Below are positions 1 through 64,000 of a DNA stretch of 64,000 bases, piece after piece. The notes below the pieces were generated by a model, which worked only from the letters and a program-made list of their open reading frames with translations, did no database searches and had not been told where the DNA came from. The stretch is from Billgrantia sulfidoxydans. Its GTDB lineage: Bacteria > Pseudomonadota > Gammaproteobacteria > Pseudomonadales > Halomonadaceae. Both the position numbers and the translations under genes were made by a program. Location: the NCBI RefSeq assembly GCF_017868775.1, contig NZ_CP053381.1:186001-250000 (forward strand), read 5' to 3'. Within the stretch, counting starts at the first letter, position 1, and each line of letters opens with the position of its first letter.

Positions 1-1016
<1,016 letters not shown>

Positions 1017-1026
1017 GAGCCTCGAC

Positions 1027-1755
1027 ATGGCGACTCCCCATATCCAGGGCGAACGCGGCATCTTCGCCGACACCGTGCTGATGCCCGGCGACCCGCTGCG
1101 TGCCAAGCATATCGCCGAGACCTTCCTCGAGGACGCCCGCGAGGTCACCAGCGTGCGCAACATGCTCGGCTTCACCGGGCGCTACCGCGGCCGCGAGATC
1201 TCGGTGATGGGCCACGGCATGGGCATCCCCTCGGTCTCCATCTACGCCAAGGAGCTGATCACCGACTATGGCGTAAAGCGGCTGATCCGGGTCGGCTCCT
1301 GCGGCGCGGTGCGCGACGACGTGGCGGTGCGCGACGTGGTGATCGGTCTCGGCGCGAGCACCGATTCGGCGGTCAACCGCACCCGCTTCATGGGCCACGA
1401 CTTCGCCGCCATCGCCGACTTCGAACTGACCCGCCATGCGGTGGATGCCGCCGCGGCCCAGGGCGTGCCGGTGAAGGTGGGCAACCTGTTCTCGGCGGAC
1501 CTGTTCTACAACCCCCAGGCGGAGCTGTTCACGCTGATGAAGCGCTACGGCATCGTCGGCGTGGAGATGGAGGCGGCGGGGCTCTACGGCGTGGCGGCGG
1601 AGTTCGGCGGCCGGGCGATGACCCTCTGCACGGTCTCCGACCACATCCTCAAGGGCGAGTCGCTGCCAAGCGAAGCCCGCGAGCGCAGCTTCAACGAGAT
1701 GGTCGAGGTGGCCCTCGACGCGGTGCTGCGCGACGATGCGGCGGGGGCGGCATGA
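1027..1755 (+). CDS. deoD: Purine-nucleoside phosphorylase, DeoD type
   Basis: This 242-residue protein fits the hexameric bacterial PNP family (about 239 residues), which splits purine (deoxy)nucleosides with phosphate into base and (deoxy)ribose 1-phosphate, the substrate of DeoB. Visible motifs are [12 protein letters not shown] near the N-terminus (phosphate binding), RVGSCGAV in the middle and TVSDHI near residue 205, which holds the catalytic aspartate. A GGAG-type ribosome site precedes the ATG. The stop overlaps the start of cdd as ATGA, which indicates translational coupling. Confidence 0.96.
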
Positions 1756-2156
1756 GCGACATCGATCCGAGCGTCGTCGGCGCGCTGATCGCGGCGCGCG
1801 GCAACGCCTACGCGCCCTATTCCCGGCATCCAGTGGGCGCCATGGTGGAGAGCGGGAGCGGCGCGCGCTACGTCGGCGCCAACGTCGAGGTAGCCCACTA
1901 CAAGGGCTTGTGCGCCGAGGCCTCGGCCATCGCTGCCATGGTCAGCGCCGGCGAGCGTCGGCTGCGCCACGTCTACGTGATCGGCCCCGGCGAGCACCTG
2001 TGTTCGCCCTGCGGCGACTGCCGCCAGCGCATCCGCGAGTTCGCCGACGCCACGACACGCATCCACGTGGTCGATGCTCAAGGTACGCTGCTCAAGCGCT
2101 ACACCATCGACGAGCTGCTGCCCGATGCCTTCGGGCCGGAGAACCTGGGACTCTGA
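1752..2156 (+). CDS. cdd: Cytidine deaminase
   Basis: This 134-residue protein has the size of the small homotetrameric cytidine deaminases, which hydrolyse (deoxy)cytidine to (deoxy)uridine. The zinc site is visible: CAEASA with Cys54 and Glu56, then CSPCGDCRQ with Cys87 and Cys90. Its ATG overlaps the deoD stop (ATGA). It completes the deoB-deoD-cdd salvage operon. It converges on nrdG with only 15 bases between the two stops. Confidence 0.95.
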
Positions 2157-2171
2157 GGGTGTGGAGGGAAG

Positions 2172-2921
2172 CTACGCACGCAGTTCGATACGCTCGAAGT
2201 GCGGCGCCAAACGCCTGACCAGCCCGGCCAGCATCGCCTGCGGCGGGGCGTTCTCCACCGGCTGGCAGTAGGCCGGGTCGAGGCACTGGCGGGTGCGAGC
2301 CACCTGGATGGCGTAGCGGCGCACGCCGCAGTCGGCCAGGGTCAGTGCCAGGCGCTCCACCTCGGCCAGCGAGAAGTCGCGCCAGTGCACGGTGGTGCGG
2401 CACTCGAAGTCGACATCGCCATTGAGCAGCGCCATCAGGCACCGGCTGTTGCGCTGCCAGATGCCGGGACGCCCGCAGATGCGGTCGAAGTCGCTCCCGC
2501 GTCCCTTCACGTCGAGCCCCACCCAGTCGAGCCACGGCAGCAGCCGCGAGAGCCGCGCCGGGTAGGGGCCGGCGGTGTGCAAGCCCACCTTGAAGCCCAT
2601 TGCCTTCACTTCGCGTACCGCCGTCGGCAGGGCGTTGTGCAGCGTCGGCTCGCCGCCACTGAACACCACCGCCTCGAGCAGCCCCCGGCGGCTCTCCAGG
2701 AACTCCCGTACCGCCTGCCATTCGCTCTCGTCGCCGCGGCGCGGCGGCATCATGTGGTCGTTGTGGCAGTAGCCGCAGCGCAGCGGGCAGCCCTGCAGGA
2801 ACACCACGCAGGCCAGGTGATCCGGATAGTCCAGGGTGGTCATCTGGGTCAGGCCGGCAATGGGCAGGCGGATGCCGTCGAGAGGCGCGAGGGCGGGCGG
2901 GTCAAGGTCGGTGGCGATCAT
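2172..2921 (-). CDS. nrdG: Anaerobic ribonucleotide reductase activase NrdG, copy 1
   Basis: This radical-SAM activase (249 residues) would generate the glycyl radical on class III ribonucleotide reductase. The motif CPLRCGYC supplies the 4Fe-4S cysteines at Cys45, Cys49 and Cys52, and SGGEP at 88-92 is the SAM-binding GGE motif. It lies 58 bases downstream of the small glycyl-radical gene and completes an nrdD operon. A close paralogue lies at 7130-7876 with about 80% matching residues by eye. The two differ mainly at the N-terminus and just after the cluster loop (HNDHM here, DNSQR in copy 2). Confidence 0.9.
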   Translation of the reverse strand: MIATDLDPPALAPLDGIRLPIAGLTQMTTLDYPDHLACVVFLQGCPLRCGYCHNDHMMPPRRGDESEWQAVREFLESRRGLLEAVVFSGGEPTLHNALPTAVREVKAMGFKVGLHTAGPYPARLSRLLPWLDWVGLDVKGRGSDFDRICGRPGIWQRNSRCLMALLNGDVDFECRTTVHWRDFSLAEVERLALTLADCGVRRYAIQVARTRQCLDPAYCQPVENAPPQAMLAGLVRRLAPHFERIELRA

Positions 2922-2979
2922 GAGGGGCTCCTCGGCTTGGGGCGTGAATGCCGGGCACAGGGCCCGGCAGGTCAGGCAG

Positions 2980-3144
2980 TTAGGGCGTCAAGTCGGCGGC
3001 CCGCTCGGTGAAGTGGCGGCGCTCGCGATGCTCGGCGCGCTTGCCGACGTTGAACTGGCTGACCGGGCGGTGGTAGCCCATCACGCGGGTCCACACCTCG
3101 CAGCGCTGGCGCTGTTCGGTGGGCAGGGTGTCGATGTTCGTCAT
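2980..3144 (-). CDS. Split-off glycyl-radical domain of anaerobic ribonucleotide reductase
   Basis: This 54-residue protein contains TRVMGYHRPVSQFN, which matches the C-terminal glycyl-radical loop of NrdD (RVxGY); the predicted radical glycine is Gly23. The start is ATG at 3144 with GGAG about 10 bases upstream. The frame differs from that of nrdD, whose UGA stop lies 32 bases upstream, so this is a separately translated polypeptide and not simple readthrough. The large NrdD lacks this loop. Holoenzyme would therefore need NrdD, this peptide and NrdG. Small standalone NrdD proteins of this kind are, as far as I recall, annotated in other proteobacteria, so the split is probably functional. 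Confidence 0.85.
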   Translation of the reverse strand: MTNIDTLPTEQRQRCEVWTRVMGYHRPVSQFNVGKRAEHRERRHFTERAADLTP

Positions 3145-3176
3145 GGTTTGGCTCCTTCCAGTGGGTGAAAAAACGC

Positions 3177-4907
3177 TCAGGCCGGTACGGCCGCAGCGCG
3201 TCTTGCCAGCAGTGCCTCGTCGCACTTCGGGCAGAACTCATGTTCGCCGGCCAGGTAGCCGTGCACCGGGCAGATCGAGAAGGTCGGCGTCACGGTGATG
3301 TAGGGCAGGCGGAAGCGCGACAGCGCGGTGTGCACCAGCTTGCGGCAGGCGGTGGCGCTGGAGAGCCGCTCGCGCATGTAGAGGTGCAGCACGGTACCGC
3401 CGGTGTAGCGGGTCTGCAGCGGATCCTGATGGATCAGCGCCTCGAAGGGATCGTCGGTATGCCCCACCGGCAGCTGGCTCGAGTTGGTGTAGTAGGGCGC
3501 CTGCGGCGTGCCGGCCTGCAGGATGCCCGGGAAGCGCTCGGCGTCGGCGCGGGCGAAGCGATAGGTGGTGCCCTCCGCCGGAGTCGCCTCCAGGTTGTAG
3601 AGGTGGCCGGTCTCGGCCTGGAAGTCCTGCATCCTGGCGCGTACGTGGTCGAGCACCTCCAGGGCGAGCTGGCGCCCTTCGGGGGTGGTGATGTCGTAGC
3701 GGTCGTCGCAGAAGTTGCGCACCATCTCGTTGAGCCCGTTCACGCCCAGGGTGGAGAAGTGGTTGCGCAGGGTACCCAGGTAGCGCTGGGTGAAGGGGTA
3801 GAGTCCTTCGTCCATCCACTGCTGGATGCGTTCGCGCTTGAGCTCCAGGCTGTCGCGGCCCAGCGCCAGCAGGCGGTCGAGCTCGGTGAACAGGCCCGTG
3901 CGGTCGCCGGCGAAGCGGTAGCCCAGCCGTGCGCAGTTGAGCGTCACCACGCCCAGCGAGCCGGTCTGCTCGGCGCTGCCGAACAGGCCGTTGCCGCGCT
4001 TGAGCAGCTCGGAGAGGTCGAGCTGCAGGCGGCAGCACATGGAGCGCACCATGTGCGGCTCCAGGTCGGAGTTGAGGAAGTTCTGGAAGTAGGGCAGGCC
4101 GTACTTGGCGGTCAGTGCGAACAGCCGCTCGGCGTTGTCGCTCTCCCAGTCGAAATCCGGGGTGATGTTGTAGGTGGGGATGGGGAAGGTGAACACCCGG
4201 CCCTGGCGGTCGCCCGCCTCCATCACCTCCAGGTAGGCGCGGTTGAGCAGGTCCATCTCCGCCTGCAGCTCGCCGTAGGTGAAGGGCTGCTCCTCACCGC
4301 CGACGATCGGCACCTGATCGCGCAGGTCCGCCGGGCACACCCAGTCGAAGGTGAGGTTGGTGAAGGGCGTCTGGCTGCCCCAGCGCGACGGCACGTTGAG
4401 GTTGTAGATGAACTCCTGGATCGCCTGCTTCACCGCGGCATAGTCGAGGCCGTCCCTGCGCACGTAGGGGGCGAGATAGGTATCGAAGGAGCTGAAGGCC
4501 TGGGCGCCGGCCCACTCGTTCTGCAGCGTGCCGAGGAAGTTGACCATCTGCCCCAGGGCGCTGGAGAGGTGGCGCGGCGGGCCGCTCTCGGCGCGCCCGG
4601 GCACGCCGTTGAAGCCCTCGATCAGCAGCTGGCGCAGCGACCAGCCGGCGCAGTAGCCGCACAGCATGTCGAGATCGTGGATGTGCAGGTCGCCCTCGCG
4701 GTGAGCGGCGCCGACCTCGGCCGGGTAGACCTCATCGAGCCAGTAGTTGGCGATCAGCTTGCCCGAGACGTTGAGGATCAGCCCGCCCAAGGAGTAGCCC
4801 TGGTTGGCGTTGGCGTGCACGCGCCAGTCGGCGCGGTCGAGGTATTCGTCGACGGTCGAGGCGACGTCGATGCGGCGCGGGCCGGCTTGGCGTATGGGGG
4901 CGTTCAC
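3177..4907 (-). CDS. nrdD: Anaerobic ribonucleoside-triphosphate reductase, large catalytic part
   Basis: This is the class III ribonucleotide reductase body that reduces NTPs to dNTPs without oxygen. I place the start at GTG 4907 (VNAPIRQAGP, preceded by AGGGAG), giving 576 residues, because homologues begin near NAPxxxxxRRID. An upstream in-frame ATG at 5090 would add residues with no family match. Visible landmarks are NANQGYSLGGL, HIHDLDML and FLGTLQNEWAGAQAFSSFD. At the end, CPVHGYLAGEHEFCPKC is a zinc-site motif. No N-terminal ATP-cone is apparent, and the glycyl-radical loop is absent, being encoded by the next gene (2980-3144). Confidence 0.93.
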   Translation of the reverse strand: MNAPIRQAGPRRIDVASTVDEYLDRADWRVHANANQGYSLGGLILNVSGKLIANYWLDEVYPAEVGAAHREGDLHIHDLDMLCGYCAGWSLRQLLIEGFNGVPGRAESGPPRHLSSALGQMVNFLGTLQNEWAGAQAFSSFDTYLAPYVRRDGLDYAAVKQAIQEFIYNLNVPSRWGSQTPFTNLTFDWVCPADLRDQVPIVGGEEQPFTYGELQAEMDLLNRAYLEVMEAGDRQGRVFTFPIPTYNITPDFDWESDNAERLFALTAKYGLPYFQNFLNSDLEPHMVRSMCCRLQLDLSELLKRGNGLFGSAEQTGSLGVVTLNCARLGYRFAGDRTGLFTELDRLLALGRDSLELKRERIQQWMDEGLYPFTQRYLGTLRNHFSTLGVNGLNEMVRNFCDDRYDITTPEGRQLALEVLDHVRARMQDFQAETGHLYNLEATPAEGTTYRFARADAERFPGILQAGTPQAPYYTNSSQLPVGHTDDPFEALIHQDPLQTRYTGGTVLHLYMRERLSSATACRKLVHTALSRFRLPYITVTPTFSICPVHGYLAGEHEFCPKCDEALLARRAAAVPA

Positions 4908-4941
4908 CGTTATCTCCCTATATGTGCTGCCGTTAGATGTG

Positions 4942-5008
4942 TTGATGCACAACATATGGTATGTGAAGGCTAGTGCCTTCGGCGGCGGGAGAACATGACC
5001 CAGGTCAG
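4942..5008. promoter_or_regulatory. Two weak ANR/FNR-like boxes upstream of nrdD
   Basis: TTGAT-GCAC-AACAT at 4942-4955 and ATGAC-CCAG-GTCAG at 4995-5008 each match 8 of 10 positions of the FNR/ANR/DNR pattern TTGA(T/C)-N4-(A/G)TCAA with correct spacing. They sit 35 and 88 bases upstream of the nrdD GTG. Anaerobic control of class III reductase is expected. Neither site is strong, so this is a suggestion only. Confidence 0.3.
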
Positions 5009-5164
5009 AAAAAGACCAATTGTAAGCTCGGGGAACGACGAACCCCGCCGGCTGGCGGGGCTCGAAAACGGTTGCAAAGATGCTGATCACGGGCGGCGTC
5101 GAAGATGGCGATCCATGGGCTTCCGGTAGCGTCGGTTAGCTGCTGCTAGCCGCCAGTAGCTTCC

Positions 5165-5764
5165 TTAGTGGCCATGCCCACTATTGCCGGCAATGACGTT
5201 GTGCACGTCCTCCAGATAGTGAACGTAGTGCACATAATGGTCGACGAACACCCGGCCCCGCTCGGGATCGTTGTCCGCTTGCTGCTTGGCGGCCAGCGTG
5301 GCCTCGAAGGCAGAGCGGGCATTGTGTTCGAACTTCTCTACGATGCGCGCCAGAAAGGCATTGATCTCGCCCTCTTCTAGCGCCTTATCGGCGAGCTGCA
5401 CGACCGGGTCGATTTTTCCGGCCGGCTTGATGCCGGTGAAGGGAGCGCCTTCCGAAGCGCGATGGCTTTCCACCAGCTCCGCGAAGAACTGCTGGTCGGC
5501 CAACTCTTGGGCGCTGCCGCCGTTCTGGCGAACCTCGCGCGCTTTCTCGAACGTCGACGTGATTCGAGCCTCGTCCGCGGCTGGAACCCACTTCAGGACC
5601 GGGGTGACATCTCCTGATTCCAGGGCGATTCGTGCCTCAGAAATCACCGGGCCATCAAGGGCATCGCAATGGGCCATCGCGGGGGCAGCAAGAGCCAGGG
5701 TCAAGGCGGAGGAAGCGGCAAGGGCGAGCAGCGTCTTGCGTAGGGGTAGGCGAAGGTAGGTCAT
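5165..5764 (-). CDS. DUF6448-like secreted protein
   Basis: This 199-residue protein begins with a clear Sec signal peptide (about 31 residues, ending APAMAHCDA) and should be periplasmic. The mature part is helical and His-rich at its end (DHYVHYVHYLEDVHNV, NSGHGH). It starts HCDALDGPV, a feature I associate with the DUF6448 family, whose function is unknown to me. The start ATG at 5764 has AAGGAG seven bases upstream. It is transcribed alone, between nrdD and the AraC-like gene. Histidine clusters suggest metal binding, but this is inference. Confidence 0.7.
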   Translation of the reverse strand: MTYLRLPLRKTLLALAASSALTLALAAPAMAHCDALDGPVISEARIALESGDVTPVLKWVPAADEARITSTFEKAREVRQNGGSAQELADQQFFAELVESHRASEGAPFTGIKPAGKIDPVVQLADKALEEGEINAFLARIVEKFEHNARSAFEATLAAKQQADNDPERGRVFVDHYVHYVHYLEDVHNVIAGNSGHGH

Positions 5765-5965
5765 GATGGTCTCCTTGGTTCAAGGTTGCAGCCGTTTACG
5801 TGTTTCGGCTGTCCTTCATGCTATGGAGACTGGGGATTCGAATCGTTCGCCAAGGCGATCTCGAACGCTGTCGGAAAACTGAAGAAGTTTTGTTAAATCA
5901 AATTCTTGCGGGTTCTGTTCTGGGGCGGCAAGAAGTCGAACTTCCTTCTGTGCCGGGCGGTCCGG

Positions 5966-7111
5966 TCACTCGCCGTCAGCAGCCAATTGTCGTGCACGAT
6001 ACTCGCGGGGCGTCATGCCGGTCGCTCTCTTGAATGCCGTATTGAAGACCGACTTCGAGTTGAAGCCGGAGTCGTACATCACTTGCAGTATGGTCTGGTG
6101 GGTGTCGGCAGTCAGACGCCTGCGCGCCTCGGCGACACGGTAATCGCTGACGAATTCGAAGAAGTTCTTCCCCAGCCCCTGGTTGATGGCGCGCGACAGC
6201 TTCCGGGTGGGCACATTGAGCTGTCGAGCGAGCTGTTGAACGGTCAGATTGGCGTCGAGGTGGGGAGCGGTGCGCCGCATATGATCCTCGAGCCGCATCA
6301 GCAGGACGGCATTGGCTGGCTGGTCCGTTGTTGTATCCTTGCTGCTGGTTAGCAAACGGGACTCCTCAGCACTGAGGCCCGAGAACACGATGGGCTGTCG
6401 CAGAGCGTGAAGGAGCAAGTAGTTGATGAACAGGAAGCCCGTCACCCCGCCCACTGTCGATACCCACCATACGCTGGCGCTGCTCTTGAACACGTGCGCC
6501 GACAGGCAGTAGACCAGACTGACACTCCACACGACCGTATAGCCCAGCAACAGCACACGTAGCCAGGCCAGCTGCTTGTTCTCGATGTTGGAGAATATTT
6601 GCCTCAAATCCGTGCCAAAAACCGTGATCTCGCGAATGGTGGCGATCAGATAGCCGAGAAAGACCAGGTGGATCGCAGCTGCCAGGAGCGGTGAGGTCAA
6701 TACCCCCGGATGATCGCGCTCCATCAGGATCAGGCGCTTCAGTTCGTCCGGTTGAAGATAGTACTCGACCAGGAAGATGGCGCCGACTATCCAGAATAGA
6801 AGGGTATGGATCCAGTGCCCTGGAGTCAGGCGAAAGTCCTGATACATAAGGGATTTGGCATAAAGAAACAACAGGCCGGCCTGCAGTAGGCCGACCAGCG
6901 TGCCCAGGTAGGCCAGGTTGAGGAAACGCTGCGCCAGCCCCGTGCTGTACAAGAAGACTTCGGCCAGGCCTGCAGCAAAGGCAAGCACTGTCGCCAACAG
7001 CAGGCGGTTGCTGAGTAGATGGATGTTGTCTGGCATTAGCAGGAAACCGGCGAGCACCAGCGATTGCAGGATGCTAGTCAATAGCAGGATGTCCGCCACG
7101 CTCAAGTACAT
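5966..7111 (-). CDS. Membrane-anchored AraC-type transcriptional regulator
   Basis: This 381-residue protein has an N-terminal half with about seven hydrophobic segments (residues 1-255) and a C-terminal AraC/XylS DNA-binding domain (about 275-378, with LARQLNVPTRKLSRAIN and MYDSGFNSKSVFNTAFKRATGMTP signatures, each split here only for description). It resembles regulators that sense a membrane or extracytoplasmic signal. It starts 18 bases after nrdG2 and is the last gene of the ubiU-ubiV-nrdG2 operon, so it may link quinone or redox state to gene control. The target is unknown. Confidence 0.8.
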   Translation of the reverse strand: MYLSVADILLLTSILQSLVLAGFLLMPDNIHLLSNRLLLATVLAFAAGLAEVFLYSTGLAQRFLNLAYLGTLVGLLQAGLLFLYAKSLMYQDFRLTPGHWIHTLLFWIVGAIFLVEYYLQPDELKRLILMERDHPGVLTSPLLAAAIHLVFLGYLIATIREITVFGTDLRQIFSNIENKQLAWLRVLLLGYTVVWSVSLVYCLSAHVFKSSASVWWVSTVGGVTGFLFINYLLLHALRQPIVFSGLSAEESRLLTSSKDTTTDQPANAVLLMRLEDHMRRTAPHLDANLTVQQLARQLNVPTRKLSRAINQGLGKNFFEFVSDYRVAEARRRLTADTHQTILQVMYDSGFNSKSVFNTAFKRATGMTPREYRARQLAADGE

Positions 7112-7129
7112 CGTGTCACTCCGGCCAGC

Positions 7130-7876
7130 CTACTCGCGCAGCTCGATGCGTTCGAAGTTTGGCGCCAGGCGCTTGACCAGCCCGGCGAGCATGGCCCGGG
7201 GCGGGGCGCCTGCGACCGGCTGGCAGTAGGTCGGGTCGAGGCAGTCGCGGGTGCGGGCCACCTGAATGGCGTAGCGGCGCACGCCACAGTCAGCCAGGGT
7301 CAGCGCCAGACGCTCCACGTCGGCCAGATCAAAGTCGCGCCAATGGACGGTGGTACGGCACTCGAAGTCGATCCCGCTTTCGAGCAGCGCCATCAGGCTC
7401 TGGCTGTTGCGCTGCCAGATGCCCGGCCGCCCGCAGATTCGATCGAAGTCGCGCCCGCGACCCTTCACATCGAGCCCCACCCAGTCGAGGTGCGGCAGCA
7501 GGCGTGTAAGTCGTGCGGGGTAGGGGCCGGCGGTGTGCAAGCCCACCTTGAAGCCCATTGCTTTCACCTCGCGAATGGCGATTGGCAGAGCGTTGTGCAG
7601 CGTTGGCTCCCCGCCGCTGAAGACTACCGCCTCGAGCAGCCCCCGGCGGTGCTCCAGGAACTCCCGTACCGCCTGCCACTCGCTCTCGTCACCGCGTCGC
7701 GGCGTCATCCGCTGGCTATTGTCGCAGTAGCCGCAGCGCAGCGGGCAGCCCTGCAGGAACACTACGCAGGCCAAGTGGTCGGGGTAGTCCAGTGTCGTTA
7801 ACTGGTTCATGCCCGCCACCGGCAGGCGAATGCCGTCGAGAGGTGTCGATACCCCGTCTATGGCAATCAGCGGCAT
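7130..7876 (-). CDS. nrdG: NrdG-type radical SAM activase, copy 2
   Basis: This 248-residue protein is a close paralogue of the NrdG at 2172-2921. Radical-SAM cysteines are Cys44, Cys48 and Cys51 in CPLRCGYC, and SGGEP is conserved. It lies 25 bases after ubiV and 18 before the AraC-like gene, in an operon for oxygen-independent ubiquinone synthesis rather than beside nrdD. It may be a redundant activase, or may have specialised for another partner; the loop after the cluster (DNSQR) differs from copy 1 (HNDHM). DNA identity to copy 1 is also high, indicating a fairly recent duplication. Confidence 0.85.
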   Translation of the reverse strand: MPLIAIDGVSTPLDGIRLPVAGMNQLTTLDYPDHLACVVFLQGCPLRCGYCDNSQRMTPRRGDESEWQAVREFLEHRRGLLEAVVFSGGEPTLHNALPIAIREVKAMGFKVGLHTAGPYPARLTRLLPHLDWVGLDVKGRGRDFDRICGRPGIWQRNSQSLMALLESGIDFECRTTVHWRDFDLADVERLALTLADCGVRRYAIQVARTRDCLDPTYCQPVAGAPPRAMLAGLVKRLAPNFERIELRE

Positions 7877-7901
7877 GGCGTTCTCCCTTGCACGTGGTTG
7901 A

Positions 7902-8816
7902 TCAGCCGGCGGGCAGACGGGTGTTGTCCATGCCCGGGCGGCCGTGCCAGTAGCCGTCGCACACCTCGGCCTCGACCAGGCTGAGTGGATCGGCGGCGGG
8001 CAGCTCGCCGCGGCGGGCGGCGTCGAAGGCGGCGACCACCTCGGCCATGCCCTCGGCGCGGGGGCTCAGGCGCGCCACGCTCACGCCCATCGCGGTCATG
8101 TCTTTGATCTCGTGGCGTAGGTCCTGGCAGGCGCCGGAGAGGGTCTGGATGCCGTTCAGGGTGAACACTTCCTTGGATTCCTGGGAGCGCAGCGCCAGGC
8201 CCTCGGGGTACTTCTGGCACACGAACATGCAGCGGTCCTTGGGCTTCTGGTGGCGCCGTGCGGTGAAGCAGCGTGACGACCAGGCCAGCGGCAGGTGACC
8301 GTAGGCGAACACCTCGCAGGGCGCATCGAGCCCCTCGGCGGTGCAGTCGGCGAGCAGCCGGGCGAGGTCGTCGCGCGACATCTCCACCGGCGCCTGCCAG
8401 CGCTGCATGCCGGCCCGCGCCATCACGCCGATGGAAGCCGGGTTGTAGAGATTCAGCGCCGCCCCGGCAACGAAGGGCAGGCCGGCGGCGGCCAGGCGTT
8501 GCAGGGCGCTCTGGTCGTTGGCCTCGACCATGAACTCGCCGTTGTCGCACAGCTTGCGCAGGTCGCGCAGGTCGGCCTCGGACTCGATCAGGGTCTGGCT
8601 CGCCAGCACCACCTGCTTGCCGCTCTGGGCCAGCTCGCGGCCGATGCCGAGCCAGTCGTCGAGCTTCATGTCGCGGCGGCGAGAGCAGACGGATTCGCCC
8701 AGGGTGACGATCTCCACCGGCCAGTCGGCGGCTTCACGGTAGAAGTCGGCGTAGCGCTCGCGGGTCCAGTAGAACAGCACCGGGCCCAGGGCGAGCTGCA
8801 GGGAATCGGATGACAT
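7902..8816 (-). CDS. ubiV: Ubiquinone anaerobic biosynthesis protein UbiV (U32 family)
   Basis: This 304-residue U32-family protein pairs with UbiU for O2-independent ring hydroxylation in ubiquinone synthesis. The start is ATG at 8816 (MSSDSLQLALGP); the open frame continues upstream into ubiU, but homologues start here. Cysteines that would ligate the 4Fe-4S cluster are visible in SVCSRR near residue 40, in RCFTARRHQKPKDRC and in MFVC further on, matching the four-cysteine pattern of UbiV. It begins 8 bases after the ubiU stop. Confidence 0.9.
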   Translation of the reverse strand: MSSDSLQLALGPVLFYWTRERYADFYREAADWPVEIVTLGESVCSRRRDMKLDDWLGIGRELAQSGKQVVLASQTLIESEADLRDLRKLCDNGEFMVEANDQSALQRLAAAGLPFVAGAALNLYNPASIGVMARAGMQRWQAPVEMSRDDLARLLADCTAEGLDAPCEVFAYGHLPLAWSSRCFTARRHQKPKDRCMFVCQKYPEGLALRSQESKEVFTLNGIQTLSGACQDLRHEIKDMTAMGVSVARLSPRAEGMAEVVAAFDAARRGELPAADPLSLVEAEVCDGYWHGRPGMDNTRLPAG

Positions 8817-8824
8817 GAAACCTC

Positions 8825-9820
8825 CTATTTCCAGCGGCGTTCGTAGGCGCCCAGGGTAGTGGTGGCGCCCTCGGAGACCTCGCCGAGGCCGGCCATCCAG
8901 GCGGGGTCGGGGTGGAAGCGCTCGGGCGCGCGCTCCAGGCGGTCCAGCGCCTGGCGCCAGATCCCGGCCACCTTCGACACGTAGGCCGGGCTGCGCTGGC
9001 GGCCCTCGATTTTCACCGCGCTGATGCCGAGTTCGGCGAGCTCCGGCAGCAGCTCCAGGGTGTTGAGGCTGGTGGGCTCCTCGATAGCGTGGTAGGTCTC
9101 GCCGCCGACCTCGAAGCGCCCCTTGCACAGGGTGGGGTAGCCGGCCCGCTCGCCCTCGCCGTAGCGGTCGATCAGCACGCCGTTGAGCCGCGACTCGAGT
9201 CCTTGCGGGGTCTCCTCCCAGCGTACGTGGGCCGCCGGCGAGCAGACCCCGCGGGTATTGGGCGACTCGCCGGTGAGGTACGACGACAGGTAGCAGCGCC
9301 CCTCGGCCATGATGCACAGGCTGCCGAAGGCGAACACCTCGAGCTCCACTGGGCTCTGCTTGGCCAGATCCCGCACCTGGGTGATGGAGAGCACCCGCGG
9401 CAGCACGGCGCGCTTGATGCCGAACTGGTCGTGGTAGAAGCGCAGCGCCTCATGGCTGGTGGCCGACCCCTGCACCGAGAGGTGGCGAGGGAGCTCCGGA
9501 TGGCGACGGGCGGCATAGTCGAGCAGGCCCATGTCGGCCATGATCAGGGCGTCGACGCCGAGCTCGGCGGCCTGGTCCACGGCGCGGGTCCACTGGGCCC
9601 AGCCGTCGGGCTGCGGATAGGTGTTGATGGCGCAGAACACCCGCTTGCCGCGGGCATGGGCGTAGTCGATGCCTTCGCGGGCGCGCTTGTCGGTGAAGTT
9701 CAGGCCGGCGAACTGCCGGGCGTTGGTGGCGTTCTGGAAGCCGAAGTAGACGGCATCGGCGCCTTCATCCACCGCCCGCTTCAGGGCCGGCAGGTTGCCG
9801 GCCGGGCAGACGAGCTCCAT
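8825..9820 (-). CDS. ubiU: Ubiquinone anaerobic biosynthesis protein UbiU (U32 family)
   Basis: This 331-residue U32-family protein starts MELVCPAGNLPALK, typical of UbiU/YhbU. With UbiV it forms an iron-sulfur heterodimer that hydroxylates the quinone ring without oxygen, supporting respiration during denitrification. The cluster cysteines appear in CIMAEGRCYLSSYLTG, RGVCSPAAHV and TLCKGRFEV. AGGAG lies six bases before the ATG. It leads an operon ubiU-ubiV-nrdG2-araC-like. An ANR-type box sits 62 bases upstream. The usual third member, UbiT (SCP2 domain), is not in this window. Confidence 0.92.
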   Translation of the reverse strand: MELVCPAGNLPALKRAVDEGADAVYFGFQNATNARQFAGLNFTDKRAREGIDYAHARGKRVFCAINTYPQPDGWAQWTRAVDQAAELGVDALIMADMGLLDYAARRHPELPRHLSVQGSATSHEALRFYHDQFGIKRAVLPRVLSITQVRDLAKQSPVELEVFAFGSLCIMAEGRCYLSSYLTGESPNTRGVCSPAAHVRWEETPQGLESRLNGVLIDRYGEGERAGYPTLCKGRFEVGGETYHAIEEPTSLNTLELLPELAELGISAVKIEGRQRSPAYVSKVAGIWRQALDRLERAPERFHPDPAWMAGLGEVSEGATTTLGAYERRWK

Positions 9821-9881
9821 GTCGCTCTCCTCGCAGTCTGGGTAAACCCGACCATGCTAGTCGACTACGCGAGGGCCGCTT

Positions 9882-9895
9882 TTGATGAGGGTCAT
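9882..9895. promoter_or_regulatory. ANR/DNR box upstream of ubiU
   Basis: TTGAT-GAGG-GTCAT matches 9 of 10 positions of TTGAT-N4-(A/G)TCAA with exact spacing. It lies 62 bases before the ubiU start, a typical activating position. Anaerobic induction of UbiUV fits its role. Confidence 0.55.
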
Positions 9896-9933
9896 GGCGA
9901 AGCGGGATAGCGCTGGCGCGGTGAGTATTCTCG

Positions 9934-9965
9934 CCATAAGATAGTAACTAGTCACTATCTTATGG
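9934..9965. promoter_or_regulatory. 32-bp palindromic operator of the TetR/RND operon
   Basis: A nearly perfect inverted repeat runs from CCATAAGATAGT through a central ACTAGT to ACTATCTTATGG, with one mismatched pair in 16. It sits directly upstream of the TetR gene and includes the first in-frame ATG at 9962. This is the expected place for an autorepressor site that also controls the downstream efflux genes. Confidence 0.8.
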
Positions 9966-9973
9966 GGTCGGGT

Positions 9974-10591
9974 ATGTCAGGAAAACGCAATCTAACCGCT
10001 GCAGAGCGCCGGGAACGAACTGTCGATACGGTCATTGAATTGAGCGCACGGGATGATCCCGCCAATATCACTACCGGCAGCATCGCCAAACACATGCGGG
10101 TTACTCAAGGAGCACTGTTCCGCCACTTTCCGAGTAAGGACGCGGTCTGGGAGGCAGTCATCGGCCGAATAGCCGAGCGTATAATCAAGCGGCTGGATAG
10201 AGCCGCTGCCTCGGCAGATAGTCCTTTGGCTGCGCTGGAAGCAATGTTTCATGCCCATATCGCCTTCATTGTCGAGCACCCTGGTGTGCCTCGGCTGATG
10301 ATGGGGCAACTGCAGCACGCTCGGCCGACCCCGGCCCGCCGTATGGTTCGCTCACTGCTGTTTCTCTACCGTGAGCGGATCGAGAAATTGCTGATCGAGG
10401 CACAGGAAGCCGGCGATCTGCGCCGAGAGCTGAATATCGAGGCGGCTGCCACGCAGTTCATCGGCACCATCCAGGGCCTGGTCATGCAATCGCTGATGAT
10501 CGGTAGCATGAACCATATAGCCGAGCAGGCCCAAGGAGCGTTCGATCTTTACTGTCACGGCATCCAGCAGGAGCGAGGGACGCACCCATGA
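9974..10591 (+). CDS. TetR-family repressor of the RND efflux operon
   Basis: This 205-residue regulator (MSGKRNLTAAERRERT) has an N-terminal TetR helix-turn-helix at about residues 20-62, containing TGSIAKHMRVTQGALFRHFPSK, split by a turn, and a helical ligand domain. I prefer ATG 9974, preceded by GGGG/GGG, over ATG 9962, which lies inside the palindrome and has no ribosome site. It overlaps the next gene by ATGA, so it should be co-transcribed with the adaptor and pump. The inducer is unknown. Confidence 0.85.
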   Translation: MSGKRNLTAAERRERTVDTVIELSARDDPANITTGSIAKHMRVTQGALFRHFPSKDAVWEAVIGRIAERIIKRLDRAAASADSPLAALEAMFHAHIAFIVEHPGVPRLMMGQLQHARPTPARRMVRSLLFLYRERIEKLLIEAQEAGDLRRELNIEAAATQFIGTIQGLVMQSLMIGSMNHIAEQAQGAFDLYCHGIQQERGTHP

Positions 10592-11928
10592 CAGTCCTGG
10601 CTCAACGTCTGGGGCGTGTACTGGCGGTTGTCATTGGCCTGGCCGTCGGCGTGGTGCTTCTGGTGATGTTTGTGGTCAACCGTCAGACACCGGAGCACAG
10701 TGACTCACCGCCTGCCCCCAAGGCGGTGGCGGTGATCGAGGCCCGGCCCCTGCCGTTTCGCCTCGAGGCGCGCGGCCACGGCGTGGCGCGCCCCGCCGAG
10801 ACCTGGCAGGCGGTGGCCAATGTCTCGGGCAGGGTGGTGGAGCGCCATCCGGCGCTGGAGAGCGGCACACTGCTGCGTGCAGGCACCCTGCTGCTGGCGC
10901 TTGACCCGAGTCGCTATGAGCTGGCCATCGCCGAAGCCGAGGCGGAATTGACTCAACTAGAGGCAGAGGAGGCCAATACTCGGCGTTTGCTGGGCCTGGA
11001 GCGCCAGGCACTCGATCTCGCCGAGCAGGAGCTTTCACGCATCGAGCGCCTGGCGTCTACCGGTTCTGTTTCCACTTCTCAACGTGATGCTCAGCGTCGC
11101 AGCACTGTAGCGCAACGCCAGGCGGTGGCCACGTTGGAGAATGCCTTGGCCTTGCTGCCAGCCCAGCGCGAGCGAGCATCGGTGCGCCTGGCCCAGGCGC
11201 GTCGTGACCTGGCGGATACCCGTTTCGTGGCACCCTATGACTTGCGCTTGGGTGAGGTAGAGGTAGAGCTTCACCAGTTCGTCAGTGTGGGCCAGAGCCT
11301 ATTCGAGGCGGATAGCCTGGCGGCTGCCGAAGTGGAGGCGAGGCTTCCCTTCAGCGTGGTGCGACGCCTGCTGGGTAGTGTGGCGCCGGCCGAACTCGAG
11401 CCCGGCTCCCTGGATCTGAGCGAGCGCATCGACCTTGATGCAATCGATGCGGAGCTGGAGCTGGTCGGGGCGTCCGGTGTGGGCTGGACGGGCCGGGTGG
11501 TGCGCGTGGCCAGCGGCCTCGACCCGGCCACCCGCGCCGTTCGAATAGTCGTCAGGGTCGACCATCCTTGGCGCGGTGCACGGCCTCCCGATCGACCGCC
11601 GCTGCAGCGCGATATGTATACCCGGGTGCGGCTCACGGCCCCCGGCCCCGAGGCCTCAATGGTAGTGCCATCGTCGGCGCTCCATCAGGGTGAGCTTTAT
11701 CTGGCTGACGAGCAGGGGCGCCTGGTGCGACGCCCGGTCTCCGTGGCATTCAAGCAGGGGGGGCTGGCGGTGATCGAGGCGGGCTTGGTCCCGGGGGAGC
11801 GCGTAATCCTCGATGACCTGCAGCCGGCCATCGATGGAATGGCGCTCTCCGTGCGTCGAGACGATGCTGCCGAGGCACGCCTGGCCGCCCTGGCCCGGGG
11901 CGAAGCATCGTCGGGAGAGCGGCCATGA
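10588..11928 (+). CDS. RND efflux periplasmic adaptor (HlyD/AcrA-like)
   Basis: This 446-residue membrane-fusion protein links an inner-membrane RND pump to an outer-membrane channel. It has one N-terminal membrane segment (about 10-32), a biotinyl-lipoyl-like and coiled-coil hairpin region (about 90-210, rich in Glu/Ala/Leu/Arg), and beta-barrel and membrane-proximal domains up to about 420. Start and stop overlap its neighbours (ATGA on each side), so tetR, adaptor and pump form one unit. No outer-membrane TolC-type gene follows, so it must use one encoded elsewhere. Confidence 0.9.
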   Translation: MTVLAQRLGRVLAVVIGLAVGVVLLVMFVVNRQTPEHSDSPPAPKAVAVIEARPLPFRLEARGHGVARPAETWQAVANVSGRVVERHPALESGTLLRAGTLLLALDPSRYELAIAEAEAELTQLEAEEANTRRLLGLERQALDLAEQELSRIERLASTGSVSTSQRDAQRRSTVAQRQAVATLENALALLPAQRERASVRLAQARRDLADTRFVAPYDLRLGEVEVELHQFVSVGQSLFEADSLAAAEVEARLPFSVVRRLLGSVAPAELEPGSLDLSERIDLDAIDAELELVGASGVGWTGRVVRVASGLDPATRAVRIVVRVDHPWRGARPPDRPPLQRDMYTRVRLTAPGPEASMVVPSSALHQGELYLADEQGRLVRRPVSVAFKQGGLAVIEAGLVPGERVILDDLQPAIDGMALSVRRDDAAEARLAALARGEASSGERP

Positions 11929-14900
11929 TTCGCTGGTTCGCCGGGCATCCCACCGCTGCCAACCTGCTGCTGATCCTGCTGCTGGCCGCCGGATTGTTCG
12001 CCGCCCCCAGCCTCAAGCGCGAGACTTTCCCCGACTATCGCCCGGTTGAGGTGTCCGTGGAGGTGGCCTACCGCGGGGCCAGCGCCGCCGACGTCGAGGA
12101 TGCAATCTGCCGGCGCCTGTTCGATGCCGTTAAAGGCGTGGAATTCCTCGATGAGTTTGTCTGCGTGGCTCAGGACAACCTGGCCAGCGCCACCGCCACC
12201 ATGGAGGCCGGCGGCGATGCCATACGCTTCATGAGCGAGATCGATACCGAAGTCGGTGCCATCACTGAGCTACCGGCACGGGCCGAGCCCCCAGTAGTTC
12301 GCGAACTGCACCGCAGCGATCTGGTCGCCGCGGTCGCAGTAACAGCCGACATGCCCATTCGCCAGCTCGAGGAGTACGCCCTGCGCCTGGAGGAGCGCAT
12401 CATGGCGCTGCCCGGCGTGGCGGACGTGGCAATCCATGGCATGTCGCAGCGCCAATGGCAGGTCGAGGTGCCCCGCGAGGTGCTCGGCCAGCATGGCCTC
12501 TCGGCTCAGGAGCTGGCGCAACGCATCTCCGCTCAGAGCCTGGACCTGCCGCTGGGCACTCTGGAAACGGCCGATCGCGATATTTTGCTGCGCTTTACCG
12601 ACCAGCGCCGCTCCATGGCCGAACTGGCCGAGCTGGTGGTAGTTTCCGACACCGGAGGTGGTGAACTTACTCTTGGTGAGCTGGCCACCTTCACTGAGGC
12701 CGGTGAGCGCGCGGAAGAGACGCTTCGCTTCAATAGCGAGCCGGCGCTGGTGCTGGAGGTTAGCAAGGCGCTGCGTGAAGATGCCCTGACGGTCAAGGAG
12801 CGGCTCGAGGCGCTGCTCGAGGACGAGCGTCACCGCTTCGACGGCGGCATATCGCTGACTTTGACCCAGGATGCGACAAGCATTGTCCGCGACCGCTTGC
12901 GGATGCTGGTGGATAACGGCTTGATGGGCCTGGTACTGGTAGTGCTGGTGATGAGCCTGTTCTTCCGCCCCCGTCTGGCGCTGTGGGCGGTGCTGGGTCT
13001 GCCGGTTGCCTTCATGGGCGCTTTCGCGGTGATGGCGTTCGCCGGGCTGTCGCTCAACATGATCACTCTGGTGGCGCTGTTGATGGCCATCGGTATCGTC
13101 ATGGATGATGCCATCGTTATCACCGACAACATCGCCTCTCATGCCTTGCACCGGAAGTCGCTGCTGGAGGCAGTGGTCGAGGGAACCCGCCAGGTGCTGC
13201 CCGGGGTGCTTTCGTCATTTCTTACCACGGTAGCGGTGTTCACCCCGCTCTCCTTCCTTGCCGGGGAGTTGGGTGCAGTGCTGGAGGTGCTGCCAGTAGT
13301 GCTGATCGCAGCGCTAATGGCGAGCCTCATCGAGGCGTTCTGGATCCTCCCTCACCACCTCAAAGGCAGCGTGGGGAGCCTGGGCGATGGTCACGACTCC
13401 CGCTTCCGGGCCGCCTTCGAGCGACGTTTCGCAAATTTTCGTGAGGCCGTCGGGGGGCTGGCCGACCGGGCGATCCGCTTTCGGCATGCGGTGCTGGGCC
13501 TGTTGCTGACGGTGACCCTGGCCTCCGCCGGCTTCATTGCCGGGGGGCACGTGGGTAGTGAGGCGATGCCGGATATCGATGGCGACGTGCTGGAGGCGCG
13601 CATTCTGATGCCCCAGGGTACGCCCCTGGCGCGCACCGAGGCGGTGGCCGAGCGGGTCGAGGCGGCGATGCGTGACCTGGACGCGCGCTACTCACCCGAA
13701 CAGCCAGAGGGCGCCTCCCTGGTCGAGGCGATACAGGTGCGCTTCAACCACAACCTCAGCGCCCGAGAGGCGGGCCCCCATGTGGCCACCGTCAGCGTCG
13801 ACCTGCTCACCGCCGAGCGACGTAGTGTCACCCTCGATACGCTGACCGAGGCATGGCGGGAGGCTATCGGCAAGATCGAGGGCCTGCAGCGGCTTATCAT
13901 CCAGGAACCCGGCTTCGGCCCCGCCGGGGTGCCGGTAGAAGTGCGACTGGCCGGGGAGAACCTAGAAGCCATGAAGGCGGCGGCGCTGGAGCTGGGGGGC
14001 CATCTCGAGGGCTACGCGGCCGTCCACAACGTCATGGATGACCTGCGTCTGGGCAAGACCCAGCTGGCCTTCTCCATGGCCGAGGGTGCCCACGGCCTGG
14101 GGCTTTCCGCCGAGGAGGTGGCCGGCCAGCTGCGCGCGGCGCTGCTGGGTGAGATTGCCGATACCCAGCGCATCGGCGACCAGGAGATCGAAGTGCTGAT
14201 CCGCCTAGCCGAGGGGGACAGAAGCTCCCTTGATGATCTGGCGGACCTTACCATCGCCCTGCCGGGTGGGCTCCGGGTGCCTCTGGAGGTGGTGGCCAAC
14301 GCCGAGGAGCGACGCGAATGGGCGCGCATCACCCGTATCGACGGGCGGCGTACCGTCACCGTGGAAGCCAACGTGGATGCACGCCAAGCCAGCGGCCAGG
14401 CTATCGTCGATGACCTCACCGGTAGCGGCTGGCTGGAGGTTTTCCTTACCCGCCACCCCAATGTGGCGATCTCCTTCGAGGGGCAGGTGGCCAGCTCCGC
14501 CGAGACCGGCGGCTCCATCGGCCGCGGGCTGTTGATCGGCCTGGTGGGGATCTTCGTGATCCTCTCCTTCCAGTTTCGCAGTTATGTGGAGCCGCTAATC
14601 GTCATGCTCTCGATCCCGCTGGCCTTCATCGGCGCCATCTGGGGCCATGTGCTCATGGGCTACTACCTCTCCATGCCCTCGCTGATTGGTGCGGCGTCGC
14701 TGGCCGGTATTGTGGTCAACAACGCCATCCTGCTGATCCACTTCATCAAGACCCATCGCGAGCGTGGGTTGGATGCCGTTGCAGCCGCCGGCCAGGCCAG
14801 CCGCGACCGGCTGCGTGCCATCCTGATCTCGTCCACCACTACCATCGCCGGGCTGCTGCCACTGCTGGCAGAAACCAGTACCCAGGCGGCGGCCATCAAG

Positions 14901-15053
14901 CCACTGGTGATCTCGGTGGTGTTTGGCCTGCTCAGCGCTACTGTGCTCGTACTGTTGGTGATCCCGGCACTCTACGTGCTGTTCGACGACTGGGGGTGGC
15001 TAGGCAAGGCAACGGAGATGGAGCCGCTCCCGGATCAGTTGAGCAAGGACTGA
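11925..15053 (+). CDS. RND-family efflux permease (AcrB-like)
   Basis: This 1042-residue proton-driven RND transporter has the family size and layout: a first membrane helix (FAGHPTAANLLLILLLAAG), a large periplasmic loop, helices 2-6 (about 320-470) including a GIVMDDAIVITDNI motif with the proton-relay acidic residues, a second loop, and helices 8-12 at the end. The sequence FRPRLALWAVLGLPVAF is typical. Substrate cannot be told. It ends the tetR-adaptor-pump operon. Confidence 0.93.
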   Translation: MIRWFAGHPTAANLLLILLLAAGLFAAPSLKRETFPDYRPVEVSVEVAYRGASAADVEDAICRRLFDAVKGVEFLDEFVCVAQDNLASATATMEAGGDAIRFMSEIDTEVGAITELPARAEPPVVRELHRSDLVAAVAVTADMPIRQLEEYALRLEERIMALPGVADVAIHGMSQRQWQVEVPREVLGQHGLSAQELAQRISAQSLDLPLGTLETADRDILLRFTDQRRSMAELAELVVVSDTGGGELTLGELATFTEAGERAEETLRFNSEPALVLEVSKALREDALTVKERLEALLEDERHRFDGGISLTLTQDATSIVRDRLRMLVDNGLMGLVLVVLVMSLFFRPRLALWAVLGLPVAFMGAFAVMAFAGLSLNMITLVALLMAIGIVMDDAIVITDNIASHALHRKSLLEAVVEGTRQVLPGVLSSFLTTVAVFTPLSFLAGELGAVLEVLPVVLIAALMASLIEAFWILPHHLKGSVGSLGDGHDSRFRAAFERRFANFREAVGGLADRAIRFRHAVLGLLLTVTLASAGFIAGGHVGSEAMPDIDGDVLEARILMPQGTPLARTEAVAERVEAAMRDLDARYSPEQPEGASLVEAIQVRFNHNLSAREAGPHVATVSVDLLTAERRSVTLDTLTEAWREAIGKIEGLQRLIIQEPGFGPAGVPVEVRLAGENLEAMKAAALELGGHLEGYAAVHNVMDDLRLGKTQLAFSMAEGAHGLGLSAEEVAGQLRAALLGEIADTQRIGDQEIEVLIRLAEGDRSSLDDLADLTIALPGGLRVPLEVVANAEERREWARITRIDGRRTVTVEANVDARQASGQAIVDDLTGSGWLEVFLTRHPNVAISFEGQVASSAETGGSIGRGLLIGLVGIFVILSFQFRSYVEPLIVMLSIPLAFIGAIWGHVLMGYYLSMPSLIGAASLAGIVVNNAILLIHFIKTHRERGLDAVAAAGQASRDRLRAILISSTTTIAGLLPLLAETSTQAAAIKPLVISVVFGLLSATVLVLLVIPALYVLFDDWGWLGKATEMEPLPDQLSKD

Positions 15054-15164
15054 AATCCTTCTCTTGACGGGGCCGGAATAGACTCTAGTCTTGAAAAGGT
15101 AGATTGAATGCTTCTTATAAAATGTCCTCCCGGCAAGGCACAACGAAAACAACAGGAGCCAGCC

Positions 15165-15515
15165 ATGACGATCATTGCGCCGAAGTCCTCCGCGACCAGG
15201 TACGCAAGCATTGCTATCGTAAGCCTCCTAGGGCTACTGATGGGTGCGGCCGTCCTATCGGCGGACGAACACGAGGGGCAGGCAGCCTCCGATTCGTGGT
15301 TGCCCAGTCTCATGACGGAAACTCCTCAGGAGGGGTTTGCCCTGGCCGTGAAACTATCGCAGAAGGGTGTCGCCACGACACAGACCGATGCCGAAGTGCG
15401 AAAAGAGCTACGACCGGAGTACGCAGCAGATCCCAACAGCCTTATTGCCATTTCGCATGTCATTGCGACCCATTTCCAGACGGTGGCTGCGGCTAACGAC
15501 TACTGGCGCGAGTGA
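15165..15515 (+). CDS. Small exported protein of unknown function
   Basis: I do not recognise this protein. Starting at ATG 15165 (MTIIAPKSSATRY, preceded by AGGAGC) it has 116 residues. An upstream ATG at 15108 in frame has no ribosome site. Residues 12-32 form a hydrophobic segment ending near VLSADEHEG, so it is probably exported or membrane-anchored. The remainder is short, polar and helical (IAISHVIATHFQTVAAANDYW). It lies 111 bases after the RND pump and is not obviously part of that operon. Confidence 0.5.
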   Translation: MTIIAPKSSATRYASIAIVSLLGLLMGAAVLSADEHEGQAASDSWLPSLMTETPQEGFALAVKLSQKGVATTQTDAEVRKELRPEYAADPNSLIAISHVIATHFQTVAAANDYWRE

Positions 15516-15666
15516 CCGGTCCAGTTAAGACACTATCGCTAACTCCAAGCCGAATGATCTGGCTCGGATGCTATTTCTGCTTGGCGCTGTTCGCGCACGG
15601 CATCAGATGCCTCGATGCAGTGTTCAGCGCGGTAGGCGCTGATGGGTCATGGCGCGAAATGCTCGA

Positions 15667-15699
15667 CCCCGCCAAAGATGGCCTGTGCCTTTGACGGGG
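15667..15699 (-). terminator. Probable hairpin terminator after hmp
   Basis: CCCCGCCAAAG and CTTTGACGGGG form an 11-bp stem with one mismatch around an 11-base loop, 16 bases past the hmp stop. There is no strong T run, so it may be Rho-assisted. Confidence 0.4.
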
Positions 15700-15714
15700 C
15701 TAGTAGTGAGAGTA

Positions 15715-16887
15715 TCAGGCAGCTTCAATAGGGCGGGACGGGCCGAAGTGCTCAAAGTGGCGTCGATCCTCTTCAACGCCGAGCTCTGCCAAGGCCTGGT
15801 TCACCGCACTCATGAAACCCTGGGGGCCAACGAAGTAGCAGCGCGGGTTGGATGCGGGCAGGTAGTGTCTCAGTAGCTCGCGATCGAGGCGGCCGCAGTG
15901 GTCGGCATCGTCGCCGTGTTCGTGTATGGCGACGACCTTGAGCTTAGAGGGATGCACTTCGCGCATCGCGGCGACCTCCTGCCGGAAGGCGTGATGCTCG
16001 GCGTCGATGGCGGCATGAAGATAGACTACCTGCCTACCCTCGGCCAGCGCCTGGCGAGCCAGCGGCAGAATAGGTGTCTGGCCCACTCCACCGCTGATCA
16101 ACAGCAGCGGTTCATTGCCTCCCTGTAGCGTAAGCTCCCCGGCCGGTGGCAGAAGGTCTACGCTGTCGCCAACGTTGAGCACGTCGTGAAAGTAGCGGCT
16201 GGCTCGACCCTCGGGCTCACGCTTGATCGAGATCCGATAGGTGCGGCCATTTGGCAGGTCCGAGAGGCTGTAGTGGCGATAGAGCGTCTCGCCCTCGATA
16301 CCGAGTCGCACGCCGATGTACTGGCCGGGCTCATGATCTGCTACCGGGCCTTCGTCCTCCGGCTCGAGGACGAAGGAGCGAATCATCGCGCTTTCTTGCC
16401 GAGTCGCGGCGATGCGGAATCGACGTAAACCGCGCCAGCCACCGGGTTTCAGAGCGAAAGCCTGGTACCGACGATCCTCCAGCTCAATCAACAGGCCGGC
16501 CAGCTCTTCATAGAGCGCTGCCCACGCTTCGGCGATCTCTGGCGTCAGAGCGTCACCCAGCTCCTCGCCGATGGCGGCCATCAGGCACTCGCCGACAATG
16601 GGGTACTGGTCGGGCTGAATGCCCAGCGACACGTGTTTCTCTACCACTGTGGCCAGCACTCCTCTCGCCCTGGCGGGATCCTGGCGCAGCTGCACGTAGG
16701 CCAATACGGCACCGGCCAGGGCCCGTTGCTGGGCACCGCTCTGCTGGTGCGCCTCATTGAACAGCGAGGCCACGTCGGGGTAGCGCTTGAACATCAACGG
16801 ATAGAAATGCTGGGTAATGGCATCGAGGTGCTCTGCTACCACCGGGGCGGTGGCCTCGATGAGCTGCTCCTGCTGTGAGGTGAGCAT
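15715..16887 (-). CDS. hmp: Flavohemoprotein, nitric oxide dioxygenase
   Basis: This 390-residue protein oxidises NO to nitrate with O2 and NAD(P)H, or reduces NO anaerobically, protecting a denitrifier from its own intermediate. The globin domain (1-140) carries distal Tyr29 and proximal His85, as in E. coli Hmp. A flavin/NAD reductase follows, with RHYSLSD for FAD and GGVGQTPILPL for NAD. I chose ATG 16887 (MLTSQQEQLIE, AAGGAG upstream) over the further ATG at 16923. A probable NsrR operator lies 28 bases upstream. Confidence 0.95.
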   Translation of the reverse strand: MLTSQQEQLIEATAPVVAEHLDAITQHFYPLMFKRYPDVASLFNEAHQQSGAQQRALAGAVLAYVQLRQDPARARGVLATVVEKHVSLGIQPDQYPIVGECLMAAIGEELGDALTPEIAEAWAALYEELAGLLIELEDRRYQAFALKPGGWRGLRRFRIAATRQESAMIRSFVLEPEDEGPVADHEPGQYIGVRLGIEGETLYRHYSLSDLPNGRTYRISIKREPEGRASRYFHDVLNVGDSVDLLPPAGELTLQGGNEPLLLISGGVGQTPILPLARQALAEGRQVVYLHAAIDAEHHAFRQEVAAMREVHPSKLKVVAIHEHGDDADHCGRLDRELLRHYLPASNPRCYFVGPQGFMSAVNQALAELGVEEDRRHFEHFGPSRPIEAA

Positions 16888-16914
16888 GAGGGTCTCCTTC
16901 GTCGGGGAAATTAT

Positions 16915-16937
16915 AATAAGCATGTAAAATACTTGTT
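16915..16937. promoter_or_regulatory. Putative NsrR operator of hmp
   Basis: AATAAGCATGT, one spacer base, then AAATACTTGTT forms an 11-1-11 imperfect palindrome. The arms match the E. coli NsrR consensus AAGATGYATTT at 8 and 9 of 11 positions. It lies 28-50 bases before the hmp start, where NO-sensitive repression would act. Confidence 0.5.
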
Positions 16938-17428
16938 ATTTGGTGCGCGAACCTGAGGCGAATTGTCGCAGAGCAAAGCAAACCCATCATAACGTGGGGG
17001 CGCAAAGGATCGAAAAGCAAGAAGGGCTGCTACAAAGGCACTCCTGCAGGGGGGCCGGGGAACGTCAGCCCTTAGTACACGGTGGCTTTTTTAGTATATC
17101 TAGCGCTTCTGATGCACGCTTCAGCTCGGCCTTCCCGCATGGCCTGCAACTTTTTGTTCTCGATGGTGCCGGCAATTTCCGGGAGGCTGCAGATGAATGC
17201 GTCATCAGAGCCGCCCGGTCGGTGGTCGAACGCACGGTCTCTCGGAACGTGAAGCTCAGCACCCCGACCGAGCCCGTGAGTGCTTGTGGATCAAGCTGGC
17301 TGGTTACGACCACGAGGCGTTCGGCCGCCATGGGCTCGTCAACCGCCTGATATGGCAGGGCATGTCGCATTCCGGCACGCCGCTGTCGTTGACCGTGCGG
17401 GGTCGGATTGCTAGCTTAGCGACACTCT
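16938..17428. other. Gene-free stretch between hmp and the cobalamin riboswitch
   Basis: No intact gene is convincing here. Several open frames of 60-136 codons exist but none has a recognisable family or good start. The stretch includes a probable IS3-family orfA remnant (17068-17160). The rest is unassigned and probably decayed or regulatory DNA. Confidence 0.5.
17068..17160 (-). pseudogene. Possible IS3-family transposase orfA remnant
   Basis: Read on the minus strand, this stretch encodes KAELKRASEALDILKK, close to the C-terminal leucine-zipper end of IS3-family OrfA (ELKRAxxxxDILKKA). It is followed by A-AAA-AAG, the slippery sequence of the IS3 programmed -1 frameshift; the shifted frame reads ATVY and then stops. 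No further transposase is recognisable. This is a short relic at most. Confidence 0.35.
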
Positions 17429-17622
17429 CAGGTGCCCTAGGCGCGCGCAGACGCGCCGGGGTGAAACGAGAAGTCGGTGCGCCTCGTGCCATTCCGACGC
17501 TGCCCCCGCAACGGTAATCGAGTCAAGGAAAGCCTTACACCACTGTGCCCTGACACGGGAAGGTGGCCTTCTGGGACGTTAATTGTCCACTCGTCAGCCC
17601 GGAGACCGGCCAGAGAGTGCAG
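17429..17622 (+). promoter_or_regulatory. Cobalamin (AdoCbl) riboswitch upstream of btuB
   Basis: The conserved core GCTGCCCCCGCAACGGTAA lies at about 17499-17517, preceded by AAGTCGGTG, followed by CCACTGTG and the closing GTCAGCCCGGAGACCGGCC at about 17593. These are the standard B12-riboswitch elements in the correct order. It lies about 160 bases upstream of btuB and should shut down the B12 uptake genes when cobalamin is plentiful. Confidence 0.92.
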
Positions 17623-17783
17623 GAAATGCTGTATGACAGCGTTTCCCTCATGCCGGGTTGCGGTGGGCGACTCCGAGGCAGGGCTGGCGCCGCCGTTCAC
17701 CTCTCCCTTTCTCGATCCCTTTCCCGCCAGCCGGCTTCGCCTAGAAGACCGTGCGGGTAGGCACGGCGAGCAAGGGAATCAGA

Positions 17784-19619
17784 ATGAAAACCAAGCATCA
17801 TCTGGCCGCCTTCGGCCTGGCAGCGCTTCCTCTGGCCGTTCAGGCCCAGGCCACTGTCACGCAAGACACCGATATTGTCGCCCTCAATCCCATGGTGATC
17901 ACCGCCACCCTGGCGCCGCGCACCGCCGACGAGACGCTCTCCTCGGTGACCGTGCTCGACGAGGCCACCCTGCGGCGTCAGGACCCCACCAGCGTCACCG
18001 ATCTGCTGCGCGGCCAGCCCGGAGTGGACGTCAGCTCCAACGGCAGCTTCGGCAAACAGAGCAGCGTGTCGATTCGCGGCACCTCGAATAACCAGAGTCT
18101 GCTGATGATCGACGGCATTCGCCTGCGCTCCGCTACGGATGGCGGCCCTGCGTGGCAGTACCTCGACCCGCGCATGTTCCAGCGCGCCGAGATCGTGCGC
18201 GGCCCGCGGGGCAGCCTCTACGGCGCCGACGCGGTAGGCGGCGTGGTGCAGCTCTTCACCCATGACGCTCAGGAGGGCGGCCCGCACCCGCGCATCTCTG
18301 CAGGCGGCGGCTCCTTCGATACCCAGCGATACAGTGCAGGACTCTCCGGCAGTAGCGGCGGTACCCGCTACAGCTTTGCCGGCAGCCACTTCACCACCGA
18401 TGGCACGCCGGTGCGTCGTGGTGGTGAGGATATGGGGTACGACAACACCTCAGCGCTGGCGCGAATGTCGCACACCTTCGATAGCGGCGCAGAAGTGGGA
18501 TTTCTGGCGCTGAGAGCCCGCGGTACCACGGAGTATGACGAGAGCGGCTCCATGGCCACGACTGATTATATGCAGCAGGTGGCGGGAATTTATGGAGAAC
18601 TGCCGGTAACTGACAGCTGGAGTAGTCGCTTGACGCTGAGCGAAGCGCGCGATGAAAGCGTCAACCACTTCTGGGGGTCTATCCTTGATACGCAGACACG
18701 CACGGCCCGCTGGGAGAACACGCTGACTTCAGGGGGGCATGAGTTGATTATCGGTGCGGAGTATATGAACGATAGCGTGGCCGGTAGTGTCACGGGGAAT
18801 ATGCCATGGGATGGTCCTTATGACATCGAGGAGCGTGATAACAAGGCCGTTTTCGGCCAGGCGCTACTCGATTTCGAACCGTTAGCCGTTCAAGCCAGCC
18901 TGCGTTATGACGATAACGAAGCCTACGGTGACGAGATTACCGGTAGCCTGGCGCTGGGGTATGACATCAATTCCCACCATACCCTGCGAGCCAGCTATGG
19001 CACCGCCTTCAAGGCGCCAACTTTCAACGACCTTTATTGGCCGGGGTTTGGCAATCCCGAGTTAGAAGCGGAAACATCCAAAACGGTGGAGCTCGGAGTA
19101 CGTGGCCAATATGTGCGCTGGTTCTGGGATGCCGCAATCTATCAGACCGATATTGACAACCTGATCGTCTGGCAGCAAATGGGGCAGCCGACAACGAACG
19201 TACCCACTACGCGTATCCGTGGCGTCGAACTCTCCGTGGGCGCTGAGGTAGATGATTGGACGTTAGCTGCCGCCGCGACCTACACCGACCCTGAAGATCG
19301 GGCTACCGGAAATCGTCTTAGGCGCCGTTCCAGTCAGAGCGCCCGCTTCGACGTGGATCGTGAGCTGGGCGAGTGGTTCCTGGGGGGCTCCTGGGTTCTG
19401 CAGGGCTATCGCTACGAAGATGCTGCCAACACGGATCGAATCGGTGGCTTCGGGCTGGTCAATCTGCGTGCCGGCTGGCAGTTTGCACCGCTGTGGTCGG
19501 CTCGACTGACTGTGGAGAATGCCCTTGATAAAGAGTATGTCACGACACGTTTCTTCGATGACGATGACTACCTCAACGCCGGTCGTGCGGCCTTCGTCAG
19601 TGTCCACTTTGGCCAGTAG
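17784..19619 (+). CDS. btuB: TonB-dependent cobalamin receptor BtuB
   Basis: This 611-residue outer-membrane receptor follows the cobalamin riboswitch. From ATG 17784 (MKTKHHLAAFGLAALPL, AGGGA upstream) it has a signal peptide ending near VQAQA, a TonB-box-like segment before MVITATLAPR, the plug domain (about 40-150; SVSIRGTSNNQSLLMIDGIRLR region) and a 22-strand type barrel ending in a terminal aromatic-containing segment (AFVSVHFGQ). The size matches BtuB (about 614). Surrounding btuFCD genes support B12 as the ligand. Confidence 0.92.
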   Translation: MKTKHHLAAFGLAALPLAVQAQATVTQDTDIVALNPMVITATLAPRTADETLSSVTVLDEATLRRQDPTSVTDLLRGQPGVDVSSNGSFGKQSSVSIRGTSNNQSLLMIDGIRLRSATDGGPAWQYLDPRMFQRAEIVRGPRGSLYGADAVGGVVQLFTHDAQEGGPHPRISAGGGSFDTQRYSAGLSGSSGGTRYSFAGSHFTTDGTPVRRGGEDMGYDNTSALARMSHTFDSGAEVGFLALRARGTTEYDESGSMATTDYMQQVAGIYGELPVTDSWSSRLTLSEARDESVNHFWGSILDTQTRTARWENTLTSGGHELIIGAEYMNDSVAGSVTGNMPWDGPYDIEERDNKAVFGQALLDFEPLAVQASLRYDDNEAYGDEITGSLALGYDINSHHTLRASYGTAFKAPTFNDLYWPGFGNPELEAETSKTVELGVRGQYVRWFWDAAIYQTDIDNLIVWQQMGQPTTNVPTTRIRGVELSVGAEVDDWTLAAAATYTDPEDRATGNRLRRRSSQSARFDVDRELGEWFLGGSWVLQGYRYEDAANTDRIGGFGLVNLRAGWQFAPLWSARLTVENALDKEYVTTRFFDDDDYLNAGRAAFVSVHFGQ

Positions 19620-20529
19620 CGGCCGGTTCGGCGGGGCCGTTGGCCCCGCCGTAGGTTTCAGCGCCTTGCTGGCCCTGTCGGGGCCGGCGGCCGGCGAGGC
19701 GTATGCCGATTCGCTCTGCGCCACCGACGACCGCGACCGCGAGGTGTGTCTGCCGGTGCCCGCCGGTCGCATCGCCGCGCTGTCGCCCGGTGCGACCGAG
19801 CTGGTCTATGCCGCCGGGGCCGGTGACCAGGTAGTGGCCGTAGTGGACTACAGCGACTACCCGCCGCAGGCCCAGGCGGTGCCTTCGCTGGGCAGCCATA
19901 CGCGCATCGACATGGAGCGCCTCGTCGCCCTGCGGCCCACACTGGTGATCGGCTGGGTGACCGGCAATCCCTCCGAGCAGCTGGAGATGCTGGAGGCGCT
20001 CGGCCTGCCGGTGTTCTACCTCGAGCCGCGGTCCTTCGAGGGCGTGGCCAGCGCCATCGAGCGCCTGGGACGCCTGGCCGGCACAGCCGATGCCGCGGAT
20101 CGCGAGGCGAGGCGCTTTCGCGACGGCATGATCGAGCTTCGAGAACGCTATGCCGGGCGAGCACCGGTGCGCGTCTTCTATCAGGTGTGGGACGAGCCGC
20201 TGATGACCGTCAACGACGCGCACCTGATCGGCTCGGTGCTGACCGCCTGCGGTGGCGTCAACGTTTTCGGCGACCTTGAGCGCCTGGTGCCGCGCATCGG
20301 CGACGAGTCGGTGCTCGACGCCGACCCCGAGGCGATATTGGCCGGCGGCATGGGCGAGGAGAGCCGTGAATGGCTCACCCACTGGGAGCAGTACACGAAC
20401 CTCACGGCGGTGGCGGAGGGCAACCTCTTCTTCGTGCCGCCGTCGCTGATCCAGCGCCCCACGCCGCGCCTGCTCGAGGGCAGCCGGCTGTTCTGCGAGA
20501 AACTGGAGGCAGCCCGTGCACGCCGCTAG
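19600..20529 (+). CDS. btuF: Periplasmic cobalamin-binding protein BtuF
   Basis: This substrate-binding protein passes cobalamin to BtuCD. I suggest a GTG start at 19600 (309 residues, overlapping the btuB stop by 20 bases); it gives a plausible export sequence ending near GEAYADS. The ribosome site is weak, so the start is uncertain. The mature part has the BtuF/FecB fold signature RIAALSPGATELVYAAGAGD and VPSLGSHTRIDMERLVALRPTLVIGW, described here as two motifs. It overlaps btuC by 14 bases. Confidence 0.85.
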   Translation: MSTLASSGRFGGAVGPAVGFSALLALSGPAAGEAYADSLCATDDRDREVCLPVPAGRIAALSPGATELVYAAGAGDQVVAVVDYSDYPPQAQAVPSLGSHTRIDMERLVALRPTLVIGWVTGNPSEQLEMLEALGLPVFYLEPRSFEGVASAIERLGRLAGTADAADREARRFRDGMIELRERYAGRAPVRVFYQVWDEPLMTVNDAHLIGSVLTACGGVNVFGDLERLVPRIGDESVLDADPEAILAGGMGEESREWLTHWEQYTNLTAVAEGNLFFVPPSLIQRPTPRLLEGSRLFCEKLEAARARR

Positions 20530-21520
20530 GTACTCACTGGTCGCTGTCAGGCACGGAGGGCTGGCCTTCCCGCTGGGCCTGCTGGCGCTGGCGGCGATGG
20601 CCGCCATGGCGTTGGCGGTGTCGGTCGGCAGCGTCAACATCACCCCCGCCGCGCTGTGGGAGGTGGCCCTGGGGCGCGGCGACGCCCTGGCGCGCATCTT
20701 GGTGTTGGAGCTGCGTGTGCCGCGGGCCCTCTCGGCATTTGCCACCGGTGGCCTGCTGGCATTGGCCGGTGCGCTGATGCAGGTATTGCTGCGCAATCCC
20801 TTGGCGGACCCCTACGTGCTGGGCCTCTCGGGCGGTGCCGCAGTGGGAGCGCTGGCGGCGATGCTTGCCGGGTTGGGCGGCGCGGTGATCAGCGGCTCGG
20901 CTTTCGCCGGGGCCTTTCTCTCGACACTGCTGGTTTTTGGCCTGGCCCATGGCACCGGCAGTTGGACGCCTTCCCGCCTGCTGCTCACCGGCGTGGTGGT
21001 GGCGGCCGGGTGGGGCGCGGTGGTCACGTTGATGCTGGCGGTGAGCCCCGTTGAGCGTCTTCCCGGCATGCTCTACTGGCTGATGGGCGATCTATCCTAC
21101 GCCCACACACCCGGCTATCCGCTCGTCGTGCTGCTGGGGGTGTGCCTGCTCGCCTTCCCGCTGGGGCGCAGTCTCAACGTGTTGGCCCGCGGGGCGCTGC
21201 AGGCCGCGGCCCTGGGCGTGGTGGTGCGTCCGCTGGAGTGGACGATCTACATCACGGCTAGCCTGCTCACCGCCATGGCGGTGACCACGGCCGGCAGCAT
21301 CGGCTTCGTCGGCCTGGTGGTACCGCACATGCTGCGCCTGATGCTGGGCAACGACCAACGTCTGATCCTGCCTGCTTGTGCCCTGGCTGGCGGCACCCTG
21401 CTGGTGCTCGCCGACACCCTGGCGCGCACCATCATCGCTCCGGAACAGCTTCCGGTGGGGGTGATCACGGCGCTGCTCGGCGTACCGACCTTCCTCTACC
21501 TGCTCTACCGGAGCCGCTGA
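20516..21520 (+). CDS. btuC: Cobalamin ABC transporter permease BtuC
   Basis: This 334-residue FecCD-family permease has about ten membrane helices. The ALMQVLLRNPLADPYVLGLS motif and the GFVGLVVPHMLRL coupling motif near residue 265 are typical of BtuC. It starts at GTG 20516, with GGAGG eight bases upstream inside btuF. The TGATG junction with btuD indicates coupled translation. Confidence 0.93.
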   Translation: MHAARYSLVAVRHGGLAFPLGLLALAAMAAMALAVSVGSVNITPAALWEVALGRGDALARILVLELRVPRALSAFATGGLLALAGALMQVLLRNPLADPYVLGLSGGAAVGALAAMLAGLGGAVISGSAFAGAFLSTLLVFGLAHGTGSWTPSRLLLTGVVVAAGWGAVVTLMLAVSPVERLPGMLYWLMGDLSYAHTPGYPLVVLLGVCLLAFPLGRSLNVLARGALQAAALGVVVRPLEWTIYITASLLTAMAVTTAGSIGFVGLVVPHMLRLMLGNDQRLILPACALAGGTLLVLADTLARTIIAPEQLPVGVITALLGVPTFLYLLYRSR

Positions 21521-22287
21521 TGAGCCGACTCGAGGCGCGAAATCTGGTCATCGACGTACCGGGCCGTCGCGACGGTCGGGCGCTGAACCTGGACCTGGAG
21601 CCCGGGCAGGTGTGGGGCGTGCTCGGCCCCAACGGGGCCGGCAAAACCACCTTGCTGCATACCCTGGCGGGGCTGCGAGCACCGCGGGCCGGCAGCGTGC
21701 GTCTCGACGGGGGCGCGCTCGCCTCGCTGCCGCGCCGCCGGGTCGCCCGCGCCCTGGGCCTGGTCTTCCAGGAGCGCCAGGACGGCTTTCCCGCCACGGT
21801 GCGCGAGACGGCATTGATCGGGCGCCATCCCTGGCTGTCGCCCTGGCAGATGGAGGGCGGCGAGGATCTACAGTTGGCCGAGGCTGCGCTCGAGCGGCTC
21901 GATGTCGACCACTTGGCCGAGCGGCTAGTCAGCACGCTCTCGGGCGGTGAAAGGCAGCGCCTGGCCATCGCCACGGTGCTGACCCAGGCGCCGGCCATCT
22001 GGCTCGCCGACGAGCCAACCAACCATCTTGACCTGCATCACCAGACCGCGGTGATGGCGCTGCTCGCTGGCGAGGCCCAGGCCGGCAGGGCGGTTATGCT
22101 GTGCCTGCACGACCTCAACCTCGCCGCTCGCTGGTGCGACCATCTGCTGCTGCTCTACCCCGACGGTGAAGCGTGTTGGGGGTCGCGCGATGCCATGCTG
22201 GTACCTGCAGCCCTTGAGCGCCTCTACGGCCAGCGATTGGCCACCGCCATGGTGGGTGGCGCCCCAGTCTTCGTTTCCGTGAGGTGA
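21520..22287 (+). CDS. btuD: Cobalamin ABC transporter ATPase BtuD
   Basis: This 255-residue ATPase energises BtuC. Walker A GPNGAGKT is at 36-43, the signature LSGGERQRLA near 145 and Walker B IWLADEPTNHLD near 167. ATG 21520 overlaps the btuC stop, so the further-upstream frame is not used. It is the last gene of the clear B12 uptake operon btuB-btuF-btuC-btuD. Confidence 0.93.
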   Translation: MSRLEARNLVIDVPGRRDGRALNLDLEPGQVWGVLGPNGAGKTTLLHTLAGLRAPRAGSVRLDGGALASLPRRRVARALGLVFQERQDGFPATVRETALIGRHPWLSPWQMEGGEDLQLAEAALERLDVDHLAERLVSTLSGGERQRLAIATVLTQAPAIWLADEPTNHLDLHHQTAVMALLAGEAQAGRAVMLCLHDLNLAARWCDHLLLLYPDGEACWGSRDAMLVPAALERLYGQRLATAMVGGAPVFVSVR

Positions 22288-22288
22288 T

Positions 22289-22549
22289 ATGCACCGCTCG
22301 ACCCCGATACGCGGCGAGTTCCACAGGGACTTTCCCTCCCCCCGGACAGGTGGCCGCGCTCTTCCACGGCCAGTCGCCGTGGACCTGATGCCATACCAGG
22401 CGTTCGTCATGCGCGACAACGCTAAGGACCCATGCCCGCCATGCCAATCGCATGGCCGCCGAGCGGCCACAGCCAATCGCGTACAACCACGGCGGATAGC
22501 GCAAACTGATGCGCAGATCAGCGAAATGAAGGTGGCACTCCCCCGATGA
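22289..22549 (+). CDS. Doubtful small ORF between btuD and the ferredoxin-like gene
   Basis: An 86-codon frame starts at an ATG with GAGGTG just upstream, inside the end of btuD, and ends as ATGA overlapping the next gene. That layout looks like translational coupling. The sequence (rich in Arg, Pro and His) matches no family I know and lacks any domain-like pattern. It could be a decayed or merely open frame in the 257-base gap; I see nothing else in that gap. Confidence 0.25.
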   Translation: MHRSTPIRGEFHRDFPSPRTGGRALPRPVAVDLMPYQAFVMRDNAKDPCPPCQSHGRRAATANRVQPRRIAQTDAQISEMKVALPR

Positions 22550-23235
22550 GACTGTTTCAGCTGAAACATGAACTCGAGGCGCATGGGCTCGTTTTGCGCG
22601 GAGCCTTCGAGGTGGAGCCGGAGGATCATGTGCCCCCGATTGCCCACGCCATCCCGGCCGCAGCACTGGTGCTAGTGGGTAATGTCGGTTCGTCGCTGTG
22701 GCCCCAATTCGCTGCTTCGCCCGAATATTGTGACGGAAGACGCGATCCGCTGGACCGCTGGAGCCAACGCATTGGAGAGGCGCTTGCTGCCCGCTACGGT
22801 GCGCGTGCGCTCTATCCGTTCGGCGGGCCGCCGCATTATCCCTTTCAGCGCTGGGCGTCGCGTGCCGAGTCGGTACACCCATCTCCGCTCGGCCTGGTCA
22901 TACACGCCGAATACGGCTCGTGGCACGCCTACCGCTTCGCGCTCGCGCTTGACCACGTGCCGGACGATCTCGCGCCAATGGCCGAACACGAGTCGCCGTG
23001 CCTGGGATGCGCCGAGCGTGCCTGTCTCGACGCCTGTCCGGTCGATGCCTTCACCGGTTCCGAGTATCGGATCGGAGCTTGCGCACAGCACCTGCGCGAC
23101 ATGCCCGACGGCGCCTGCATGCGGCTGGGCTGCGCGGCGCGACGTGCCTGTCTGGTCGGTGCCCCATCACGCTACGACTCGCAACATGCGGCATTCCACA
23201 TGCAGGCCTTCGTTTTCGCTCGATCATCCGAATAG
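22546..23235 (+). CDS. QueG-like 4Fe-4S protein (possible corrinoid-linked reductase)
   Basis: This 229-residue protein has a C-terminal half (about 145-215) with two cysteine groups, CLGCAERACLDACPVDAF and CMRLGCAARRAC, that resemble the two 4Fe-4S clusters of epoxyqueuosine reductase QueG. It also shares the GxxxxY/FHMxAF ending. The N-terminal part is shorter than in QueG and I see no full cobalamin domain. It lies between B12 uptake genes and the corrinoid methyltransferase operon, so it may donate electrons to, or reactivate, cobalamin. That role is inference from context. Confidence 0.65.
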   Translation: MRLFQLKHELEAHGLVLRGAFEVEPEDHVPPIAHAIPAAALVLVGNVGSSLWPQFAASPEYCDGRRDPLDRWSQRIGEALAARYGARALYPFGGPPHYPFQRWASRAESVHPSPLGLVIHAEYGSWHAYRFALALDHVPDDLAPMAEHESPCLGCAERACLDACPVDAFTGSEYRIGACAQHLRDMPDGACMRLGCAARRACLVGAPSRYDSQHAAFHMQAFVFARSSE

Positions 23236-23272
23236 CTACATGATTCCGGCCATGGCCGGGGCGTATGGCTTG

Positions 23273-25285
23273 TCATGTTCGAGTACGGCGCGGTGGTCCG
23301 ATGGCCAAGGCCGTTACCCTCGCCTCGAAGAAGACTTCCCCGTCGATGTCGTTATCGACACGGTTTTCCTCAATCTCGAAGCGCACCTCCACCTCGGCCG
23401 CACCGGCCTGCCAAGCCAAGGCTTCAGCGCGCTCGGCGGCCGTTTGCCGCGCCATCGCATAGGCTGCCTCGAGTGTGACGTGGTCGCAGGGGCCATTGGG
23501 CAGGAAGACCCTAAAGCGGCCTTGTACTGGCTGCAGAACAGAGACATGAACTCGCTGAACCACTTGGCCGAGCAGCGTGCCCACGGCGTTAGCCACCTCG
23601 CCGTGGGAAGGCAACACAACTTCGGCGCCCAGCGCCTCGCCAACCGCCGGATAGTAGCTTGCTGCCGGCCCGCCCACCGCGACCACAGGGGATGTCGGCG
23701 CGAATTTCAGCGTGAAGACCGATGGGGCCACGGCGACACGGGACTTCCCACGCAGGATCAATGCCGCCAAGGAGGCCGCCAGCCGCCCTTGCTGGCTATC
23801 GACATCGGCATCATGCAGCCCCGCCTCGATCAGTTTGGTAGAGATGGCCTCGACCACTCGGCCATAGATCTCGCGTGATGGCGCTTCCGCATCGCCTTCC
23901 GGCCAGCGTCCAAGCCCGTATTGGCGGCGCATGCGCTTGGCCCAGATGATCGCTGCCAGGCGGGCGGCCTCGACATCCCAGTGGCGTGAGATACCCAGGA
24001 CATGGGCGGCATCGGTGGGTGTGAAACCGCTGAAGATCACCAGGCCACGACGTTCCAGGCTGGTTAGTGCACGGGCCAGCCAGCGTTTCTCTTCCACCGC
24101 ACTCAGCATTTCCACTGGTCCGTCGCCCAACTGCGCCCAGGCCTCATGCTCATCGACGCTGAGCTGGCCCATAAGCGCTTCGTCGTGTTGTAGGCGCATG
24201 GCGAAGCGATTATGGTTGCTGCCCGGAGGAAGGTTGAGCTGCCGCAGCAGGGCCTCGTGTAGCTCGGGATGCTGACTGACCAACAGGCTCATGGGCAACA
24301 CGCGGCGAGGTCCGATGGCAAGGCCTCGACCAGGCGCGAAGGTGACTTCACTATCGCCGCCAAGGCCGATGGAATAGAGCTTGATCGCCTCTACCATGGG
24401 ACGCCAGTCCCCCACCCGGGCGCCGTCGAAGGAGAGCGTCGGCAAACCGTCTCGCACCACGGCAATATCCGTCGTGGTTCCCCCCATGTCGGCGACGATC
24501 AGGTTACGGCGGCCGCTAAGCATCATGGCGCCGTTGACACTGGCCGCTGGCCCGGACAGCACCGTGGTGATGGGCTGCAGGATGGCGCTGTCAGCGGAAA
24601 TCAGTGAACCGTCGCCCTTCACGATCATCAGCGGTGCCAAAATACGGTGGCGGTGCAACAGCCCTTGGACCGCCTCAATGAGACGAGCAACATAGGCGAT
24701 CATGCGGGCATTCAGCGCTGCGGTCATGGCACGGCGCGGCGCCCCCAGAGAAGCCGCCAGCTCATGGCCGCAGGTCACCGGTTTGCCTGTCAGCTCATGC
24801 ACGAGTTCCGCCGTGCGCTGCTCGTGAGCCGGGTTGCGGACACTGAAGGAGGCCGAGACGGCAAAGGCCGATACCCGCTCCCGCCAGGCCAGGATTGTTC
24901 TGCGTAGGGCTTGCTCATCCAGGGGCGCGAGTTCGCGACCTTCCGCGTCATGGCCGCCGCCCAGCATAATCAGACTGTTGGCGCCAAGGAGTGAGACCAG
25001 TCCGGTCGCCTTGACCTGTCGCTCGTCATACCCAATCAGTAGTACACAGATCGGTGCTCCCTTGCCCTCTACCGCCGAGTTGGTCGTCAGCGTCGACGAC
25101 AGTGACACCAGGTCGACCCGGGACAGCAAGTCGGCGGGCAGCGCCCTCAAGGCATCGGCGATGCCCTGCTGAAGGTCCAGGCGCGTCGTCAGACGCTTGG
25201 CCATCGCCACCACCTGGTCGGCCTCGTCCAGGAGGACCGCGTCGGTAAAGGTACCGCCCGTATCGATGCCCAGCCGATAACCCAT
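23273..25285 (-). CDS. Hydantoinase/oxoprolinase-family protein (HyuA-like)
   Basis: This 670-residue protein starts GYRLGIDTGGTFTDAVLL, the N-terminal signature of the hydantoinase A/5-oxoprolinase family. It contains NLIVADMGGTTTDIAVV near residue 275, an actin-like ATP fold motif. It is the last gene of the minus-strand corrinoid operon (start 93 bases after the ASKHA gene stop). There is no partner HyuB gene, which argues against true hydantoinase activity. ATP-binding relatives occur beside corrinoid methyltransferases, so it could be an ATP-dependent reactivation partner; this is inference. Confidence 0.75.
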   Translation of the reverse strand: MGYRLGIDTGGTFTDAVLLDEADQVVAMAKRLTTRLDLQQGIADALRALPADLLSRVDLVSLSSTLTTNSAVEGKGAPICVLLIGYDERQVKATGLVSLLGANSLIMLGGGHDAEGRELAPLDEQALRRTILAWRERVSAFAVSASFSVRNPAHEQRTAELVHELTGKPVTCGHELAASLGAPRRAMTAALNARMIAYVARLIEAVQGLLHRHRILAPLMIVKGDGSLISADSAILQPITTVLSGPAASVNGAMMLSGRRNLIVADMGGTTTDIAVVRDGLPTLSFDGARVGDWRPMVEAIKLYSIGLGGDSEVTFAPGRGLAIGPRRVLPMSLLVSQHPELHEALLRQLNLPPGSNHNRFAMRLQHDEALMGQLSVDEHEAWAQLGDGPVEMLSAVEEKRWLARALTSLERRGLVIFSGFTPTDAAHVLGISRHWDVEAARLAAIIWAKRMRRQYGLGRWPEGDAEAPSREIYGRVVEAISTKLIEAGLHDADVDSQQGRLAASLAALILRGKSRVAVAPSVFTLKFAPTSPVVAVGGPAASYYPAVGEALGAEVVLPSHGEVANAVGTLLGQVVQRVHVSVLQPVQGRFRVFLPNGPCDHVTLEAAYAMARQTAAERAEALAWQAGAAEVEVRFEIEENRVDNDIDGEVFFEARVTALAIGPPRRTRT

Positions 25286-25378
25286 TGGGGCCTCTCCTCA
25301 TGTACTTGGGTGTTTTGCCGACCACCCTTGGTGTCATTCTGTGCAGCCACATTGACAGAGCGTTAGAGAGTCGCCCCT

Positions 25379-27403
25379 TCAGGCGCGCTGCCGGCGCCGG
25401 CGCCGGCCGCCGCGCGCTGTGGCGCTGGCATCCTCCGTCACCGCCGGCAGGGTCACGTGGGCGCTCAGTTGCGGGAAGGGATCGTGGCGATGAGGGATCG
25501 CCATGGCGGCCACGAAGTGCTCCTGGAAACGCGGCTCGGTGGCGGTCTCCACCTTTTCCACGCGGCGCACCACCTCCTCGATTTCGCGGCGCGCCTTGCG
25601 GCTCAATAGGGCGATGCGCGCGCCCGTGCCAGCGGCGTTGCCCGCCGAGGTGACGTGCGCCAGATCACAGTCGGGGATCAACCCCAGGGTCATGGCGTAC
25701 TTGACGTCGATGTGAGCGCCGAAGGCCCCGGCGAGGCGGATGCGATCGACGCGGTCGGTGCCGAAGTGCTCCATCAGCAGGCGGATGCCCGCGTAGAGCG
25801 CGGCCTTGGCCAGCTGGATGGCGCGGATGTCGGCCTGGGTGATGGCAATGGTCCGCGTCGCGTCGCGATGCAGCACGTAGGCGAAGGTGCGCCCGTCGGC
25901 CACGATCCGTTCGCTGCGCGCCGCCAGGCCGCCCTGCACGATGCCGTCCCGAGTGATGACGCCGGCCAGGTACATCTCGGCGACGACCTCGATGATGCCC
26001 GAGCCGCAGATGCCCGTGATACCGTGGGACGCCATCGCCGCGTCGAAGCCCGGCTCGTCGGACCACAGCTCGCCACCGATGACCTTGAAGCGCGGCTCCA
26101 GCGTCAGGGGGTCGATGCGCACCCGCTCGATGGCACCGGCAGCCGCCCGCTGCCCGCCGCTGATCTGGGCGCCCTCGAAGGCCGGCCCGGTGGGGCTGGA
26201 GCAGGCCAGCAGCCGGTGGCGGTTGCCCAGCACGATCTCGGCATTGGTGCCCACGTCGACCAGCAGCATCAGTTCCTCGCCCAGGTAGGGCGACTCGGAG
26301 AGGATCATCCCGGCGGTGTCGGCCCCCACGTGCCCGGCGATGCAGGGCAGGCCATAGACCCGGGCGTTGGGGTGGATGGCCAGGTCCATCTCGGTGGCCC
26401 ACAGCCCGTCGATGGCCTCGTCGGTGGCCAGCGCAAAGGGCGCACCGCCCAGCTCCACCGGGTTGATGCCGAACACCAGGCTCTGCATGATCGGGTTGCC
26501 GACGAAGGTCGCCTCGAGGATGGCGTCCAGCGGCACGTCAGCCTCGGTGGCCAGTTCCACCGTCAGCTCGTTCAGGGCGTCGCGCACCGAGCGCGTCATG
26601 GCCTGATCGCCGCTGGGGTGCATCATGATATAGGAGACCCGACTCATCAGGTCCTCGCCGTAGCGGATCTGCGGGTTCATGCGCCCGGTGGAGGCGACCA
26701 CCTCGCCGGTCTGCAGATGGCACAGGTGGGCGGCGATGGTCGTCGAGCCCACGTCCACGGCTAGGCCGTAGGCCTGCGCCTGGAAGCCCGGCCAGACGGC
26801 GATGAGGCGGCGGTCGTCGTGGACCGCCACCGTCACGCCCCAGCCGCCCCGGCGCAGGGCCTGCTGCAGTTGCTGGACGACGCGGATGTCGGTTTCCAGC
26901 CCGGTCAGCCGCCACTCGTGGGCCAGGGCCTCCTTGAGGCGGCGCATGTCCGAGGCCGGAACGTGCATGTCCGGCTCCTGCACCTCCACGTAGTAGAGGC
27001 GCACGATGGGGTCGAGCGCGATGTCGAGCACCTCGGCCCGCTTGCGCACGATCTGACGGTGCACCTGGCTGGCAGGCGGCACATCGATCACGGCGTCGCC
27101 GAGCAGGAGGGTCGAGCAGCTCAGCCGACGGCCGTCGCGCAGCGGCCCGCGACGCTTCTCCCAGGCCTGCTCGGTGTCGCTCTTGGCGGAGAGGTGATCC
27201 GGCCATGACGAGACCCCGTGCTTAGCGAAGCGCCCCTCGCAGAGGTCGACCTGGCAGCGGCCGCACAGGCCGCGCCCGCCGCACACCGAATCGATGTCGA
27301 CCCCCAGCGCGCGAGCAGCCTCCAGCACCGGGGTGCCGACCGGGAAGCGTCCGCGGCGCCCGGAAGGGGTGAAGACGACGAGCGCTTCGTGAGCATCGGA
27401 CAT
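25379..27403 (-). CDS. Corrinoid reactivation protein (2Fe-2S + ASKHA domain, RamA/AcsV-like)
   Basis: This 674-residue protein uses ATP and low-potential electrons to reduce inactive Co(II) corrinoid to Co(I). The N-terminus has a plant-type 2Fe-2S site (Cys41, Cys47, Cys50 in CGGRGLCGRC, and a further Cys near 96). The large C-terminal part is the DUF4445/ASKHA ATPase, with YGLAVDVGSTTIAAHL near 212 and LLVDVGTNAEIVLG near 380. It follows the methyltransferase gene in the operon, as expected of an activator for a methylamine- or betaine-type corrinoid system. Confidence 0.88.
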   Translation of the reverse strand: MSDAHEALVVFTPSGRRGRFPVGTPVLEAARALGVDIDSVCGGRGLCGRCQVDLCEGRFAKHGVSSWPDHLSAKSDTEQAWEKRRGPLRDGRRLSCSTLLLGDAVIDVPPASQVHRQIVRKRAEVLDIALDPIVRLYYVEVQEPDMHVPASDMRRLKEALAHEWRLTGLETDIRVVQQLQQALRRGGWGVTVAVHDDRRLIAVWPGFQAQAYGLAVDVGSTTIAAHLCHLQTGEVVASTGRMNPQIRYGEDLMSRVSYIMMHPSGDQAMTRSVRDALNELTVELATEADVPLDAILEATFVGNPIMQSLVFGINPVELGGAPFALATDEAIDGLWATEMDLAIHPNARVYGLPCIAGHVGADTAGMILSESPYLGEELMLLVDVGTNAEIVLGNRHRLLACSSPTGPAFEGAQISGGQRAAAGAIERVRIDPLTLEPRFKVIGGELWSDEPGFDAAMASHGITGICGSGIIEVVAEMYLAGVITRDGIVQGGLAARSERIVADGRTFAYVLHRDATRTIAITQADIRAIQLAKAALYAGIRLLMEHFGTDRVDRIRLAGAFGAHIDVKYAMTLGLIPDCDLAHVTSAGNAAGTGARIALLSRKARREIEEVVRRVEKVETATEPRFQEHFVAAMAIPHRHDPFPQLSAHVTLPAVTEDASATARGGRRRRRQRA

Positions 27404-27502
27404 GGGAACCTCCGTCCACAGGGGTTCGTTCAGGAGAGCGAAGCGCCTCAGGCGAGGCGCTTGCGTTGTTCGTTGTTATAGTGGTCTGGCAACTATTCGC
27501 GC

Positions 27503-28417
27503 TCAGGTCACGGCGCGGCGTCGGCGCGTCTGCCGCCGCCCGCGCCCTTCGGCCCCGTCCGCACCGACGGCCGGTGGCTCACGGAATTTCTGGATCCAGC
27601 GCATACAATCGGGGTCGTGCCCCATCATCACGTCGGCGCCCATGATCGCGGTCATGATCTCGGTGTGCAGCGGGTTGGTGATCGCCGAGGTCATCCCCGA
27701 GGCGATGGCCATGCTCATGAACGCCGCATTAATGCCGTTGCGGTTGGGCAGGCCGAAGCTGACGTTGGAGGCCCCGCAGGTAGTGTTGACCTTGAGCTCC
27801 TGCTGCAGGCGGTGGCACAGGGCAAATACCTGGCGGCCCGCCGAGTTCACCGCGCCGATCGGCATCACCAGCGGATCGACCACCACGTCGCAGGCAGGGA
27901 TGCCGTGGTCGGCGGCGCGCTCGACGATCTTCTTGGCGACGGCGAAGCGCACGTCGGGGTCGTGGGAGATGCCGGTTTCATCGTTGCTGATCGCCACCAC
28001 CGCCGCCCCATATTTCTTCACCAGCGGCAGCACCGCCTCGAGGCTCTCGTCCTCGCCGGTCACCGAGTTGACCAGCGCCTTGCCCTTATAAACCGCCAGG
28101 CCCGCCTCGAGTGCCTTGATGACCGAGGAGTCGATGCACAGCGGCACGTCGGTCAGCGACTGCACCAGCTCGACGGTCTGGGCCAGGATCGCCGGTTCGT
28201 CGGCTAGCGGGATGCCGGCATTGACGTCCAGCATGTGCGCGCCGTGCGCCAGTTGATCCTCCACGTCCTTGACCACGCGGGAGAAGTCGCCGGCGGCCAT
28301 TTCCGCAGCCAGCTGCTTGCGGCCAGTGGGGTTGATGCGCTCGCCGATGACCACGAAGGGCCGCTCGAAGCCGATCACGACTTCCTTCTTGTGCGAGCTG
28401 ATGACAGTATCGGTCAT
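27503..28417 (-). CDS. Methyl-THF:corrinoid methyltransferase (MtgA-like)
   Basis: This 304-residue pterin-binding-domain protein starts FVVIGERINPTGRKQLA and has DVNAGIPLADEPAIL, the TIM-barrel pterin motif of the MetH/AcsE/MtgA group. It lacks other domains, so it should move a methyl group between a separate corrinoid protein and THF, forming methyl-THF in the catabolic direction. It sits 108 bases after the MTHFR-like gene in the same operon. The C-terminal tail (GRGRRQTRRRRAV) is unusually basic and may be extra. MtgA is the partner known for glycine betaine demethylation in Desulfitobacterium. Confidence 0.88.
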   Translation of the reverse strand: MTDTVISSHKKEVVIGFERPFVVIGERINPTGRKQLAAEMAAGDFSRVVKDVEDQLAHGAHMLDVNAGIPLADEPAILAQTVELVQSLTDVPLCIDSSVIKALEAGLAVYKGKALVNSVTGEDESLEAVLPLVKKYGAAVVAISNDETGISHDPDVRFAVAKKIVERAADHGIPACDVVVDPLVMPIGAVNSAGRQVFALCHRLQQELKVNTTCGASNVSFGLPNRNGINAAFMSMAIASGMTSAITNPLHTEIMTAIMGADVMMGHDPDCMRWIQKFREPPAVGADGAEGRGRRQTRRRRAVT

Positions 28418-28525
28418 GATGCTTCCTCAGTGATGGTGTCTTGTCGTTGCTATTGGGTGCCTGCGGAAGGCGTTGTCGTTAACTGTGGCGTTGCGGCTCC
28501 AAGCTGGCGGTCGGATAAGGATGGG

Positions 28526-29590
28526 TCATCCCGACACAGGCTCGAACTCTTCCGCCAGCGCGTCGGGCGACTCCGGATTGAGTTCGGCCGGGTTGTCGCG
28601 CCCCGGGTACCAGGGCACGCGGCCCTCCAGCACGCCGGTGCCTTCGATGATCTCGGCCACGGTATGCTCCTGGCGGTAGGCCATGATGTGGGCACCGCTG
28701 ACCCCAGGGATCTCGCGGATCTGGTGAAGTAGGTCCATGCACAGCCGCTTGCCCTCCTCCTTCTGGTTCTGGGCGCCCTCGAGGCGCGCGATCACAGCAT
28801 CGGGGATGTGCACGCCGGGCACGTTGTCGCGGATCCAGCGTGCACTGCGCGCCGAGGCGAGCGGCCCGACGCCGGGCAGGATGAATACGCGGTCCGGCCC
28901 CTCGAGCAGCCCCAGGTCGTTCACCTTGAGCATGAAGTCACGCAGCCGGGGGATGTCGAAGCAGTACTGGGTCTGGATGAACTGCGCCCCGGCAGCGACC
29001 TTCTTGGCCAACCGGTGCGGGCGCCACTCCAGGGGTGGCACAAAAGGGTTCTCGGCCGCGCCGAGGAAGATCCGCGGTGGCACGTCGATCTTGCGCCCGC
29101 TCTGGAAGCGACACTCGTCGCGCATACCACGGGCGATCTCCAAGAGCGACATGGAGTCGAGATCGAACACTGGCTTGGCTTGGGGATGGTCGCCGGCCTG
29201 GACGCCGTCGCCGGACAGGCACAGTAGGTTGCAGGCGCCCATGGCCGCGGCCCCCAGGATCTCGCCCTGTATGGCGATGCGGTTCCGGTCGCGGCATGAG
29301 ATCTGCAGAATGGTGGCATAACCCACTCGGGTGAGCAGCGAGCAGACCCCGACGCTGGACATGTGGCAGTGCGCACCGGAGCCGTCGGTGGCGTTGATGG
29401 CATCCACGTAACCGTCGAAGATCGCCGCACGCTTGAGCACCTCGGCGGGGTCGGCGGAGTCCGGCGGGTCGATCTCGCTGGTGATGGCAAACTTGCCGGC
29501 GCGCAGCACGCGCTCCAGGCGCCCGGGCGAGACGTGGCCCGGCAGGATCGGCAGGGAGTAGCCCGGTACGGGCTCGTCGTCGAACTTCAT
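28526..29590 (-). CDS. Methylenetetrahydrofolate reductase-like protein (MetF family)
   Basis: This 354-residue protein has the MTHFR fold: an EIDPPDSADP start motif, LCLSGDGVQAGDHPQAKPVFDLD around residues 130-150 and GAQFIQTQYCFDI near 215. It is longer than MetF (about 290). It would oxidise methyl-THF to methylene-THF. The stop of the upstream MetV-like gene overlaps its start (ATGA), so the two are coupled, as in MetF-MetV pairs of acetogens and other C1 operons. Confidence 0.85.
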   Translation of the reverse strand: MKFDDEPVPGYSLPILPGHVSPGRLERVLRAGKFAITSEIDPPDSADPAEVLKRAAIFDGYVDAINATDGSGAHCHMSSVGVCSLLTRVGYATILQISCRDRNRIAIQGEILGAAAMGACNLLCLSGDGVQAGDHPQAKPVFDLDSMSLLEIARGMRDECRFQSGRKIDVPPRIFLGAAENPFVPPLEWRPHRLAKKVAAGAQFIQTQYCFDIPRLRDFMLKVNDLGLLEGPDRVFILPGVGPLASARSARWIRDNVPGVHIPDAVIARLEGAQNQKEEGKRLCMDLLHQIREIPGVSGAHIMAYRQEHTVAEIIEGTGVLEGRVPWYPGRDNPAELNPESPDALAEEFEPVSG

Positions 29591-30069
29591 TTCACGGCTC
29601 CGCTATCCGCGCGCTCGCGGGTTGGATCGGCCAGCTTGCGCACCACGCGCAGCCAGGACGAGGAATCCTTCAGGCGGAAGTCGACCGGCTGCTGCACCAC
29701 CTGGATGCGATCGCCATACTTCATCCGGCGGCTGCCTTCCCAGGCCTCGACCCACACGCAGCGCATCTCCGGCTTGACCTCACAGTGGCCGTTGGCACGC
29801 ACCCCGCCGCAGGGGCCGTTGCGCAGGTTCTTGGGGCAATTCATGGGGCAGGACATGCCGGTGGCGGAGAGCGCACACAGTCCGCACATCTGGCAATCGA
29901 ACAGCAGGCCCTTGACGCCCTTCTCGATAGCCTTGACCGGGGCCTCGACGCGTTCATAGCCGATTCGCCGCCATAGCGGATGCAGCTTGACCAGCAGCGG
30001 CTCGAAGCCTCGATACACCCATTCGAACAGCCGGGCGTGACGGACCACCCAGCGCCTCACCTTGTACAT
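29587..30069 (-). CDS. MTHFR C-terminal-domain (MetV-like) Cys-rich protein
   Basis: This 160-residue protein contains a dense cysteine stretch at about 55-97 (FDCQMCGLCALSATGMSC, PMNCPKNLRNGPCGG, HCEV, CVW), typical of MetV, which binds metal or Fe-S and partners the MetF-like subunit. Overlap with the next gene supports a two-subunit MTHFR. It starts MYKVRRWVVRHARLF, probably with a GGAGG-type site upstream. In this operon it should support methyl-THF oxidation. Confidence 0.85.
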   Translation of the reverse strand: MYKVRRWVVRHARLFEWVYRGFEPLLVKLHPLWRRIGYERVEAPVKAIEKGVKGLLFDCQMCGLCALSATGMSCPMNCPKNLRNGPCGGVRANGHCEVKPEMRCVWVEAWEGSRRMKYGDRIQVVQQPVDFRLKDSSSWLRVVRKLADPTRERADSGAVK

Positions 30070-30147
30070 CCTCTCCCTCCTTGCCTCCGCCCCCGAGATC
30101 GGGGACCGCGGCCATGGTCATTGTTTTTGTCGTCGTCGCGGGCGCTC

Positions 30148-30453
30148 TCAGGCGGGCAGGGCCAGCCCCTTCTGGCGCACCAACTGCTTGAGTGCCTCGT
30201 CATCGAAGCTTGCCTCGAGGCGTGCCGCCTCGGCTTCGGCCTCCGCCTGCAGGTTGTCGCTGCACTCGCGCGGGACGCTGCGCTGCCAGTCGGCCATGTA
30301 CGCCTCCGAGCCGCCCTTGCCAGCCCGCATGGCCGCCCGGTCGATGGCGTGCTGGAAGCGCGGCGACAGTAGCACCTTGGCACTCTTGCGCCCCTGCTTG
30401 GTGATTACCTGGGCGGGAATATCCCGCCAGCTGACGATGGTCAGAGTTGTCAT
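30148..30453 (-). CDS. 'Virulence factor' family small protein (unknown role)
   Basis: This 101-residue protein (MTTLTIVSWRDIPAQVITKQGR) matches a small conserved family carrying the Pfam name Virulence_fact. The name gives no function. Here it overlaps the DUF1638 gene by 4 bases and lies 78 bases before the MetV-like gene, inside the corrinoid C1 operon. The middle is helical and acidic. Co-location suggests a folding, loading or scaffold role for the methyltransferase system, which is inference. Confidence 0.75.
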   Translation of the reverse strand: MTTLTIVSWRDIPAQVITKQGRKSAKVLLSPRFQHAIDRAAMRAGKGGSEAYMADWQRSVPRECSDNLQAEAEAEAARLEASFDDEALKQLVRQKGLALPA

Positions 30454-31061
30454 GTTGCTCGCTCTACAGCGACCGGCTCTGAGACCAAGCGGACCAGGGA
30501 GGTCGCCAGCTCGCCGTAGCCGGTATGCCGGTATTCGAAGGAGAGTCCGAGTCGTGCGGCGGCACGCTGGGCCGCCGCCTGAAGAGCGGGATCGTCACGC
30601 TGCGACAAGTAGACGAGCCGGCGATACTGGCCGAAATAGAGACTTGCGAGTTGGGGGTGGTGCTCGATGCCGAGCTCCTGGATGACCAGCCGGTCGAAGT
30701 GGCGCACGAGAAAATCGGTCAGATAAAAGGTGCCCAACTCTTGTTCGCTGAGCGCCGCGATCACCGACTCCCCGGCATAGACGTCATAGCAGTGTGCCCC
30801 CGGCAACCGTTCGGCGCCATGCTCGGCCAGCACTTCGTCCAGCAATCCGCCCGTACCGCAGTCGGCGTAGGCTACGAAAATGCGCGAGTACCGCGATGCT
30901 TCCCGCAGTTTCCTGCCCACGGCCTCGGGTATCCGATCCGGCCGATTGTGCAGGTCCGCTGGCAGGCATTCCAGGCGCACATCATGCCAGTCATTGGCGT
31001 CGATCAGGGCCATGATCTCCCTAGCCAACGCACCGCAGGCAATGATGAGCGTGGATGACAT
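30450..31061 (-). CDS. DUF1638 domain protein in the corrinoid operon
   Basis: This 203-residue protein starts at ATG 31061 (MSSTLIIACGALAREIMAL). An upstream extension to 31223 would overlap the corrinoid gene and is rejected. DUF1638 proteins often neighbour corrinoid methyltransferases and have an IIACGAL start and an ADCGTGGLLD motif (near 95). They carry conserved Cys and His residues that could bind a metal or cofactor, and their biochemical function is unknown to me. It lies 19 bases after the corrinoid gene and overlaps the next gene by 4 bases. Confidence 0.8.
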   Translation of the reverse strand: MSSTLIIACGALAREIMALIDANDWHDVRLECLPADLHNRPDRIPEAVGRKLREASRYSRIFVAYADCGTGGLLDEVLAEHGAERLPGAHCYDVYAGESVIAALSEQELGTFYLTDFLVRHFDRLVIQELGIEHHPQLASLYFGQYRRLVYLSQRDDPALQAAAQRAAARLGLSFEYRHTGYGELATSLVRLVSEPVAVERAT

Positions 31062-31080
31062 GACGGCGGACCTCCTCGGC

Positions 31081-31782
31081 TCAGGCGGCGCGACGCGTCG
31101 CGATGAGTTCCTTGGCCATATCGACCGCCACCCCGGCATCGCGGCAGTAGGCATCGGCACCGATGGCCTGGCCGAACTCTTCATTGAGCGGGGCGCCACC
31201 GACCATGACGATGACATCGTCACGCAGCCCCTTCTCGACCAGCGTATCGATGACGACTTTCATGTAGGGCATGGTGGTGGTTAGCAGCGCCGACATGCCA
31301 AGGATGTCTGGCCTGTGCTCTTCCAGCGCTTCGATGTAGGCTTCCACTGGGATATTGATACCGATGTCGATCACCTCAAAGCCGGCACCTTCCATCATCA
31401 TCGACACCAGGTTTTTGCCGATGTCGTGAATGTCGCCCTTGACGGTACCGATCACGATCTTTCCGATGGTCTCGGAGCCGGAAGCTGCCAGCAGGGGGCG
31501 CAGCACTTCCATGCCCCCCTTCATGGCATTGGCTGCCATCAATACTTCGGGGACGAAGAGGATGCCGTCACGAAAATCGACACCAACGATGGCCATGCCG
31601 CCCACCAGTGCTTCGTCGAGCACTTTGTTGGCGCTCCAGCCACGCTCGAGCAGGATCTCGGTGCCTTCGACCACTTCGTCGCGTAGCCCATTGTAGAGAT
31701 CGTCGTGTATTTGCTCGACGAGCTCGTCATCGGGTAGGTCGTTTAGGTCGAAGTCTTCGTTTTCATTGTACTGTTCTGTCAT
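31081..31782 (-). CDS. Corrinoid (B12-binding) methyl-carrier protein
   Basis: This 233-residue protein is the methyl carrier between the MttB-type and MtgA-type enzymes. It has a helical cap (about 15-100) and a B12-binding Rossmann domain. The DxHxxG lower-ligand motif is GDIHDIGKN, with Asp117, His119 and Gly122. Start ATG 31782 (MTEQYNENEDF) has AGGAG-type bases nearby; an upstream in-frame ATG at 31869 is less likely. It is the first gene of the minus-strand operon. It is most like MtbC/MttC/MtgC-type proteins. Confidence 0.93.
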   Translation of the reverse strand: MTEQYNENEDFDLNDLPDDELVEQIHDDLYNGLRDEVVEGTEILLERGWSANKVLDEALVGGMAIVGVDFRDGILFVPEVLMAANAMKGGMEVLRPLLAASGSETIGKIVIGTVKGDIHDIGKNLVSMMMEGAGFEVIDIGINIPVEAYIEALEEHRPDILGMSALLTTTMPYMKVVIDTLVEKGLRDDVIVMVGGAPLNEEFGQAIGADAYCRDAGVAVDMAKELIATRRAA

Positions 31783-32106
31783 GGCGCTCCGCTCCTGGTC
31801 ATTCCATACCCAAATTACGGGTATGGTTGCGAATGCAGCGTATGCGCTCGCCTTAGGGAACATATCCATGCAAGCGACGCCTTCATGTCGAAAAGCGCCA
31901 TGCGCCTCGCTCCTTCTGGCGTTTTTAAAATATCTTGCAGTTTATTGATTTGAGTCAATTTTTACGATTTTCAAACTTTTCCCTCGTGGTCGCTGCGACA
32001 ACGTTTCGCGTCGCCTGCAGACATGCGCGCCGATGCCACCGGAGTAAATTGCGACGCATGCCTGAACAACTTCAACAACAACAGCCAAGTGACGCCGAGG
32101 TTAGCC
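31783..32106. other. Divergent control region of the corrinoid operon and purU
   Basis: This 324-base gap separates the two divergent C1 units. It is AT-rich near 31920-31990, with a run TTTTTAAAATATC, and holds the perfect ANR/DNR box at 31945. No credible gene is present; small open frames here read into purU. Confidence 0.7.
31945..31958. promoter_or_regulatory. Perfect ANR/DNR-type box between the two C1 units
   Basis: TTGAT-TTGA-GTCAA matches the Dnr/Anr pattern TTGAT-N4-(A/G)TCAA at every position, flanked by A and T so that the symmetry extends one base each side. It lies 162 bases from the corrinoid gene start and 148 from the purU start. It could activate either direction under low oxygen or nitrosative signals. 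Confidence 0.75.
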
Positions 32107-32985
32107 ATGTCCGCTATGATCGAAGGGAAGAATATTTACTTGCTGAAGGCCAACTGCAAGGGGGCCATCGGTACCGTTTCCCGACTTACTACCTACCTTG
32201 CCCAGCGTCACTGCTACATCATGGAGCTGGCCCAGTTTGATGAAATTGAAACCGGTAATTTTTATGTCCGCTGCGTTTTTTCCACCACACCTGGCATCAC
32301 TCCCAAGTTGGAGGAACTCAGGACCGAATTCGGCCAGGGCGTTGCCGAGCGCGACGGCATGGAGTGGGAGATGCACGACACCCTGGCCCTGCCCAAGGTG
32401 CTGATCATGGTGTCGAAGTACGATCATTGCCTCGATGATCTTTTGTATCGACAGCGGACTGGCGAGATCAAGATGGAGATTCCGGCCATCGTCTCCAATC
32501 ACCCCGACCTAAAGCGCCTCGCCGACTGGTATGAGATTCCTTTCTATCACCTACCCATTACACCGGAGACCAAGCAGGAACAGGAGCGCCAGGTACTCGA
32601 CCTCATTGAGGAAACGGGGGCCGAGCTGGTCGTCCTTGCGCGTTACATGCAAATCCTTTCCTCCAACCTATGCGAGGAACTGGCTGGTCGCGCCATCAAT
32701 ATCCACCACTCTTTCCTTCCGGGCTTCAAAGGCGCCAAGCCCTATCACCAGGCCTTTGAGCGGGGCGTCAAGCTGATCGGCGCCACCGCCCACTACGTTA
32801 CAACCGACCTGGACGAAGGGCCGATCATCGAACAAGTCGTCGAACGGGTCGACCACACCTACAGTCCTGCCCAATTGGCAGCCGTGGGACGCGATGCCGA
32901 GAACATGGCGCTGTCGCGGGCGGTCCGTTACCACCTGGAGCATCGCGTCTTCCCCAATGGCAACAAGACCGTCGTCTTCCGCTGA
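32107..32985 (+). CDS. purU: Formyltetrahydrofolate deformylase PurU
   Basis: This 292-residue enzyme hydrolyses 10-formyl-THF to formate and THF. It has an N-terminal ACT domain (about 8-90) and a formyltransferase-like hydrolase domain with [20 protein letters not shown] near 195-215. Start ATG 32107 ([17 protein letters not shown]) has GAGG upstream. An in-frame ATG at 32023 gives an unusual Asn-rich leader and is rejected. In this operon, PurU would release methyl-derived carbon as formate and regenerate THF. Confidence 0.93.
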
Positions 32986-33008
32986 GGCGCCCGACAGGAG
33001 GAAAGACC

Positions 33009-33929
33009 ATGTCCATCCTGATCGATGGCAAGGCCCACGCCGCTCGGCTTCGCGAAGAGATCGGCCGTCAAGTAGGCAGACTGCGTCAGCACGACCTGAT
33101 CACACCCGGCCTGGCCGTGATCCTCGTCGGCGAGGATCCAGCCAGTCAAGTCTATGTGCGCAACAAGGCGACCCAGGCCCGGGAAGCTGGCATGTCCTCG
33201 TTCGAATACCGCCTGGCTGACAGCGTGCCCCAAATCCAGTTACTCGACCTGATCGAGCGGCTCAACTGCGATCCGGAAGTGCACGGCATCCTGGTCCAGC
33301 TGCCGCTACCGCCTCAGGTCGATGAGGCACGTGTAATCCAGGCCATCTGTCCAGCCAAGGACATTGATGGCTTCCATCCGATCAACGTGGGCAACATCGC
33401 CACGGGGGGATACGGGATGGTGCCCTGCACGCCACTCGGCTGCCTGACGCTGCTCAAATTTCAACTGGGTGATCTGAGTGGCAAGCGTGCCGTAGTGCTG
33501 GGGCGCTCCAACATCGTTGGCAAGCCGATGGCCAGCCTGCTGCTGAAGGAGCACTGCACCGTGACCGTCGCGCACTCACGCACACGGCAACTCGAGGAGG
33601 TGTGCCGTCAGGCAGACATCTTGGTGGCTGCGGTAGGCCGGCCGTGCCTGGTCAAGGAGGACTGGATCAAGCCCGGGGCCACGGTGATCGACGTAGGCAT
33701 CAATCGCATCGAGGCCGATGGACGGACGCGGCTGGTTGGAGACGTGGACTTCGAAGGTGCCCGCAAGGTTGCCGGCGCCCTTACACCGGTCCCCGGTGGC
33801 GTCGGCCCCATGACCATCGCCTGCCTGTTACTCAACACCTTGGAAGCCACCTGCCGACAGCATGACATTCCCTTCCCCGACGACATCATGTCGCTGGCTT
33901 GGGGGAGCACGTCGGCCGAGATGGCCTAA
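33009..33929 (+). CDS. folD: Bifunctional methylene-THF dehydrogenase/cyclohydrolase FolD
   Basis: This 306-residue enzyme converts methylene-THF to 10-formyl-THF in two steps. The catalytic YVRNKATQA motif (Tyr and Lys, about 50) and NAD(P)-binding [14 protein letters not shown] (about 165) are present, together with the [12 protein letters not shown] end motif. AGGAGG precedes the ATG. It lies 23 bases after purU, consistent with sequential action of MTHFR, FolD and PurU. It may be a second, pathway-dedicated copy; I cannot see the housekeeping copy. Confidence 0.95.
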
Positions 33930-34077
33930 TAACCGTCATCGCCTATGGCGATGGCGCTGCACAGCGGTAGACCAGTCGGTATATGCGGGTCGCTGGATGA
34001 GCAATGCCAGCCTGTCGGTGCTCCGCATGTTGCCCTCTCTCCAACCTACTTTCTGCAAAACAAAGCCGGAGAACGCC

Positions 34078-35637
34078 ATGGATTCCACCTCATCTCGCCG
34101 CCGTACCCGCACCGCTGGAAACGCCCGCCGCGCCGGTAGAGGGGCCACCGCCGTCTCGGTCCAGCCCTACGCCACACGCCAAATCCCTCACTTCGAAATC
34201 CTCGATCACGCGGGGCTCTCCCTCCTTGAGGAGAATGCCGACACCATCCTCGAGGAGATTGGCATCGATTTTCGCGACGATGAGGAAGCCCTGCAGATCT
34301 GGCGTGATGCCGGTGCCGACGTGCAGGGGGAGCGCGTACGCATGCCGCGTGGCCTGTGCCGGCGGCTGATCCAGGATAGCGCGCCTCGCCAGTTTACCCA
34401 GCACGCGCGAAATCCTGCACGCAATGTGGAGATCGGCGGGCCGCACACCGTCTACGTGCCTGCCTACGGCTGCCCCTTCGTGCACGACATCGACCGTGGA
34501 AGGCGCTATGGCACGCTCGAAGACTTCCAGAACTTCGTCAAGCTCGCCTACCTGTCACCGAGCCTCCATCACTCCGGCGGTACCATTTGTGAGCCAGTCG
34601 ACCTGCCGGTCAACAAGCGTCACTTCGACATGATCTACAGCCACATGAAGTACTCTGACAAGTGCTTCATGGGCTCGGTGACCCACCCAGATCGCGCCCG
34701 GGACACGGTCGAGATGGCCAAGATCCTGTTCGGCGAACGCTGGATCGATCCCGACACCGGCAAGCCGCGCACCTGTGTGATCAGCTTGATCAACGCCAAC
34801 TCGCCGATGACCTTTGATGACACCATGCTGGGTGCCGCAAAGGTCTATGCGCGAGCCAACCAGGCCTGCATCGTGACCCCCTTCATCTTGGCAGGCGCCA
34901 TGTCACCGGTGACCGTGGCCGGCACCGCCGCCCAGACCCTGGCCGAGGCCATGGCCGGTATGGCCTTCATACAGCTGGTGAACCCGGGCGCCCCGGTGGT
35001 GCTGGGCAGCTTCGCCAGCTCCATGTCGATGCAGTCCGGCGCCCCCACCTTTGGTACGCCGGAGCCGGCGCTGGTGCTCTACGTCATGGCGAGCCTGGCC
35101 CGCCGCCTCGGAGTACCCTTTCGTTCCGGCGGCTCGTTCACCGCCTCCAAGTTGCCTGACGCCCAGGCCGCCAGCGAGAGTGCCAACACCCTGCTGCCCA
35201 CCACCCTGGGCGGCGTCAACTTCGCGCTGCATTCGGCGGGTTGGCTGGAAGGGGGGCTGGCCATGGGTTACGAGAAGTTCATCATGGATGCCGACCAGAC
35301 CGGCATGATGCAGACGCTGCTCAAGGGTGTCGATCTGTCGGAGAACGGCCAGGCCATGGACGCCATTCGCGAGGTCGGCCCCGGCAAGCATTTCCTGGGC
35401 TGTGCGCATACCCAGGCCAACTTCAAGGACGCTTTTTACCTCTCACTGATCGCCGACAACAACAGCTTCGAGCAGTGGGATGCCGACGGCCGGCTGGACA
35501 TGGCCCAGCGCGCCAACGCCCGGTGGAAGAAACTACTCGCCGAATACGAGGCGCCGCCCTTGGATCCGGCGATTGACGAGGCTCTGCTCAACTACATGGC
35601 AACCCGCAAGGCAGCCTTCCCCGATTCCAATATATAG
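34078..35637 (+). CDS. MttB-family corrinoid methyltransferase without pyrrolysine (MtgB-like)
   Basis: This 519-residue protein belongs to the trimethylamine methyltransferase MttB superfamily. It takes a methyl group from a quaternary or tertiary amine for the corrinoid carrier. The frame has no in-frame amber codon, so it is a non-pyrrolysine member, like the glycine betaine methyltransferase MtgB. I start at ATG 34078 (MDSTSSRRRTRT), with CGGAG upstream. Motifs include FHILDHAGLSLL-type start, PAYGCPFVHDID and NPGAPVVLGSFASSMSMQSG. A BCCT transporter follows, which favours betaine. Confidence 0.9.
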   Translation: MDSTSSRRRTRTAGNARRAGRGATAVSVQPYATRQIPHFEILDHAGLSLLEENADTILEEIGIDFRDDEEALQIWRDAGADVQGERVRMPRGLCRRLIQDSAPRQFTQHARNPARNVEIGGPHTVYVPAYGCPFVHDIDRGRRYGTLEDFQNFVKLAYLSPSLHHSGGTICEPVDLPVNKRHFDMIYSHMKYSDKCFMGSVTHPDRARDTVEMAKILFGERWIDPDTGKPRTCVISLINANSPMTFDDTMLGAAKVYARANQACIVTPFILAGAMSPVTVAGTAAQTLAEAMAGMAFIQLVNPGAPVVLGSFASSMSMQSGAPTFGTPEPALVLYVMASLARRLGVPFRSGGSFTASKLPDAQAASESANTLLPTTLGGVNFALHSAGWLEGGLAMGYEKFIMDADQTGMMQTLLKGVDLSENGQAMDAIREVGPGKHFLGCAHTQANFKDAFYLSLIADNNSFEQWDADGRLDMAQRANARWKKLLAEYEAPPLDPAIDEALLNYMATRKAAFPDSNI

Positions 35638-35757
35638 CCGCCAGCTAAACCACGATGCCAACCGGTCCCGCCAAGCCGGCTGGCGTCCCGACTGGAGGAG
35701 CCGAAGCATTGGCGATCATCACCGCAACGAGATAACAACAACTTGAGGAATCTGTAG

Positions 35758-37431
35758 ATGAAAGAACCCATCTCACCACCCTCCGATGGAGTTCCAGCCC
35801 CCGAGGGCCCAGCCGACCTGATCGATACCGATTACGTGATCGGGCAGGACAACATCATCGGCGAGTTCAAGCTGAACCTGGACATCCACGGCAAGGTATT
35901 CGCCATCTCGGCCCTGGTCACGCTGTTCTTCGTCATTCTAACCCTGGCCCTGCACAGCGAAGTGGAGCCGCTGTTCACCGGGCTGCGCAACTGGCTGACC
36001 AGCCACCTCACCTGGTTCTTCCTGCTCTCCGCCAATATCTTCGTGGTGCTCTGCCTGGTGCTGGTCGTCTCGCCATTGGGCAAGGTGCGCATCGGTGGTG
36101 CCAACGCCAGGCCCGACTTCTCCTATTCGGCCTGGTTCTCGATGCTGTTCGCCGCCGGCATGGGCATTGGCCTGATGTTCTACGGCGTCTCGGAGCCCAT
36201 GTCGCACTTCGCCTCCTCTCTCGGCGGTACCAGCCTGGACGGTGGCATGCGCAGCGACTGGGCACCCCTGGGCGCCGCCGTCGGCAACCCCGAGGCGGCG
36301 GCGCGGCTGGGCATGGCGGCCAGCATCTTCCACTGGGGCCTGCATCCCTGGGCGATCTACGCCGTGGTGGCACTGGCCCTGGCGATCTTCTCCTACAACA
36401 AGGGCCTGCCGCTGACCATGCGCTCGATCTTCTACCCCATGCTGGGTGAGCGCATCTGGGGCTGGCCAGGCCATGCCATCGACATCCTGGCGGTCTTCGC
36501 AACGCTGTTCGGCCTGGCCACCTCGCTGGGATTGGGTGCCTCCCAGGCCACGGCGGGGCTGGGTTACCTGTTCGGCACGCCGGGTGGGGATACCACCATG
36601 GTGCTGCTGATCATCGGCATCACGCTGATCGCTATCCTCTCCATCGTGGCTGGCGTCGACAAGGGCGTGCGCCGGCTGTCAGAGATCAACATGGTGCTGG
36701 CTTTCCTGCTGCTGGCGTTCGTGATCGTCGTGGGCCCGACCCTGGTGATCTTCACCGGCGTACTGGACAATCTGGTCGCCTACATCACCCACCTGCCGGC
36801 GCTCTCGGCGCCGTTCGGTCGCGAGGATGCCAACTTCAGCCAGGGATGGACGGCCTTCTACTGGGCCTGGTGGATCTCCTGGTCGCCCTTCGTCGGCATG
36901 TTCATCGCCCGGGTATCACGCGGGCGCAGCGTGCGCGAATTCATCATCGCCGTACTGCTGATTCCCTCGCTGGTTTCGGTAGTGTGGATGACCGCCTTCG
37001 GCGGCACCGCCGTCAACCAGTTGGTGACCACTGGTTTCGAGGGTGTCCAGGATGCGGCCCTGGAGCTGCAATTGTTCGTGATGCTCGGCGAACTGCCGCT
37101 GACCGCCATCACCTCCTTCGTCGGCATCGTGCTGGTCGTGGTCTTCTTCGTCACTTCCTCAGATTCCGGCTCGCTGGTGATCGATACCATCACGGCCGGC
37201 GGCAAGGTCGACGCCCCCAAGCCGCAGCGCGTGTTTTGGGCGGTGATCGAAGGCCTGATTGCGATTGCTCTGCTGCTCGGTGGCGGGTTGGTCGCGCTGC
37301 AGGCCATGGCTGTCTCCACGGGCTTGCCATTCACATTGGTGCTTCTCGCAGGTTGTTTTGCAATCGTTAAAGGTCTGCTGAGTGAGCATCGCTTGATTAA
37401 TCCCAAGTATAGAAAAACATCGATCACATAA
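35758..37431 (+). CDS. BCCT-family betaine/carnitine/choline transporter
   Basis: This 557-residue protein has twelve predicted membrane helices and the BCCT signature WAWWISWSPFVGMFIARVSRG near residue 370. That region contains the conserved tryptophans of the substrate site. It couples quaternary-amine uptake to Na+ or H+. The ATG has TTGAGGA upstream. It follows the MttB gene by 120 bases, so it probably supplies the methyltransferase substrate. It could also serve osmoprotection, which is common in halophiles. Confidence 0.92.
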   Translation: MKEPISPPSDGVPAPEGPADLIDTDYVIGQDNIIGEFKLNLDIHGKVFAISALVTLFFVILTLALHSEVEPLFTGLRNWLTSHLTWFFLLSANIFVVLCLVLVVSPLGKVRIGGANARPDFSYSAWFSMLFAAGMGIGLMFYGVSEPMSHFASSLGGTSLDGGMRSDWAPLGAAVGNPEAAARLGMAASIFHWGLHPWAIYAVVALALAIFSYNKGLPLTMRSIFYPMLGERIWGWPGHAIDILAVFATLFGLATSLGLGASQATAGLGYLFGTPGGDTTMVLLIIGITLIAILSIVAGVDKGVRRLSEINMVLAFLLLAFVIVVGPTLVIFTGVLDNLVAYITHLPALSAPFGREDANFSQGWTAFYWAWWISWSPFVGMFIARVSRGRSVREFIIAVLLIPSLVSVVWMTAFGGTAVNQLVTTGFEGVQDAALELQLFVMLGELPLTAITSFVGIVLVVVFFVTSSDSGSLVIDTITAGGKVDAPKPQRVFWAVIEGLIAIALLLGGGLVALQAMAVSTGLPFTLVLLAGCFAIVKGLLSEHRLINPKYRKTSIT

Positions 37432-37448
37432 TTGAGTTGTGATAGAGA

Positions 37449-37487
37449 AAGCCGGCTAGGAGGACTTGGAGTCCGCCTAGCCAGCTT
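37449..37487 (+). terminator. Hairpin terminator after the BCCT gene
   Basis: GGCTAGG-A-GGACT and AGTCC-G-CCTAGCC pair around a TGG loop, with further pairing of AAGC and GCTT at the base, followed by ATTTATC. The long stem and position 18 bases past the stop mark the end of the purU-folD-mttB-BCCT unit. Confidence 0.75.
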
Positions 37488-37642
37488 ATTTATCGATTTG
37501 TCGATTCATTAAGGGAGTGGTATCTGACTTTCTTGGTAGTGTCAGTGCGTGAATTACGATACGAAATATGTGCAGAAGTGCATGCATTAAAGAAGCGCTT
37601 CTACAGCGTTGTTGGTGGATCTAAGCTAAGGGAAAGATTGAT

Positions 37643-38668
37643 ATGGCTAGCTGTAATAAGCTCGAGCAAATTTTGACGTCTCGCGATTGGTTGCTGGCAG
37701 ATGGGGCTACGGGGACCAACCTGTTCGACATGGGTTTGACGTCTGGCGAAGCACCGGAATTGTGGAATGAGCTCTACCCTCGGAGAATTGCTCGAATGTA
37801 TACTCTAGCCTTGGAAGCCGGCAGCGATATTTTTCTGACTAATTCTTTTGGTAGTAATGCCGCACGGCTTAGGCTACATGGATCACAACACCGAGCTCGC
37901 GAATTATCTCGACTGTCCGCCGCCATCGCACGAGATGTAGCAGACCGCTATCCGCGCCCCATCGTTGTTGCAGGTTCTGTGGGGCCAACGGGTGAAATAA
38001 TGTCTCCCTTGGGCTCGCTAACTCATGAGTTGGCAGTGGAGATCTTTCATGAGCAGGCTGAAGGCCTCAAGGAAGGTGGTGCCGACGTATTGTGGCTGGA
38101 GACCATGTCATCAATTGAAGAACTTCAGGCTGCGAGCGATGCCTTTAAACTGGCCAGTATGCCTTGGTGTGGGACGATGAGCTTTGATACGGCTGGGAGA
38201 ACCATGATGGGTGTGACCGCTCAGAGCGCGATGGAGACGGTTGGTCAGATGCCTAACATGCCAGTAGCGTTTGGAGCGAACTGCGGCGTTGGGGCATCGG
38301 ATTTGATGCGCACGGTCCTGAACTTTACGTCTCAAGGTAATGCAGTCCCAATTATTGCTAAAGGAAATGCTGGCATACCGGAATACTTCGATGGACATAT
38401 TCGCTATAGTGGGACTCCTGAGCTCATGGCCGATTATGCGGTTCTGGCGCGGGACGCGGGAGCCAAAATAATTGGTGGCTGCTGTGGTACGACTCCGGAG
38501 CATCTCGCTAGGATGCGCGCAGCGCTTGAAGAAAGGCCGCGAGGTGAACGACCCACTTTGGAGCAGATTCGCAATGTGCTGGGTGAATTCTCCTCGGTCA
38601 GTGATGACCATGGTAAATCCCGGGAAGGACCTAATCGTCGAAATCGCCGAAGTAAATTTAACAAGTGA
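37643..38668 (+). CDS. Betaine-homocysteine S-methyltransferase-like protein
   Basis: This 341-residue protein belongs to the zinc-dependent homocysteine S-methyltransferase family. It starts with LADGATGTNLFDMGL and has the zinc ligands Cys214 (GANCGVG) and Cys280-Cys281 (GGCCGTT). It would remethylate homocysteine from betaine or a related donor. Base composition is distinctly less GC-rich than its neighbours, suggesting recent acquisition. It follows a strong terminator and is probably expressed alone. The C-terminal tail (KSREGPNRRNRRSKF) is extra and basic. Confidence 0.85.
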   Translation: MASCNKLEQILTSRDWLLADGATGTNLFDMGLTSGEAPELWNELYPRRIARMYTLALEAGSDIFLTNSFGSNAARLRLHGSQHRARELSRLSAAIARDVADRYPRPIVVAGSVGPTGEIMSPLGSLTHELAVEIFHEQAEGLKEGGADVLWLETMSSIEELQAASDAFKLASMPWCGTMSFDTAGRTMMGVTAQSAMETVGQMPNMPVAFGANCGVGASDLMRTVLNFTSQGNAVPIIAKGNAGIPEYFDGHIRYSGTPELMADYAVLARDAGAKIIGGCCGTTPEHLARMRAALEERPRGERPTLEQIRNVLGEFSSVSDDHGKSREGPNRRNRRSKFNK

Positions 38669-38699
38669 TCAAGGAGCTGTAACCGGCTGATGTCGCAGT

Positions 38700-38935
38700 C
38701 AATGCACCCGGCAAGGTGCCTCCATAGACCTCGCCGAGGCAGACGATGCCGCGCTGCCCATGAGTCAACAGCAGGTCGCTGATGGCTCTCATGCCCGAAG
38801 AGAACGACCAGGCTGCCTCGGCATCCTCCAGAGCAGCTAGCGTCTCCTCCAGAGCGTATAGGGTGGATTCTGGCATAACGCGTGTAGAGCGGCCCTTGGC
38901 GACGCCCTTCGACTACCTCCAGCAAGGCTTTACAG
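38700..38935 (-). pseudogene. Truncated, frameshifted Cys/Met-metabolism PLP enzyme
   Basis: On the minus strand this encodes GPLYTRYA, then, after a one-base frameshift, TLYALEETLAALEDAEAAW and SFSSGMRAISDLLLTHGQR, then YGGTL. This is the N-terminal part of cystathionine gamma-synthase/methionine gamma-lyase-type enzymes. Neither the lysine-containing PLP site nor the rest of the roughly 390-residue protein is present. It is a decayed fragment converging on the BHMT-like gene, itself a methionine-related gene of foreign composition. Confidence 0.7.
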
Positions 38936-39209
38936 ACGCTTCACCCCAAACCTTGATCACGATCAGGGCAGTGATGCCAAGTGATCCGGGAGGTTTTCGA
39001 ACTTGATCCCTACCGCTAAGGCCACAGGCGGTCATCAATATCATGAGGTTTTACGTGCTCTTGCCGCTTCGGCTGGCGACACTGGGAATACTCTTGCCGG
39101 GTTATTCGACGAGGCGTGGCGGCTATGCTATAAGGAGTATGTGAGATGCTTCTTTTGTTCGTAAGGGGTGTGAAGGTTGACGCCTGGAAGAGGAACGAGG
39201 AGGAGTGAT
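38936..39209 (+). other. Unassigned stretch with one 53-codon frame
   Basis: The stretch holds a frame from TTG 39003 to a stop near 39163 (LIPTAKATGGHQYHEVLRAL, continuing with a WRLCYKEYV segment), preceded by GGGAGG. It looks protein-like but I do not recognise it. It could be a remnant like its pseudogene neighbour. Nothing else is visible. Confidence 0.3.
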
Positions 39210-39443
39210 ATGCGGCGATACTTTGATGACCCCCAATGTGCCCATGCCCTGGGGAATGCTTTACTGCTTCTAGGGCTGGTATTGCTGGGTGTCGGTGTGA
39301 CGGGAGGCTACCTCATCGACGGCCGCCTGTCGCTGATCGCTCAAGTTCTGGCTCACGTACTGATCATTCTCGGACCTACACTGGTGAAGCTCGGGTACAT
39401 ACTGCGCATCAATGCCCGACATCGCCTACATCTCACCTATTGA
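39210..39443 (+). CDS. Small membrane protein upstream of orphan sdhB
   Basis: This 77-residue protein has two hydrophobic helices (about 13-35 and 42-65) and starts MRRYFDDPQCAHAL after GAGGAGGAG. I do not recognise its family. It lies 32 bases before an sdhB-like gene. It could be a membrane anchor or regulatory companion for that gene, but it is not similar to SdhC or SdhD by eye. Confidence 0.6.
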   Translation: MRRYFDDPQCAHALGNALLLLGLVLLGVGVTGGYLIDGRLSLIAQVLAHVLIILGPTLVKLGYILRINARHRLHLTY

Positions 39444-39475
39444 GATGCGTCCACCTGTCGGCAGGGAAAACCGCC

Positions 39476-40183
39476 ATGTTTAGCGTCCGGCTCTATCGCT
39501 ACCATCCCGAACACGACGCGGCGCCGCGTATGGAAACCTATGAGGTCGAGGAGCGATTCCGCTTAGCGATGGTGCTTGATGTGCTCGAATACCTGAAGCA
39601 TCAGGACACGACTCTGACCTATCGACGCTCCTGTCGTGAGGGGGTGTGCGGCTCGGATGGCATGAACATCAACGGCAAGAATGGCCTGGCCTGTATTACG
39701 CCGGTCGCCGAGGCACTGAACGGCACCGATATCCTGATCTTGCGTCCCTTGCCCGGTATGCCGGTCATCCGCGACCTGGTAGTCGATCAAGCACAGTTCA
39801 TGCGCCAGTTCGAGAAGATTCGCCCCTGGTTGATCAACGACGAGCCACCCATCGCCCGGGAACGCCTGCAGAGCCCCGAGGAGCGCGAGAAACTCGACGG
39901 GCTCTATGAATGCATTCTCTGCGCCTGTTGCAGCTCGGCCTGTCCGTCCTGGTGGTGGAACCCGGATAAGTACATCGGTCCTGCGGGGTTGTTGCAAGCC
40001 TACCGCTTTCTGATCGATAGCCGAGATACCGCAACCAGCGATCGCCTGGCCGACCTCGATGACCCCTTCAGCGTGTTCCGCTGTCGACAGATCGCCAACT
40101 GCACCTGGGTGTGCCCCAAGGGGCTAAACCCGTTGAAGGCGATCGGTCACATCAAGGCCATGCTGCTGAAACATGGAACCTGA
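39476..40183 (+). CDS. Orphan succinate dehydrogenase/fumarate reductase iron-sulfur subunit
   Basis: This 235-residue SdhB/FrdB-type protein carries all three cluster motifs: CREGVCGSDGMN with a later Cys for 2Fe-2S (the Asp as in E. coli SdhB), CILCACCSSACP, and CRQIANCTWVCP for the 4Fe-4S and 3Fe-4S clusters. No sdhA, sdhC or sdhD lies beside it, so it either supplements a complex encoded elsewhere or serves another dehydrogenase. The start ATG 39476 has AGGGA upstream. Neighbours are small proteins of unknown role. Confidence 0.88.
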   Translation: MFSVRLYRYHPEHDAAPRMETYEVEERFRLAMVLDVLEYLKHQDTTLTYRRSCREGVCGSDGMNINGKNGLACITPVAEALNGTDILILRPLPGMPVIRDLVVDQAQFMRQFEKIRPWLINDEPPIARERLQSPEEREKLDGLYECILCACCSSACPSWWWNPDKYIGPAGLLQAYRFLIDSRDTATSDRLADLDDPFSVFRCRQIANCTWVCPKGLNPLKAIGHIKAMLLKHGT

Positions 40184-40225
40184 CACTCCTTAATGCGCCG
40201 CAAACTGTGGCAGGAGGCAATTCTC

Positions 40226-40684
40226 ATGGCTTTTCGCCAAGTCAAGGATCTGCTCGTCTGGATACGCGATTTTCATGCTCGGCTGGGGGAGCAGTACGCC
40301 CAACTGGCTGAAGTACAACAGGATGAGCGGATGAGGATGGCACTTGCGTTCCTTGCAGATCGTGAGAAGCGCATGTCGAGTGGCATGTTGGCCTATCTTG
40401 AGGATGGCCGCGAAGGATTGCTCACGACCTGGCTAATCGACAGCCAGGAATTCGGTCATCCTGACGTGCTGGAGCGGATACCTCGCTGCCTGGGCTGTCG
40501 CGATACCCACGACCTCCTCGCTAACGTGATGACCGCCCACCAGACGCTCAAGGACATGTACCGGTTGCGTGCCGAATTGGCTTCCATACCTGAGGAAGCT
40601 GAGCTGTTCGAACAGCTGGCCGAGCAGCAGGATGCAGAAGCCCGCCTGCAAACACGTGACTTCGCACGCCTCGAGATGTACTGA
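40226..40684 (+). CDS. Helical protein of unknown function after sdhB
   Basis: This 152-residue protein starts at ATG 40226 (MAFRQVKDLLVWIRDFHARL), with AGGAGG upstream. It is almost entirely helical and charged, with two cysteines (CLGC) near residue 88. I do not recognise it. Its size and repeated helix pattern recall four-helix bundles such as ferritin-like proteins, and it loosely resembles the protein at 52116-52598. Its context with orphan sdhB suggests a respiratory accessory role, which is speculation. Confidence 0.55.
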   Translation: MAFRQVKDLLVWIRDFHARLGEQYAQLAEVQQDERMRMALAFLADREKRMSSGMLAYLEDGREGLLTTWLIDSQEFGHPDVLERIPRCLGCRDTHDLLANVMTAHQTLKDMYRLRAELASIPEEAELFEQLAEQQDAEARLQTRDFARLEMY

Positions 40685-40795
40685 AGCCAGAGCACTCGCA
40701 GTGGGCCTGATGTGGCCCAGATAGGCCGCAGAACGAGAGCCGCATGACGTCCGAGCCCAGAGCTGGCCACCCACGGCGTGTCCAGCATGGGCAAG

Positions 40796-41359
40796 CTACA
40801 GCGCCCAGACCAGCGCCAACAGTATTCCCCACGCCATCAGCCCGAAGGCCATCACCGTGTAGGTGGCCGACATCACCATGACATCGTCCTCCTCGCGCTC
40901 GGCGAGCGCCTGCAGGCCGTGGTAGACCAGCCCGCACGACAGCATCATCGCCAGCAGCACGCCACAGATGATGAACACCATGTCGGGGACGAACAGCGTC
41001 AGCGAGGAGAACCACAGCGGCAGCGGCGCCATGGCGGCGAGGAAGTAGGCGTCGCGGTGGCTCAGCCGCAGGCGGTGGGCGCGCGCCACGCCGTGGATCA
41101 GCCAGCCCATCACCAGGAAGGTGAGCAGCTCGGCGGTGAAGAGGGCCGGCGCGATAATTGCCCAGGGGCGATCGGCCAGGCCGGGCAGCAGGGCATCGCC
41201 ATGCCGGTAGATGGCGTAGTGCAGCATGACCGGCGGCAGCAGCGACAGCGGCAGTACCACGCGCAGGATCAAGGCATTGAGAGAAGGGCGCTCGCGTCGC
41301 AGTTGCTGCCAGCCTCCCTCTTGCGTGAAGGGAAGCTGCAGAATCAGGGAAATGTTCAT
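40796..41359 (-). CDS. Yip1-family membrane protein, paralogue 1
   Basis: This 187-residue protein has about five membrane helices and starts MNISLILQLPFTQEGGWQQL. It resembles Yip1 domain proteins. Its neighbour at 41429-41992 has the same length and about half its residues in common, so the pair is a tandem duplication. Both point away from a MarR gene across a palindrome and are probably under its control. Function is unknown; membrane stress or lipid-related roles are possible. Confidence 0.75.
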   Translation of the reverse strand: MNISLILQLPFTQEGGWQQLRRERPSLNALILRVVLPLSLLPPVMLHYAIYRHGDALLPGLADRPWAIIAPALFTAELLTFLVMGWLIHGVARAHRLRLSHRDAYFLAAMAPLPLWFSSLTLFVPDMVFIICGVLLAMMLSCGLVYHGLQALAEREEDDVMVMSATYTVMAFGLMAWGILLALVWAL

Positions 41360-41428
41360 GGTTTTGCCTTTGCCAGTGTTATGCCGTGTCGTTGTTACAT
41401 GCAGTGCTGCTCATTCGCTGAAGAGGAA

Positions 41429-41992
41429 TCAGTACGCCCAGACTATGGCCATCAGCAGTCCCCAGGCCAGAACACCGCCAGCCATGACGGTATAGGTCGC
41501 AGACATTGCCACGACATCGCTATCCTCGCGATGGCACAGGGCCTGCAGGCCGTGGTAAATCAGGCTGCAGGAAATCCCCAGGGCCACGATTGCCACCAGC
41601 GTGTTGAGCAGCACGCTAGGAATCAGCAGGGCCAGCGAGGCGGACCACAGCGGCAACGGCGCCAGGGCCGCAAGCAAGTAAGCGTCGTGGTAATCGATTG
41701 ACATGTCATCGCTATTGACCACCGCATGAATCAGCCATCCCATTACGAAGAAAGTGAGCAGCTCGGCGAGAAACAGGATCGTGGTGATGTAACGCCATGG
41801 ACGCTCACCGAACCCAGCAATGAAGGTGTCACCATAGTGCGTGCCGGCGTAATAGAGCAGCACGGGGGGAAGCAGTGACATGGGCAATACCACCAGCCAG
41901 ACCAACTTCGGAATGGAGGGGCGTCCTTGACGCAGTTGCTGCCAGCCGCCTGCGCGGGTGAAGGGGAGCTGCAGAATTATCGCGAGATTCAT
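41429..41992 (-). CDS. Yip1-family membrane protein, paralogue 2
   Basis: This 187-residue protein starts at ATG 41992 (MNLAIILQLPFTRAGG), matching its paralogue. The in-frame GTG at 42001 is rejected. It has about five membrane helices and conserved SATYTVMA near the end. It lies 69 bases upstream of paralogue 1 in transcription order and 26 bases from the palindrome shared with the MarR gene. The pair is likely co-transcribed. Confidence 0.75.
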   Translation of the reverse strand: MNLAIILQLPFTRAGGWQQLRQGRPSIPKLVWLVVLPMSLLPPVLLYYAGTHYGDTFIAGFGERPWRYITTILFLAELLTFFVMGWLIHAVVNSDDMSIDYHDAYLLAALAPLPLWSASLALLIPSVLLNTLVAIVALGISCSLIYHGLQALCHREDSDVVAMSATYTVMAGGVLAWGLLMAIVWAY

Positions 41993-42017
41993 GGCGGACA
42001 CCCCAGTCGAGATTTTT

Positions 42018-42034
42018 ATATCATGCTATGATAT
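42018..42034. promoter_or_regulatory. Palindromic MarR-type operator
   Basis: ATATCAT-GCT-ATGATAT is a perfect 7-3-7 inverted repeat in the 97-base gap between the Yip1 pair and the divergent MarR gene. MarR proteins usually bind such palindromes in their own divergent promoter. Confidence 0.6.
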
Positions 42035-42089
42035 TGTTTATGCGCCAAATCGCAATATGTCAAGACTCACCTGTCAGGAGAGCGGCTCG

Positions 42090-42527
42090 ATGTCCGAGCA
42101 TGATTCATCTGAAGCGGTATCCAGCCCTTTGACCAAGCAGGATTTCGAGCGGCTTTCCCACTTTCGCCACCAGCTGCGCTGTTTCTTGCGGGTCAGCGAA
42201 GATATTTGCCAGCAGCATGGCCTCACCTCGCTGCAGTATCAGCTGCTGCTGCACCTGAAGGGGTTTACGGGGCGGGAGTGGGCCACGGTGGGGGAGCTCG
42301 CCGAACGGCTCCAGGCCAAGCATCACGGCACCGTGATGCTGGTCGATCGCTGCGAGCAGCTCGGCCTGGTGCAGCGAAGCCCCGGACGCAACGACCGGCG
42401 GCGCAGCGAAGTGCACCTGCTGCCGAAGGGGGCGCTGATCGTCGAACAGGTTGCCAGCGAGCATCAGCCGGAGTTGCGTCACTTGCAGGAGGAGTTCCAA
42501 CTGCCCGGCTGGTCGGAGTCAGTTTAG
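42090..42527 (+). CDS. MarR-family transcriptional regulator
   Basis: This 145-residue winged-helix regulator starts at ATG 42090 (MSEHDSSEAVSS), with AGGAG upstream. Upstream in-frame ATGs lie in the divergent promoter. It contains TSLQYQLLLHLK, GELAERLQAKHHGTVMLVDR and GRNDRRRSEVHL, the usual recognition helix and wing. It diverges from the Yip1 pair across a palindrome and lies 93 bases before a P450 gene, so it may repress either or both. Confidence 0.85.
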   Translation: MSEHDSSEAVSSPLTKQDFERLSHFRHQLRCFLRVSEDICQQHGLTSLQYQLLLHLKGFTGREWATVGELAERLQAKHHGTVMLVDRCEQLGLVQRSPGRNDRRRSEVHLLPKGALIVEQVASEHQPELRHLQEEFQLPGWSESV

Positions 42528-42620
42528 GGCATCGTGCTGAAATCACGTTTCGTTTTCATGTGCCGCAGAGCGTGCTGACGATACCGGTACATGGTCCGTT
42601 GCTTGTATTGAGGAGAGAGT

Positions 42621-43778
42621 ATGAATGACAGCCAACGTCAGGATTGGGACCCCCGCGCCGAGTCAGTGCTTGAAGATCAAATAACCGCCTATGATAGCAT
42701 GCGCCGCCGCTGCCCGGTGGCCTACAGCGATTACCTGCAGTGGTCGCTGTTTCGCCACGAAGATGTAATGCGAGTGCTCTTGGATCACGAAACCTTCAGC
42801 AACGCTGCCAGTCACCATCTCTCCGTGCCCAATGCCATGGACCCGCCCGAGCACACGCATTTTCGGCAGCTCATCGAGCCTTATTTTCTCCCTGAGGCGA
42901 TGGCGGCGTTCGAGCCGTACTGTCGAGAAATCGCCAAGCGCGTGGTGGCACGGCTGCCGCAAACGGGTGAGATCGAGGCAATGGCCGAGCTGGGGCAGAA
43001 CTTCGCCTTGGAGATCCAGTGTGCCTACATGGGTTGGCCCGAGAGCCTGCATGAACCATTGCGTGACTGGGTGGAGTGCCAGCAAGCGGCAACCCTGGCA
43101 GGTGATCGCCAGGCTCTGGGTGAGTTGGCGTTGGAGTTCGATAGCGTGATTCGCGACCTGCTGGCTGAGCGTCGGACGGCCGGTGAGGCTGCGCCGGATG
43201 ATGTCACCTCATGCATCATGAACGAGACGGTACAGGGCCGACCGCTCGCTGATGAAGAGATCGTCAGTATCATTCGCAACTGGACGGTGGGTGAGTTGGG
43301 TACAATCGCTGCAAGTGTGGGAATACTGGTGCGCTACCTGGCTGAGCATTCAACGTTGCAGGCCAGGCTGCGCGGAGAGCCGGAGCTGTTACCGACGGCC
43401 ATCGACGAGATCTTAAGGTTGGATGCACCGCTGATATCCAATCGGCGCGTGACCAGGCAGCCGGTAGAGATTGGCGGGCGGCAGATACCCGCCGGGGAGC
43501 GACTGACGATTCTGTGGGGCTCGGCGAACAGAGACGAGGCGGTCTTTGGCGATCCGGATGAGCTTCGGTTGGATCGGGACCCCCAGACCAACCTGCTCTA
43601 CGGTGCCGGCATCCATGTCTGCCCCGGCGCGCCGCTGGCACGTATGGAACTGCGCCTGATCATGGAGGCGCTTCTCGCCGGTACCCTCCACCTGGCCTTG
43701 ATAGCCGACAAACCGGCGGTTCGGGCCAGATTTCCCGCTGGTGGTTACTCATCGGTGCCCATCAGGGTGACGCGCTGA
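42621..43778 (+). CDS. Cytochrome P450
   Basis: This 385-residue bacterial P450 has the heme loop YGAGIHVCPGAPLAR with axial Cys334, the ExxR helix EILR at about 257-260, and QARLRGEPELLPTAIDEILR-type K-helix context. The usual AGxxT of the I helix reads VGELGTIAAS here. No ferredoxin gene is adjacent, so redox partners are elsewhere. The substrate is unknown. The MarR gene just upstream suggests induction by a small molecule. It converges on nirF with a hairpin between. Confidence 0.9.
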   Translation: MNDSQRQDWDPRAESVLEDQITAYDSMRRRCPVAYSDYLQWSLFRHEDVMRVLLDHETFSNAASHHLSVPNAMDPPEHTHFRQLIEPYFLPEAMAAFEPYCREIAKRVVARLPQTGEIEAMAELGQNFALEIQCAYMGWPESLHEPLRDWVECQQAATLAGDRQALGELALEFDSVIRDLLAERRTAGEAAPDDVTSCIMNETVQGRPLADEEIVSIIRNWTVGELGTIAASVGILVRYLAEHSTLQARLRGEPELLPTAIDEILRLDAPLISNRRVTRQPVEIGGRQIPAGERLTILWGSANRDEAVFGDPDELRLDRDPQTNLLYGAGIHVCPGAPLARMELRLIMEALLAGTLHLALIADKPAVRARFPAGGYSSVPIRVTR

Positions 43779-43781
43779 ATC

Positions 43782-43809
43782 ATCGGCCGGTCCTCTGTGG
43801 CCGGCCGAT
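43782..43809. terminator. Convergent hairpin between P450 and nirF
   Basis: ATCGGCCGG and CCGGCCGAT form a perfect 9-bp stem around a 10-base loop in the 40-base gap between the two convergent stops. It probably terminates both. Confidence 0.6.
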
Positions 43810-43818
43810 CGGCATCGT

Positions 43819-45033
43819 TCATAGCCCGATCTGGTGGGCCCGATGGGTAAAGAAGATCCCGCTGGGTGATTCGGCCGGCAGTCTGGCCAGCTCCTCGAAG
43901 GTGCGGGTGTCGTAGACCACCACCTGGTTGCTGTCCCGCGCCGAGATCCAGATGTGCTCGCCGCGCGGGGTGAACTCCTTGTGCAGGATCGATTCCCCCG
44001 GCTCGAGGGTCTCGATCACCTCCAGGGTCTGGGTGTCGATCACCTGCACCCGGCCGTTGTCGGGGTGGGCGAAGGTGACCCACACCTGGCGCTCGTCGGG
44101 GCGGCTCATGACGAAGATCGGCTGGCCCTGCACCGGGATGCGTCCGACCAGCGACCAGTTGTCGCTGTCGGCCACCAGCACCTCGTGGCGCCCCACCGCG
44201 GGGAAGAAGGCCAGGTCGCCGGCCATCGCCCAGCCCTCCAGGTGCGGCATCTTGTAGACCGGCAGGCGCTCCTCGCCGCGGCCGTAGCCGGGCAGGATGC
44301 GCTCCACGCCCTTTTCGGGATGCCACAGGTCGAGCAGGGCCATGCCGTCCTCGCCGAACAGCCCGGCGATATAGTAGCGCCCGTTGCCGCTAATCAGGGC
44401 GTCGTACGGCTCCTGGCCCACGTCTCGGTGCTTGTCGAGCACCGGCTCGTCGCCGCTCATGTCCAGGGTCCAGATCTCACCGGCCTCGAACAGGCTGAAG
44501 ACGAAGCGGTTGCCGGGCGCGTCGACCACGCCCACCACCTTGGCCTGGGCGATGCTGCCGTCGGCCTTCTCGTAGTCGGCCGGCACGTCGGCCACCAGCG
44601 CCAGCGTCTCGCTGTCGAACACCTTCACGCCGCCAGGCTCGTAGTTGCCCACCGCCACGAAGCGGCCGTCCTGCGAGATGGCGCCGCCGATGCTGTTGCC
44701 CGACTGGATGACGCGCCCGGCGATCTCCCCGGTCAGCAGGTCGAGCTTGGTCAGTCCGCCGTCGCGGCCGAAGACGAAGGCGTACCTGGCATCGCGGCTG
44801 AATTTCACCGAGGCGTGGGAGAGGTCGCCGAAGCCGCCGACGTGGCGCAGCACCTCGCGGCGGGTGGTGTCGACCAGCGCCACGCTGCCGCTGGCGCGCT
44901 CGATCACCACGCCGAGGTCGCCGGTGCCACGCAGCTCGCTGCCCGTGGCGGTCTCGGCGGCAGCCGGGCCGGTGGTGAACAGGGCCAGGCCAGCGGCGGC
45001 GAGCAGGCGCGTCATGGGGAGCGAAAGGGGCAT
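43819..45033 (-). CDS. nirF: Heme d1 biosynthesis protein NirF
   Basis: This 404-residue protein starts at ATG 45033, with GGAG upstream, and has a signal peptide to about residue 27 (PAAAETATG). The remainder is an eight-bladed beta-propeller like the d1 domain of NirS but without cytochrome c. It acts in the periplasm, in dihydro-heme d1 maturation. Repeats such as SRDARYAFVFGRDGG and SQDGRFVAVGNYEPGG mark propeller blades. It follows nirC by 14 bases. The longer frame through nirC is a shadow. Confidence 0.92.
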   Translation of the reverse strand: MPLSLPMTRLLAAAGLALFTTGPAAAETATGSELRGTGDLGVVIERASGSVALVDTTRREVLRHVGGFGDLSHASVKFSRDARYAFVFGRDGGLTKLDLLTGEIAGRVIQSGNSIGGAISQDGRFVAVGNYEPGGVKVFDSETLALVADVPADYEKADGSIAQAKVVGVVDAPGNRFVFSLFEAGEIWTLDMSGDEPVLDKHRDVGQEPYDALISGNGRYYIAGLFGEDGMALLDLWHPEKGVERILPGYGRGEERLPVYKMPHLEGWAMAGDLAFFPAVGRHEVLVADSDNWSLVGRIPVQGQPIFVMSRPDERQVWVTFAHPDNGRVQVIDTQTLEVIETLEPGESILHKEFTPRGEHIWISARDSNQVVVYDTRTFEELARLPAESPSGIFFTHRAHQIGL

Positions 45034-45047
45034 GGCGATCTCCAGGG

Positions 45048-45392
45048 TCAGTCGCGTTGCAGCGTTTCCAGGCGGTTGTCGGTGCGCAGGTGATCGGCGA
45101 TCCAGCGTGCCTCCGCCTCGCTGAGCAGGGCCTTCCAGCTCGGCATGGCGCTGCCGGGAATGCCGTGGCGGATGATGTGCGTGAGCGCCTCGGGGCTGAA
45201 GCCCTGCATGCGATCGCGGGGCAGCGCCGGGCCCAGCCCGCCGCGCAGGGTCATGCCGTGGCAGGAGCCGCAGTCCTGGTAGAGCAGGGTCTCGAGCTCG
45301 GCCCGGCGCTCGGGGCCGAGCGCGTCGGCGCCGGCCAGGGCCGGCAGGGCCAGGGTGGTGAAGAGCAGCGACCTCAGGACCGGCGATGTCAT
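45048..45392 (-). CDS. nirC: Cytochrome c NirC
   Basis: This 114-residue protein has a signal peptide (to about 23) and a CGSCH heme c site at Cys41, Cys44 and His45, with a Met ligand in SAMPSW. It is the small cytochrome c that serves NirS maturation or electron supply. It is co-transcribed with nirF and diverges from nirD over a shared DNR-type box. Confidence 0.9.
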   Translation of the reverse strand: MTSPVLRSLLFTTLALPALAGADALGPERRAELETLLYQDCGSCHGMTLRGGLGPALPRDRMQGFSPEALTHIIRHGIPGSAMPSWKALLSEAEARWIADHLRTDNRLETLQRD

Positions 45393-45511
45393 GCAGCACC
45401 TCGCAGCGTGGCGGTGGGTCAGGCAGGGAGCGGGCCGTCGCCGCAGTGTCCCGCCCCGGAAAAGGGCCCGCCTTGACCGTCATCAAGCTCTCGGCAAGTC
45501 GCTCGGGTCTT

Positions 45512-45525
45512 TTGACTTGCGTCAA
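45512..45525. promoter_or_regulatory. DNR/ANR box between nirC and nirD
   Basis: TTGAC-TTGC-GTCAA is a full palindrome with correct N4 spacing, 120 bases upstream of nirC and 90 upstream of nirD. One site could serve both divergent heme d1 units. Confidence 0.7.
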
Positions 45526-45614
45526 CGGCATGGCCGATGGCGGCGTTCTGGCCTGATGTGGCATGTAAGATACCGCTTAAGATCATGTCTCCATCGTCCG
45601 CCCGGTACCTGCCC

Positions 45615-46088
45615 ATGGCCGAACTCGATGCACTCGACCGACGCCTCATCGATGCCTTCCAGCGCGACCTGCCGCTATGCCCGCGGCCCTTCGCCGTCAT
45701 GGCCGAGCGTCTGGGCGTGAGCGAAGCGGAGGTGCTGGCGCGCCTTCATGCGCTCCAGCAGGACGAAGTGCTGAGCCGCGTGGGGCCGGTGTTCGACCAC
45801 GCCCGCGCCGGGGCCAGCCTGCTGGCGGCCGTTTCCGTGCCCGAGGCCGAGCGTGACGCGGTGGCGACGGCGATCAATCGCTCCCCCGGGGTCAATCACA
45901 ACTATGCGAGAGAACACGACTTCAACCTCTGGTTCGTGATGACGGCCGCCGACGAGAACCAGCTCGAGGCACGCCTGGAGGCGCTGGAGGAGGAGCTCGG
46001 CCGGCCGCTGCTGCGCCTGCCGATGGTCGAGGGTTACCACATCGACCTTGGCTTCCCGATCCCCTGGGACGAGCTGGAGGCGCCATGA
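45615..46088 (+). CDS. nirD: Siroheme decarboxylase subunit NirD
   Basis: This AsnC-like protein (157 residues from ATG 45615, MAELDALDRRL) belongs to the NirDLGH complex that removes two side chains of siroheme to give 12,18-didecarboxysiroheme. It shows the helix-turn-helix-like MAERLGVSEAEVLARL and the VNHNYAREHDFNLWFV motif near 95. An alternative start at ATG 45585 cannot be excluded. It overlaps nirL (ATGA). Confidence 0.88.
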   Translation: MAELDALDRRLIDAFQRDLPLCPRPFAVMAERLGVSEAEVLARLHALQQDEVLSRVGPVFDHARAGASLLAAVSVPEAERDAVATAINRSPGVNHNYAREHDFNLWFVMTAADENQLEARLEALEEELGRPLLRLPMVEGYHIDLGFPIPWDELEAP

Positions 46089-46606
46089 CGCGGCTCTCGT
46101 CGCATCTCCTTCCCCCCCAGGCCAGGACGGCGTCGCTGCGCCTACGTGCGCTGCTGGAGCGCGGCCTGCCGCTGACCGAGCGCCCCTGGCGCGCGCTCGC
46201 CGAGCAGTGCGGCATGAGCGAAGGCGAGGTGCTGGCCTGGGTCGAGCGCTGGCAGCAGCAGGGGATGATCAAGCGCTTGGGGCTGGTGGTGCGCCATCAT
46301 GCCCTGGGCATTCGCGCCAACGCCATGGTGGTGTGGGACCTGCCCGACGAGCACGTGAGCGAAGTGGGCCGGCGGCTGGCCGCGGAGCCCGCGGTGACGC
46401 TCTGCTACCGCCGTCGTCGCCAGCCGCCCGAGTGGCCCTACAACCTGTTCTGCATGATCCACGGCAGCCACCGCGAGCGGGTGCTGGCGGCGCTCGACGA
46501 GATCGTAGGGCGCCACGGCCTGCAGGGCATCCCCCGCCGCGTGCTGTTCAGCCACAAGGCCTACAAGCAGTGCGGCGGCCGCTACACCCACGAGGAAGAG
46601 CCATGA
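46085..46606 (+). CDS. nirL: Siroheme decarboxylase subunit NirL
   Basis: This 173-residue AsnC-like subunit has LAEQCGMSEGEVLAWV near the start and CYRRRRQPPEWPYNLFCMIHG near 110, typical of the NirL/NirH branch, which carries a substrate-site histidine. It overlaps both neighbours by 4 bases, so NirD, L and G are coupled in translation. Assignment to NirL over NirH rests on gene order and on the KAYKQCGGRY ending. Confidence 0.85.
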   Translation: MTRLSSHLLPPQARTASLRLRALLERGLPLTERPWRALAEQCGMSEGEVLAWVERWQQQGMIKRLGLVVRHHALGIRANAMVVWDLPDEHVSEVGRRLAAEPAVTLCYRRRRQPPEWPYNLFCMIHGSHRERVLAALDEIVGRHGLQGIPRRVLFSHKAYKQCGGRYTHEEEP

Positions 46607-47085
46607 GCGGCGAGCGCGTCTCCCGGCCGGAGCCGGCCGAACTCGACGACGCCGACCGGCGCATCGTCAACCGCCTGCAGGAGGGCCTGCCGCTGTGCGA
46701 GCGGCCCTACGCCTTCGTCGCCGCCGAGCTGGCGCTCTCCGAGGGGGAGCTGCTCTATCGCCTCGAGCGGCTGCTCGAAGCCGGAGTACTCAGCCGCTTC
46801 GGGCCCATGTACCACGCCGAGCGCCTGGGCGGCGGCCTGACCCTGGCGGCGCTGGCGGTGCCGGAAGCCGATTACGAGCGAGTCATCGCGGCGGTCAACG
46901 CCTTCCCCGAGGTCGCCCACAACTACCGCCGCGAGCACCGCCTCAACATGTGGTTCGTGCTGGCCACCGAGACGCCGCAGCGCATCGGCGAGGTGATCGC
47001 GGCGATCGAAGCCGCCACCGGCCTTGCGGTGTTCAACATGCCCAAGCAGGAGGAATTCCATGTCCGACTCCACCTGCCCGTCTGA
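46603..47085 (+). CDS. nirG: Siroheme decarboxylase subunit NirG
   Basis: This 160-residue AsnC-like protein starts MSGERVSRPEPAEL, overlapping the nirL stop. It is close to NirD in pattern (AHNYRREHRLNMWFV near 108). I call it NirG by order (D-L-G-H). It lacks the DWPYNLF motif of the L/H pair. Confidence 0.85.
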   Translation: MSGERVSRPEPAELDDADRRIVNRLQEGLPLCERPYAFVAAELALSEGELLYRLERLLEAGVLSRFGPMYHAERLGGGLTLAALAVPEADYERVIAAVNAFPEVAHNYRREHRLNMWFVLATETPQRIGEVIAAIEAATGLAVFNMPKQEEFHVRLHLPV

Positions 47086-47608
47086 GCCGCCTGCCGTCGC
47101 CGCGGACTCGGATGGCCTGGATGAGCTCGATCGCGCCATCGTGCTGGCCACTCAGGCCGGCCTGCCGCTGGTACCGGACCCCTGGGGCGCGGTGGGCAGC
47201 CCGTTGGGCCTGGCCGGCAACGAGGTGCGCGCGCGCATGCAGCGCATGATCGACAGCGGCGTGATTCGCCGTATTGCCGCGGTGCCCAACCACTACCGCC
47301 TGGGCTACATGGCCAACGGCATGAGCGTGTGGGACGTCGACGACGCTCGCATCGACCGGCTCGGGCGCGAGGTGGCCGCCGTTCCGGGGGTCAGCCACTG
47401 CTACCGCCGGCCGCGCCACCTGCCCGACTGGCCCTACAACCTGTTCGTCATGCTGCATGGGCACACGCGCGACGAGGTCGAGCGCCAGGCCGAGGCGCTG
47501 CACGAGCGGCTCGGCGAGGCCTGCCGCGACTACCGCATCCTGTACAGCACGCGCATTCTCAAGAAGACCGGCCTGCGGCTCGTCCGCCGACCCGGCCCGC
47601 CGCGCTGA
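47060..47608 (+). CDS. nirH: Siroheme decarboxylase subunit NirH
   Basis: This 182-residue AsnC-like protein starts at ATG 47060, with GGAGG upstream, overlapping nirG by 26 bases. It has CYRRPRHLPDWPYNLFVMLHG and ILYSTRILKKTGLRL, as in NirL/NirH. It completes the four-subunit siroheme decarboxylase set. Confidence 0.87.
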   Translation: MSDSTCPSEPPAVAADSDGLDELDRAIVLATQAGLPLVPDPWGAVGSPLGLAGNEVRARMQRMIDSGVIRRIAAVPNHYRLGYMANGMSVWDVDDARIDRLGREVAAVPGVSHCYRRPRHLPDWPYNLFVMLHGHTRDEVERQAEALHERLGEACRDYRILYSTRILKKTGLRLVRRPGPPR

Positions 47609-47636
47609 GGTTCGCTCAGCGCCAGAGGAGGTTTGC

Positions 47637-48851
47637 ATGTTTCGCGTCACCCGCTACGTCAAGTCGCTGCTCGAGCCCGCGATCCCCGATCACGCCACCG
47701 CGGGGCCGGCCGCCAAGCCCCCCGGGCCGGTGGTGATCTGGAACCTGATCCGACGCTGCAACCTGACCTGCAAGCACTGCTACACGGTGTCGGCGGACGT
47801 CGACTTCCAGGGCGAACTTTCCACCGACGAGGTCTTCACCGTCCTCGACGACCTCAAGCGCTTCCGCGTGCCGGCGCTGATCCTCTCCGGCGGCGAGCCG
47901 CTGATGCGGCCCGACATCTTCGAGATCTCCCGGCGCGCCCGCGAACTCGGCATCTACACCGGGCTCTCCACCAACGGCACCCTGATCGACGAGCGCAACA
48001 TCGCGCGCATCGCCGAGTGCGGTTACGACTACGTGGGCATCAGCATCGACGGCCTCGAGGCCACCCATGACGAGTTCCGCCGCCGAAAGGGCGCGTTTCG
48101 CGAGTCGATGCATGCGGTGAAGCTGTGCAAGCAGCACGGCATCAAGGTGGGGCTGCGCTTCACCCTGACCCAGCAGAACTACGAGCAGCTCGATGCCATC
48201 CTGGCGCTGATCGAGGAGCACGACGTCGACAAGTTCTACCTCTCGCACCTCAACTACGGCGGGCGCGGACACCGCCACCGCAAGCAGGACGCCTGGTACC
48301 GGATGACCCGCGACGCCATGACGCGGCTGTTCGACCACTGCCGTGACGAACTCGAGCGCGGCGTCGAGCGCGAGTACGTTACCGGCAACAACGACGCCGA
48401 CGGTCCCTTCCTGCTGATGTGGGCCCGCGAGCATTTCCCCGACCGGGCCGAGGCGCTGGAGCGGCGCCTGCTCGACTGGGGTGGCAACGCCTCGGGGGAG
48501 CACATCGCCAACATCGACAACCTGGGCACGGTGCACCCGGACACCTTCTGGTGGGACCACGACCTCGGCAACGTGCGCCAGCGCCCCTTCTCCGAGATCT
48601 GGCGCGACAGCCAGGATGCGCTGATGCAGGGCTTCCGCCAGCGTCCGCGTCCGCTCAAGGGGCGCTGCGCGGAGTGTTGCTTTCTTTCCATCTGCAACGG
48701 CAATACCCGGGTGCGGGCTTGGAAGGTGACCGGCGACCCCTGGGAGGAGGATCCCGGCTGCTACCTCAGCAACGCGGAGATCGGCGTCGAGCCGAGTCGG
48801 CAGCGCCGCGTGGCCGCCCCGTTCGATGCCATCCAGGCCATTGAGCTCTGA
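47637..48851 (+). CDS. nirJ: Heme d1 biosynthesis radical SAM protein NirJ
   Basis: This 404-residue radical-SAM enzyme installs the carbonyl groups of heme d1 by removing propionates. CNLTCKHCY supplies the cluster at Cys41, Cys45 and Cys48; ILSGGEPL is the SAM motif. A second cluster site is suggested by the C-terminal CAECCFLSICNGN and a later Cys. It starts at ATG 47637 after AGGAGG, not at the upstream frame. Confidence 0.93.
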   Translation: MFRVTRYVKSLLEPAIPDHATAGPAAKPPGPVVIWNLIRRCNLTCKHCYTVSADVDFQGELSTDEVFTVLDDLKRFRVPALILSGGEPLMRPDIFEISRRARELGIYTGLSTNGTLIDERNIARIAECGYDYVGISIDGLEATHDEFRRRKGAFRESMHAVKLCKQHGIKVGLRFTLTQQNYEQLDAILALIEEHDVDKFYLSHLNYGGRGHRHRKQDAWYRMTRDAMTRLFDHCRDELERGVEREYVTGNNDADGPFLLMWAREHFPDRAEALERRLLDWGGNASGEHIANIDNLGTVHPDTFWWDHDLGNVRQRPFSEIWRDSQDALMQGFRQRPRPLKGRCAECCFLSICNGNTRVRAWKVTGDPWEEDPGCYLSNAEIGVEPSRQRRVAAPFDAIQAIEL

Positions 48852-48939
48852 CACGAACAGAGCCGACGAACGAACCCTGCAACCCTGCACAAGAAAACGA
48901 ATGCCAAGACCGCGTTGACGCTTCGGGGAGAGGCCGACC

Positions 48940-49791
48940 ATGACCACACACCGCCATTCGCGATACCTCAGTTTCGCCCACGACGAGGCGCCGCTGGCCC
49001 CCGGCGAAGTCGCCATCGTCGGTGCCGGCCCGGGCGATCCGGGCCTGCTGACCCTGCGCGCGCTGTCGCTGCTGCAGCAGGCCGATTGCCTGGTGTTCGA
49101 CCGCCTGGTGTCCGAGGAGGTATTGGCTCTGGCCCGCCCCGAGGCGGTGCGCTACTACGTGGGCAAGGCCTCGAGCCATCACTCGCTGCCCCAGGAGCAA
49201 ACCAACGCCCTGCTGGTCGAGCTGGCCCTCGAGGGCAAGCGGGTGCTGCGCCTCAAGGGTGGCGACCCTTACATCTTCGGCCGCGGCGGCGAGGAGGCCG
49301 AGCACCTGGTCGCCTGCGGCGTCGGCTTTCGCGTGGTACCGGGCATCACTTCGGCCTCGGGCTGCTCGAGCTACGCCGGGTTTCCGCTCACCCACCGCGA
49401 TCATGCCCAGAGCGTCACCTTCGTCACCGGCCACGCCAAGGCCGACGGTGAACTGGCGCTGGACTGGGCCGCGCTGGCGGTGCCGCACCACACGGCGGTG
49501 TTCTACATGGGCCTGGCCAATGCCGCGTTGATCAGCACCGAGCTGCAGCGCCACGGCCTGCCGGCGGACCATCCGGTGGCCCTGGTGGAGCGCGGCACGA
49601 CGCCTGGGCAGCGCCACGTGCTGTCCACCCTGGGTGAGCTGGAGGAGGCGATCGAGCGCGAGGCGCTCAAGCCGCCGACGCTGATCGTGGTGGGCGAGGT
49701 GGTGCGCCTGGCCGACACCCTGGGGCCCGGAATGACGACGATGGCACGCCACGGCGTGACACCGATGGATGGCCGGAGGCTGGCCGTATGA
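48940..49791 (+). CDS. nirE: Uroporphyrinogen-III C-methyltransferase NirE
   Basis: This 283-residue SAM-dependent methyltransferase makes precorrin-2, the branch point for siroheme and heme d1. VAIVGAGPGDPGLLTLRA near the start and RLKGGDPYIFGRGGEE near 105 are the SUMT motifs. It lacks the dehydrogenase part of CysG, as expected for NirE. It is coupled to nirN by overlapping ATGA. Confidence 0.9.
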   Translation: MTTHRHSRYLSFAHDEAPLAPGEVAIVGAGPGDPGLLTLRALSLLQQADCLVFDRLVSEEVLALARPEAVRYYVGKASSHHSLPQEQTNALLVELALEGKRVLRLKGGDPYIFGRGGEEAEHLVACGVGFRVVPGITSASGCSSYAGFPLTHRDHAQSVTFVTGHAKADGELALDWAALAVPHHTAVFYMGLANAALISTELQRHGLPADHPVALVERGTTPGQRHVLSTLGELEEAIEREALKPPTLIVVGEVVRLADTLGPGMTTMARHGVTPMDGRRLAV

Positions 49792-51317
49792 GGCGCATAC
49801 TGCCGCTATTCGCCGTTCTGCTGGGCCTGGCACTGCCCGTTTCGTCGCTGGCGCAGGCCGATGCGCCGGACCCCACCATGCTCTACCATCAGCACTGCGC
49901 CGCCTGCCACGGTGTCGATCGGCTGGGCGGCATCGGCCCCGCACTGCTGCCCGACAACCTCTCACGGCTGAAGCCGGCCGAGGCCGTCGAGGTGATCCGC
50001 GGTGGCCGCCTCGCCACGCAGATGCCGGCCTTCGGCGAGATGCTCGGCGAGGCCGAGGTCGGCGCCCTGGCCGAGTGGATCTACGCGCGGCCCGAGGTCG
50101 AACCGAGCTGGAGCGATGCGGACATCCTGGCCAGCCACGTGGTCAACCACTACCACGGGACGCTGCCCGACGAGCCGGTGTTCGAGGTGGAGGATCTCAA
50201 GAATTTGTTCGTCGTAGTCGAGATCGGCGACCACCACGTCAGCCTACTCGACGGCGACCGCTTCGAGCGCATCGCCCGCTTCCCCAGCCGCTACGCCCTG
50301 CACGGCGGGCCCAAGTACTCGCCGGATGGCCGCTACGTCTACTTCGGTTCCCGCGATGGCTGGGTGACCAAGTACGACATCTACAACCTCGAGGTCACCG
50401 CCGAGGTGCGCGCCGGCATCAACATGCGCAACATCGCCGTTTCCGCCGATGGCAATTACGTGCTGGCCGGCAATTACTTGCCTCATTCGCTGGTGCTGCT
50501 CGATGCGCGCAACCTCGAACTGATCGCCAGCATTCCGGTGGAGGGGCTCGACGGCGACACCTCGCGGGTCAGCGCCGTCTACACCGCGCCGCCGCGCAAC
50601 AGTTTCGTCGTCGCGCTCAAGGACATCCCCGAGGTGTGGGAGATCCGTTGGCCCGAGGAGCGGGCCGCAGGCGACGAGGCGCTGGTCGGTGACTTCGCCC
50701 TGCACCGCATGGCGGCGCCGGACTACCTCGATGACTTCTTCTTCGACCCCGGTTACCGCTACCTGGTGGGGGCGGCGCGTGGCGGACAGGGTGGGCAGGT
50801 GTTCGACCTGGACAGCGAAGCCAAGGTCGCCGACCTGCCGTTGGAGGGCATGCCGCATCTCGGCGCCGGTATCACCTGGGAGCTGGATGGCCGCCGGGTG
50901 ATGGCGATACCGCACATCGACCGCGGCCAGGTCTCGGTGTTCGACATGAGCGACTGGTCGCTGGTCAGCGAGATCGCGACCGACGGCCCCGGCTTCTTCA
51001 TGCGCAGCCACGCCAACTCACCCTATGCCTGGGTCGACGTCTTCTTCGGCCCCAACCACGACCGCATCCACGTGATCGACAAGCGGACCCTGGAGATCGT
51101 CGAGACGCTGATTCCCGAGCCGGGCAAGACCGCCGCCCACGTCGAGTTCGACCGCCGCGGCGAGACCCTACTGCTAAGCATCTGGGACAACGACGGCTAC
51201 CTGCTGTGGCTCGACGCCAACACCCTGGAGGAGCTGGGGCGCATGCCGATGAACAAGCCCTCGGGCAAGTACAACGTGTGGAACAAGACCCAGTACGAAG
51301 AGGGCACCAGCCATTAA
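49788..51317 (+). CDS. nirN: NirN, dihydro-heme d1 dehydrogenase/cytochrome
   Basis: This 509-residue periplasmic protein has a signal peptide (to about 23), a cytochrome c domain (CAACHG with Cys37, Cys40 and His41) and a d1-type eight-bladed propeller. It catalyses the last step of heme d1 formation before transfer to NirS. NirS is about the same size; I choose NirN from operon position after nirE and its short N-terminus. It is the last gene of the nirDLGHJEN unit. Confidence 0.87.
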   Translation: MRRILPLFAVLLGLALPVSSLAQADAPDPTMLYHQHCAACHGVDRLGGIGPALLPDNLSRLKPAEAVEVIRGGRLATQMPAFGEMLGEAEVGALAEWIYARPEVEPSWSDADILASHVVNHYHGTLPDEPVFEVEDLKNLFVVVEIGDHHVSLLDGDRFERIARFPSRYALHGGPKYSPDGRYVYFGSRDGWVTKYDIYNLEVTAEVRAGINMRNIAVSADGNYVLAGNYLPHSLVLLDARNLELIASIPVEGLDGDTSRVSAVYTAPPRNSFVVALKDIPEVWEIRWPEERAAGDEALVGDFALHRMAAPDYLDDFFFDPGYRYLVGAARGGQGGQVFDLDSEAKVADLPLEGMPHLGAGITWELDGRRVMAIPHIDRGQVSVFDMSDWSLVSEIATDGPGFFMRSHANSPYAWVDVFFGPNHDRIHVIDKRTLEIVETLIPEPGKTAAHVEFDRRGETLLLSIWDNDGYLLWLDANTLEELGRMPMNKPSGKYNVWNKTQYEEGTSH

Positions 51318-51335
51318 TTGTGCTGAGGCGGGCTG

Positions 51336-51361
51336 TTGTCCATTTGGACAAGTTTATTTTT
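51336..51361 (+). terminator. Small hairpin after the nir operon
   Basis: TTGTCC-ATTT-GGACAA forms a 6-bp perfect stem followed by GTTTATTTTTGTT, consistent with a Rho-independent terminator 18 bases past nirN. Confidence 0.5.
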
Positions 51362-51430
51362 GTTCCATTCTTGGATATTTTGAAAAAAAGTATAAGAAAC
51401 AGAAGCAGGCTTGGATGCAGGGGGACGAGA

Positions 51431-52096
51431 ATGATGGATGACAAGCTCAGTGGCATCTTTATTGTCACGGATGCAAGTCCACAGAGCCAGCTGTTTAACC
51501 ACTATGTGGCGGACCACCTTAACTGTTCTGTGCGCATTGTAGATAAGGAAGAGCTAGTACAAGAAAACATTGCTGATGTGCTTGTTTTGCTCGATGCCGA
51601 CCACATTGATGGCAGTACGCTCAAGCAGTGTCAGGACCAGGCGACTTCCAGTGAAGGCGTGGCCATGGCAATGCTGAATCTCCGTGACGATGAGCATGCT
51701 ATTAATTTTTTCTTCAATTACAACTTGACGGGCTGCTTTTACCGCAGGGACTCGCTGGAGCAGATTTGCCGTGGATTGGAGATACTCCTGGATGGGGGGC
51801 TCTGGATGTCGCGTTCGCTGATGTCGCGCTTGATCACCAGTTATCGCGATCACCGGCTGGGCTCTTACCAACCCCCAATGGGCCTGTCTCACCGAGAGCT
51901 GGATGTGATCGCTCAGCTGGCCTCGGGCGCTTCGAACAGAGAGATTGCCGACATACTCTTCGTCAGCGAGCATACGGTCAAGACGCACTTGTATAACGTC
52001 TACCGTAAGATTGGGGTGCACAGTCGTCTCCAGGCAATGGCCTGGGCCCGGCACAACTTGGTGGGATTGGAGCGTTATGCCGGGCGCGCTTGCTGA
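51431..52096 (+). CDS. CsgD-like LuxR-family response regulator
   Basis: This 221-residue regulator starts at ATG 51431 (MMDDKLSGIFIVTD), with GGGGGA upstream. The N-terminal domain (1-130) is like CsgD receiver domains, without a clear phosphoacceptor set, and the C-terminal LuxR helix-turn-helix has LSHRELDVIAQLASG and FVSEHTVKTHLYNVYRKIG. CsgD proteins control curli and biofilm. GC content is lower than its neighbours'. It sits between nir and DNR-boxed genes, so it may connect anaerobic respiration to surface growth, which is inference. Confidence 0.8.
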   Translation: MMDDKLSGIFIVTDASPQSQLFNHYVADHLNCSVRIVDKEELVQENIADVLVLLDADHIDGSTLKQCQDQATSSEGVAMAMLNLRDDEHAINFFFNYNLTGCFYRRDSLEQICRGLEILLDGGLWMSRSLMSRLITSYRDHRLGSYQPPMGLSHRELDVIAQLASGASNREIADILFVSEHTVKTHLYNVYRKIGVHSRLQAMAWARHNLVGLERYAGRAC

Positions 52097-52115
52097 AGAT
52101 GAGCGAAGCCCAGGC

Positions 52116-52598
52116 TTAGGCAAGCAATTCTTCCTTAATACGCTGTGCCACTCGGTTCTGCTCAATGAACCGATGGAGTGACTTTCGTATCTCGTTGGTG
52201 CAGCAGAAGCGGAGCTGGTCTTCATAGAAGCGAAAGGACGCTTGCGTATCGAGGAGCGCCTGCGTCAGGAGGCGCCTGACCCCCTCGTCCTCATTGACAA
52301 AGAACTGGCTGGGGAAGGTATCCATCGGTCCTACGGCTCTTTGGCGCGTGAAAATTTTCCTTTCGGCGTGTGGCATCATTTGGCTGAGCAGGTGACGAAG
52401 CGTGTCTAACCGCTCCTCGCATTCGATACCGAACAAGGCCATCACCAGGCTGATGTCTTGCCGGCCAGGAAGAAATCCTAGCGCAAGCTTGCGATAACGG
52501 CCGAGTTCGTGGAGCTCGTGTTGGTAAAGTCTTAGAAGCTGGCTCTGGGGAAGAGTGTCACTGTCGCAGCGAGGTAAGGCGAATAGGGGCGCTGTCAT
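52116..52598 (-). CDS. Helical protein of unknown function with DNR box
   Basis: This 160-residue protein (MTAPLFALPRCDSDTLPQ) is helical throughout, with scattered His and Glu residues (HELHELGRY, ECEERLDTLRH) that recall ferritin-like or hemerythrin-like metal sites. I do not recognise the family. A perfect DNR-type box lies 85 bases upstream. Its position between nir and nnrS/nor suggests an NO- or metal-related role, which is inference. It loosely resembles the protein at 40226-40684. Confidence 0.55.
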   Translation of the reverse strand: MTAPLFALPRCDSDTLPQSQLLRLYQHELHELGRYRKLALGFLPGRQDISLVMALFGIECEERLDTLRHLLSQMMPHAERKIFTRQRAVGPMDTFPSQFFVNEDEGVRRLLTQALLDTQASFRFYEDQLRFCCTNEIRKSLHRFIEQNRVAQRIKEELLA

Positions 52599-52682
52599 GA
52601 GGCGGGTTCTCCAAAGTCTTGAGCTGCCGGTTCCATAACGTCTTTGAGCGTTGTTAATCTACCGAGCTTGGAGTTGGCTATG

Positions 52683-52696
52683 TTGACGAGCATCAA
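52683..52696. promoter_or_regulatory. DNR box between the 52116 gene and nnrS
   Basis: TTGAC-GAGC-ATCAA is, on the other strand, TTGAT-GCTC-GTCAA, a perfect DNR-type match. It lies 85 bases from the minus-strand gene start (52598) and 200 from nnrS (52897). Confidence 0.7.
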
Positions 52697-52896
52697 TTTT
52701 TTCCTCTAGTGAGGCATTTTTCAGCTTTGTTTCGTAGCGGACTACGACACGGCACTACCCAATCTCATTCGCCCATGGCCCATGAGCTCTCAACCTTGCG
52801 CTATGCACATGCAGCTTCTTGATGCCGGTCATGACAGTGAGGCGTCGATGGGCGCACAATTGGCAATGTCCTAGCGTTCATGTCGGATATTGCCTC

Positions 52897-54105
52897 ATGC
52901 CTCTCCTTTCTGCGCTCCGTTATCAATGCCCGTCCAGCCTGCCCATCGCGCGGCTGGCCTTCCGTCCCTTCTTCCTGCTGGCGTCGCTGTTCAGCGTGCT
53001 GGCGATGGTGGTGTGGTTCGCGTTCTGGCACGGCGACATCCTGCTGCGGCCCCACGGCGGGCTGATGTGGTGGCACCAGCACGAGATGCTGTTCGGCTTC
53101 GGCGCCGCCGTGGTGGCCGGCTTCCTGCTCACTGCGGTGCAGAACTGGACCGGTCGCAGGAGCATCAGCGGCGCCCCTCTGCTCGGCCTGGTGGCGCTGT
53201 GGCTGGCGGCGCGGCTGCTGCTGGCGTACCCCTCTGGCCTGCCGGCATGGCTGCTGGCGAGCGTCGACCTGGCGTTCCTGCCGCTGGCCGCGCTGATCAT
53301 GGCGCGCCTGGTACTGGCAGCGAAGCTGTGGCGCAACCTGATGTTCGTGCCAGTGCTGCTGCTGCTGGCCACGGCCAACCTGGCGATGCATGTGGGCGTT
53401 GCCCAGGGCAAGCTCGAGCTGATCCGCGAGGGCGCCTACCTGGCCGTGCTGCTGATCGCCGTGCTGATGGTGCTGCTGGGCGGCCGGGTGATTCCCTTCT
53501 TCACCTCGCGCAAGCTGGGGCGGCCGCAGCCGGCGCCGATTCCGTCGCTGGAGAAGCTGACCCTGGGGTCGTTGCTGGCGGTGGTGCTGCTGCAGCTGCT
53601 GACGCTGGGCGGCGTGGCGGTGCCCGAGGCGCTACATGCGGCGGCGATGCTGGTGGCCGCGGTGGCAGGTGTAATGCGCCTGGCGCGCTGGGAAGGGCAC
53701 CGCACGCTGCACGAGCCGCTGCTATGGGGGCTCCACCTGAGCTATGCCTTCGTGCCGGTCGGCCTGGCGATGTGGGCCATGGCGCTGCTGGGGGCGTTTC
53801 GCGTCGAACTGGCGGTGCACGCCCTGGCCATCGGCGGCATCGGCTCCATGATGCTGGCGATGATGGCGCGGGTGTCGCTCGGCCATACCGGGCGTACCAT
53901 TCGCACCCTGCCGGGCATCGGCGTGGGGCTGGGCCTGATGTTCGCCGCCGCCCTGTTGCGCTCGCCGGTGCTCGCCGCCTTCCCACAGATCACCCACTGG
54001 GTCTACAACCTGAGCATCCTGTTCTGGTGCATCGCCTATCTCATCTTCCTGTTTCACTATACGCTGCCGCTATTGCGTGCCCGTGTGGACGGGCAGGAGG
54101 GATAG
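52897..54105 (+). CDS. nnrS: NnrS family membrane heme/copper protein
   Basis: This 402-residue integral membrane protein with about twelve helices belongs to NnrS, which protects against nitrosative stress and is found with denitrification genes. It starts IARLAFRPFFLLASLFSVLA, with GGLMWWHQHEMLFGFG near 55 and GRVIPFFTSRKL near 200, where histidines and a Gly-Arg motif are conserved. I use ATG 52897 (MPLLSALRYQCPSS); the ribosome site is weak. The gene is followed 13 bases later by a SirB2-like gene. Confidence 0.9.
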   Translation: MPLLSALRYQCPSSLPIARLAFRPFFLLASLFSVLAMVVWFAFWHGDILLRPHGGLMWWHQHEMLFGFGAAVVAGFLLTAVQNWTGRRSISGAPLLGLVALWLAARLLLAYPSGLPAWLLASVDLAFLPLAALIMARLVLAAKLWRNLMFVPVLLLLATANLAMHVGVAQGKLELIREGAYLAVLLIAVLMVLLGGRVIPFFTSRKLGRPQPAPIPSLEKLTLGSLLAVVLLQLLTLGGVAVPEALHAAAMLVAAVAGVMRLARWEGHRTLHEPLLWGLHLSYAFVPVGLAMWAMALLGAFRVELAVHALAIGGIGSMMLAMMARVSLGHTGRTIRTLPGIGVGLGLMFAAALLRSPVLAAFPQITHWVYNLSILFWCIAYLIFLFHYTLPLLRARVDGQEG

Positions 54106-54118
54106 ACGGAGCCAGTCG

Positions 54119-54511
54119 ATGATCGAACACTACGCCCTGATCAAGCACCTGCACATGACCACCGCGGTGCTGAGCATTACCTTCTTCCTCGTACGCGCCT
54201 GGTGGTCGGTGCGCGAGGTCACGCTGCTCCAGCGGCGTTGGGTCAGGATCCTGCCCCACGTCAATGACACCCTGCTGCTGGTGCTCGGTCTCACGCTGAT
54301 GGTCATGCTCTCGCTGTGGCCGCAGCAGCACCCGTGGCTCGCCGCCAAGCTGCTGGCGCTGCTCGGCTACATCCTGCTCGGCACGGTGGCGATCAAGCGC
54401 GGTCGTACGCCCATGACCCGTGGCCTGGCGGCCTTGGCCGCGGTGGTGGTCTTCTGCTACATGCTGGGGGCTGCCGTGACCAAGGAGGCGCTGTTCTTTT
54501 TGCCGAACTAG
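54119..54511 (+). CDS. SirB2-family membrane protein
   Basis: This 130-residue protein has four membrane helices and starts MIEHYALIKHLHMTTAVLSI, with the conserved histidines of the SirB2 family. Its role is not established. It follows nnrS by 13 bases and is probably in the same unit. It ends before an independent gene at 54608. Confidence 0.8.
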   Translation: MIEHYALIKHLHMTTAVLSITFFLVRAWWSVREVTLLQRRWVRILPHVNDTLLLVLGLTLMVMLSLWPQQHPWLAAKLLALLGYILLGTVAIKRGRTPMTRGLAALAAVVVFCYMLGAAVTKEALFFLPN

Positions 54512-54607
54512 GCAGTGTCTATAACTCGACGCACCTTTTCCTACCGGAACGACCTTCTATACTGAGTCGCACAAGGGAAACTCAGTCATAAGAATGAGGA
54601 CGGTAGC

Positions 54608-54928
54608 ATGTCACATCATGATCTTCCCTCCGGTGCCGGCAAGGTGGCCGACGACTACCCCGAGGTGTGGCGCGCCTACGCCTCGCTGGGCAAGGCGTGC
54701 GCCGAGGCCGGTCCGCTGGATGCCCGCACGCGGCGCCTGGTCAAGCTGGCGCTGTCCATCGGAGGCGGCTCCGAGGGGGCCGTGCACTCGCACATGCGTC
54801 GCGCCCTGGAGGAGGGCATCGAGCCCGAGGCGCTCAAGCAGGTGGCCATGCTGGCGATCCCCACCCTGGGGCTGCCGGCCGGGGTGGCGGCCTTGACCTG
54901 GATCGAGGACATCACCGACAGACGCTAG
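54608..54928 (+). CDS. Carboxymuconolactone decarboxylase-family (AhpD-like) protein
   Basis: This 106-residue helical protein (MSHHDLPSGAGKVADDYPEV) belongs to the CMD/AhpD superfamily, with GGGSEGAVHSHMRRALEEG in the core. The CxxC pair of AhpD peroxidases is absent, so thiol peroxidase activity is not expected. Function is unknown. Its own promoter may include TATACT near 54560. Confidence 0.75.
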   Translation: MSHHDLPSGAGKVADDYPEVWRAYASLGKACAEAGPLDARTRRLVKLALSIGGGSEGAVHSHMRRALEEGIEPEALKQVAMLAIPTLGLPAGVAALTWIEDITDRR

Positions 54929-55188
54929 GGAGCGGAGCCTGTCCATGAGCCTTTCTCCGCACGGCGGGCGCGTTGGCCCGACGTGCGACATTCGGACGCA
55001 GGCTGTTCAAACCCACTCATTTCGCCGCTTTCGTGCCTCTTCATCAGCACATTGACCGGCGTCAATGTCTGGCTCCGCTCGGAGCTGCTAATCTAAACAT
55101 GCATTACGGATGCATCTTTAAAGGTGGGACACGCCGGCCCCGGCTGCAGGTCCCGTAGGCAAGCCACAACTAGCAAGGGGGGATGGCC
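54929..55188. other. norC upstream region
   Basis: No gene is seen in this 260-base stretch. It contains the DNR box at 55052-55065 and the norC leader ending in a GGGGGG ribosome site. Confidence 0.6.
55052..55065. promoter_or_regulatory. DNR/ANR box upstream of norC
   Basis: TTGAC-CGGC-GTCAA is a full palindrome with N4 spacing, 123 bases before norC. NO-responsive Dnr control of norCB is well known in pseudomonads. Confidence 0.75.
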
Positions 55189-55641
55189 ATGACCGAAGGC
55201 CTCACCAAGGCGGCGGCCCGCAATATCTTCTATGGCGGTTCGCTGTTCTTCTTCCTGTTGTTCACCGCACTGACGGCGCACAGCCACTGGTACATGGTGA
55301 CCAAGTCCACCGACAAAGGGGGGCTCACCGAGTCCGTCGAACTCGGCAAGCACGTGTGGGAAGAGAACATGTGCATCAACTGCCACAGCATCATGGGTGA
55401 GGGCGCCTACTTCGCTCCCGAACTGGCCAACGTATGGGAGCGCTACGGCGGCCACACCAACCCGGAGGGCGCACGCATGGCCATAACTGCCTGGATGCGC
55501 GCCCAGCCGACCGGAGCACCGGGGCGTCGCCAGATGCCGTACTTCGACCTGACCGACGAGGAGATGACCGCCCTGATCGATTTCCTCGAGTGGACCGATT
55601 CCATCGACGACCAGAACTGGCCCCCGCACCCCGCCGGCTGA
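55189..55641 (+). CDS. norC: Nitric oxide reductase cytochrome c subunit NorC
   Basis: This 150-residue membrane-anchored cytochrome c passes electrons to NorB. One N-terminal helix (about 12-30) precedes a heme site CINCH at Cys62, Cys65 and His66, with a Met ligand in RRQMPYF. ATG 55189 has a GGGGGG site six bases upstream; ATG 55183, two codons earlier, lies directly against that site. norB follows by 38 bases. Confidence 0.95.
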   Translation: MTEGLTKAAARNIFYGGSLFFFLLFTALTAHSHWYMVTKSTDKGGLTESVELGKHVWEENMCINCHSIMGEGAYFAPELANVWERYGGHTNPEGARMAITAWMRAQPTGAPGRRQMPYFDLTDEEMTALIDFLEWTDSIDDQNWPPHPAG

Positions 55642-55679
55642 TGCGGTGAATCCGGGTTGAGGCAAGGAGAACGAATACG

Positions 55680-57026
55680 ATGAAATACGAAACCCAGAAG
55701 GTGGCCCTGCCATTCTTCGCCGTGGCCATGGCCCTGTTCGCTCTGCAGATCGTCTTCGGTCTGCTGGCGGCGACCGTCTATGTGTCCCCCCACTTCCTGG
55801 CCGAGTTGATGCCGTTCAACATCATGCGCGTCAGCCATACCAACTTGCTGATCGTGTGGCTGTTGATCGGCTTCATGGGCTGCACCTACTACCTGATGCC
55901 GGAAGAGGCCGAGCAGGAGATCCACAGCCCCGGCCTGGCCTACCTGCAGCTGGCGATTTTCGCCTTCGCCGGCGCGGCGGCCCTGGTCGGCTACCAGTTC
56001 GGCATCCACGAGGGACGCGAATTCCTCGAGCAGCCGTTCTGGATCAAGGTGCTGATCACCATCTCGTACCTGATCTTCCTGTTCAACACCAGCATGACCC
56101 TGCTCAAGGGGCGTAAGACGGCGATCAACCTGGTGCTGATGCTGGGCCTGTGGCTGGCGGCGGTATTCTGGCTGTTCGCCTTTTACAACCCCTCCAACCT
56201 GGCGGTGGACAAGCTCTACTGGTGGTGGGTCGTGCACCTGTGGGTCGAGGGCGTGTGGGAGCTGATCATGGCCTCGCTGCTCGGCTACCTGCTGATCAAG
56301 ATGTCCGGCGTCGACCGCGAGGTCATCGAGAAGTGGCTCTACGTCATCGTCGGGCTGTCGCTGTTCTCCGGCCTGCTGGGCACCGGTCACCACTACTACT
56401 GGATCGGCGCGCCGAGCTACTGGCAGCCCATCGGCAGCATCTTTTCGACGCTCGAGGTGATCCCGTTCTTCGCCATGGTGGTGTTCGCCTTCTACATGTT
56501 CTGGAAGGGCAGCCGTAACCATCCCAACAAGGCGGCCATGCTGTGGGCACTGGGCTGCCCGACCATCGCCTTCTTCGGTGCCGGCGTGTGGGGCTTCATG
56601 CACACCCTGTCGTTCATCAACTACTACACCCACGGCACCCAGCTTACCGCCGCGCACGGCCACCTGGCCTTCTACGGCGCCTACGTGATGCTGATCCTCG
56701 GTGTGATCACCTACGCCATGCCGCAGATCCGTCGCAGCCAGCCGTACAACCAGGTGCTGAACATGTGGGGCTTCTGGATCATGACCTCGGCCATGTGCTT
56801 CATGACCTTCACCCTGACCTTCGCCGGTGTGGTGCAGACGCACCTGCAGCGGGTGCTGGGCATGAACTACATGCAGGTGCAGAGCCAGCTCGACCTGTTC
56901 TTCATCATGCGCCTGGGTACCGGCGTGGCCGTGACCATCGCCGCGGTGATGCTGATCTACTCGTTCTTCGGTCCCGCACGCGAGCAAGTGCCCGCTTCCA
57001 GCCGGCCGCTGGCCGCTACCGAGTGA
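55680..57026 (+). CDS. norB: Nitric oxide reductase large subunit NorB
   Basis: This 448-residue heme-copper-oxidase-family protein reduces NO to N2O at a heme b3-nonheme iron centre. Twelve helices are visible, with conserved histidine motifs NIMRVSHTNLLIVWL, HLWVEGVWELIMAS, GTGHHYYWIG and TAAHGHLAFYGAYV. It depends on NorC as electron donor (cNor type). It belongs to the norC-norB-norQ-norD unit. Confidence 0.96.
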   Translation: MKYETQKVALPFFAVAMALFALQIVFGLLAATVYVSPHFLAELMPFNIMRVSHTNLLIVWLLIGFMGCTYYLMPEEAEQEIHSPGLAYLQLAIFAFAGAAALVGYQFGIHEGREFLEQPFWIKVLITISYLIFLFNTSMTLLKGRKTAINLVLMLGLWLAAVFWLFAFYNPSNLAVDKLYWWWVVHLWVEGVWELIMASLLGYLLIKMSGVDREVIEKWLYVIVGLSLFSGLLGTGHHYYWIGAPSYWQPIGSIFSTLEVIPFFAMVVFAFYMFWKGSRNHPNKAAMLWALGCPTIAFFGAGVWGFMHTLSFINYYTHGTQLTAAHGHLAFYGAYVMLILGVITYAMPQIRRSQPYNQVLNMWGFWIMTSAMCFMTFTLTFAGVVQTHLQRVLGMNYMQVQSQLDLFFIMRLGTGVAVTIAAVMLIYSFFGPAREQVPASSRPLAATE

Positions 57027-57032
57027 CCGACG

Positions 57033-57062
57033 CTCGATGGGGCGCACAGGCGCCCCATCGAG
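57033..57062 (+). terminator. Strong hairpin between norB and norQ
   Basis: CTCGATGGGGCGC and GCGCCCCATCGAG form a perfect 13-bp stem with loop ACAG, six bases past the norB stop and 21 before norQ. There is no T tract. It may reduce expression of norQD relative to norCB or protect the norCB mRNA end. Confidence 0.6.
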
Positions 57063-57083
57063 CCTTCCCCAGGAGTGACGCCC

Positions 57084-57899
57084 ATGTCCCATATCGCTAC
57101 CGCTTCCGCTCAAAAGTTCGAGCAGGAGCTGCCCTACTACGAGCCGGTCGGCAACGAGTGCGCCCTGTTCGAGCAGGCCTACCAGCAGCGCCTGCCGCTG
57201 CTGCTCAAGGGACCGACTGGCTGCGGCAAGACGCGCTTCGTCAGCCACATGGCGGCGAAGCTCGGCCGGCCGCTGTTCACCGTGTCATGTCATGACGACC
57301 TGACCGCCGCCGACCTCACCGGCCGCTACCTGCTGCAGGGCGGCGAGACACGCTGGGTCGACGGTCCGCTGACCCGCGCCGTGCGCGAGGGCGGCATCTG
57401 CTACCTCGACGAGGTGGTCGAGGCGCGCAAGGACGTTACCGTGGTGCTGCACCCGCTGACCGACGACCGCCGGCTGCTGCCGCTGGAACGCACCGGCGAG
57501 CTGCTCGAGGCACCCGACGATTTCATGCTGGTGGTCTCCTACAACCCCGGCTACCAGCACATCCTCAAGTCGCTCAAGCCAAGCACCCGCCAACGCTTCG
57601 TGGCGATGTCGTTCGATTTCCCGCCGCCCAAGGTGGAGTGCGAGATCGTCGCCCGCGAGAGCGGCCTGGCGTTCGATCGCTGTGCCGCGCTGGTCAACCT
57701 GGCCGCTAGCCTGCGCGCCATGAAGGGGCAAGACTTGGAGGAGGGCGTCTCCACGCGCCTGCTGGTCTACTGCGCCACGCTGATCAACGCCGGCATGCCG
57801 ATCCTCGATGCCGCCTGCGCCACCCTCGTCGAGCCACTGTCGGACGACCAGGACGTGCAGCAGGGCTTGATGGAAGCGATCAAGGCCACCTTTGGTTAA
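57084..57899 (+). CDS. norQ: NorQ, MoxR-type AAA+ ATPase for NO reductase
   Basis: This 271-residue AAA+ ATPase acts with NorD to insert the nonheme iron or otherwise activate NorCB. Walker A GPTGCGKTRF is near residue 40 and Walker B ICYLDEVVEAR near 105. The start is ATG 57084 (MSHIATASAQKF), with AGGAG upstream; the GTG at 57075 lies within the ribosome site. It follows the norB hairpin. Confidence 0.93.
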   Translation: MSHIATASAQKFEQELPYYEPVGNECALFEQAYQQRLPLLLKGPTGCGKTRFVSHMAAKLGRPLFTVSCHDDLTAADLTGRYLLQGGETRWVDGPLTRAVREGGICYLDEVVEARKDVTVVLHPLTDDRRLLPLERTGELLEAPDDFMLVVSYNPGYQHILKSLKPSTRQRFVAMSFDFPPPKVECEIVARESGLAFDRCAALVNLAASLRAMKGQDLEEGVSTRLLVYCATLINAGMPILDAACATLVEPLSDDQDVQQGLMEAIKATFG

Positions 57900-58155
57900 C
57901 CACACTGTTGCCGCGTCACTGGATGATCGGTACCTGCCCACGCGAGGGGCGCCGGGGGCAGGCCAAAGAGGAGGTCCTACGCAGGGGTGAGGAGCACTGC
58001 TCCGAACGGGCTGGCCATGGACGGCCAGCACCGGCCCTGCAAGCGAAGCAGGACGCGAGAGCGACGCAGGGCGTAGGTAGCGTACAAGGATGTATTCACA
58101 GCGCCTCCTCGACGGCCTGCCGCCGGATCAGCCCCGACTATTTGCCCAGGAGACG
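57900..58155. repeat. Intergenic repeat-like element between norQ and norD
   Basis: This 256-base stretch separates norQ and norD, which are usually close. It holds the inverted repeat GGCTGGCCATGGACGGCCAGC (split: GGCTGGCC, ATGGAC, GGCCAGC) and the segment ACAAGGATGTATTCACAG followed by a GGC-rich end. It looks like a dispersed noncoding repeat of the kind found in Halomonadaceae intergenic DNA. I found no second full copy in this window. A frame reading through it into norD is not credible protein. Confidence 0.4.
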
Positions 58156-58159
58156 ATGC

Positions 58160-60103
58160 ATGCTGGACTTTCTTGAGGTCGAAGAATTCGTCGGTCGCCG
58201 CTGGCATCGCTGGGCCTCCAGTGCGGCCAGCTACCCCGACCACCCCGAGGCCGCCGTACGCCTCGACGACCTACGTACACGGCTCGGCGTGTTCTTCCGC
58301 TGCGGCGGCGGCGAGGCCGGCGTCGAAGTGGCGGCGATAGCCCGGCGCAACTCCAGCCACCGCCTGTCGCTGCGCCAGCGCCTCGGCCTGGACGAGGAGC
58401 CGCTGGATCAGGCCCGCCGCGACGAGGAGCACCTACTGCTGCCGCCGCGCATCGCCGTTTTTCCCGAAGCCGAACTCAACCGCGACCTCTATATCTGGCT
58501 GACCGCCTACCTCGCCCTGGGCGAGCTTCCGACCCGGCTCGACGACCCGCTGCAGCGCGACCTGCAGGCACTGCGCCTGGCGCGCCAAACCACCCAGGCG
58601 GTGCTCGAGCGCTTCCCGGGCCTGACCGAACGCTATGCCCGCCTGTGCCAGGCGCTGCTCGCGGTGCGGCCCCAGCGCAAGCGCCTGCCGCCCATGGAGG
58701 CCGCGCTCGAATCGACCCTGCTCGCCCAGCTGGGGGGCCCGGTGCCTCAGGCGGGCTGGCCGCTCGCCATGCACGATGCCATTCTCGATCCGAGTCTTCC
58801 GCTGGACGACTTCCGCGCCCCGCGCGGCTATCGCCCGCCGCTGCCGGTGCCGTTGTGGGGCGACGTGGTGGCGCTGGGCACCCGCGATGGCGAACGCGAG
58901 GCCCTTGATGACGATGCCGATGTTGCCGTGCGGCGCGACCAGCAGGCCGACGACGGCGGCAAACGCAAGGCCGAGCGCCGCGAACAGGACCAGGCCGACC
59001 GCGACGACCCGCTGATGCTCAACGCCTCGGAGAAGATGCTCTCCTGGGCCGAGATGGTGAACCTCAACCGTCACGTCGAGGACGAGGAGGAGGAGACGGC
59101 CAAGGAGGCCGCCGACCAGATCGACGAGATCGTGCTCAGCCCCAACCGCAAGCAGGCCGCCTCGCGGCTCAAGCTCGACCTCGACCTGGCCCCCGACGAA
59201 GCCAGCGGCGGGCGCCTGAGCGGGCGCCACACCTACCCCGAGTGGCACCACCGCAAGCAGATCTACCTGCCCGACCACTGCGTGGTCTTGAGCGACGTGC
59301 AGAGCGAGGAGGGCGAGCAGTGGGAGCCCGACGAGGCCACGCGACGCCGCATCCGCAAGGTACGCCGCGAATTCGAGGCGTTGCGCCCGCGGCGCGAGAT
59401 CCTGCGCGGCCAGCTCGACGGCACCGAACTCGACATGGACGCGGTGATCCGCTCGCGCTGCGACCTGGCGGCCACCGGCGAGTCGAGCGACCGGCTCTAC
59501 CTGGCGGCGCGGCAGCAGGCCCGCGATCTTGCCGTCTCGATCCTGATCGACGTCTCGCTTTCCACCGAGGCCTGGCTCGAGGACCGGCGCATCCTCGACG
59601 TCGAGAAAGAGGCGCTGCTGGTGCTGGGCCACGGCCTGGCCGGCTGCGGCGACGACTACGCCATACACTGCTTCACCTCGCATCGCCGCCACAAGGTGTG
59701 GGTCAATACGCTCAAGGGTTTCGACGAGCCCATGGGCGACCGGGTGGGCCGGCGCATCGCGGCGCTCAAGCCCGGCCACTACACGCGCATGGGGCCGGCG
59801 ATCCGCCACGTGACCCAGGAGCTCGCCAAGCGCCCCAACCGCCACCGGCTGCTGCTGGTGCTCACCGACGGCAAGCCCAACGACACCGACTACTACGAGG
59901 GGCGCTACGGCATCGAGGACACCCGCCGGGCGGTGCTCGAGGCGCGCCAGCAGGAGGTGCGGGTGTTCGGCGTCACCGTCGACAGCGAGGGGCACCGCTA
60001 CGTGCCGCACCTGTTCGGCCGCGGCAGCTACGCCATCGTCAACCGGCCCGAGCACCTGTCGCTGGCGCTACCGGGCATCTATCGTCAGATCATCGGTTCC
60101 TGA
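58160..60103 (+). CDS. norD: NorD, VWA-domain activation protein of NO reductase
   Basis: This 647-residue protein partners NorQ in maturing NO reductase. I start at ATG 58160 (MLDFLEVEEFVGRRWHRW), with AGGAG upstream, not at 57908. A C-terminal von Willebrand A domain (about 455-640) has the MIDAS-type SILIDVSLSTE and LVLTDGKPND motifs. The central region is acidic and low-complexity (VEDEEEETAKEAADQ). Confidence 0.93.
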   Translation: MLDFLEVEEFVGRRWHRWASSAASYPDHPEAAVRLDDLRTRLGVFFRCGGGEAGVEVAAIARRNSSHRLSLRQRLGLDEEPLDQARRDEEHLLLPPRIAVFPEAELNRDLYIWLTAYLALGELPTRLDDPLQRDLQALRLARQTTQAVLERFPGLTERYARLCQALLAVRPQRKRLPPMEAALESTLLAQLGGPVPQAGWPLAMHDAILDPSLPLDDFRAPRGYRPPLPVPLWGDVVALGTRDGEREALDDDADVAVRRDQQADDGGKRKAERREQDQADRDDPLMLNASEKMLSWAEMVNLNRHVEDEEEETAKEAADQIDEIVLSPNRKQAASRLKLDLDLAPDEASGGRLSGRHTYPEWHHRKQIYLPDHCVVLSDVQSEEGEQWEPDEATRRRIRKVRREFEALRPRREILRGQLDGTELDMDAVIRSRCDLAATGESSDRLYLAARQQARDLAVSILIDVSLSTEAWLEDRRILDVEKEALLVLGHGLAGCGDDYAIHCFTSHRRHKVWVNTLKGFDEPMGDRVGRRIAALKPGHYTRMGPAIRHVTQELAKRPNRHRLLLVLTDGKPNDTDYYEGRYGIEDTRRAVLEARQQEVRVFGVTVDSEGHRYVPHLFGRGSYAIVNRPEHLSLALPGIYRQIIGS

Positions 60104-60115
60104 GGAGGGATGACC

Positions 60116-60346
60116 ATGACCAACCCCCGTCTCGCCGTCGCCGTTGTCGTCGGGCTCGCCATCGGCCTGGCGGTGGTGCTGCCCATCGCCTGGCTGATCA
60201 ACAACCGCGACTGGGGCGTGGGCCTGATGCTCGCCGTGCCCTTCATCGTCTACGGGATGATGCGCCTGGCCCGCGTGCTCGAAGCCTGGGCACGCAACCC
60301 GCCGACGCTGCCGCACTCGTCGACTCGCGACCGGCCTCCCCGCTAG
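60116..60346 (+). CDS. Small membrane protein after norD
   Basis: This 76-residue protein has two hydrophobic helices (about 7-30 and 36-52) and a Pro/Ser/Arg-rich tail. I use ATG 60116 (MTNPRLAVAV), six bases after AGGAGG; ATG 60110 abuts that site. It follows norD by 12 bases and ends the operon. I do not recognise it; nor clusters often carry such small membrane proteins. Confidence 0.65.
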   Translation: MTNPRLAVAVVVGLAIGLAVVLPIAWLINNRDWGVGLMLAVPFIVYGMMRLARVLEAWARNPPTLPHSSTRDRPPR

Positions 60347-60368
60347 CGGCAAGCGAAAGCCAGTAACG

Positions 60369-60396
60369 CATCGCCCGGCCATTCGGCCGGGCGATG
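60369..60396. terminator. Convergent hairpin after the nor operon
   Basis: CATCGCCCGGCC and GGCCGGGCGATG form a perfect 12-bp stem around ATTC between convergent genes. It is probably a bidirectional terminator. Confidence 0.7.
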
Positions 60397-60416
60397 TCGT
60401 TCAGTTCCACTGCGGC

Positions 60417-60707
60417 TCAGATCAGCCGCGGCGCCGCGTAGCCGGCACCGATCAGCGTCAGCGTCAGCAGCACCAGCCCGACGAAGGTGCCCTTCCAGGC
60501 CGGCGTCGCCGCGCGCAGGTTGAGATAGACCATCAGCAGCCGCTGGGCCTTGAACCCGGTGGCGACCAGCACCAGCAGCGCCGAGGCCAGCGGCAGCGGC
60601 GCCCAGTTGGCCTGGTCCAGGCGCGCGGAGAACATCGCCACCAGCGTCAGCGTCATCAGCGTCAGCCAGGTGATGATCAAACGTCGGGTGCCGGGGAGTG
60701 CGGTCAT
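60417..60707 (-). CDS. norF: NorF-like small cytochrome oxidase subunit IV-family protein
   Basis: This 96-residue protein has three membrane helices and fits the cytochrome c oxidase subunit IV / NorF pattern (FKAQRLLMVYLNLRAAT near 55). It starts at ATG 60707 (MTALPGTRRLI), with GAGG upstream; the GTG at 60713 is rejected. It follows the norE-like gene by 21 bases. Such subunits raise Nor activity in some denitrifiers. Confidence 0.75.
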   Translation of the reverse strand: MTALPGTRRLIITWLTLMTLTLVAMFSARLDQANWAPLPLASALLVLVATGFKAQRLLMVYLNLRAATPAWKGTFVGLVLLTLTLIGAGYAAPRLI

Positions 60708-60728
60708 GGTCACCTCAGGAGAGAGCCT

Positions 60729-61310
60729 TCAGCGTAAGAGATAGACAAGCGGATAGAGCAGAATCCAGATCAGATCGACCATGTGCCAGAAGGCGGCCGC
60801 CGTCTCGACGTTCTCGGTCGAGGTGCGCCAGCTCACCAGCGCCAGCAGCCCCAGGCCGAACAGCACGTGGGCGAAGTGAAAGGCGGTCAGGCCGTAGTAG
60901 TAGCCGAAGAACAGGTGCGTCTCGGGGGTAATGCCGGCGGAGAACTTGCCCGCGTATTCGACGAGCTTGATGACGCAGAACAGCACCCCGAGCCCCATGC
61001 TCGCCGCCAGCCACTGCCGTGCCCGCCGGCGCCCGCCGGCGCTGATCGCCTCCACGGCGAGCGCCACGCACAGCCCGCTGGTGAGCAGCACCAGGGTATT
61101 GAGCCCGCCCATCAGCGGGTCGAGATTCTGCTGGGCGGCGTTGAAGCCGGCGACGTCGCCGGCGCGCTGCCAGGCATAGAGGGCGAAGAAGGCGGTGAAG
61201 ACCACCACCTCGCTGAGGATCAGCACCCACATCAGCGGGTTGCCGGGCAGCGCCGAGAGCGGCCCCCAGCCCGGGTTGGGCAGGGGGCGGGCGGGGCTGG
61301 CGTCAGTCAT
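60729..61310 (-). CDS. norE: NorE-like cytochrome oxidase subunit III-family protein
   Basis: This 193-residue protein has five membrane helices and subunit III signatures (WVLILSEVVVFTAFFALYAW near 28-47 and FHFAHVLFGLGLLALV near 143), the second with the family His. As part of a nor cluster it matches NorE, not a true oxidase. It overlaps the upstream membrane gene by 8 bases. Confidence 0.85.
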   Translation of the reverse strand: MTDASPARPLPNPGWGPLSALPGNPLMWVLILSEVVVFTAFFALYAWQRAGDVAGFNAAQQNLDPLMGGLNTLVLLTSGLCVALAVEAISAGGRRRARQWLAASMGLGVLFCVIKLVEYAGKFSAGITPETHLFFGYYYGLTAFHFAHVLFGLGLLALVSWRTSTENVETAAAFWHMVDLIWILLYPLVYLLR

Positions 61311-61740
61311 GCAGGCTCACGCGGGCGCCGCCGAGCCACAGGCTGCGCGGGGCGTCGATGGGGCGACCCGCCATCAGCCGATGGATGCCCACCCCACAGC
61401 GCCCCACCATCCAGATCAGGCAGGCGGTGAAGAAGGCGTAGCCCAGCGCCCAGGGCGCCCAGGCGGAGGCGCCGACCAGGCCCAGCACATGCCAGGCCGC
61501 CAGAAAGATCGCGGCGCCGACGATGCCCAGCCAAAAGGTGCGGATCTGGAACTGCAGGTGGGTAGCGACCCAGTCGGCTACGTGGCGCCGGCGCAGATGG
61601 GCCAGCAGCACGCCAACCGGGGCCGTGACCACGGCCAGGACGCTGCCGAGGAAGAGAATGTAGATCACCGCGGCGAGCTTGGTGCCGCGCTCGTCGGCCT
61701 GGGCTGCGCTCGGGGGGAAGGTCGCGGAATTCGAGGTCAT
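61303..61740 (-). CDS. DUF4870-like membrane protein in the norEF unit
   Basis: This 145-residue protein has about four membrane helices and starts MTSNSATFPPSAAQ at ATG 61740, with AGGAGG upstream. It resembles small DUF4870-type membrane proteins (HVADWVATHLQFQIRTFWLG). Its stop overlaps norE by 8 bases, so it is co-transcribed with norE and norF. Function is unknown. Confidence 0.65.
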   Translation of the reverse strand: MTSNSATFPPSAAQADERGTKLAAVIYILFLGSVLAVVTAPVGVLLAHLRRRHVADWVATHLQFQIRTFWLGIVGAAIFLAAWHVLGLVGASAWAPWALGYAFFTACLIWMVGRCGVGIHRLMAGRPIDAPRSLWLGGARVSLHD

Positions 61741-62101
61741 GGCCACCTCCTGGTCGGGTCGGCTGGCAGGCGACCGGTTCGCCCGCTCGTTCTGGGTCCT
61801 ACTGTGCCGCAGCCCGGCGGAAACATCCTTGTCGCAGATCAATGCCCGACCGTTTTGCTCGGGAATAGGGGGTGGTGGGATGTCGCAGGTGATCGGCGCG
61901 CTGAGCAGGTCAGCTTCGATTCGAGGTGAGCAAACTAGAAACCGATTTGTTGATACGCATCAACTCTGGCGGGCCGTTTCCGTCCTAGCTTTCTATCGTG
62001 GCCTGCGCCTCCGCTAGGTAACCGCAGGAAGTCAGGCCGCAAGTGCTGTCACATTTATCCCGCGTTCGAGGCATCTGCGTGCCTCGAGAGGAGCGACTGC
62101 C
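61741..62101. other. Divergent region between the norE unit and hsp20
   Basis: No gene is convincing in these 361 bases. They hold the perfect FNR/ANR box at 61950 and the leader of hsp20 with an AGAGGAG ribosome site. Confidence 0.6.
61950..61963. promoter_or_regulatory. Perfect FNR/ANR box upstream of hsp20 and norE unit
   Basis: TTGAT-ACGC-ATCAA is a perfect FNR/ANR consensus, 139 bases before hsp20 and 210 before the minus-strand membrane gene. It may serve both. Confidence 0.75.
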
Positions 62102-62611
62102 ATGGCCAAGCAAAAAGTCAGGGACATTACCCCAACCGCCGGTGATGCTGCTGCACCGTCGTCCGCGCGTTCTCAGGAAATGAGCCCGTTTCGTGACCTG
62201 GACCGCATGTTCGATCGTTTTCTCGAGCGAGGATGGGGGCACCCGCTGCGCTGGGATCTGCCGGTTTTCGAGCGGCTGGCCACCGGGTCCCGCATCCCCA
62301 AGGTCGACGTCATCAATCGGGATGCGGAGGTCGTGATACGTGCCGAACTTCCCGGTATGGCGCGTGAGGACCTGGATGTCTCGGTCACCGACAGCACCGT
62401 GACGATCAAGGGGGAGAGTCACAAGGAGTCCAAGGAGGAGAGCGGCGAGTACTATCGCTGTGAAATCTCCCATGGCAGCGTAGAGCGTACGGTTGCCCTG
62501 CCTTGCGAAGTCGACGCTGAAAAAGCCGAGGCCAAATTCAACAACGGCCTGCTGGAGCTGACGCTGCCGAAGGTCAAGGAGGTTCCTCGGCGCAAGCTCG
62601 ATATCAAGTAG
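62102..62611 (+). CDS. Small heat-shock protein, Hsp20 family
   Basis: This 169-residue chaperone holds unfolding proteins. The alpha-crystallin domain (about 65-165) has IPKVDVINRDAEVVIRAELPG, VTIKGE and the FNNGLLELTLPK end motif, each standard. The gene lies downstream of a perfect FNR/ANR box, which suggests low-oxygen induction, and converges on the FNR-type regulator gene. Confidence 0.92.
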   Translation: MAKQKVRDITPTAGDAAAPSSARSQEMSPFRDLDRMFDRFLERGWGHPLRWDLPVFERLATGSRIPKVDVINRDAEVVIRAELPGMAREDLDVSVTDSTVTIKGESHKESKEESGEYYRCEISHGSVERTVALPCEVDAEKAEAKFNNGLLELTLPKVKEVPRRKLDIK

Positions 62612-62621
62612 ACGAGCACCG

Positions 62622-62656
62622 GGCACGGGACCGGCCGTGCCGACCGGTCCCGTGCC
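62622..62656. terminator. Convergent hairpin between hsp20 and the FNR-type gene
   Basis: GGCACGGGACCGG and CCGGTCCCGTGCC form a perfect 13-bp stem in the gap between the two convergent genes. It probably terminates both. Confidence 0.7.
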
Positions 62657-62664
62657 GTAAACGA

Positions 62665-63435
62665 TCAGCAACGCCTGGCATGGCGGGAGGGAAGGCCGGC
62701 TTCCTCCGTCAGGCCATGCAGCGCGTGGAGGTCGAGCAGCTCGACCTCCTTGCCGGTGACTTTGAGCAGACCCTGGTCGACGAAGCGCCGGAACGTGCGG
62801 CTCGTGGTCTCCGGAGCGAGCCCGAGGTAGTTGCCCAGGTCGAGACGGGACATGGGCAGGCGAAACCGAGTCCGCGACAGACCGCGTCGACCGAAGCGCT
62901 GACTCAGGTTGATCAGCATGATGGCCAGGCGCTGCTCGGCCGTTCGTCGCGACACCACCTGCAACAGCTTGTGCTCGTCGAAGATCTCCTTGCTCATGAC
63001 CCGTAGCAGTTGATGCTGCAATCCGGGAAGCTTGCGCGACAGGATCTCCAATTGGGAGAAGGGGATCCGACAAACGCTGGTGGTTTCCAGAGCCTCGATG
63101 GCGGTGGGATGACTCCCGCTGCCGATGGCATCCAGCGCGACCAGCTCGCCAGGCAGGTGGAAAGCGATGACCTGACTCTCTCCATCGTGACCCAGCAGGC
63201 TGCTCTTGAGGCAGCCGCTTAGCACGGCATAGATGGCGCTGAAGGGCTGGCCCGGACGGCACAGCTTCTCTCCCTTCCTCAGGGGGCGGCTGCGCTCGAC
63301 GATGCGATCCAACTCGTCGGTGTCCTTGCGATCCAGGGCGACCGGCAAGCAGAGTTCGCGCAGGCTACAGGCGCTGCACGCCTTGCGAATCTCGTGAAGT
63401 CGAATCAGTTGGCTACCGCTGCCGCTTTCCCCCAT
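62665..63435 (-). CDS. anr: FNR/ANR-type oxygen-sensing transcription factor
   Basis: This 256-residue CRP/FNR-family regulator has Cys20, Cys23 and Cys29 (KACSACSLRELC) and Cys122 (ETTSVCRIP), the ligands of the oxygen-sensitive 4Fe-4S cluster of FNR, so it is ANR/FNR rather than cluster-free DNR. The recognition helix LAPETTSRTFRR has the Glu-Ser-Arg set that reads TTGAT half-sites. It is placed between hsp20 and narK and should bind the boxes found through this window. GAGG precedes the ATG. Confidence 0.92.
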   Translation of the reverse strand: MGESGSGSQLIRLHEIRKACSACSLRELCLPVALDRKDTDELDRIVERSRPLRKGEKLCRPGQPFSAIYAVLSGCLKSSLLGHDGESQVIAFHLPGELVALDAIGSGSHPTAIEALETTSVCRIPFSQLEILSRKLPGLQHQLLRVMSKEIFDEHKLLQVVSRRTAEQRLAIMLINLSQRFGRRGLSRTRFRLPMSRLDLGNYLGLAPETTSRTFRRFVDQGLLKVTGKEVELLDLHALHGLTEEAGLPSRHARRC

Positions 63436-63559
63436 GGCAACACCTCAACCTGTACGCCACTTTTCACTAAGGGTAATCAAGTTATAGGACGAGGAAAGGT
63501 TGAGAGAGGCATATCCTCTCTTTTTCTTATCTTTTCCATACCCGCCACTCCGCAAGTAC

Positions 63560-63585
63560 AAAAAAGCGGCGACCGAAGTCGCCGC
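63560..63585 (-). terminator. Rho-independent terminator of narK
   Basis: On the minus strand, GCGGCGAC-TTCG-GTCGCCGC forms a perfect 8-bp stem with a tetraloop followed by TTTTTT, 22 bases past the narK stop. Confidence 0.85.
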
Positions 63586-63607
63586 CCTCTGAAGAAACCC
63601 AACCGGC

Positions 63608-64000
63608 TCAGCCCTGTTGCGGCTTGGCCCGAGCCGCGGCCAGCTCCTGCTCTTCGATCATGCGGTCGACGGAGGAGACGTAGTACTCCTCGTCGAACGC
63701 CCCTTCCGGCTCCTTCAGCCACACCAGGCAGATCAGCCAGCTGAGGAAGGCGCCGGTGGCGATGATGAAGAAGAACTGGGTCGGGGTAACGAAGGTGAAG
63801 ATGGTCAGGTAGACCACCGCCCCCACGTTGCCGTAGGCGCCGGCCATGCCCGAGATCTGGCCGGTGATGCGGCGCTTGATCGAGGGAATGATGCCGAAGG
63901 TGGCGCCCTCCGCCCCCTGCACGAAGAAGGAGGTGAAGATGGTGATGGCGATGGCGATGACCAGCGGCCACTTGGCGTTGAGCAGGCCCATCAGCACGAA
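63608..64000 (-). CDS. narK: Nitrate/nitrite transporter NarK, C-terminal part
   Basis: Only the last 130 residues are in the window, with the start outside. The segment has three membrane helices of an MFS transporter, with GATFGIIPSIKRRITGQISG and MAGAYGNVGAVVYL, the second nitrate signature of the NarK/NNP family. The tail EEYYVSSVDRMIEEQ is cytoplasmic. It supplies nitrate for the respiratory reductase presumably encoded beyond the window end. Confidence 0.92.
   Translation of the reverse strand, partial: FVLMGLLNAKWPLVIAIAITIFTSFFVQGAEGATFGIIPSIKRRITGQISGMAGAYGNVGAVVYLTIFTFVTPTQFFFIIATGAFLSWLICLVWLKEPEGAFDEEYYVSSVDRMIEEQELAAARAKPQQG

Follow-up and report, generated by a model that had tools for sequence, protein, structure and literature searches.

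The window analysed here, a 64,000-nucleotide stretch of the Billgrantia sulfidoxydans genome, contains two divergent units spanning positions 23273–38668. Comparison with Pfam and NCBIfam assigned them as Mtg-type corrinoid methyltransferase genes with their accessories. These features, together with two others relevant to cofactor supply and regulation, are:

17413–17628, plus strand: cobalamin riboswitch (Rfam RF00174, 95.8 bits) before btuB/btuF/btuC/btuD-like genes (B12 supply)
23273–25285, minus strand: HyuA-like (hydantoinase/oxoprolinase A) protein, 670 aa (PF05378, PF01968)
25379–27403, minus strand: RACo/RamA-type reductive corrinoid activase with 2Fe-2S domain (PF14574, PF17651, PF17650, PF00111)
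27503–28417, minus strand: MtgD-like methylcorrinoid:THF methyltransferase, pterin binding (PRK07535, 363.6 bits, cut-off 259)
28526–29590, minus strand: MTHFR (MetF2-like), methyl-THF to methylene-THF (PF02219)
29587–30069, minus strand: MetV-like partner of MTHFR (DUF5981; PF12225), cysteine-rich
30148–30453, minus strand: small conserved PF13769 protein, also found in the divergent loci L002–L008
30450–31061, minus strand: DUF1638 protein (PF07796), with a role in corrinoid reactivation proposed in PMC12478193
31081–31782, minus strand: MtgC-like corrinoid carrier protein (PF02310, PF02607) with DxHxxG motif
31945–31958, no strand: FNR/Anr-type box TTGATttgaGTCAA between the two units, a TTGAT-N4-ATCAA-type site
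32023–32985, plus strand: PurU formyl-THF deformylase (TIGR00655, over cut-off)
33009–33929, plus strand: FolD methylene-THF dehydrogenase/cyclohydrolase (PRK14188, over cut-off)
~34078–35637, plus strand: MtgB-like glycine betaine:corrinoid methyltransferase, putative, of the non-pyrrolysine MttB family (PF06253, E 1.6e-230)
35758–37431, plus strand: BCCT-family importer (PF02028; TIGR00842, over cut-off)
37643–38668, plus strand: MtgE-like homocysteine methyltransferase module (PRK07534, over cut-off)
62665–63435, minus strand: Fnr/Anr-type regulator with N-terminal cysteines (NF008365, 245.5 bits, cut-off 228)

Every part of the two units named in the initial annotation was recovered at its position with Pfam and NCBIfam. 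Its "MTHFR pair" requires correction, as the second member (29587–30069) is the DUF5981/MetV-like protein (PF12225) and not a second MTHFR. The DUF1638, PF13769 and HyuA-like proteins had gone unnamed, as had the MtgE-like module, which falls just beyond the interval 23273–37431 treated there. The divergent layout was found again in Billgrantia, Halomonas and Pseudomonas (loci L002–L008); hence, these genes have not come together by chance.

The MttB family (PF06253) has a single match in this genome, an open frame without internal stop and without pyrrolysine. When compared with known structures, its product scored 741 bits with 4yyc, 441 bits with the betaine methyltransferase 9yce/2qne and 124 bits with the trimethylamine enzyme 7xcl. 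Both a cognate corrinoid protein and a methylcorrinoid:THF methyltransferase are encoded alongside. The best NCBIfam match of the carrier (31081–31782) is MtgC, although its scores lie under both cut-offs (NF047996/NF047995, 223 bits vs 370 and 172.1 vs 310); judged by these models it is related to them and not a member. RACo, MttB and BCCT likewise fall short of the thresholds set for their top-scoring NCBIfam models, the importer passing the general TIGR00842 threshold and remaining under that of the betaine-specific NF047988. The HyuA-like protein has motifs rich in glycine at residues 8, 266 and 537. Matches to it occur in 18 of the 80 relative loci, and 12 reach ≥58% identity; it may be an accessory, possibly an ATPase acting on the corrinoid protein. 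The MtgE-like module is nearer to MetH (1q7m, E 1.3e-35) than to mammalian BHMT (1umy, 3.4e-11), and among the 12 Halomonadaceae genomes carrying an MttB homologue a module of such strength occurs only in G000, G040 and G110.

Glycine betaine is well supported as the predicted substrate. According to PMC6855144, docking predicted Y94, N199, R309 and H345 of Desulfitobacterium MtgB to bind betaine. The matching residues, transferred by hand on the alignment with the structures named above, are Y130, N239, R349 and H385 in the B. sulfidoxydans protein, and they are kept in all 80 close relatives. In the trimethylamine enzyme 7xcl, both the R and the H position align with tyrosine. Moreover, gbcA and gbcB directly adjoin the operon in five of the 12 carriers, a neighbourhood which also backs assigning this MttB clade to betaine.

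The locus thus very probably encodes an Mtg-type corrinoid pathway removing one methyl group from glycine betaine. Betaine would enter the cell through the BCCT importer. MtgB, needing no oxygen, would transfer one methyl group from betaine to the cob(I)alamin carried by MtgC and release dimethylglycine. MtgD would hand the methyl group on to THF, where MTHFR (together with the MetV-like protein), FolD and PurU would oxidise it as far as formate and regenerate free THF. Oxidised corrinoid may be re-reduced by RACo with DUF1638 and perhaps HyuA. The chain from betaine over methyl-corrinoid and methyl-THF to formate, as drawn initially, agrees with the genes present, with the residues predicted to bind betaine and with gbcAB as neighbours. 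It cannot be called a distinct way to use betaine, as had been suggested, since the MtgBCD route, with THF-linked methyl oxidation, was established in 2025 in aerobic Ruegeria pomeroyi by mtgC and mtgD mutants and MtgB proteomics (PMC12478193). The biochemical route is not new; what looks new is its setting, with GbcAB alongside, an anaerobic/denitrification gene island and an FNR-type box.

Rieske demethylation of betaine requires oxygen. The initial annotation had contrasted the corrinoid route with users of Rieske oxygenases; this is wrong for B. sulfidoxydans, whose genome encodes gbcA and gbcB as well, and GbcA is over cut-off in 10 of the 12 carriers. A role of MtgCDE as a split methionine synthase replacing a lost MetH was rejected, because MetH matches over cut-off are present in all 12. 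They form one frame in nine and are split in G000, G110 and G199; as the splits lie at different places, assembly indels are likely, though not shown.

Downstream of the operon, the window contains at least two cytochrome-d1-domain proteins, NnrS, a NorQ-type ATPase, Nor-like genes and the Fnr/Anr gene, some window genes having been missed by gene prediction; an NrdD gene is also present. The description of the genome as denitrifier-type is borne out by this set. The frame at 43819–45564 was considered as NirS and rejected, its match length fitting NirF better; judging from lengths, a candidate NirS frame lies beyond the window, at 132790–133950 of the same genome. NCBIfam returned no match at E 1e-20 for 43819–45564, 49788–51317 or 55680–57026. 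Closeness to the nir/nor island was rejected as a general feature, since only G000 and G110, its near-twin, show it. In G103 the operon lies ~85 kb from the nearest cytochrome-d1 match, and in G040, G042, G053, G072, G086 and G092 such matches are on contigs other than the operon's. Over the whole family, cytochrome d1 (best E <1e-60) occurs in 9 of 12 MttB carriers vs 66 of 263 non-carriers (p 0.0006). Within the genus the difference is not significant (9/10 vs 54/80, p 0.13), and the co-occurrence was therefore dropped as evidence.

The two units are separated by the FNR/Anr-type box. Six FNR-type sites with at most one mismatch were counted in the 64-kb window vs 0.60 expected, a number reached by none of 100 shuffles. 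Of 57 distinct mtgC upstream regions, 11 contain a box where Markov resampling would give 0.64, and in ten the box lies at −176 to −184 relative to the start of mtgC; among the 15 loci sharing this layout, ten have the full box in one common position. Nine stretches around gbcAB were scanned and showed no FNR-type site, and L126 and L127 have no box, though their mtgC genes are 87 and 85% identical. In FNR-controlled promoters the centre of the site usually lies around position −41.5 relative to the transcription start. The intergenic promoter shows no −10 element at this classical distance, and one half of the box serves as the −35 of the single sigma-70-like match, which is on the minus strand; for both reasons FNR could also act as a repressor. 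We infer that the shared divergent promoter is probably tied to oxygen status through this FNR-type site.

The full explanation that we favour, with confidence only slightly better than even, is that the operon works beside GbcAB and is tied to oxygen via the FNR-type site. Mtg expression would most likely be raised at low oxygen, letting betaine feed denitrification. The box and the anaerobic gene island speak for the oxygen-free route feeding respiration that the initial annotation proposed, while the feeding itself is something we still infer. For anaerobic use of the Mtg route we see roughly equal chances either way, an estimate lowered because, over the 15 unselected loci, only the left half of the box is conserved.

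The locus may instead hold the aerobic MtgBCD system already known to demethylate betaine in marine bacteria, gained by some halomonads and without any anaerobic link. The module set is the same and B12 uptake genes lie nearby, the published system is aerobic and reported in Gammaproteobacteria too (PMC12478193), and the box is incomplete in five of the 15 loci. We nevertheless regard this as rather unlikely: GbcAB already covers aerobic demethylation in most carriers, the box recurs at one place in the other ten loci, and the neighbourhood in this genome is anaerobic. In the literature surveyed (titles and abstract openings, few subscription journals) no link of Mtg to a denitrifier, Halomonas or Anr was found, and absence in print is not claimed.

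A further alternative is that the box is no FNR site, its left half being another element or a −35 hexamer, as in the sigma-70-like match, and its right half coincidence. All 15 loci retain the left half (pairwise identity 0.92 vs 0.52 in the remaining intergenic sequence), whereas five (G042, G092, G112, G199, G260) have lost the right half; two of these five have strong cytochrome-d1 matches. Over all 15 loci the right half, at 0.46, is no better than the rest, its value being reached or surpassed in 121 of the 218 other five-column stretches; the half-site identity of 0.91 refers to the ten loci picked for having the box, the 15-locus figures being unselected. Against this alternative, inspection by eye of the ten box-bearing loci gave no consistent −10 on either strand, and in these the right half recurs at the exact 4-base spacing in the Halomonas group and Pseudomonas despite widely differing flanks. 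We consider this alternative unlikely. Demethylation of another quaternary amine (carnitine, proline betaine or gamma-butyrobetaine), for which MttB relatives in Eubacterium (discussed in PMC12478193), the replacement of the aromatic F353 of MtgB, with tryptophan W389 nearby, and the importer's score under the betaine-specific cut-off could be cited, is very improbable given the conserved predicted betaine-site residues and the adjoining gbcAB.

Extended beyond this locus, the favoured reading of an oxygen-tied operon beside GbcAB would give halophilic denitrifiers two oxygen-keyed betaine demethylases, one a Rieske enzyme for air (GbcAB) and the other a corrinoid route (Mtg) induced by Anr when oxygen is absent, with osmolyte-driven, B12-dependent denitrification, a proposal that we hold tentatively, at a little less than an even chance. 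If true, betaine, a main osmolyte of saline habitats, would be an electron donor for denitrification there, and the supply of vitamin B12 would influence denitrification.

In the chloromethane pathway of aerobic Alphaproteobacteria (CmuA/CmuB with metF, folD and purU), a corrinoid-bound methyl group is likewise passed to THF and then oxidised; it differs from Mtg in substrate and methyltransferase I. The Desulfitobacterium hafniense MtgB shares the non-pyrrolysine MttB family, the predicted betaine-site residues and the B12 chemistry; the present protein is more distant from it (441 bits) than from the 4yyc-type enzyme (741 bits), and the hosts are an anaerobic Gram-positive and a respiratory Proteobacterium, respectively. 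The betaine methyltransferase cluster of strain DCMF, as described in PMC9768040, also combines a HyuA-like protein, betaine transporters and MttB-family enzymes, but belongs to a fermentative anaerobe and has three MttB-family genes. The closest counterpart is the MtgBCDE system of Ruegeria pomeroyi and Phaeobacter inhibens, which shares MtgB, MtgC, MtgD, MtgE, RamA, DUF1638, a metF paralogue, the BCCT importer and THF-linked methyl oxidation (PMC12478193). Clustering of mtg genes is reported there for S. meliloti and others as well, and the words Halomonas, nitrate and denitrif- are absent from the main text (PMC12478193). The B. sulfidoxydans locus differs from that system in its divergent cluster, the coexistence of GbcAB and MetH, the FNR-type box and the anaerobic gene island.

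Scans with Pfam and NCBIfam recovered, as described, the parts that the initial annotation had assigned to 23273..37431 as a corrinoid-dependent methyl-oxidation system. The two divergent units of this mtg operon are listed here together with the adjoining genes.

Features of the mtg locus (as far as the BCCT importer from Pfam and NCBIfam scans; minus-strand unit from the centre outward)
31081-31782, minus: corrinoid carrier
30450-31061, minus: DUF1638
30148-30453, minus: small PF13769 protein
29587-30069, minus: MetV-like DUF5981
28526-29590, minus: MTHFR
27503-28417, minus: methylcorrinoid:THF methyltransferase
25379-27403, minus: RACo-type activase
23273-25285, minus: HyuA-like protein
plus: PurU, then FolD
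start near 34078, plus: MttB-family enzyme
downstream in the same unit as MttB, plus: BCCT importer
37643-38668, plus: MtgE-like homocysteine methyltransferase, beyond the interval first annotated
17413-22287, adjoining the operon: cobalamin riboswitch, then btuB, btuF, btuC and btuD-like genes

None of the carrier (MtgC), RACo and MttB reached the curated cut-off of its best-matching NCBIfam model, nor did the BCCT importer reach that of the betaine-specific one. An ORF of 229 aa at 22546-23235, with a ferredoxin-like cysteine stretch, returned no Pfam match at 1e-5 and no NCBIfam match at 1e-10; its product may supply electrons for activating the corrinoid. The HyuA-like protein shows three glycine-rich motifs, which we take to be of the ASKHA type, and no HyuB partner was found among the window genes scanned with Pfam and NCBIfam. 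According to the available part of PMC9768040, a HyuA-type protein is also induced alongside the betaine methyltransferases of strain DCMF, and our guess is that the protein seen here acts in corrinoid reactivation.

The MttB protein aligned at 741 bits with PDB 4yyc, presumably a Sinorhizobium protein, at 441 bits with the betaine methyltransferase 9yce as well as with 2qne, and at 124 bits with the trimethylamine enzyme 7xcl. Docking predicted Y94, N199, R309 and H345 as betaine contacts of Desulfitobacterium MtgB (2qne; PMC6855144, available part). By hand count on the structure alignment, where 9yce is numbered one higher, these residues are Y130, N239, R349 and H385 in the window protein, and the four predicted contacts are kept in 80/80 relative loci (the best 80 of at least 586), which is a modest test because those relatives are close. 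Tyrosine stands at both the R and the H positions of the predicted site in 7xcl, and the aromatic F353 of Desulfitobacterium MtgB is not kept in the window protein. An independent clue to the substrate comes from the neighbourhood: the mtg operon of five of the 12 carriers, i.e. Halomonadaceae genomes with MttB, has gbcA and the gbcB homologue as immediate neighbours (G072, G086, G103, G199, G260; the gbcB query was GbcB at 690 bits, cut-off 500). In the remaining seven, gbcA lies elsewhere in the genome or, in G112, none exceeds the cut-off. In G103 the operon has one gbcA homologue on either side (locus L150, 3606-4790 and 15796-17079).

At least 586 relatives of the MttB protein were confirmed in genome contigs, the closest named ones among the matches listed being from Billgrantia campisalis and Halomonas species, and we therefore take our genome to be that of a halomonad. 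The best 80 were kept, all at 68% identity or more; with many of these loci stopping at contig ends, mtgC was within the retrieved sequence of 27 loci, and 18 loci had a HyuA match, of which 12 reached at least 58% identity. Loci of Billgrantia, Halomonas and Pseudomonas (L002-L007) share the divergent mtgC/purU layout with the window; locus L008 is without a purU match. MttB is carried by 12/275 Halomonadaceae genomes, and its link with cytochrome d1 is not significant within the genus. The mttB gene of G110, a near-twin of our genome, is split over two frames (contig C1, 257475-259030).

Anaerobic functions are abundant in the window. It encodes NrdD with a radical-SAM protein, and two proteins with a cytochrome-d1 domain, which we interpret as NirF and NirN, the NirS-length match being outside the window. 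These are accompanied by NirDL-type proteins, a radical-SAM protein, a tetrapyrrole methylase and NnrS, by proteins interpreted as NorC (cytochrome c), NorB (COX1-family), NorQ (NorQ-type) and NorD (VWA), and by an Fnr/Anr regulator with a cysteine cluster at its N-terminus. A cytochrome P450 gene (42621-43778), next to a MarR-type regulator, is located on the stretch that separates the mtg operon from the nir genes.

A search for TTGATNNNNATCAA with at most one mismatch gave six sites in the window against 0.60 expected, a number reached in 0/100 shuffles; at least one of the six is inside a gene (55806). Exact matches in the whole genome numbered seven, and the reversed control gave none. 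The candidate FNR-type box at 31945-31958, one of the six and with one mismatch, is situated between the two divergent units; no -10 element was found at the classical FNR distance from it, and the only sigma-70-like match overlaps it. A further FNR-type site at 38953-38966, likewise with one mismatch, precedes an SdhB-like iron-sulphur gene (39236-40183). Another, at 45473-45486, comes just ahead of the NirDL-type genes, where a second, weaker look-alike was noted by eye near 45512 (stretch 45473-45525).

The 67 records with an mtgC match were reduced to 57 distinct upstream regions by removal of two with less than 150 bases upstream and of eight duplicates. The box occurred in 11 of these, where first-order Markov resampling would predict 0.64. 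Ten of the boxes, in three Pseudomonas and seven Halomonas-group loci, the latter including the near-identical pair of the window and G110, occupy positions -176 to -184 relative to the start of mtgC; the eleventh, at -214, is in a locus from another family of this order. The 15 same-layout loci, picked whether or not they have the box, were aligned with MAFFT. Pairwise identity over the left half was 0.92, over the spacer 0.58 and over the right half 0.46, compared with 0.52 in the rest of the intergenic stretch; the left half's value was reached by 3/218 other five-column stretches, the right half's by 121/218. Five of the loci (G042, G092, G112, G199 and G260) have lost the right half, which is 0.82 identical in the ten box loci, a set selected for having the box. 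Strong cytochrome-d1 matches were present in 7/7 carriers with the box vs 2/5 without (one-sided Fisher p 0.045, from a small sample of 12 uncorrected for kinship). Two more GC-rich elements of the CGAC...GTCG type, partly palindromic, lie on either side of the box (31873-32030) and are possibly the operator of a regulator; their strict pattern was found in 11/14 same-layout loci examined, some without the box, and in 1/8 other loci.

The chemistry of betaine demethylation by Mtg is already known. Mutants for MtgC and MtgD, and proteomics for MtgB, established these proteins as a betaine demethylase in aerobic bacteria, mtg loci are reported from Alpha-, Gamma- and Deltaproteobacteria, and bacteria with GbcAB but without MtgBCDE are mentioned (PMC12478193, available part). 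A literature search by title and abstract start returned no description of a link of mtg to denitrification, Halomonas or Anr. What looks new, and can be tested, is the pairing of Mtg with the oxygen-dependent Rieske demethylase GbcAB in halomonad denitrifiers, with a putative FNR-type site at the promoter that the two units share, here and in related loci.

GbcA of our genome scored 851.5 bits (cut-off 670) at about 4.375 Mb. Genes for GbcB, a formaldehyde dehydrogenase, a second BCCT protein and ETF/iron-sulphur proteins lie nearby, and the genome also encodes SoxB/SoxA-type sarcosine oxidase. GbcA exceeded the cut-off in 10/12 carriers; the other two stay under it, G199 with GbcA split over two frames and G112 with a best match of 124.5 bits. 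MetH was over the cut-off in all 12, as one frame in nine, and the splits in our genome (two frames; contig C1, 2279232-2282784; locus L122), G110 and G199 are likely assembly indels because their positions differ. An MtgE-like module of comparable strength was found among the 12 only in our genome, G040 and G110. In contrast to Ruegeria, the corrinoid system is thus not the sole betaine demethylase in this setting, nor is it required as the sole methionine synthase.
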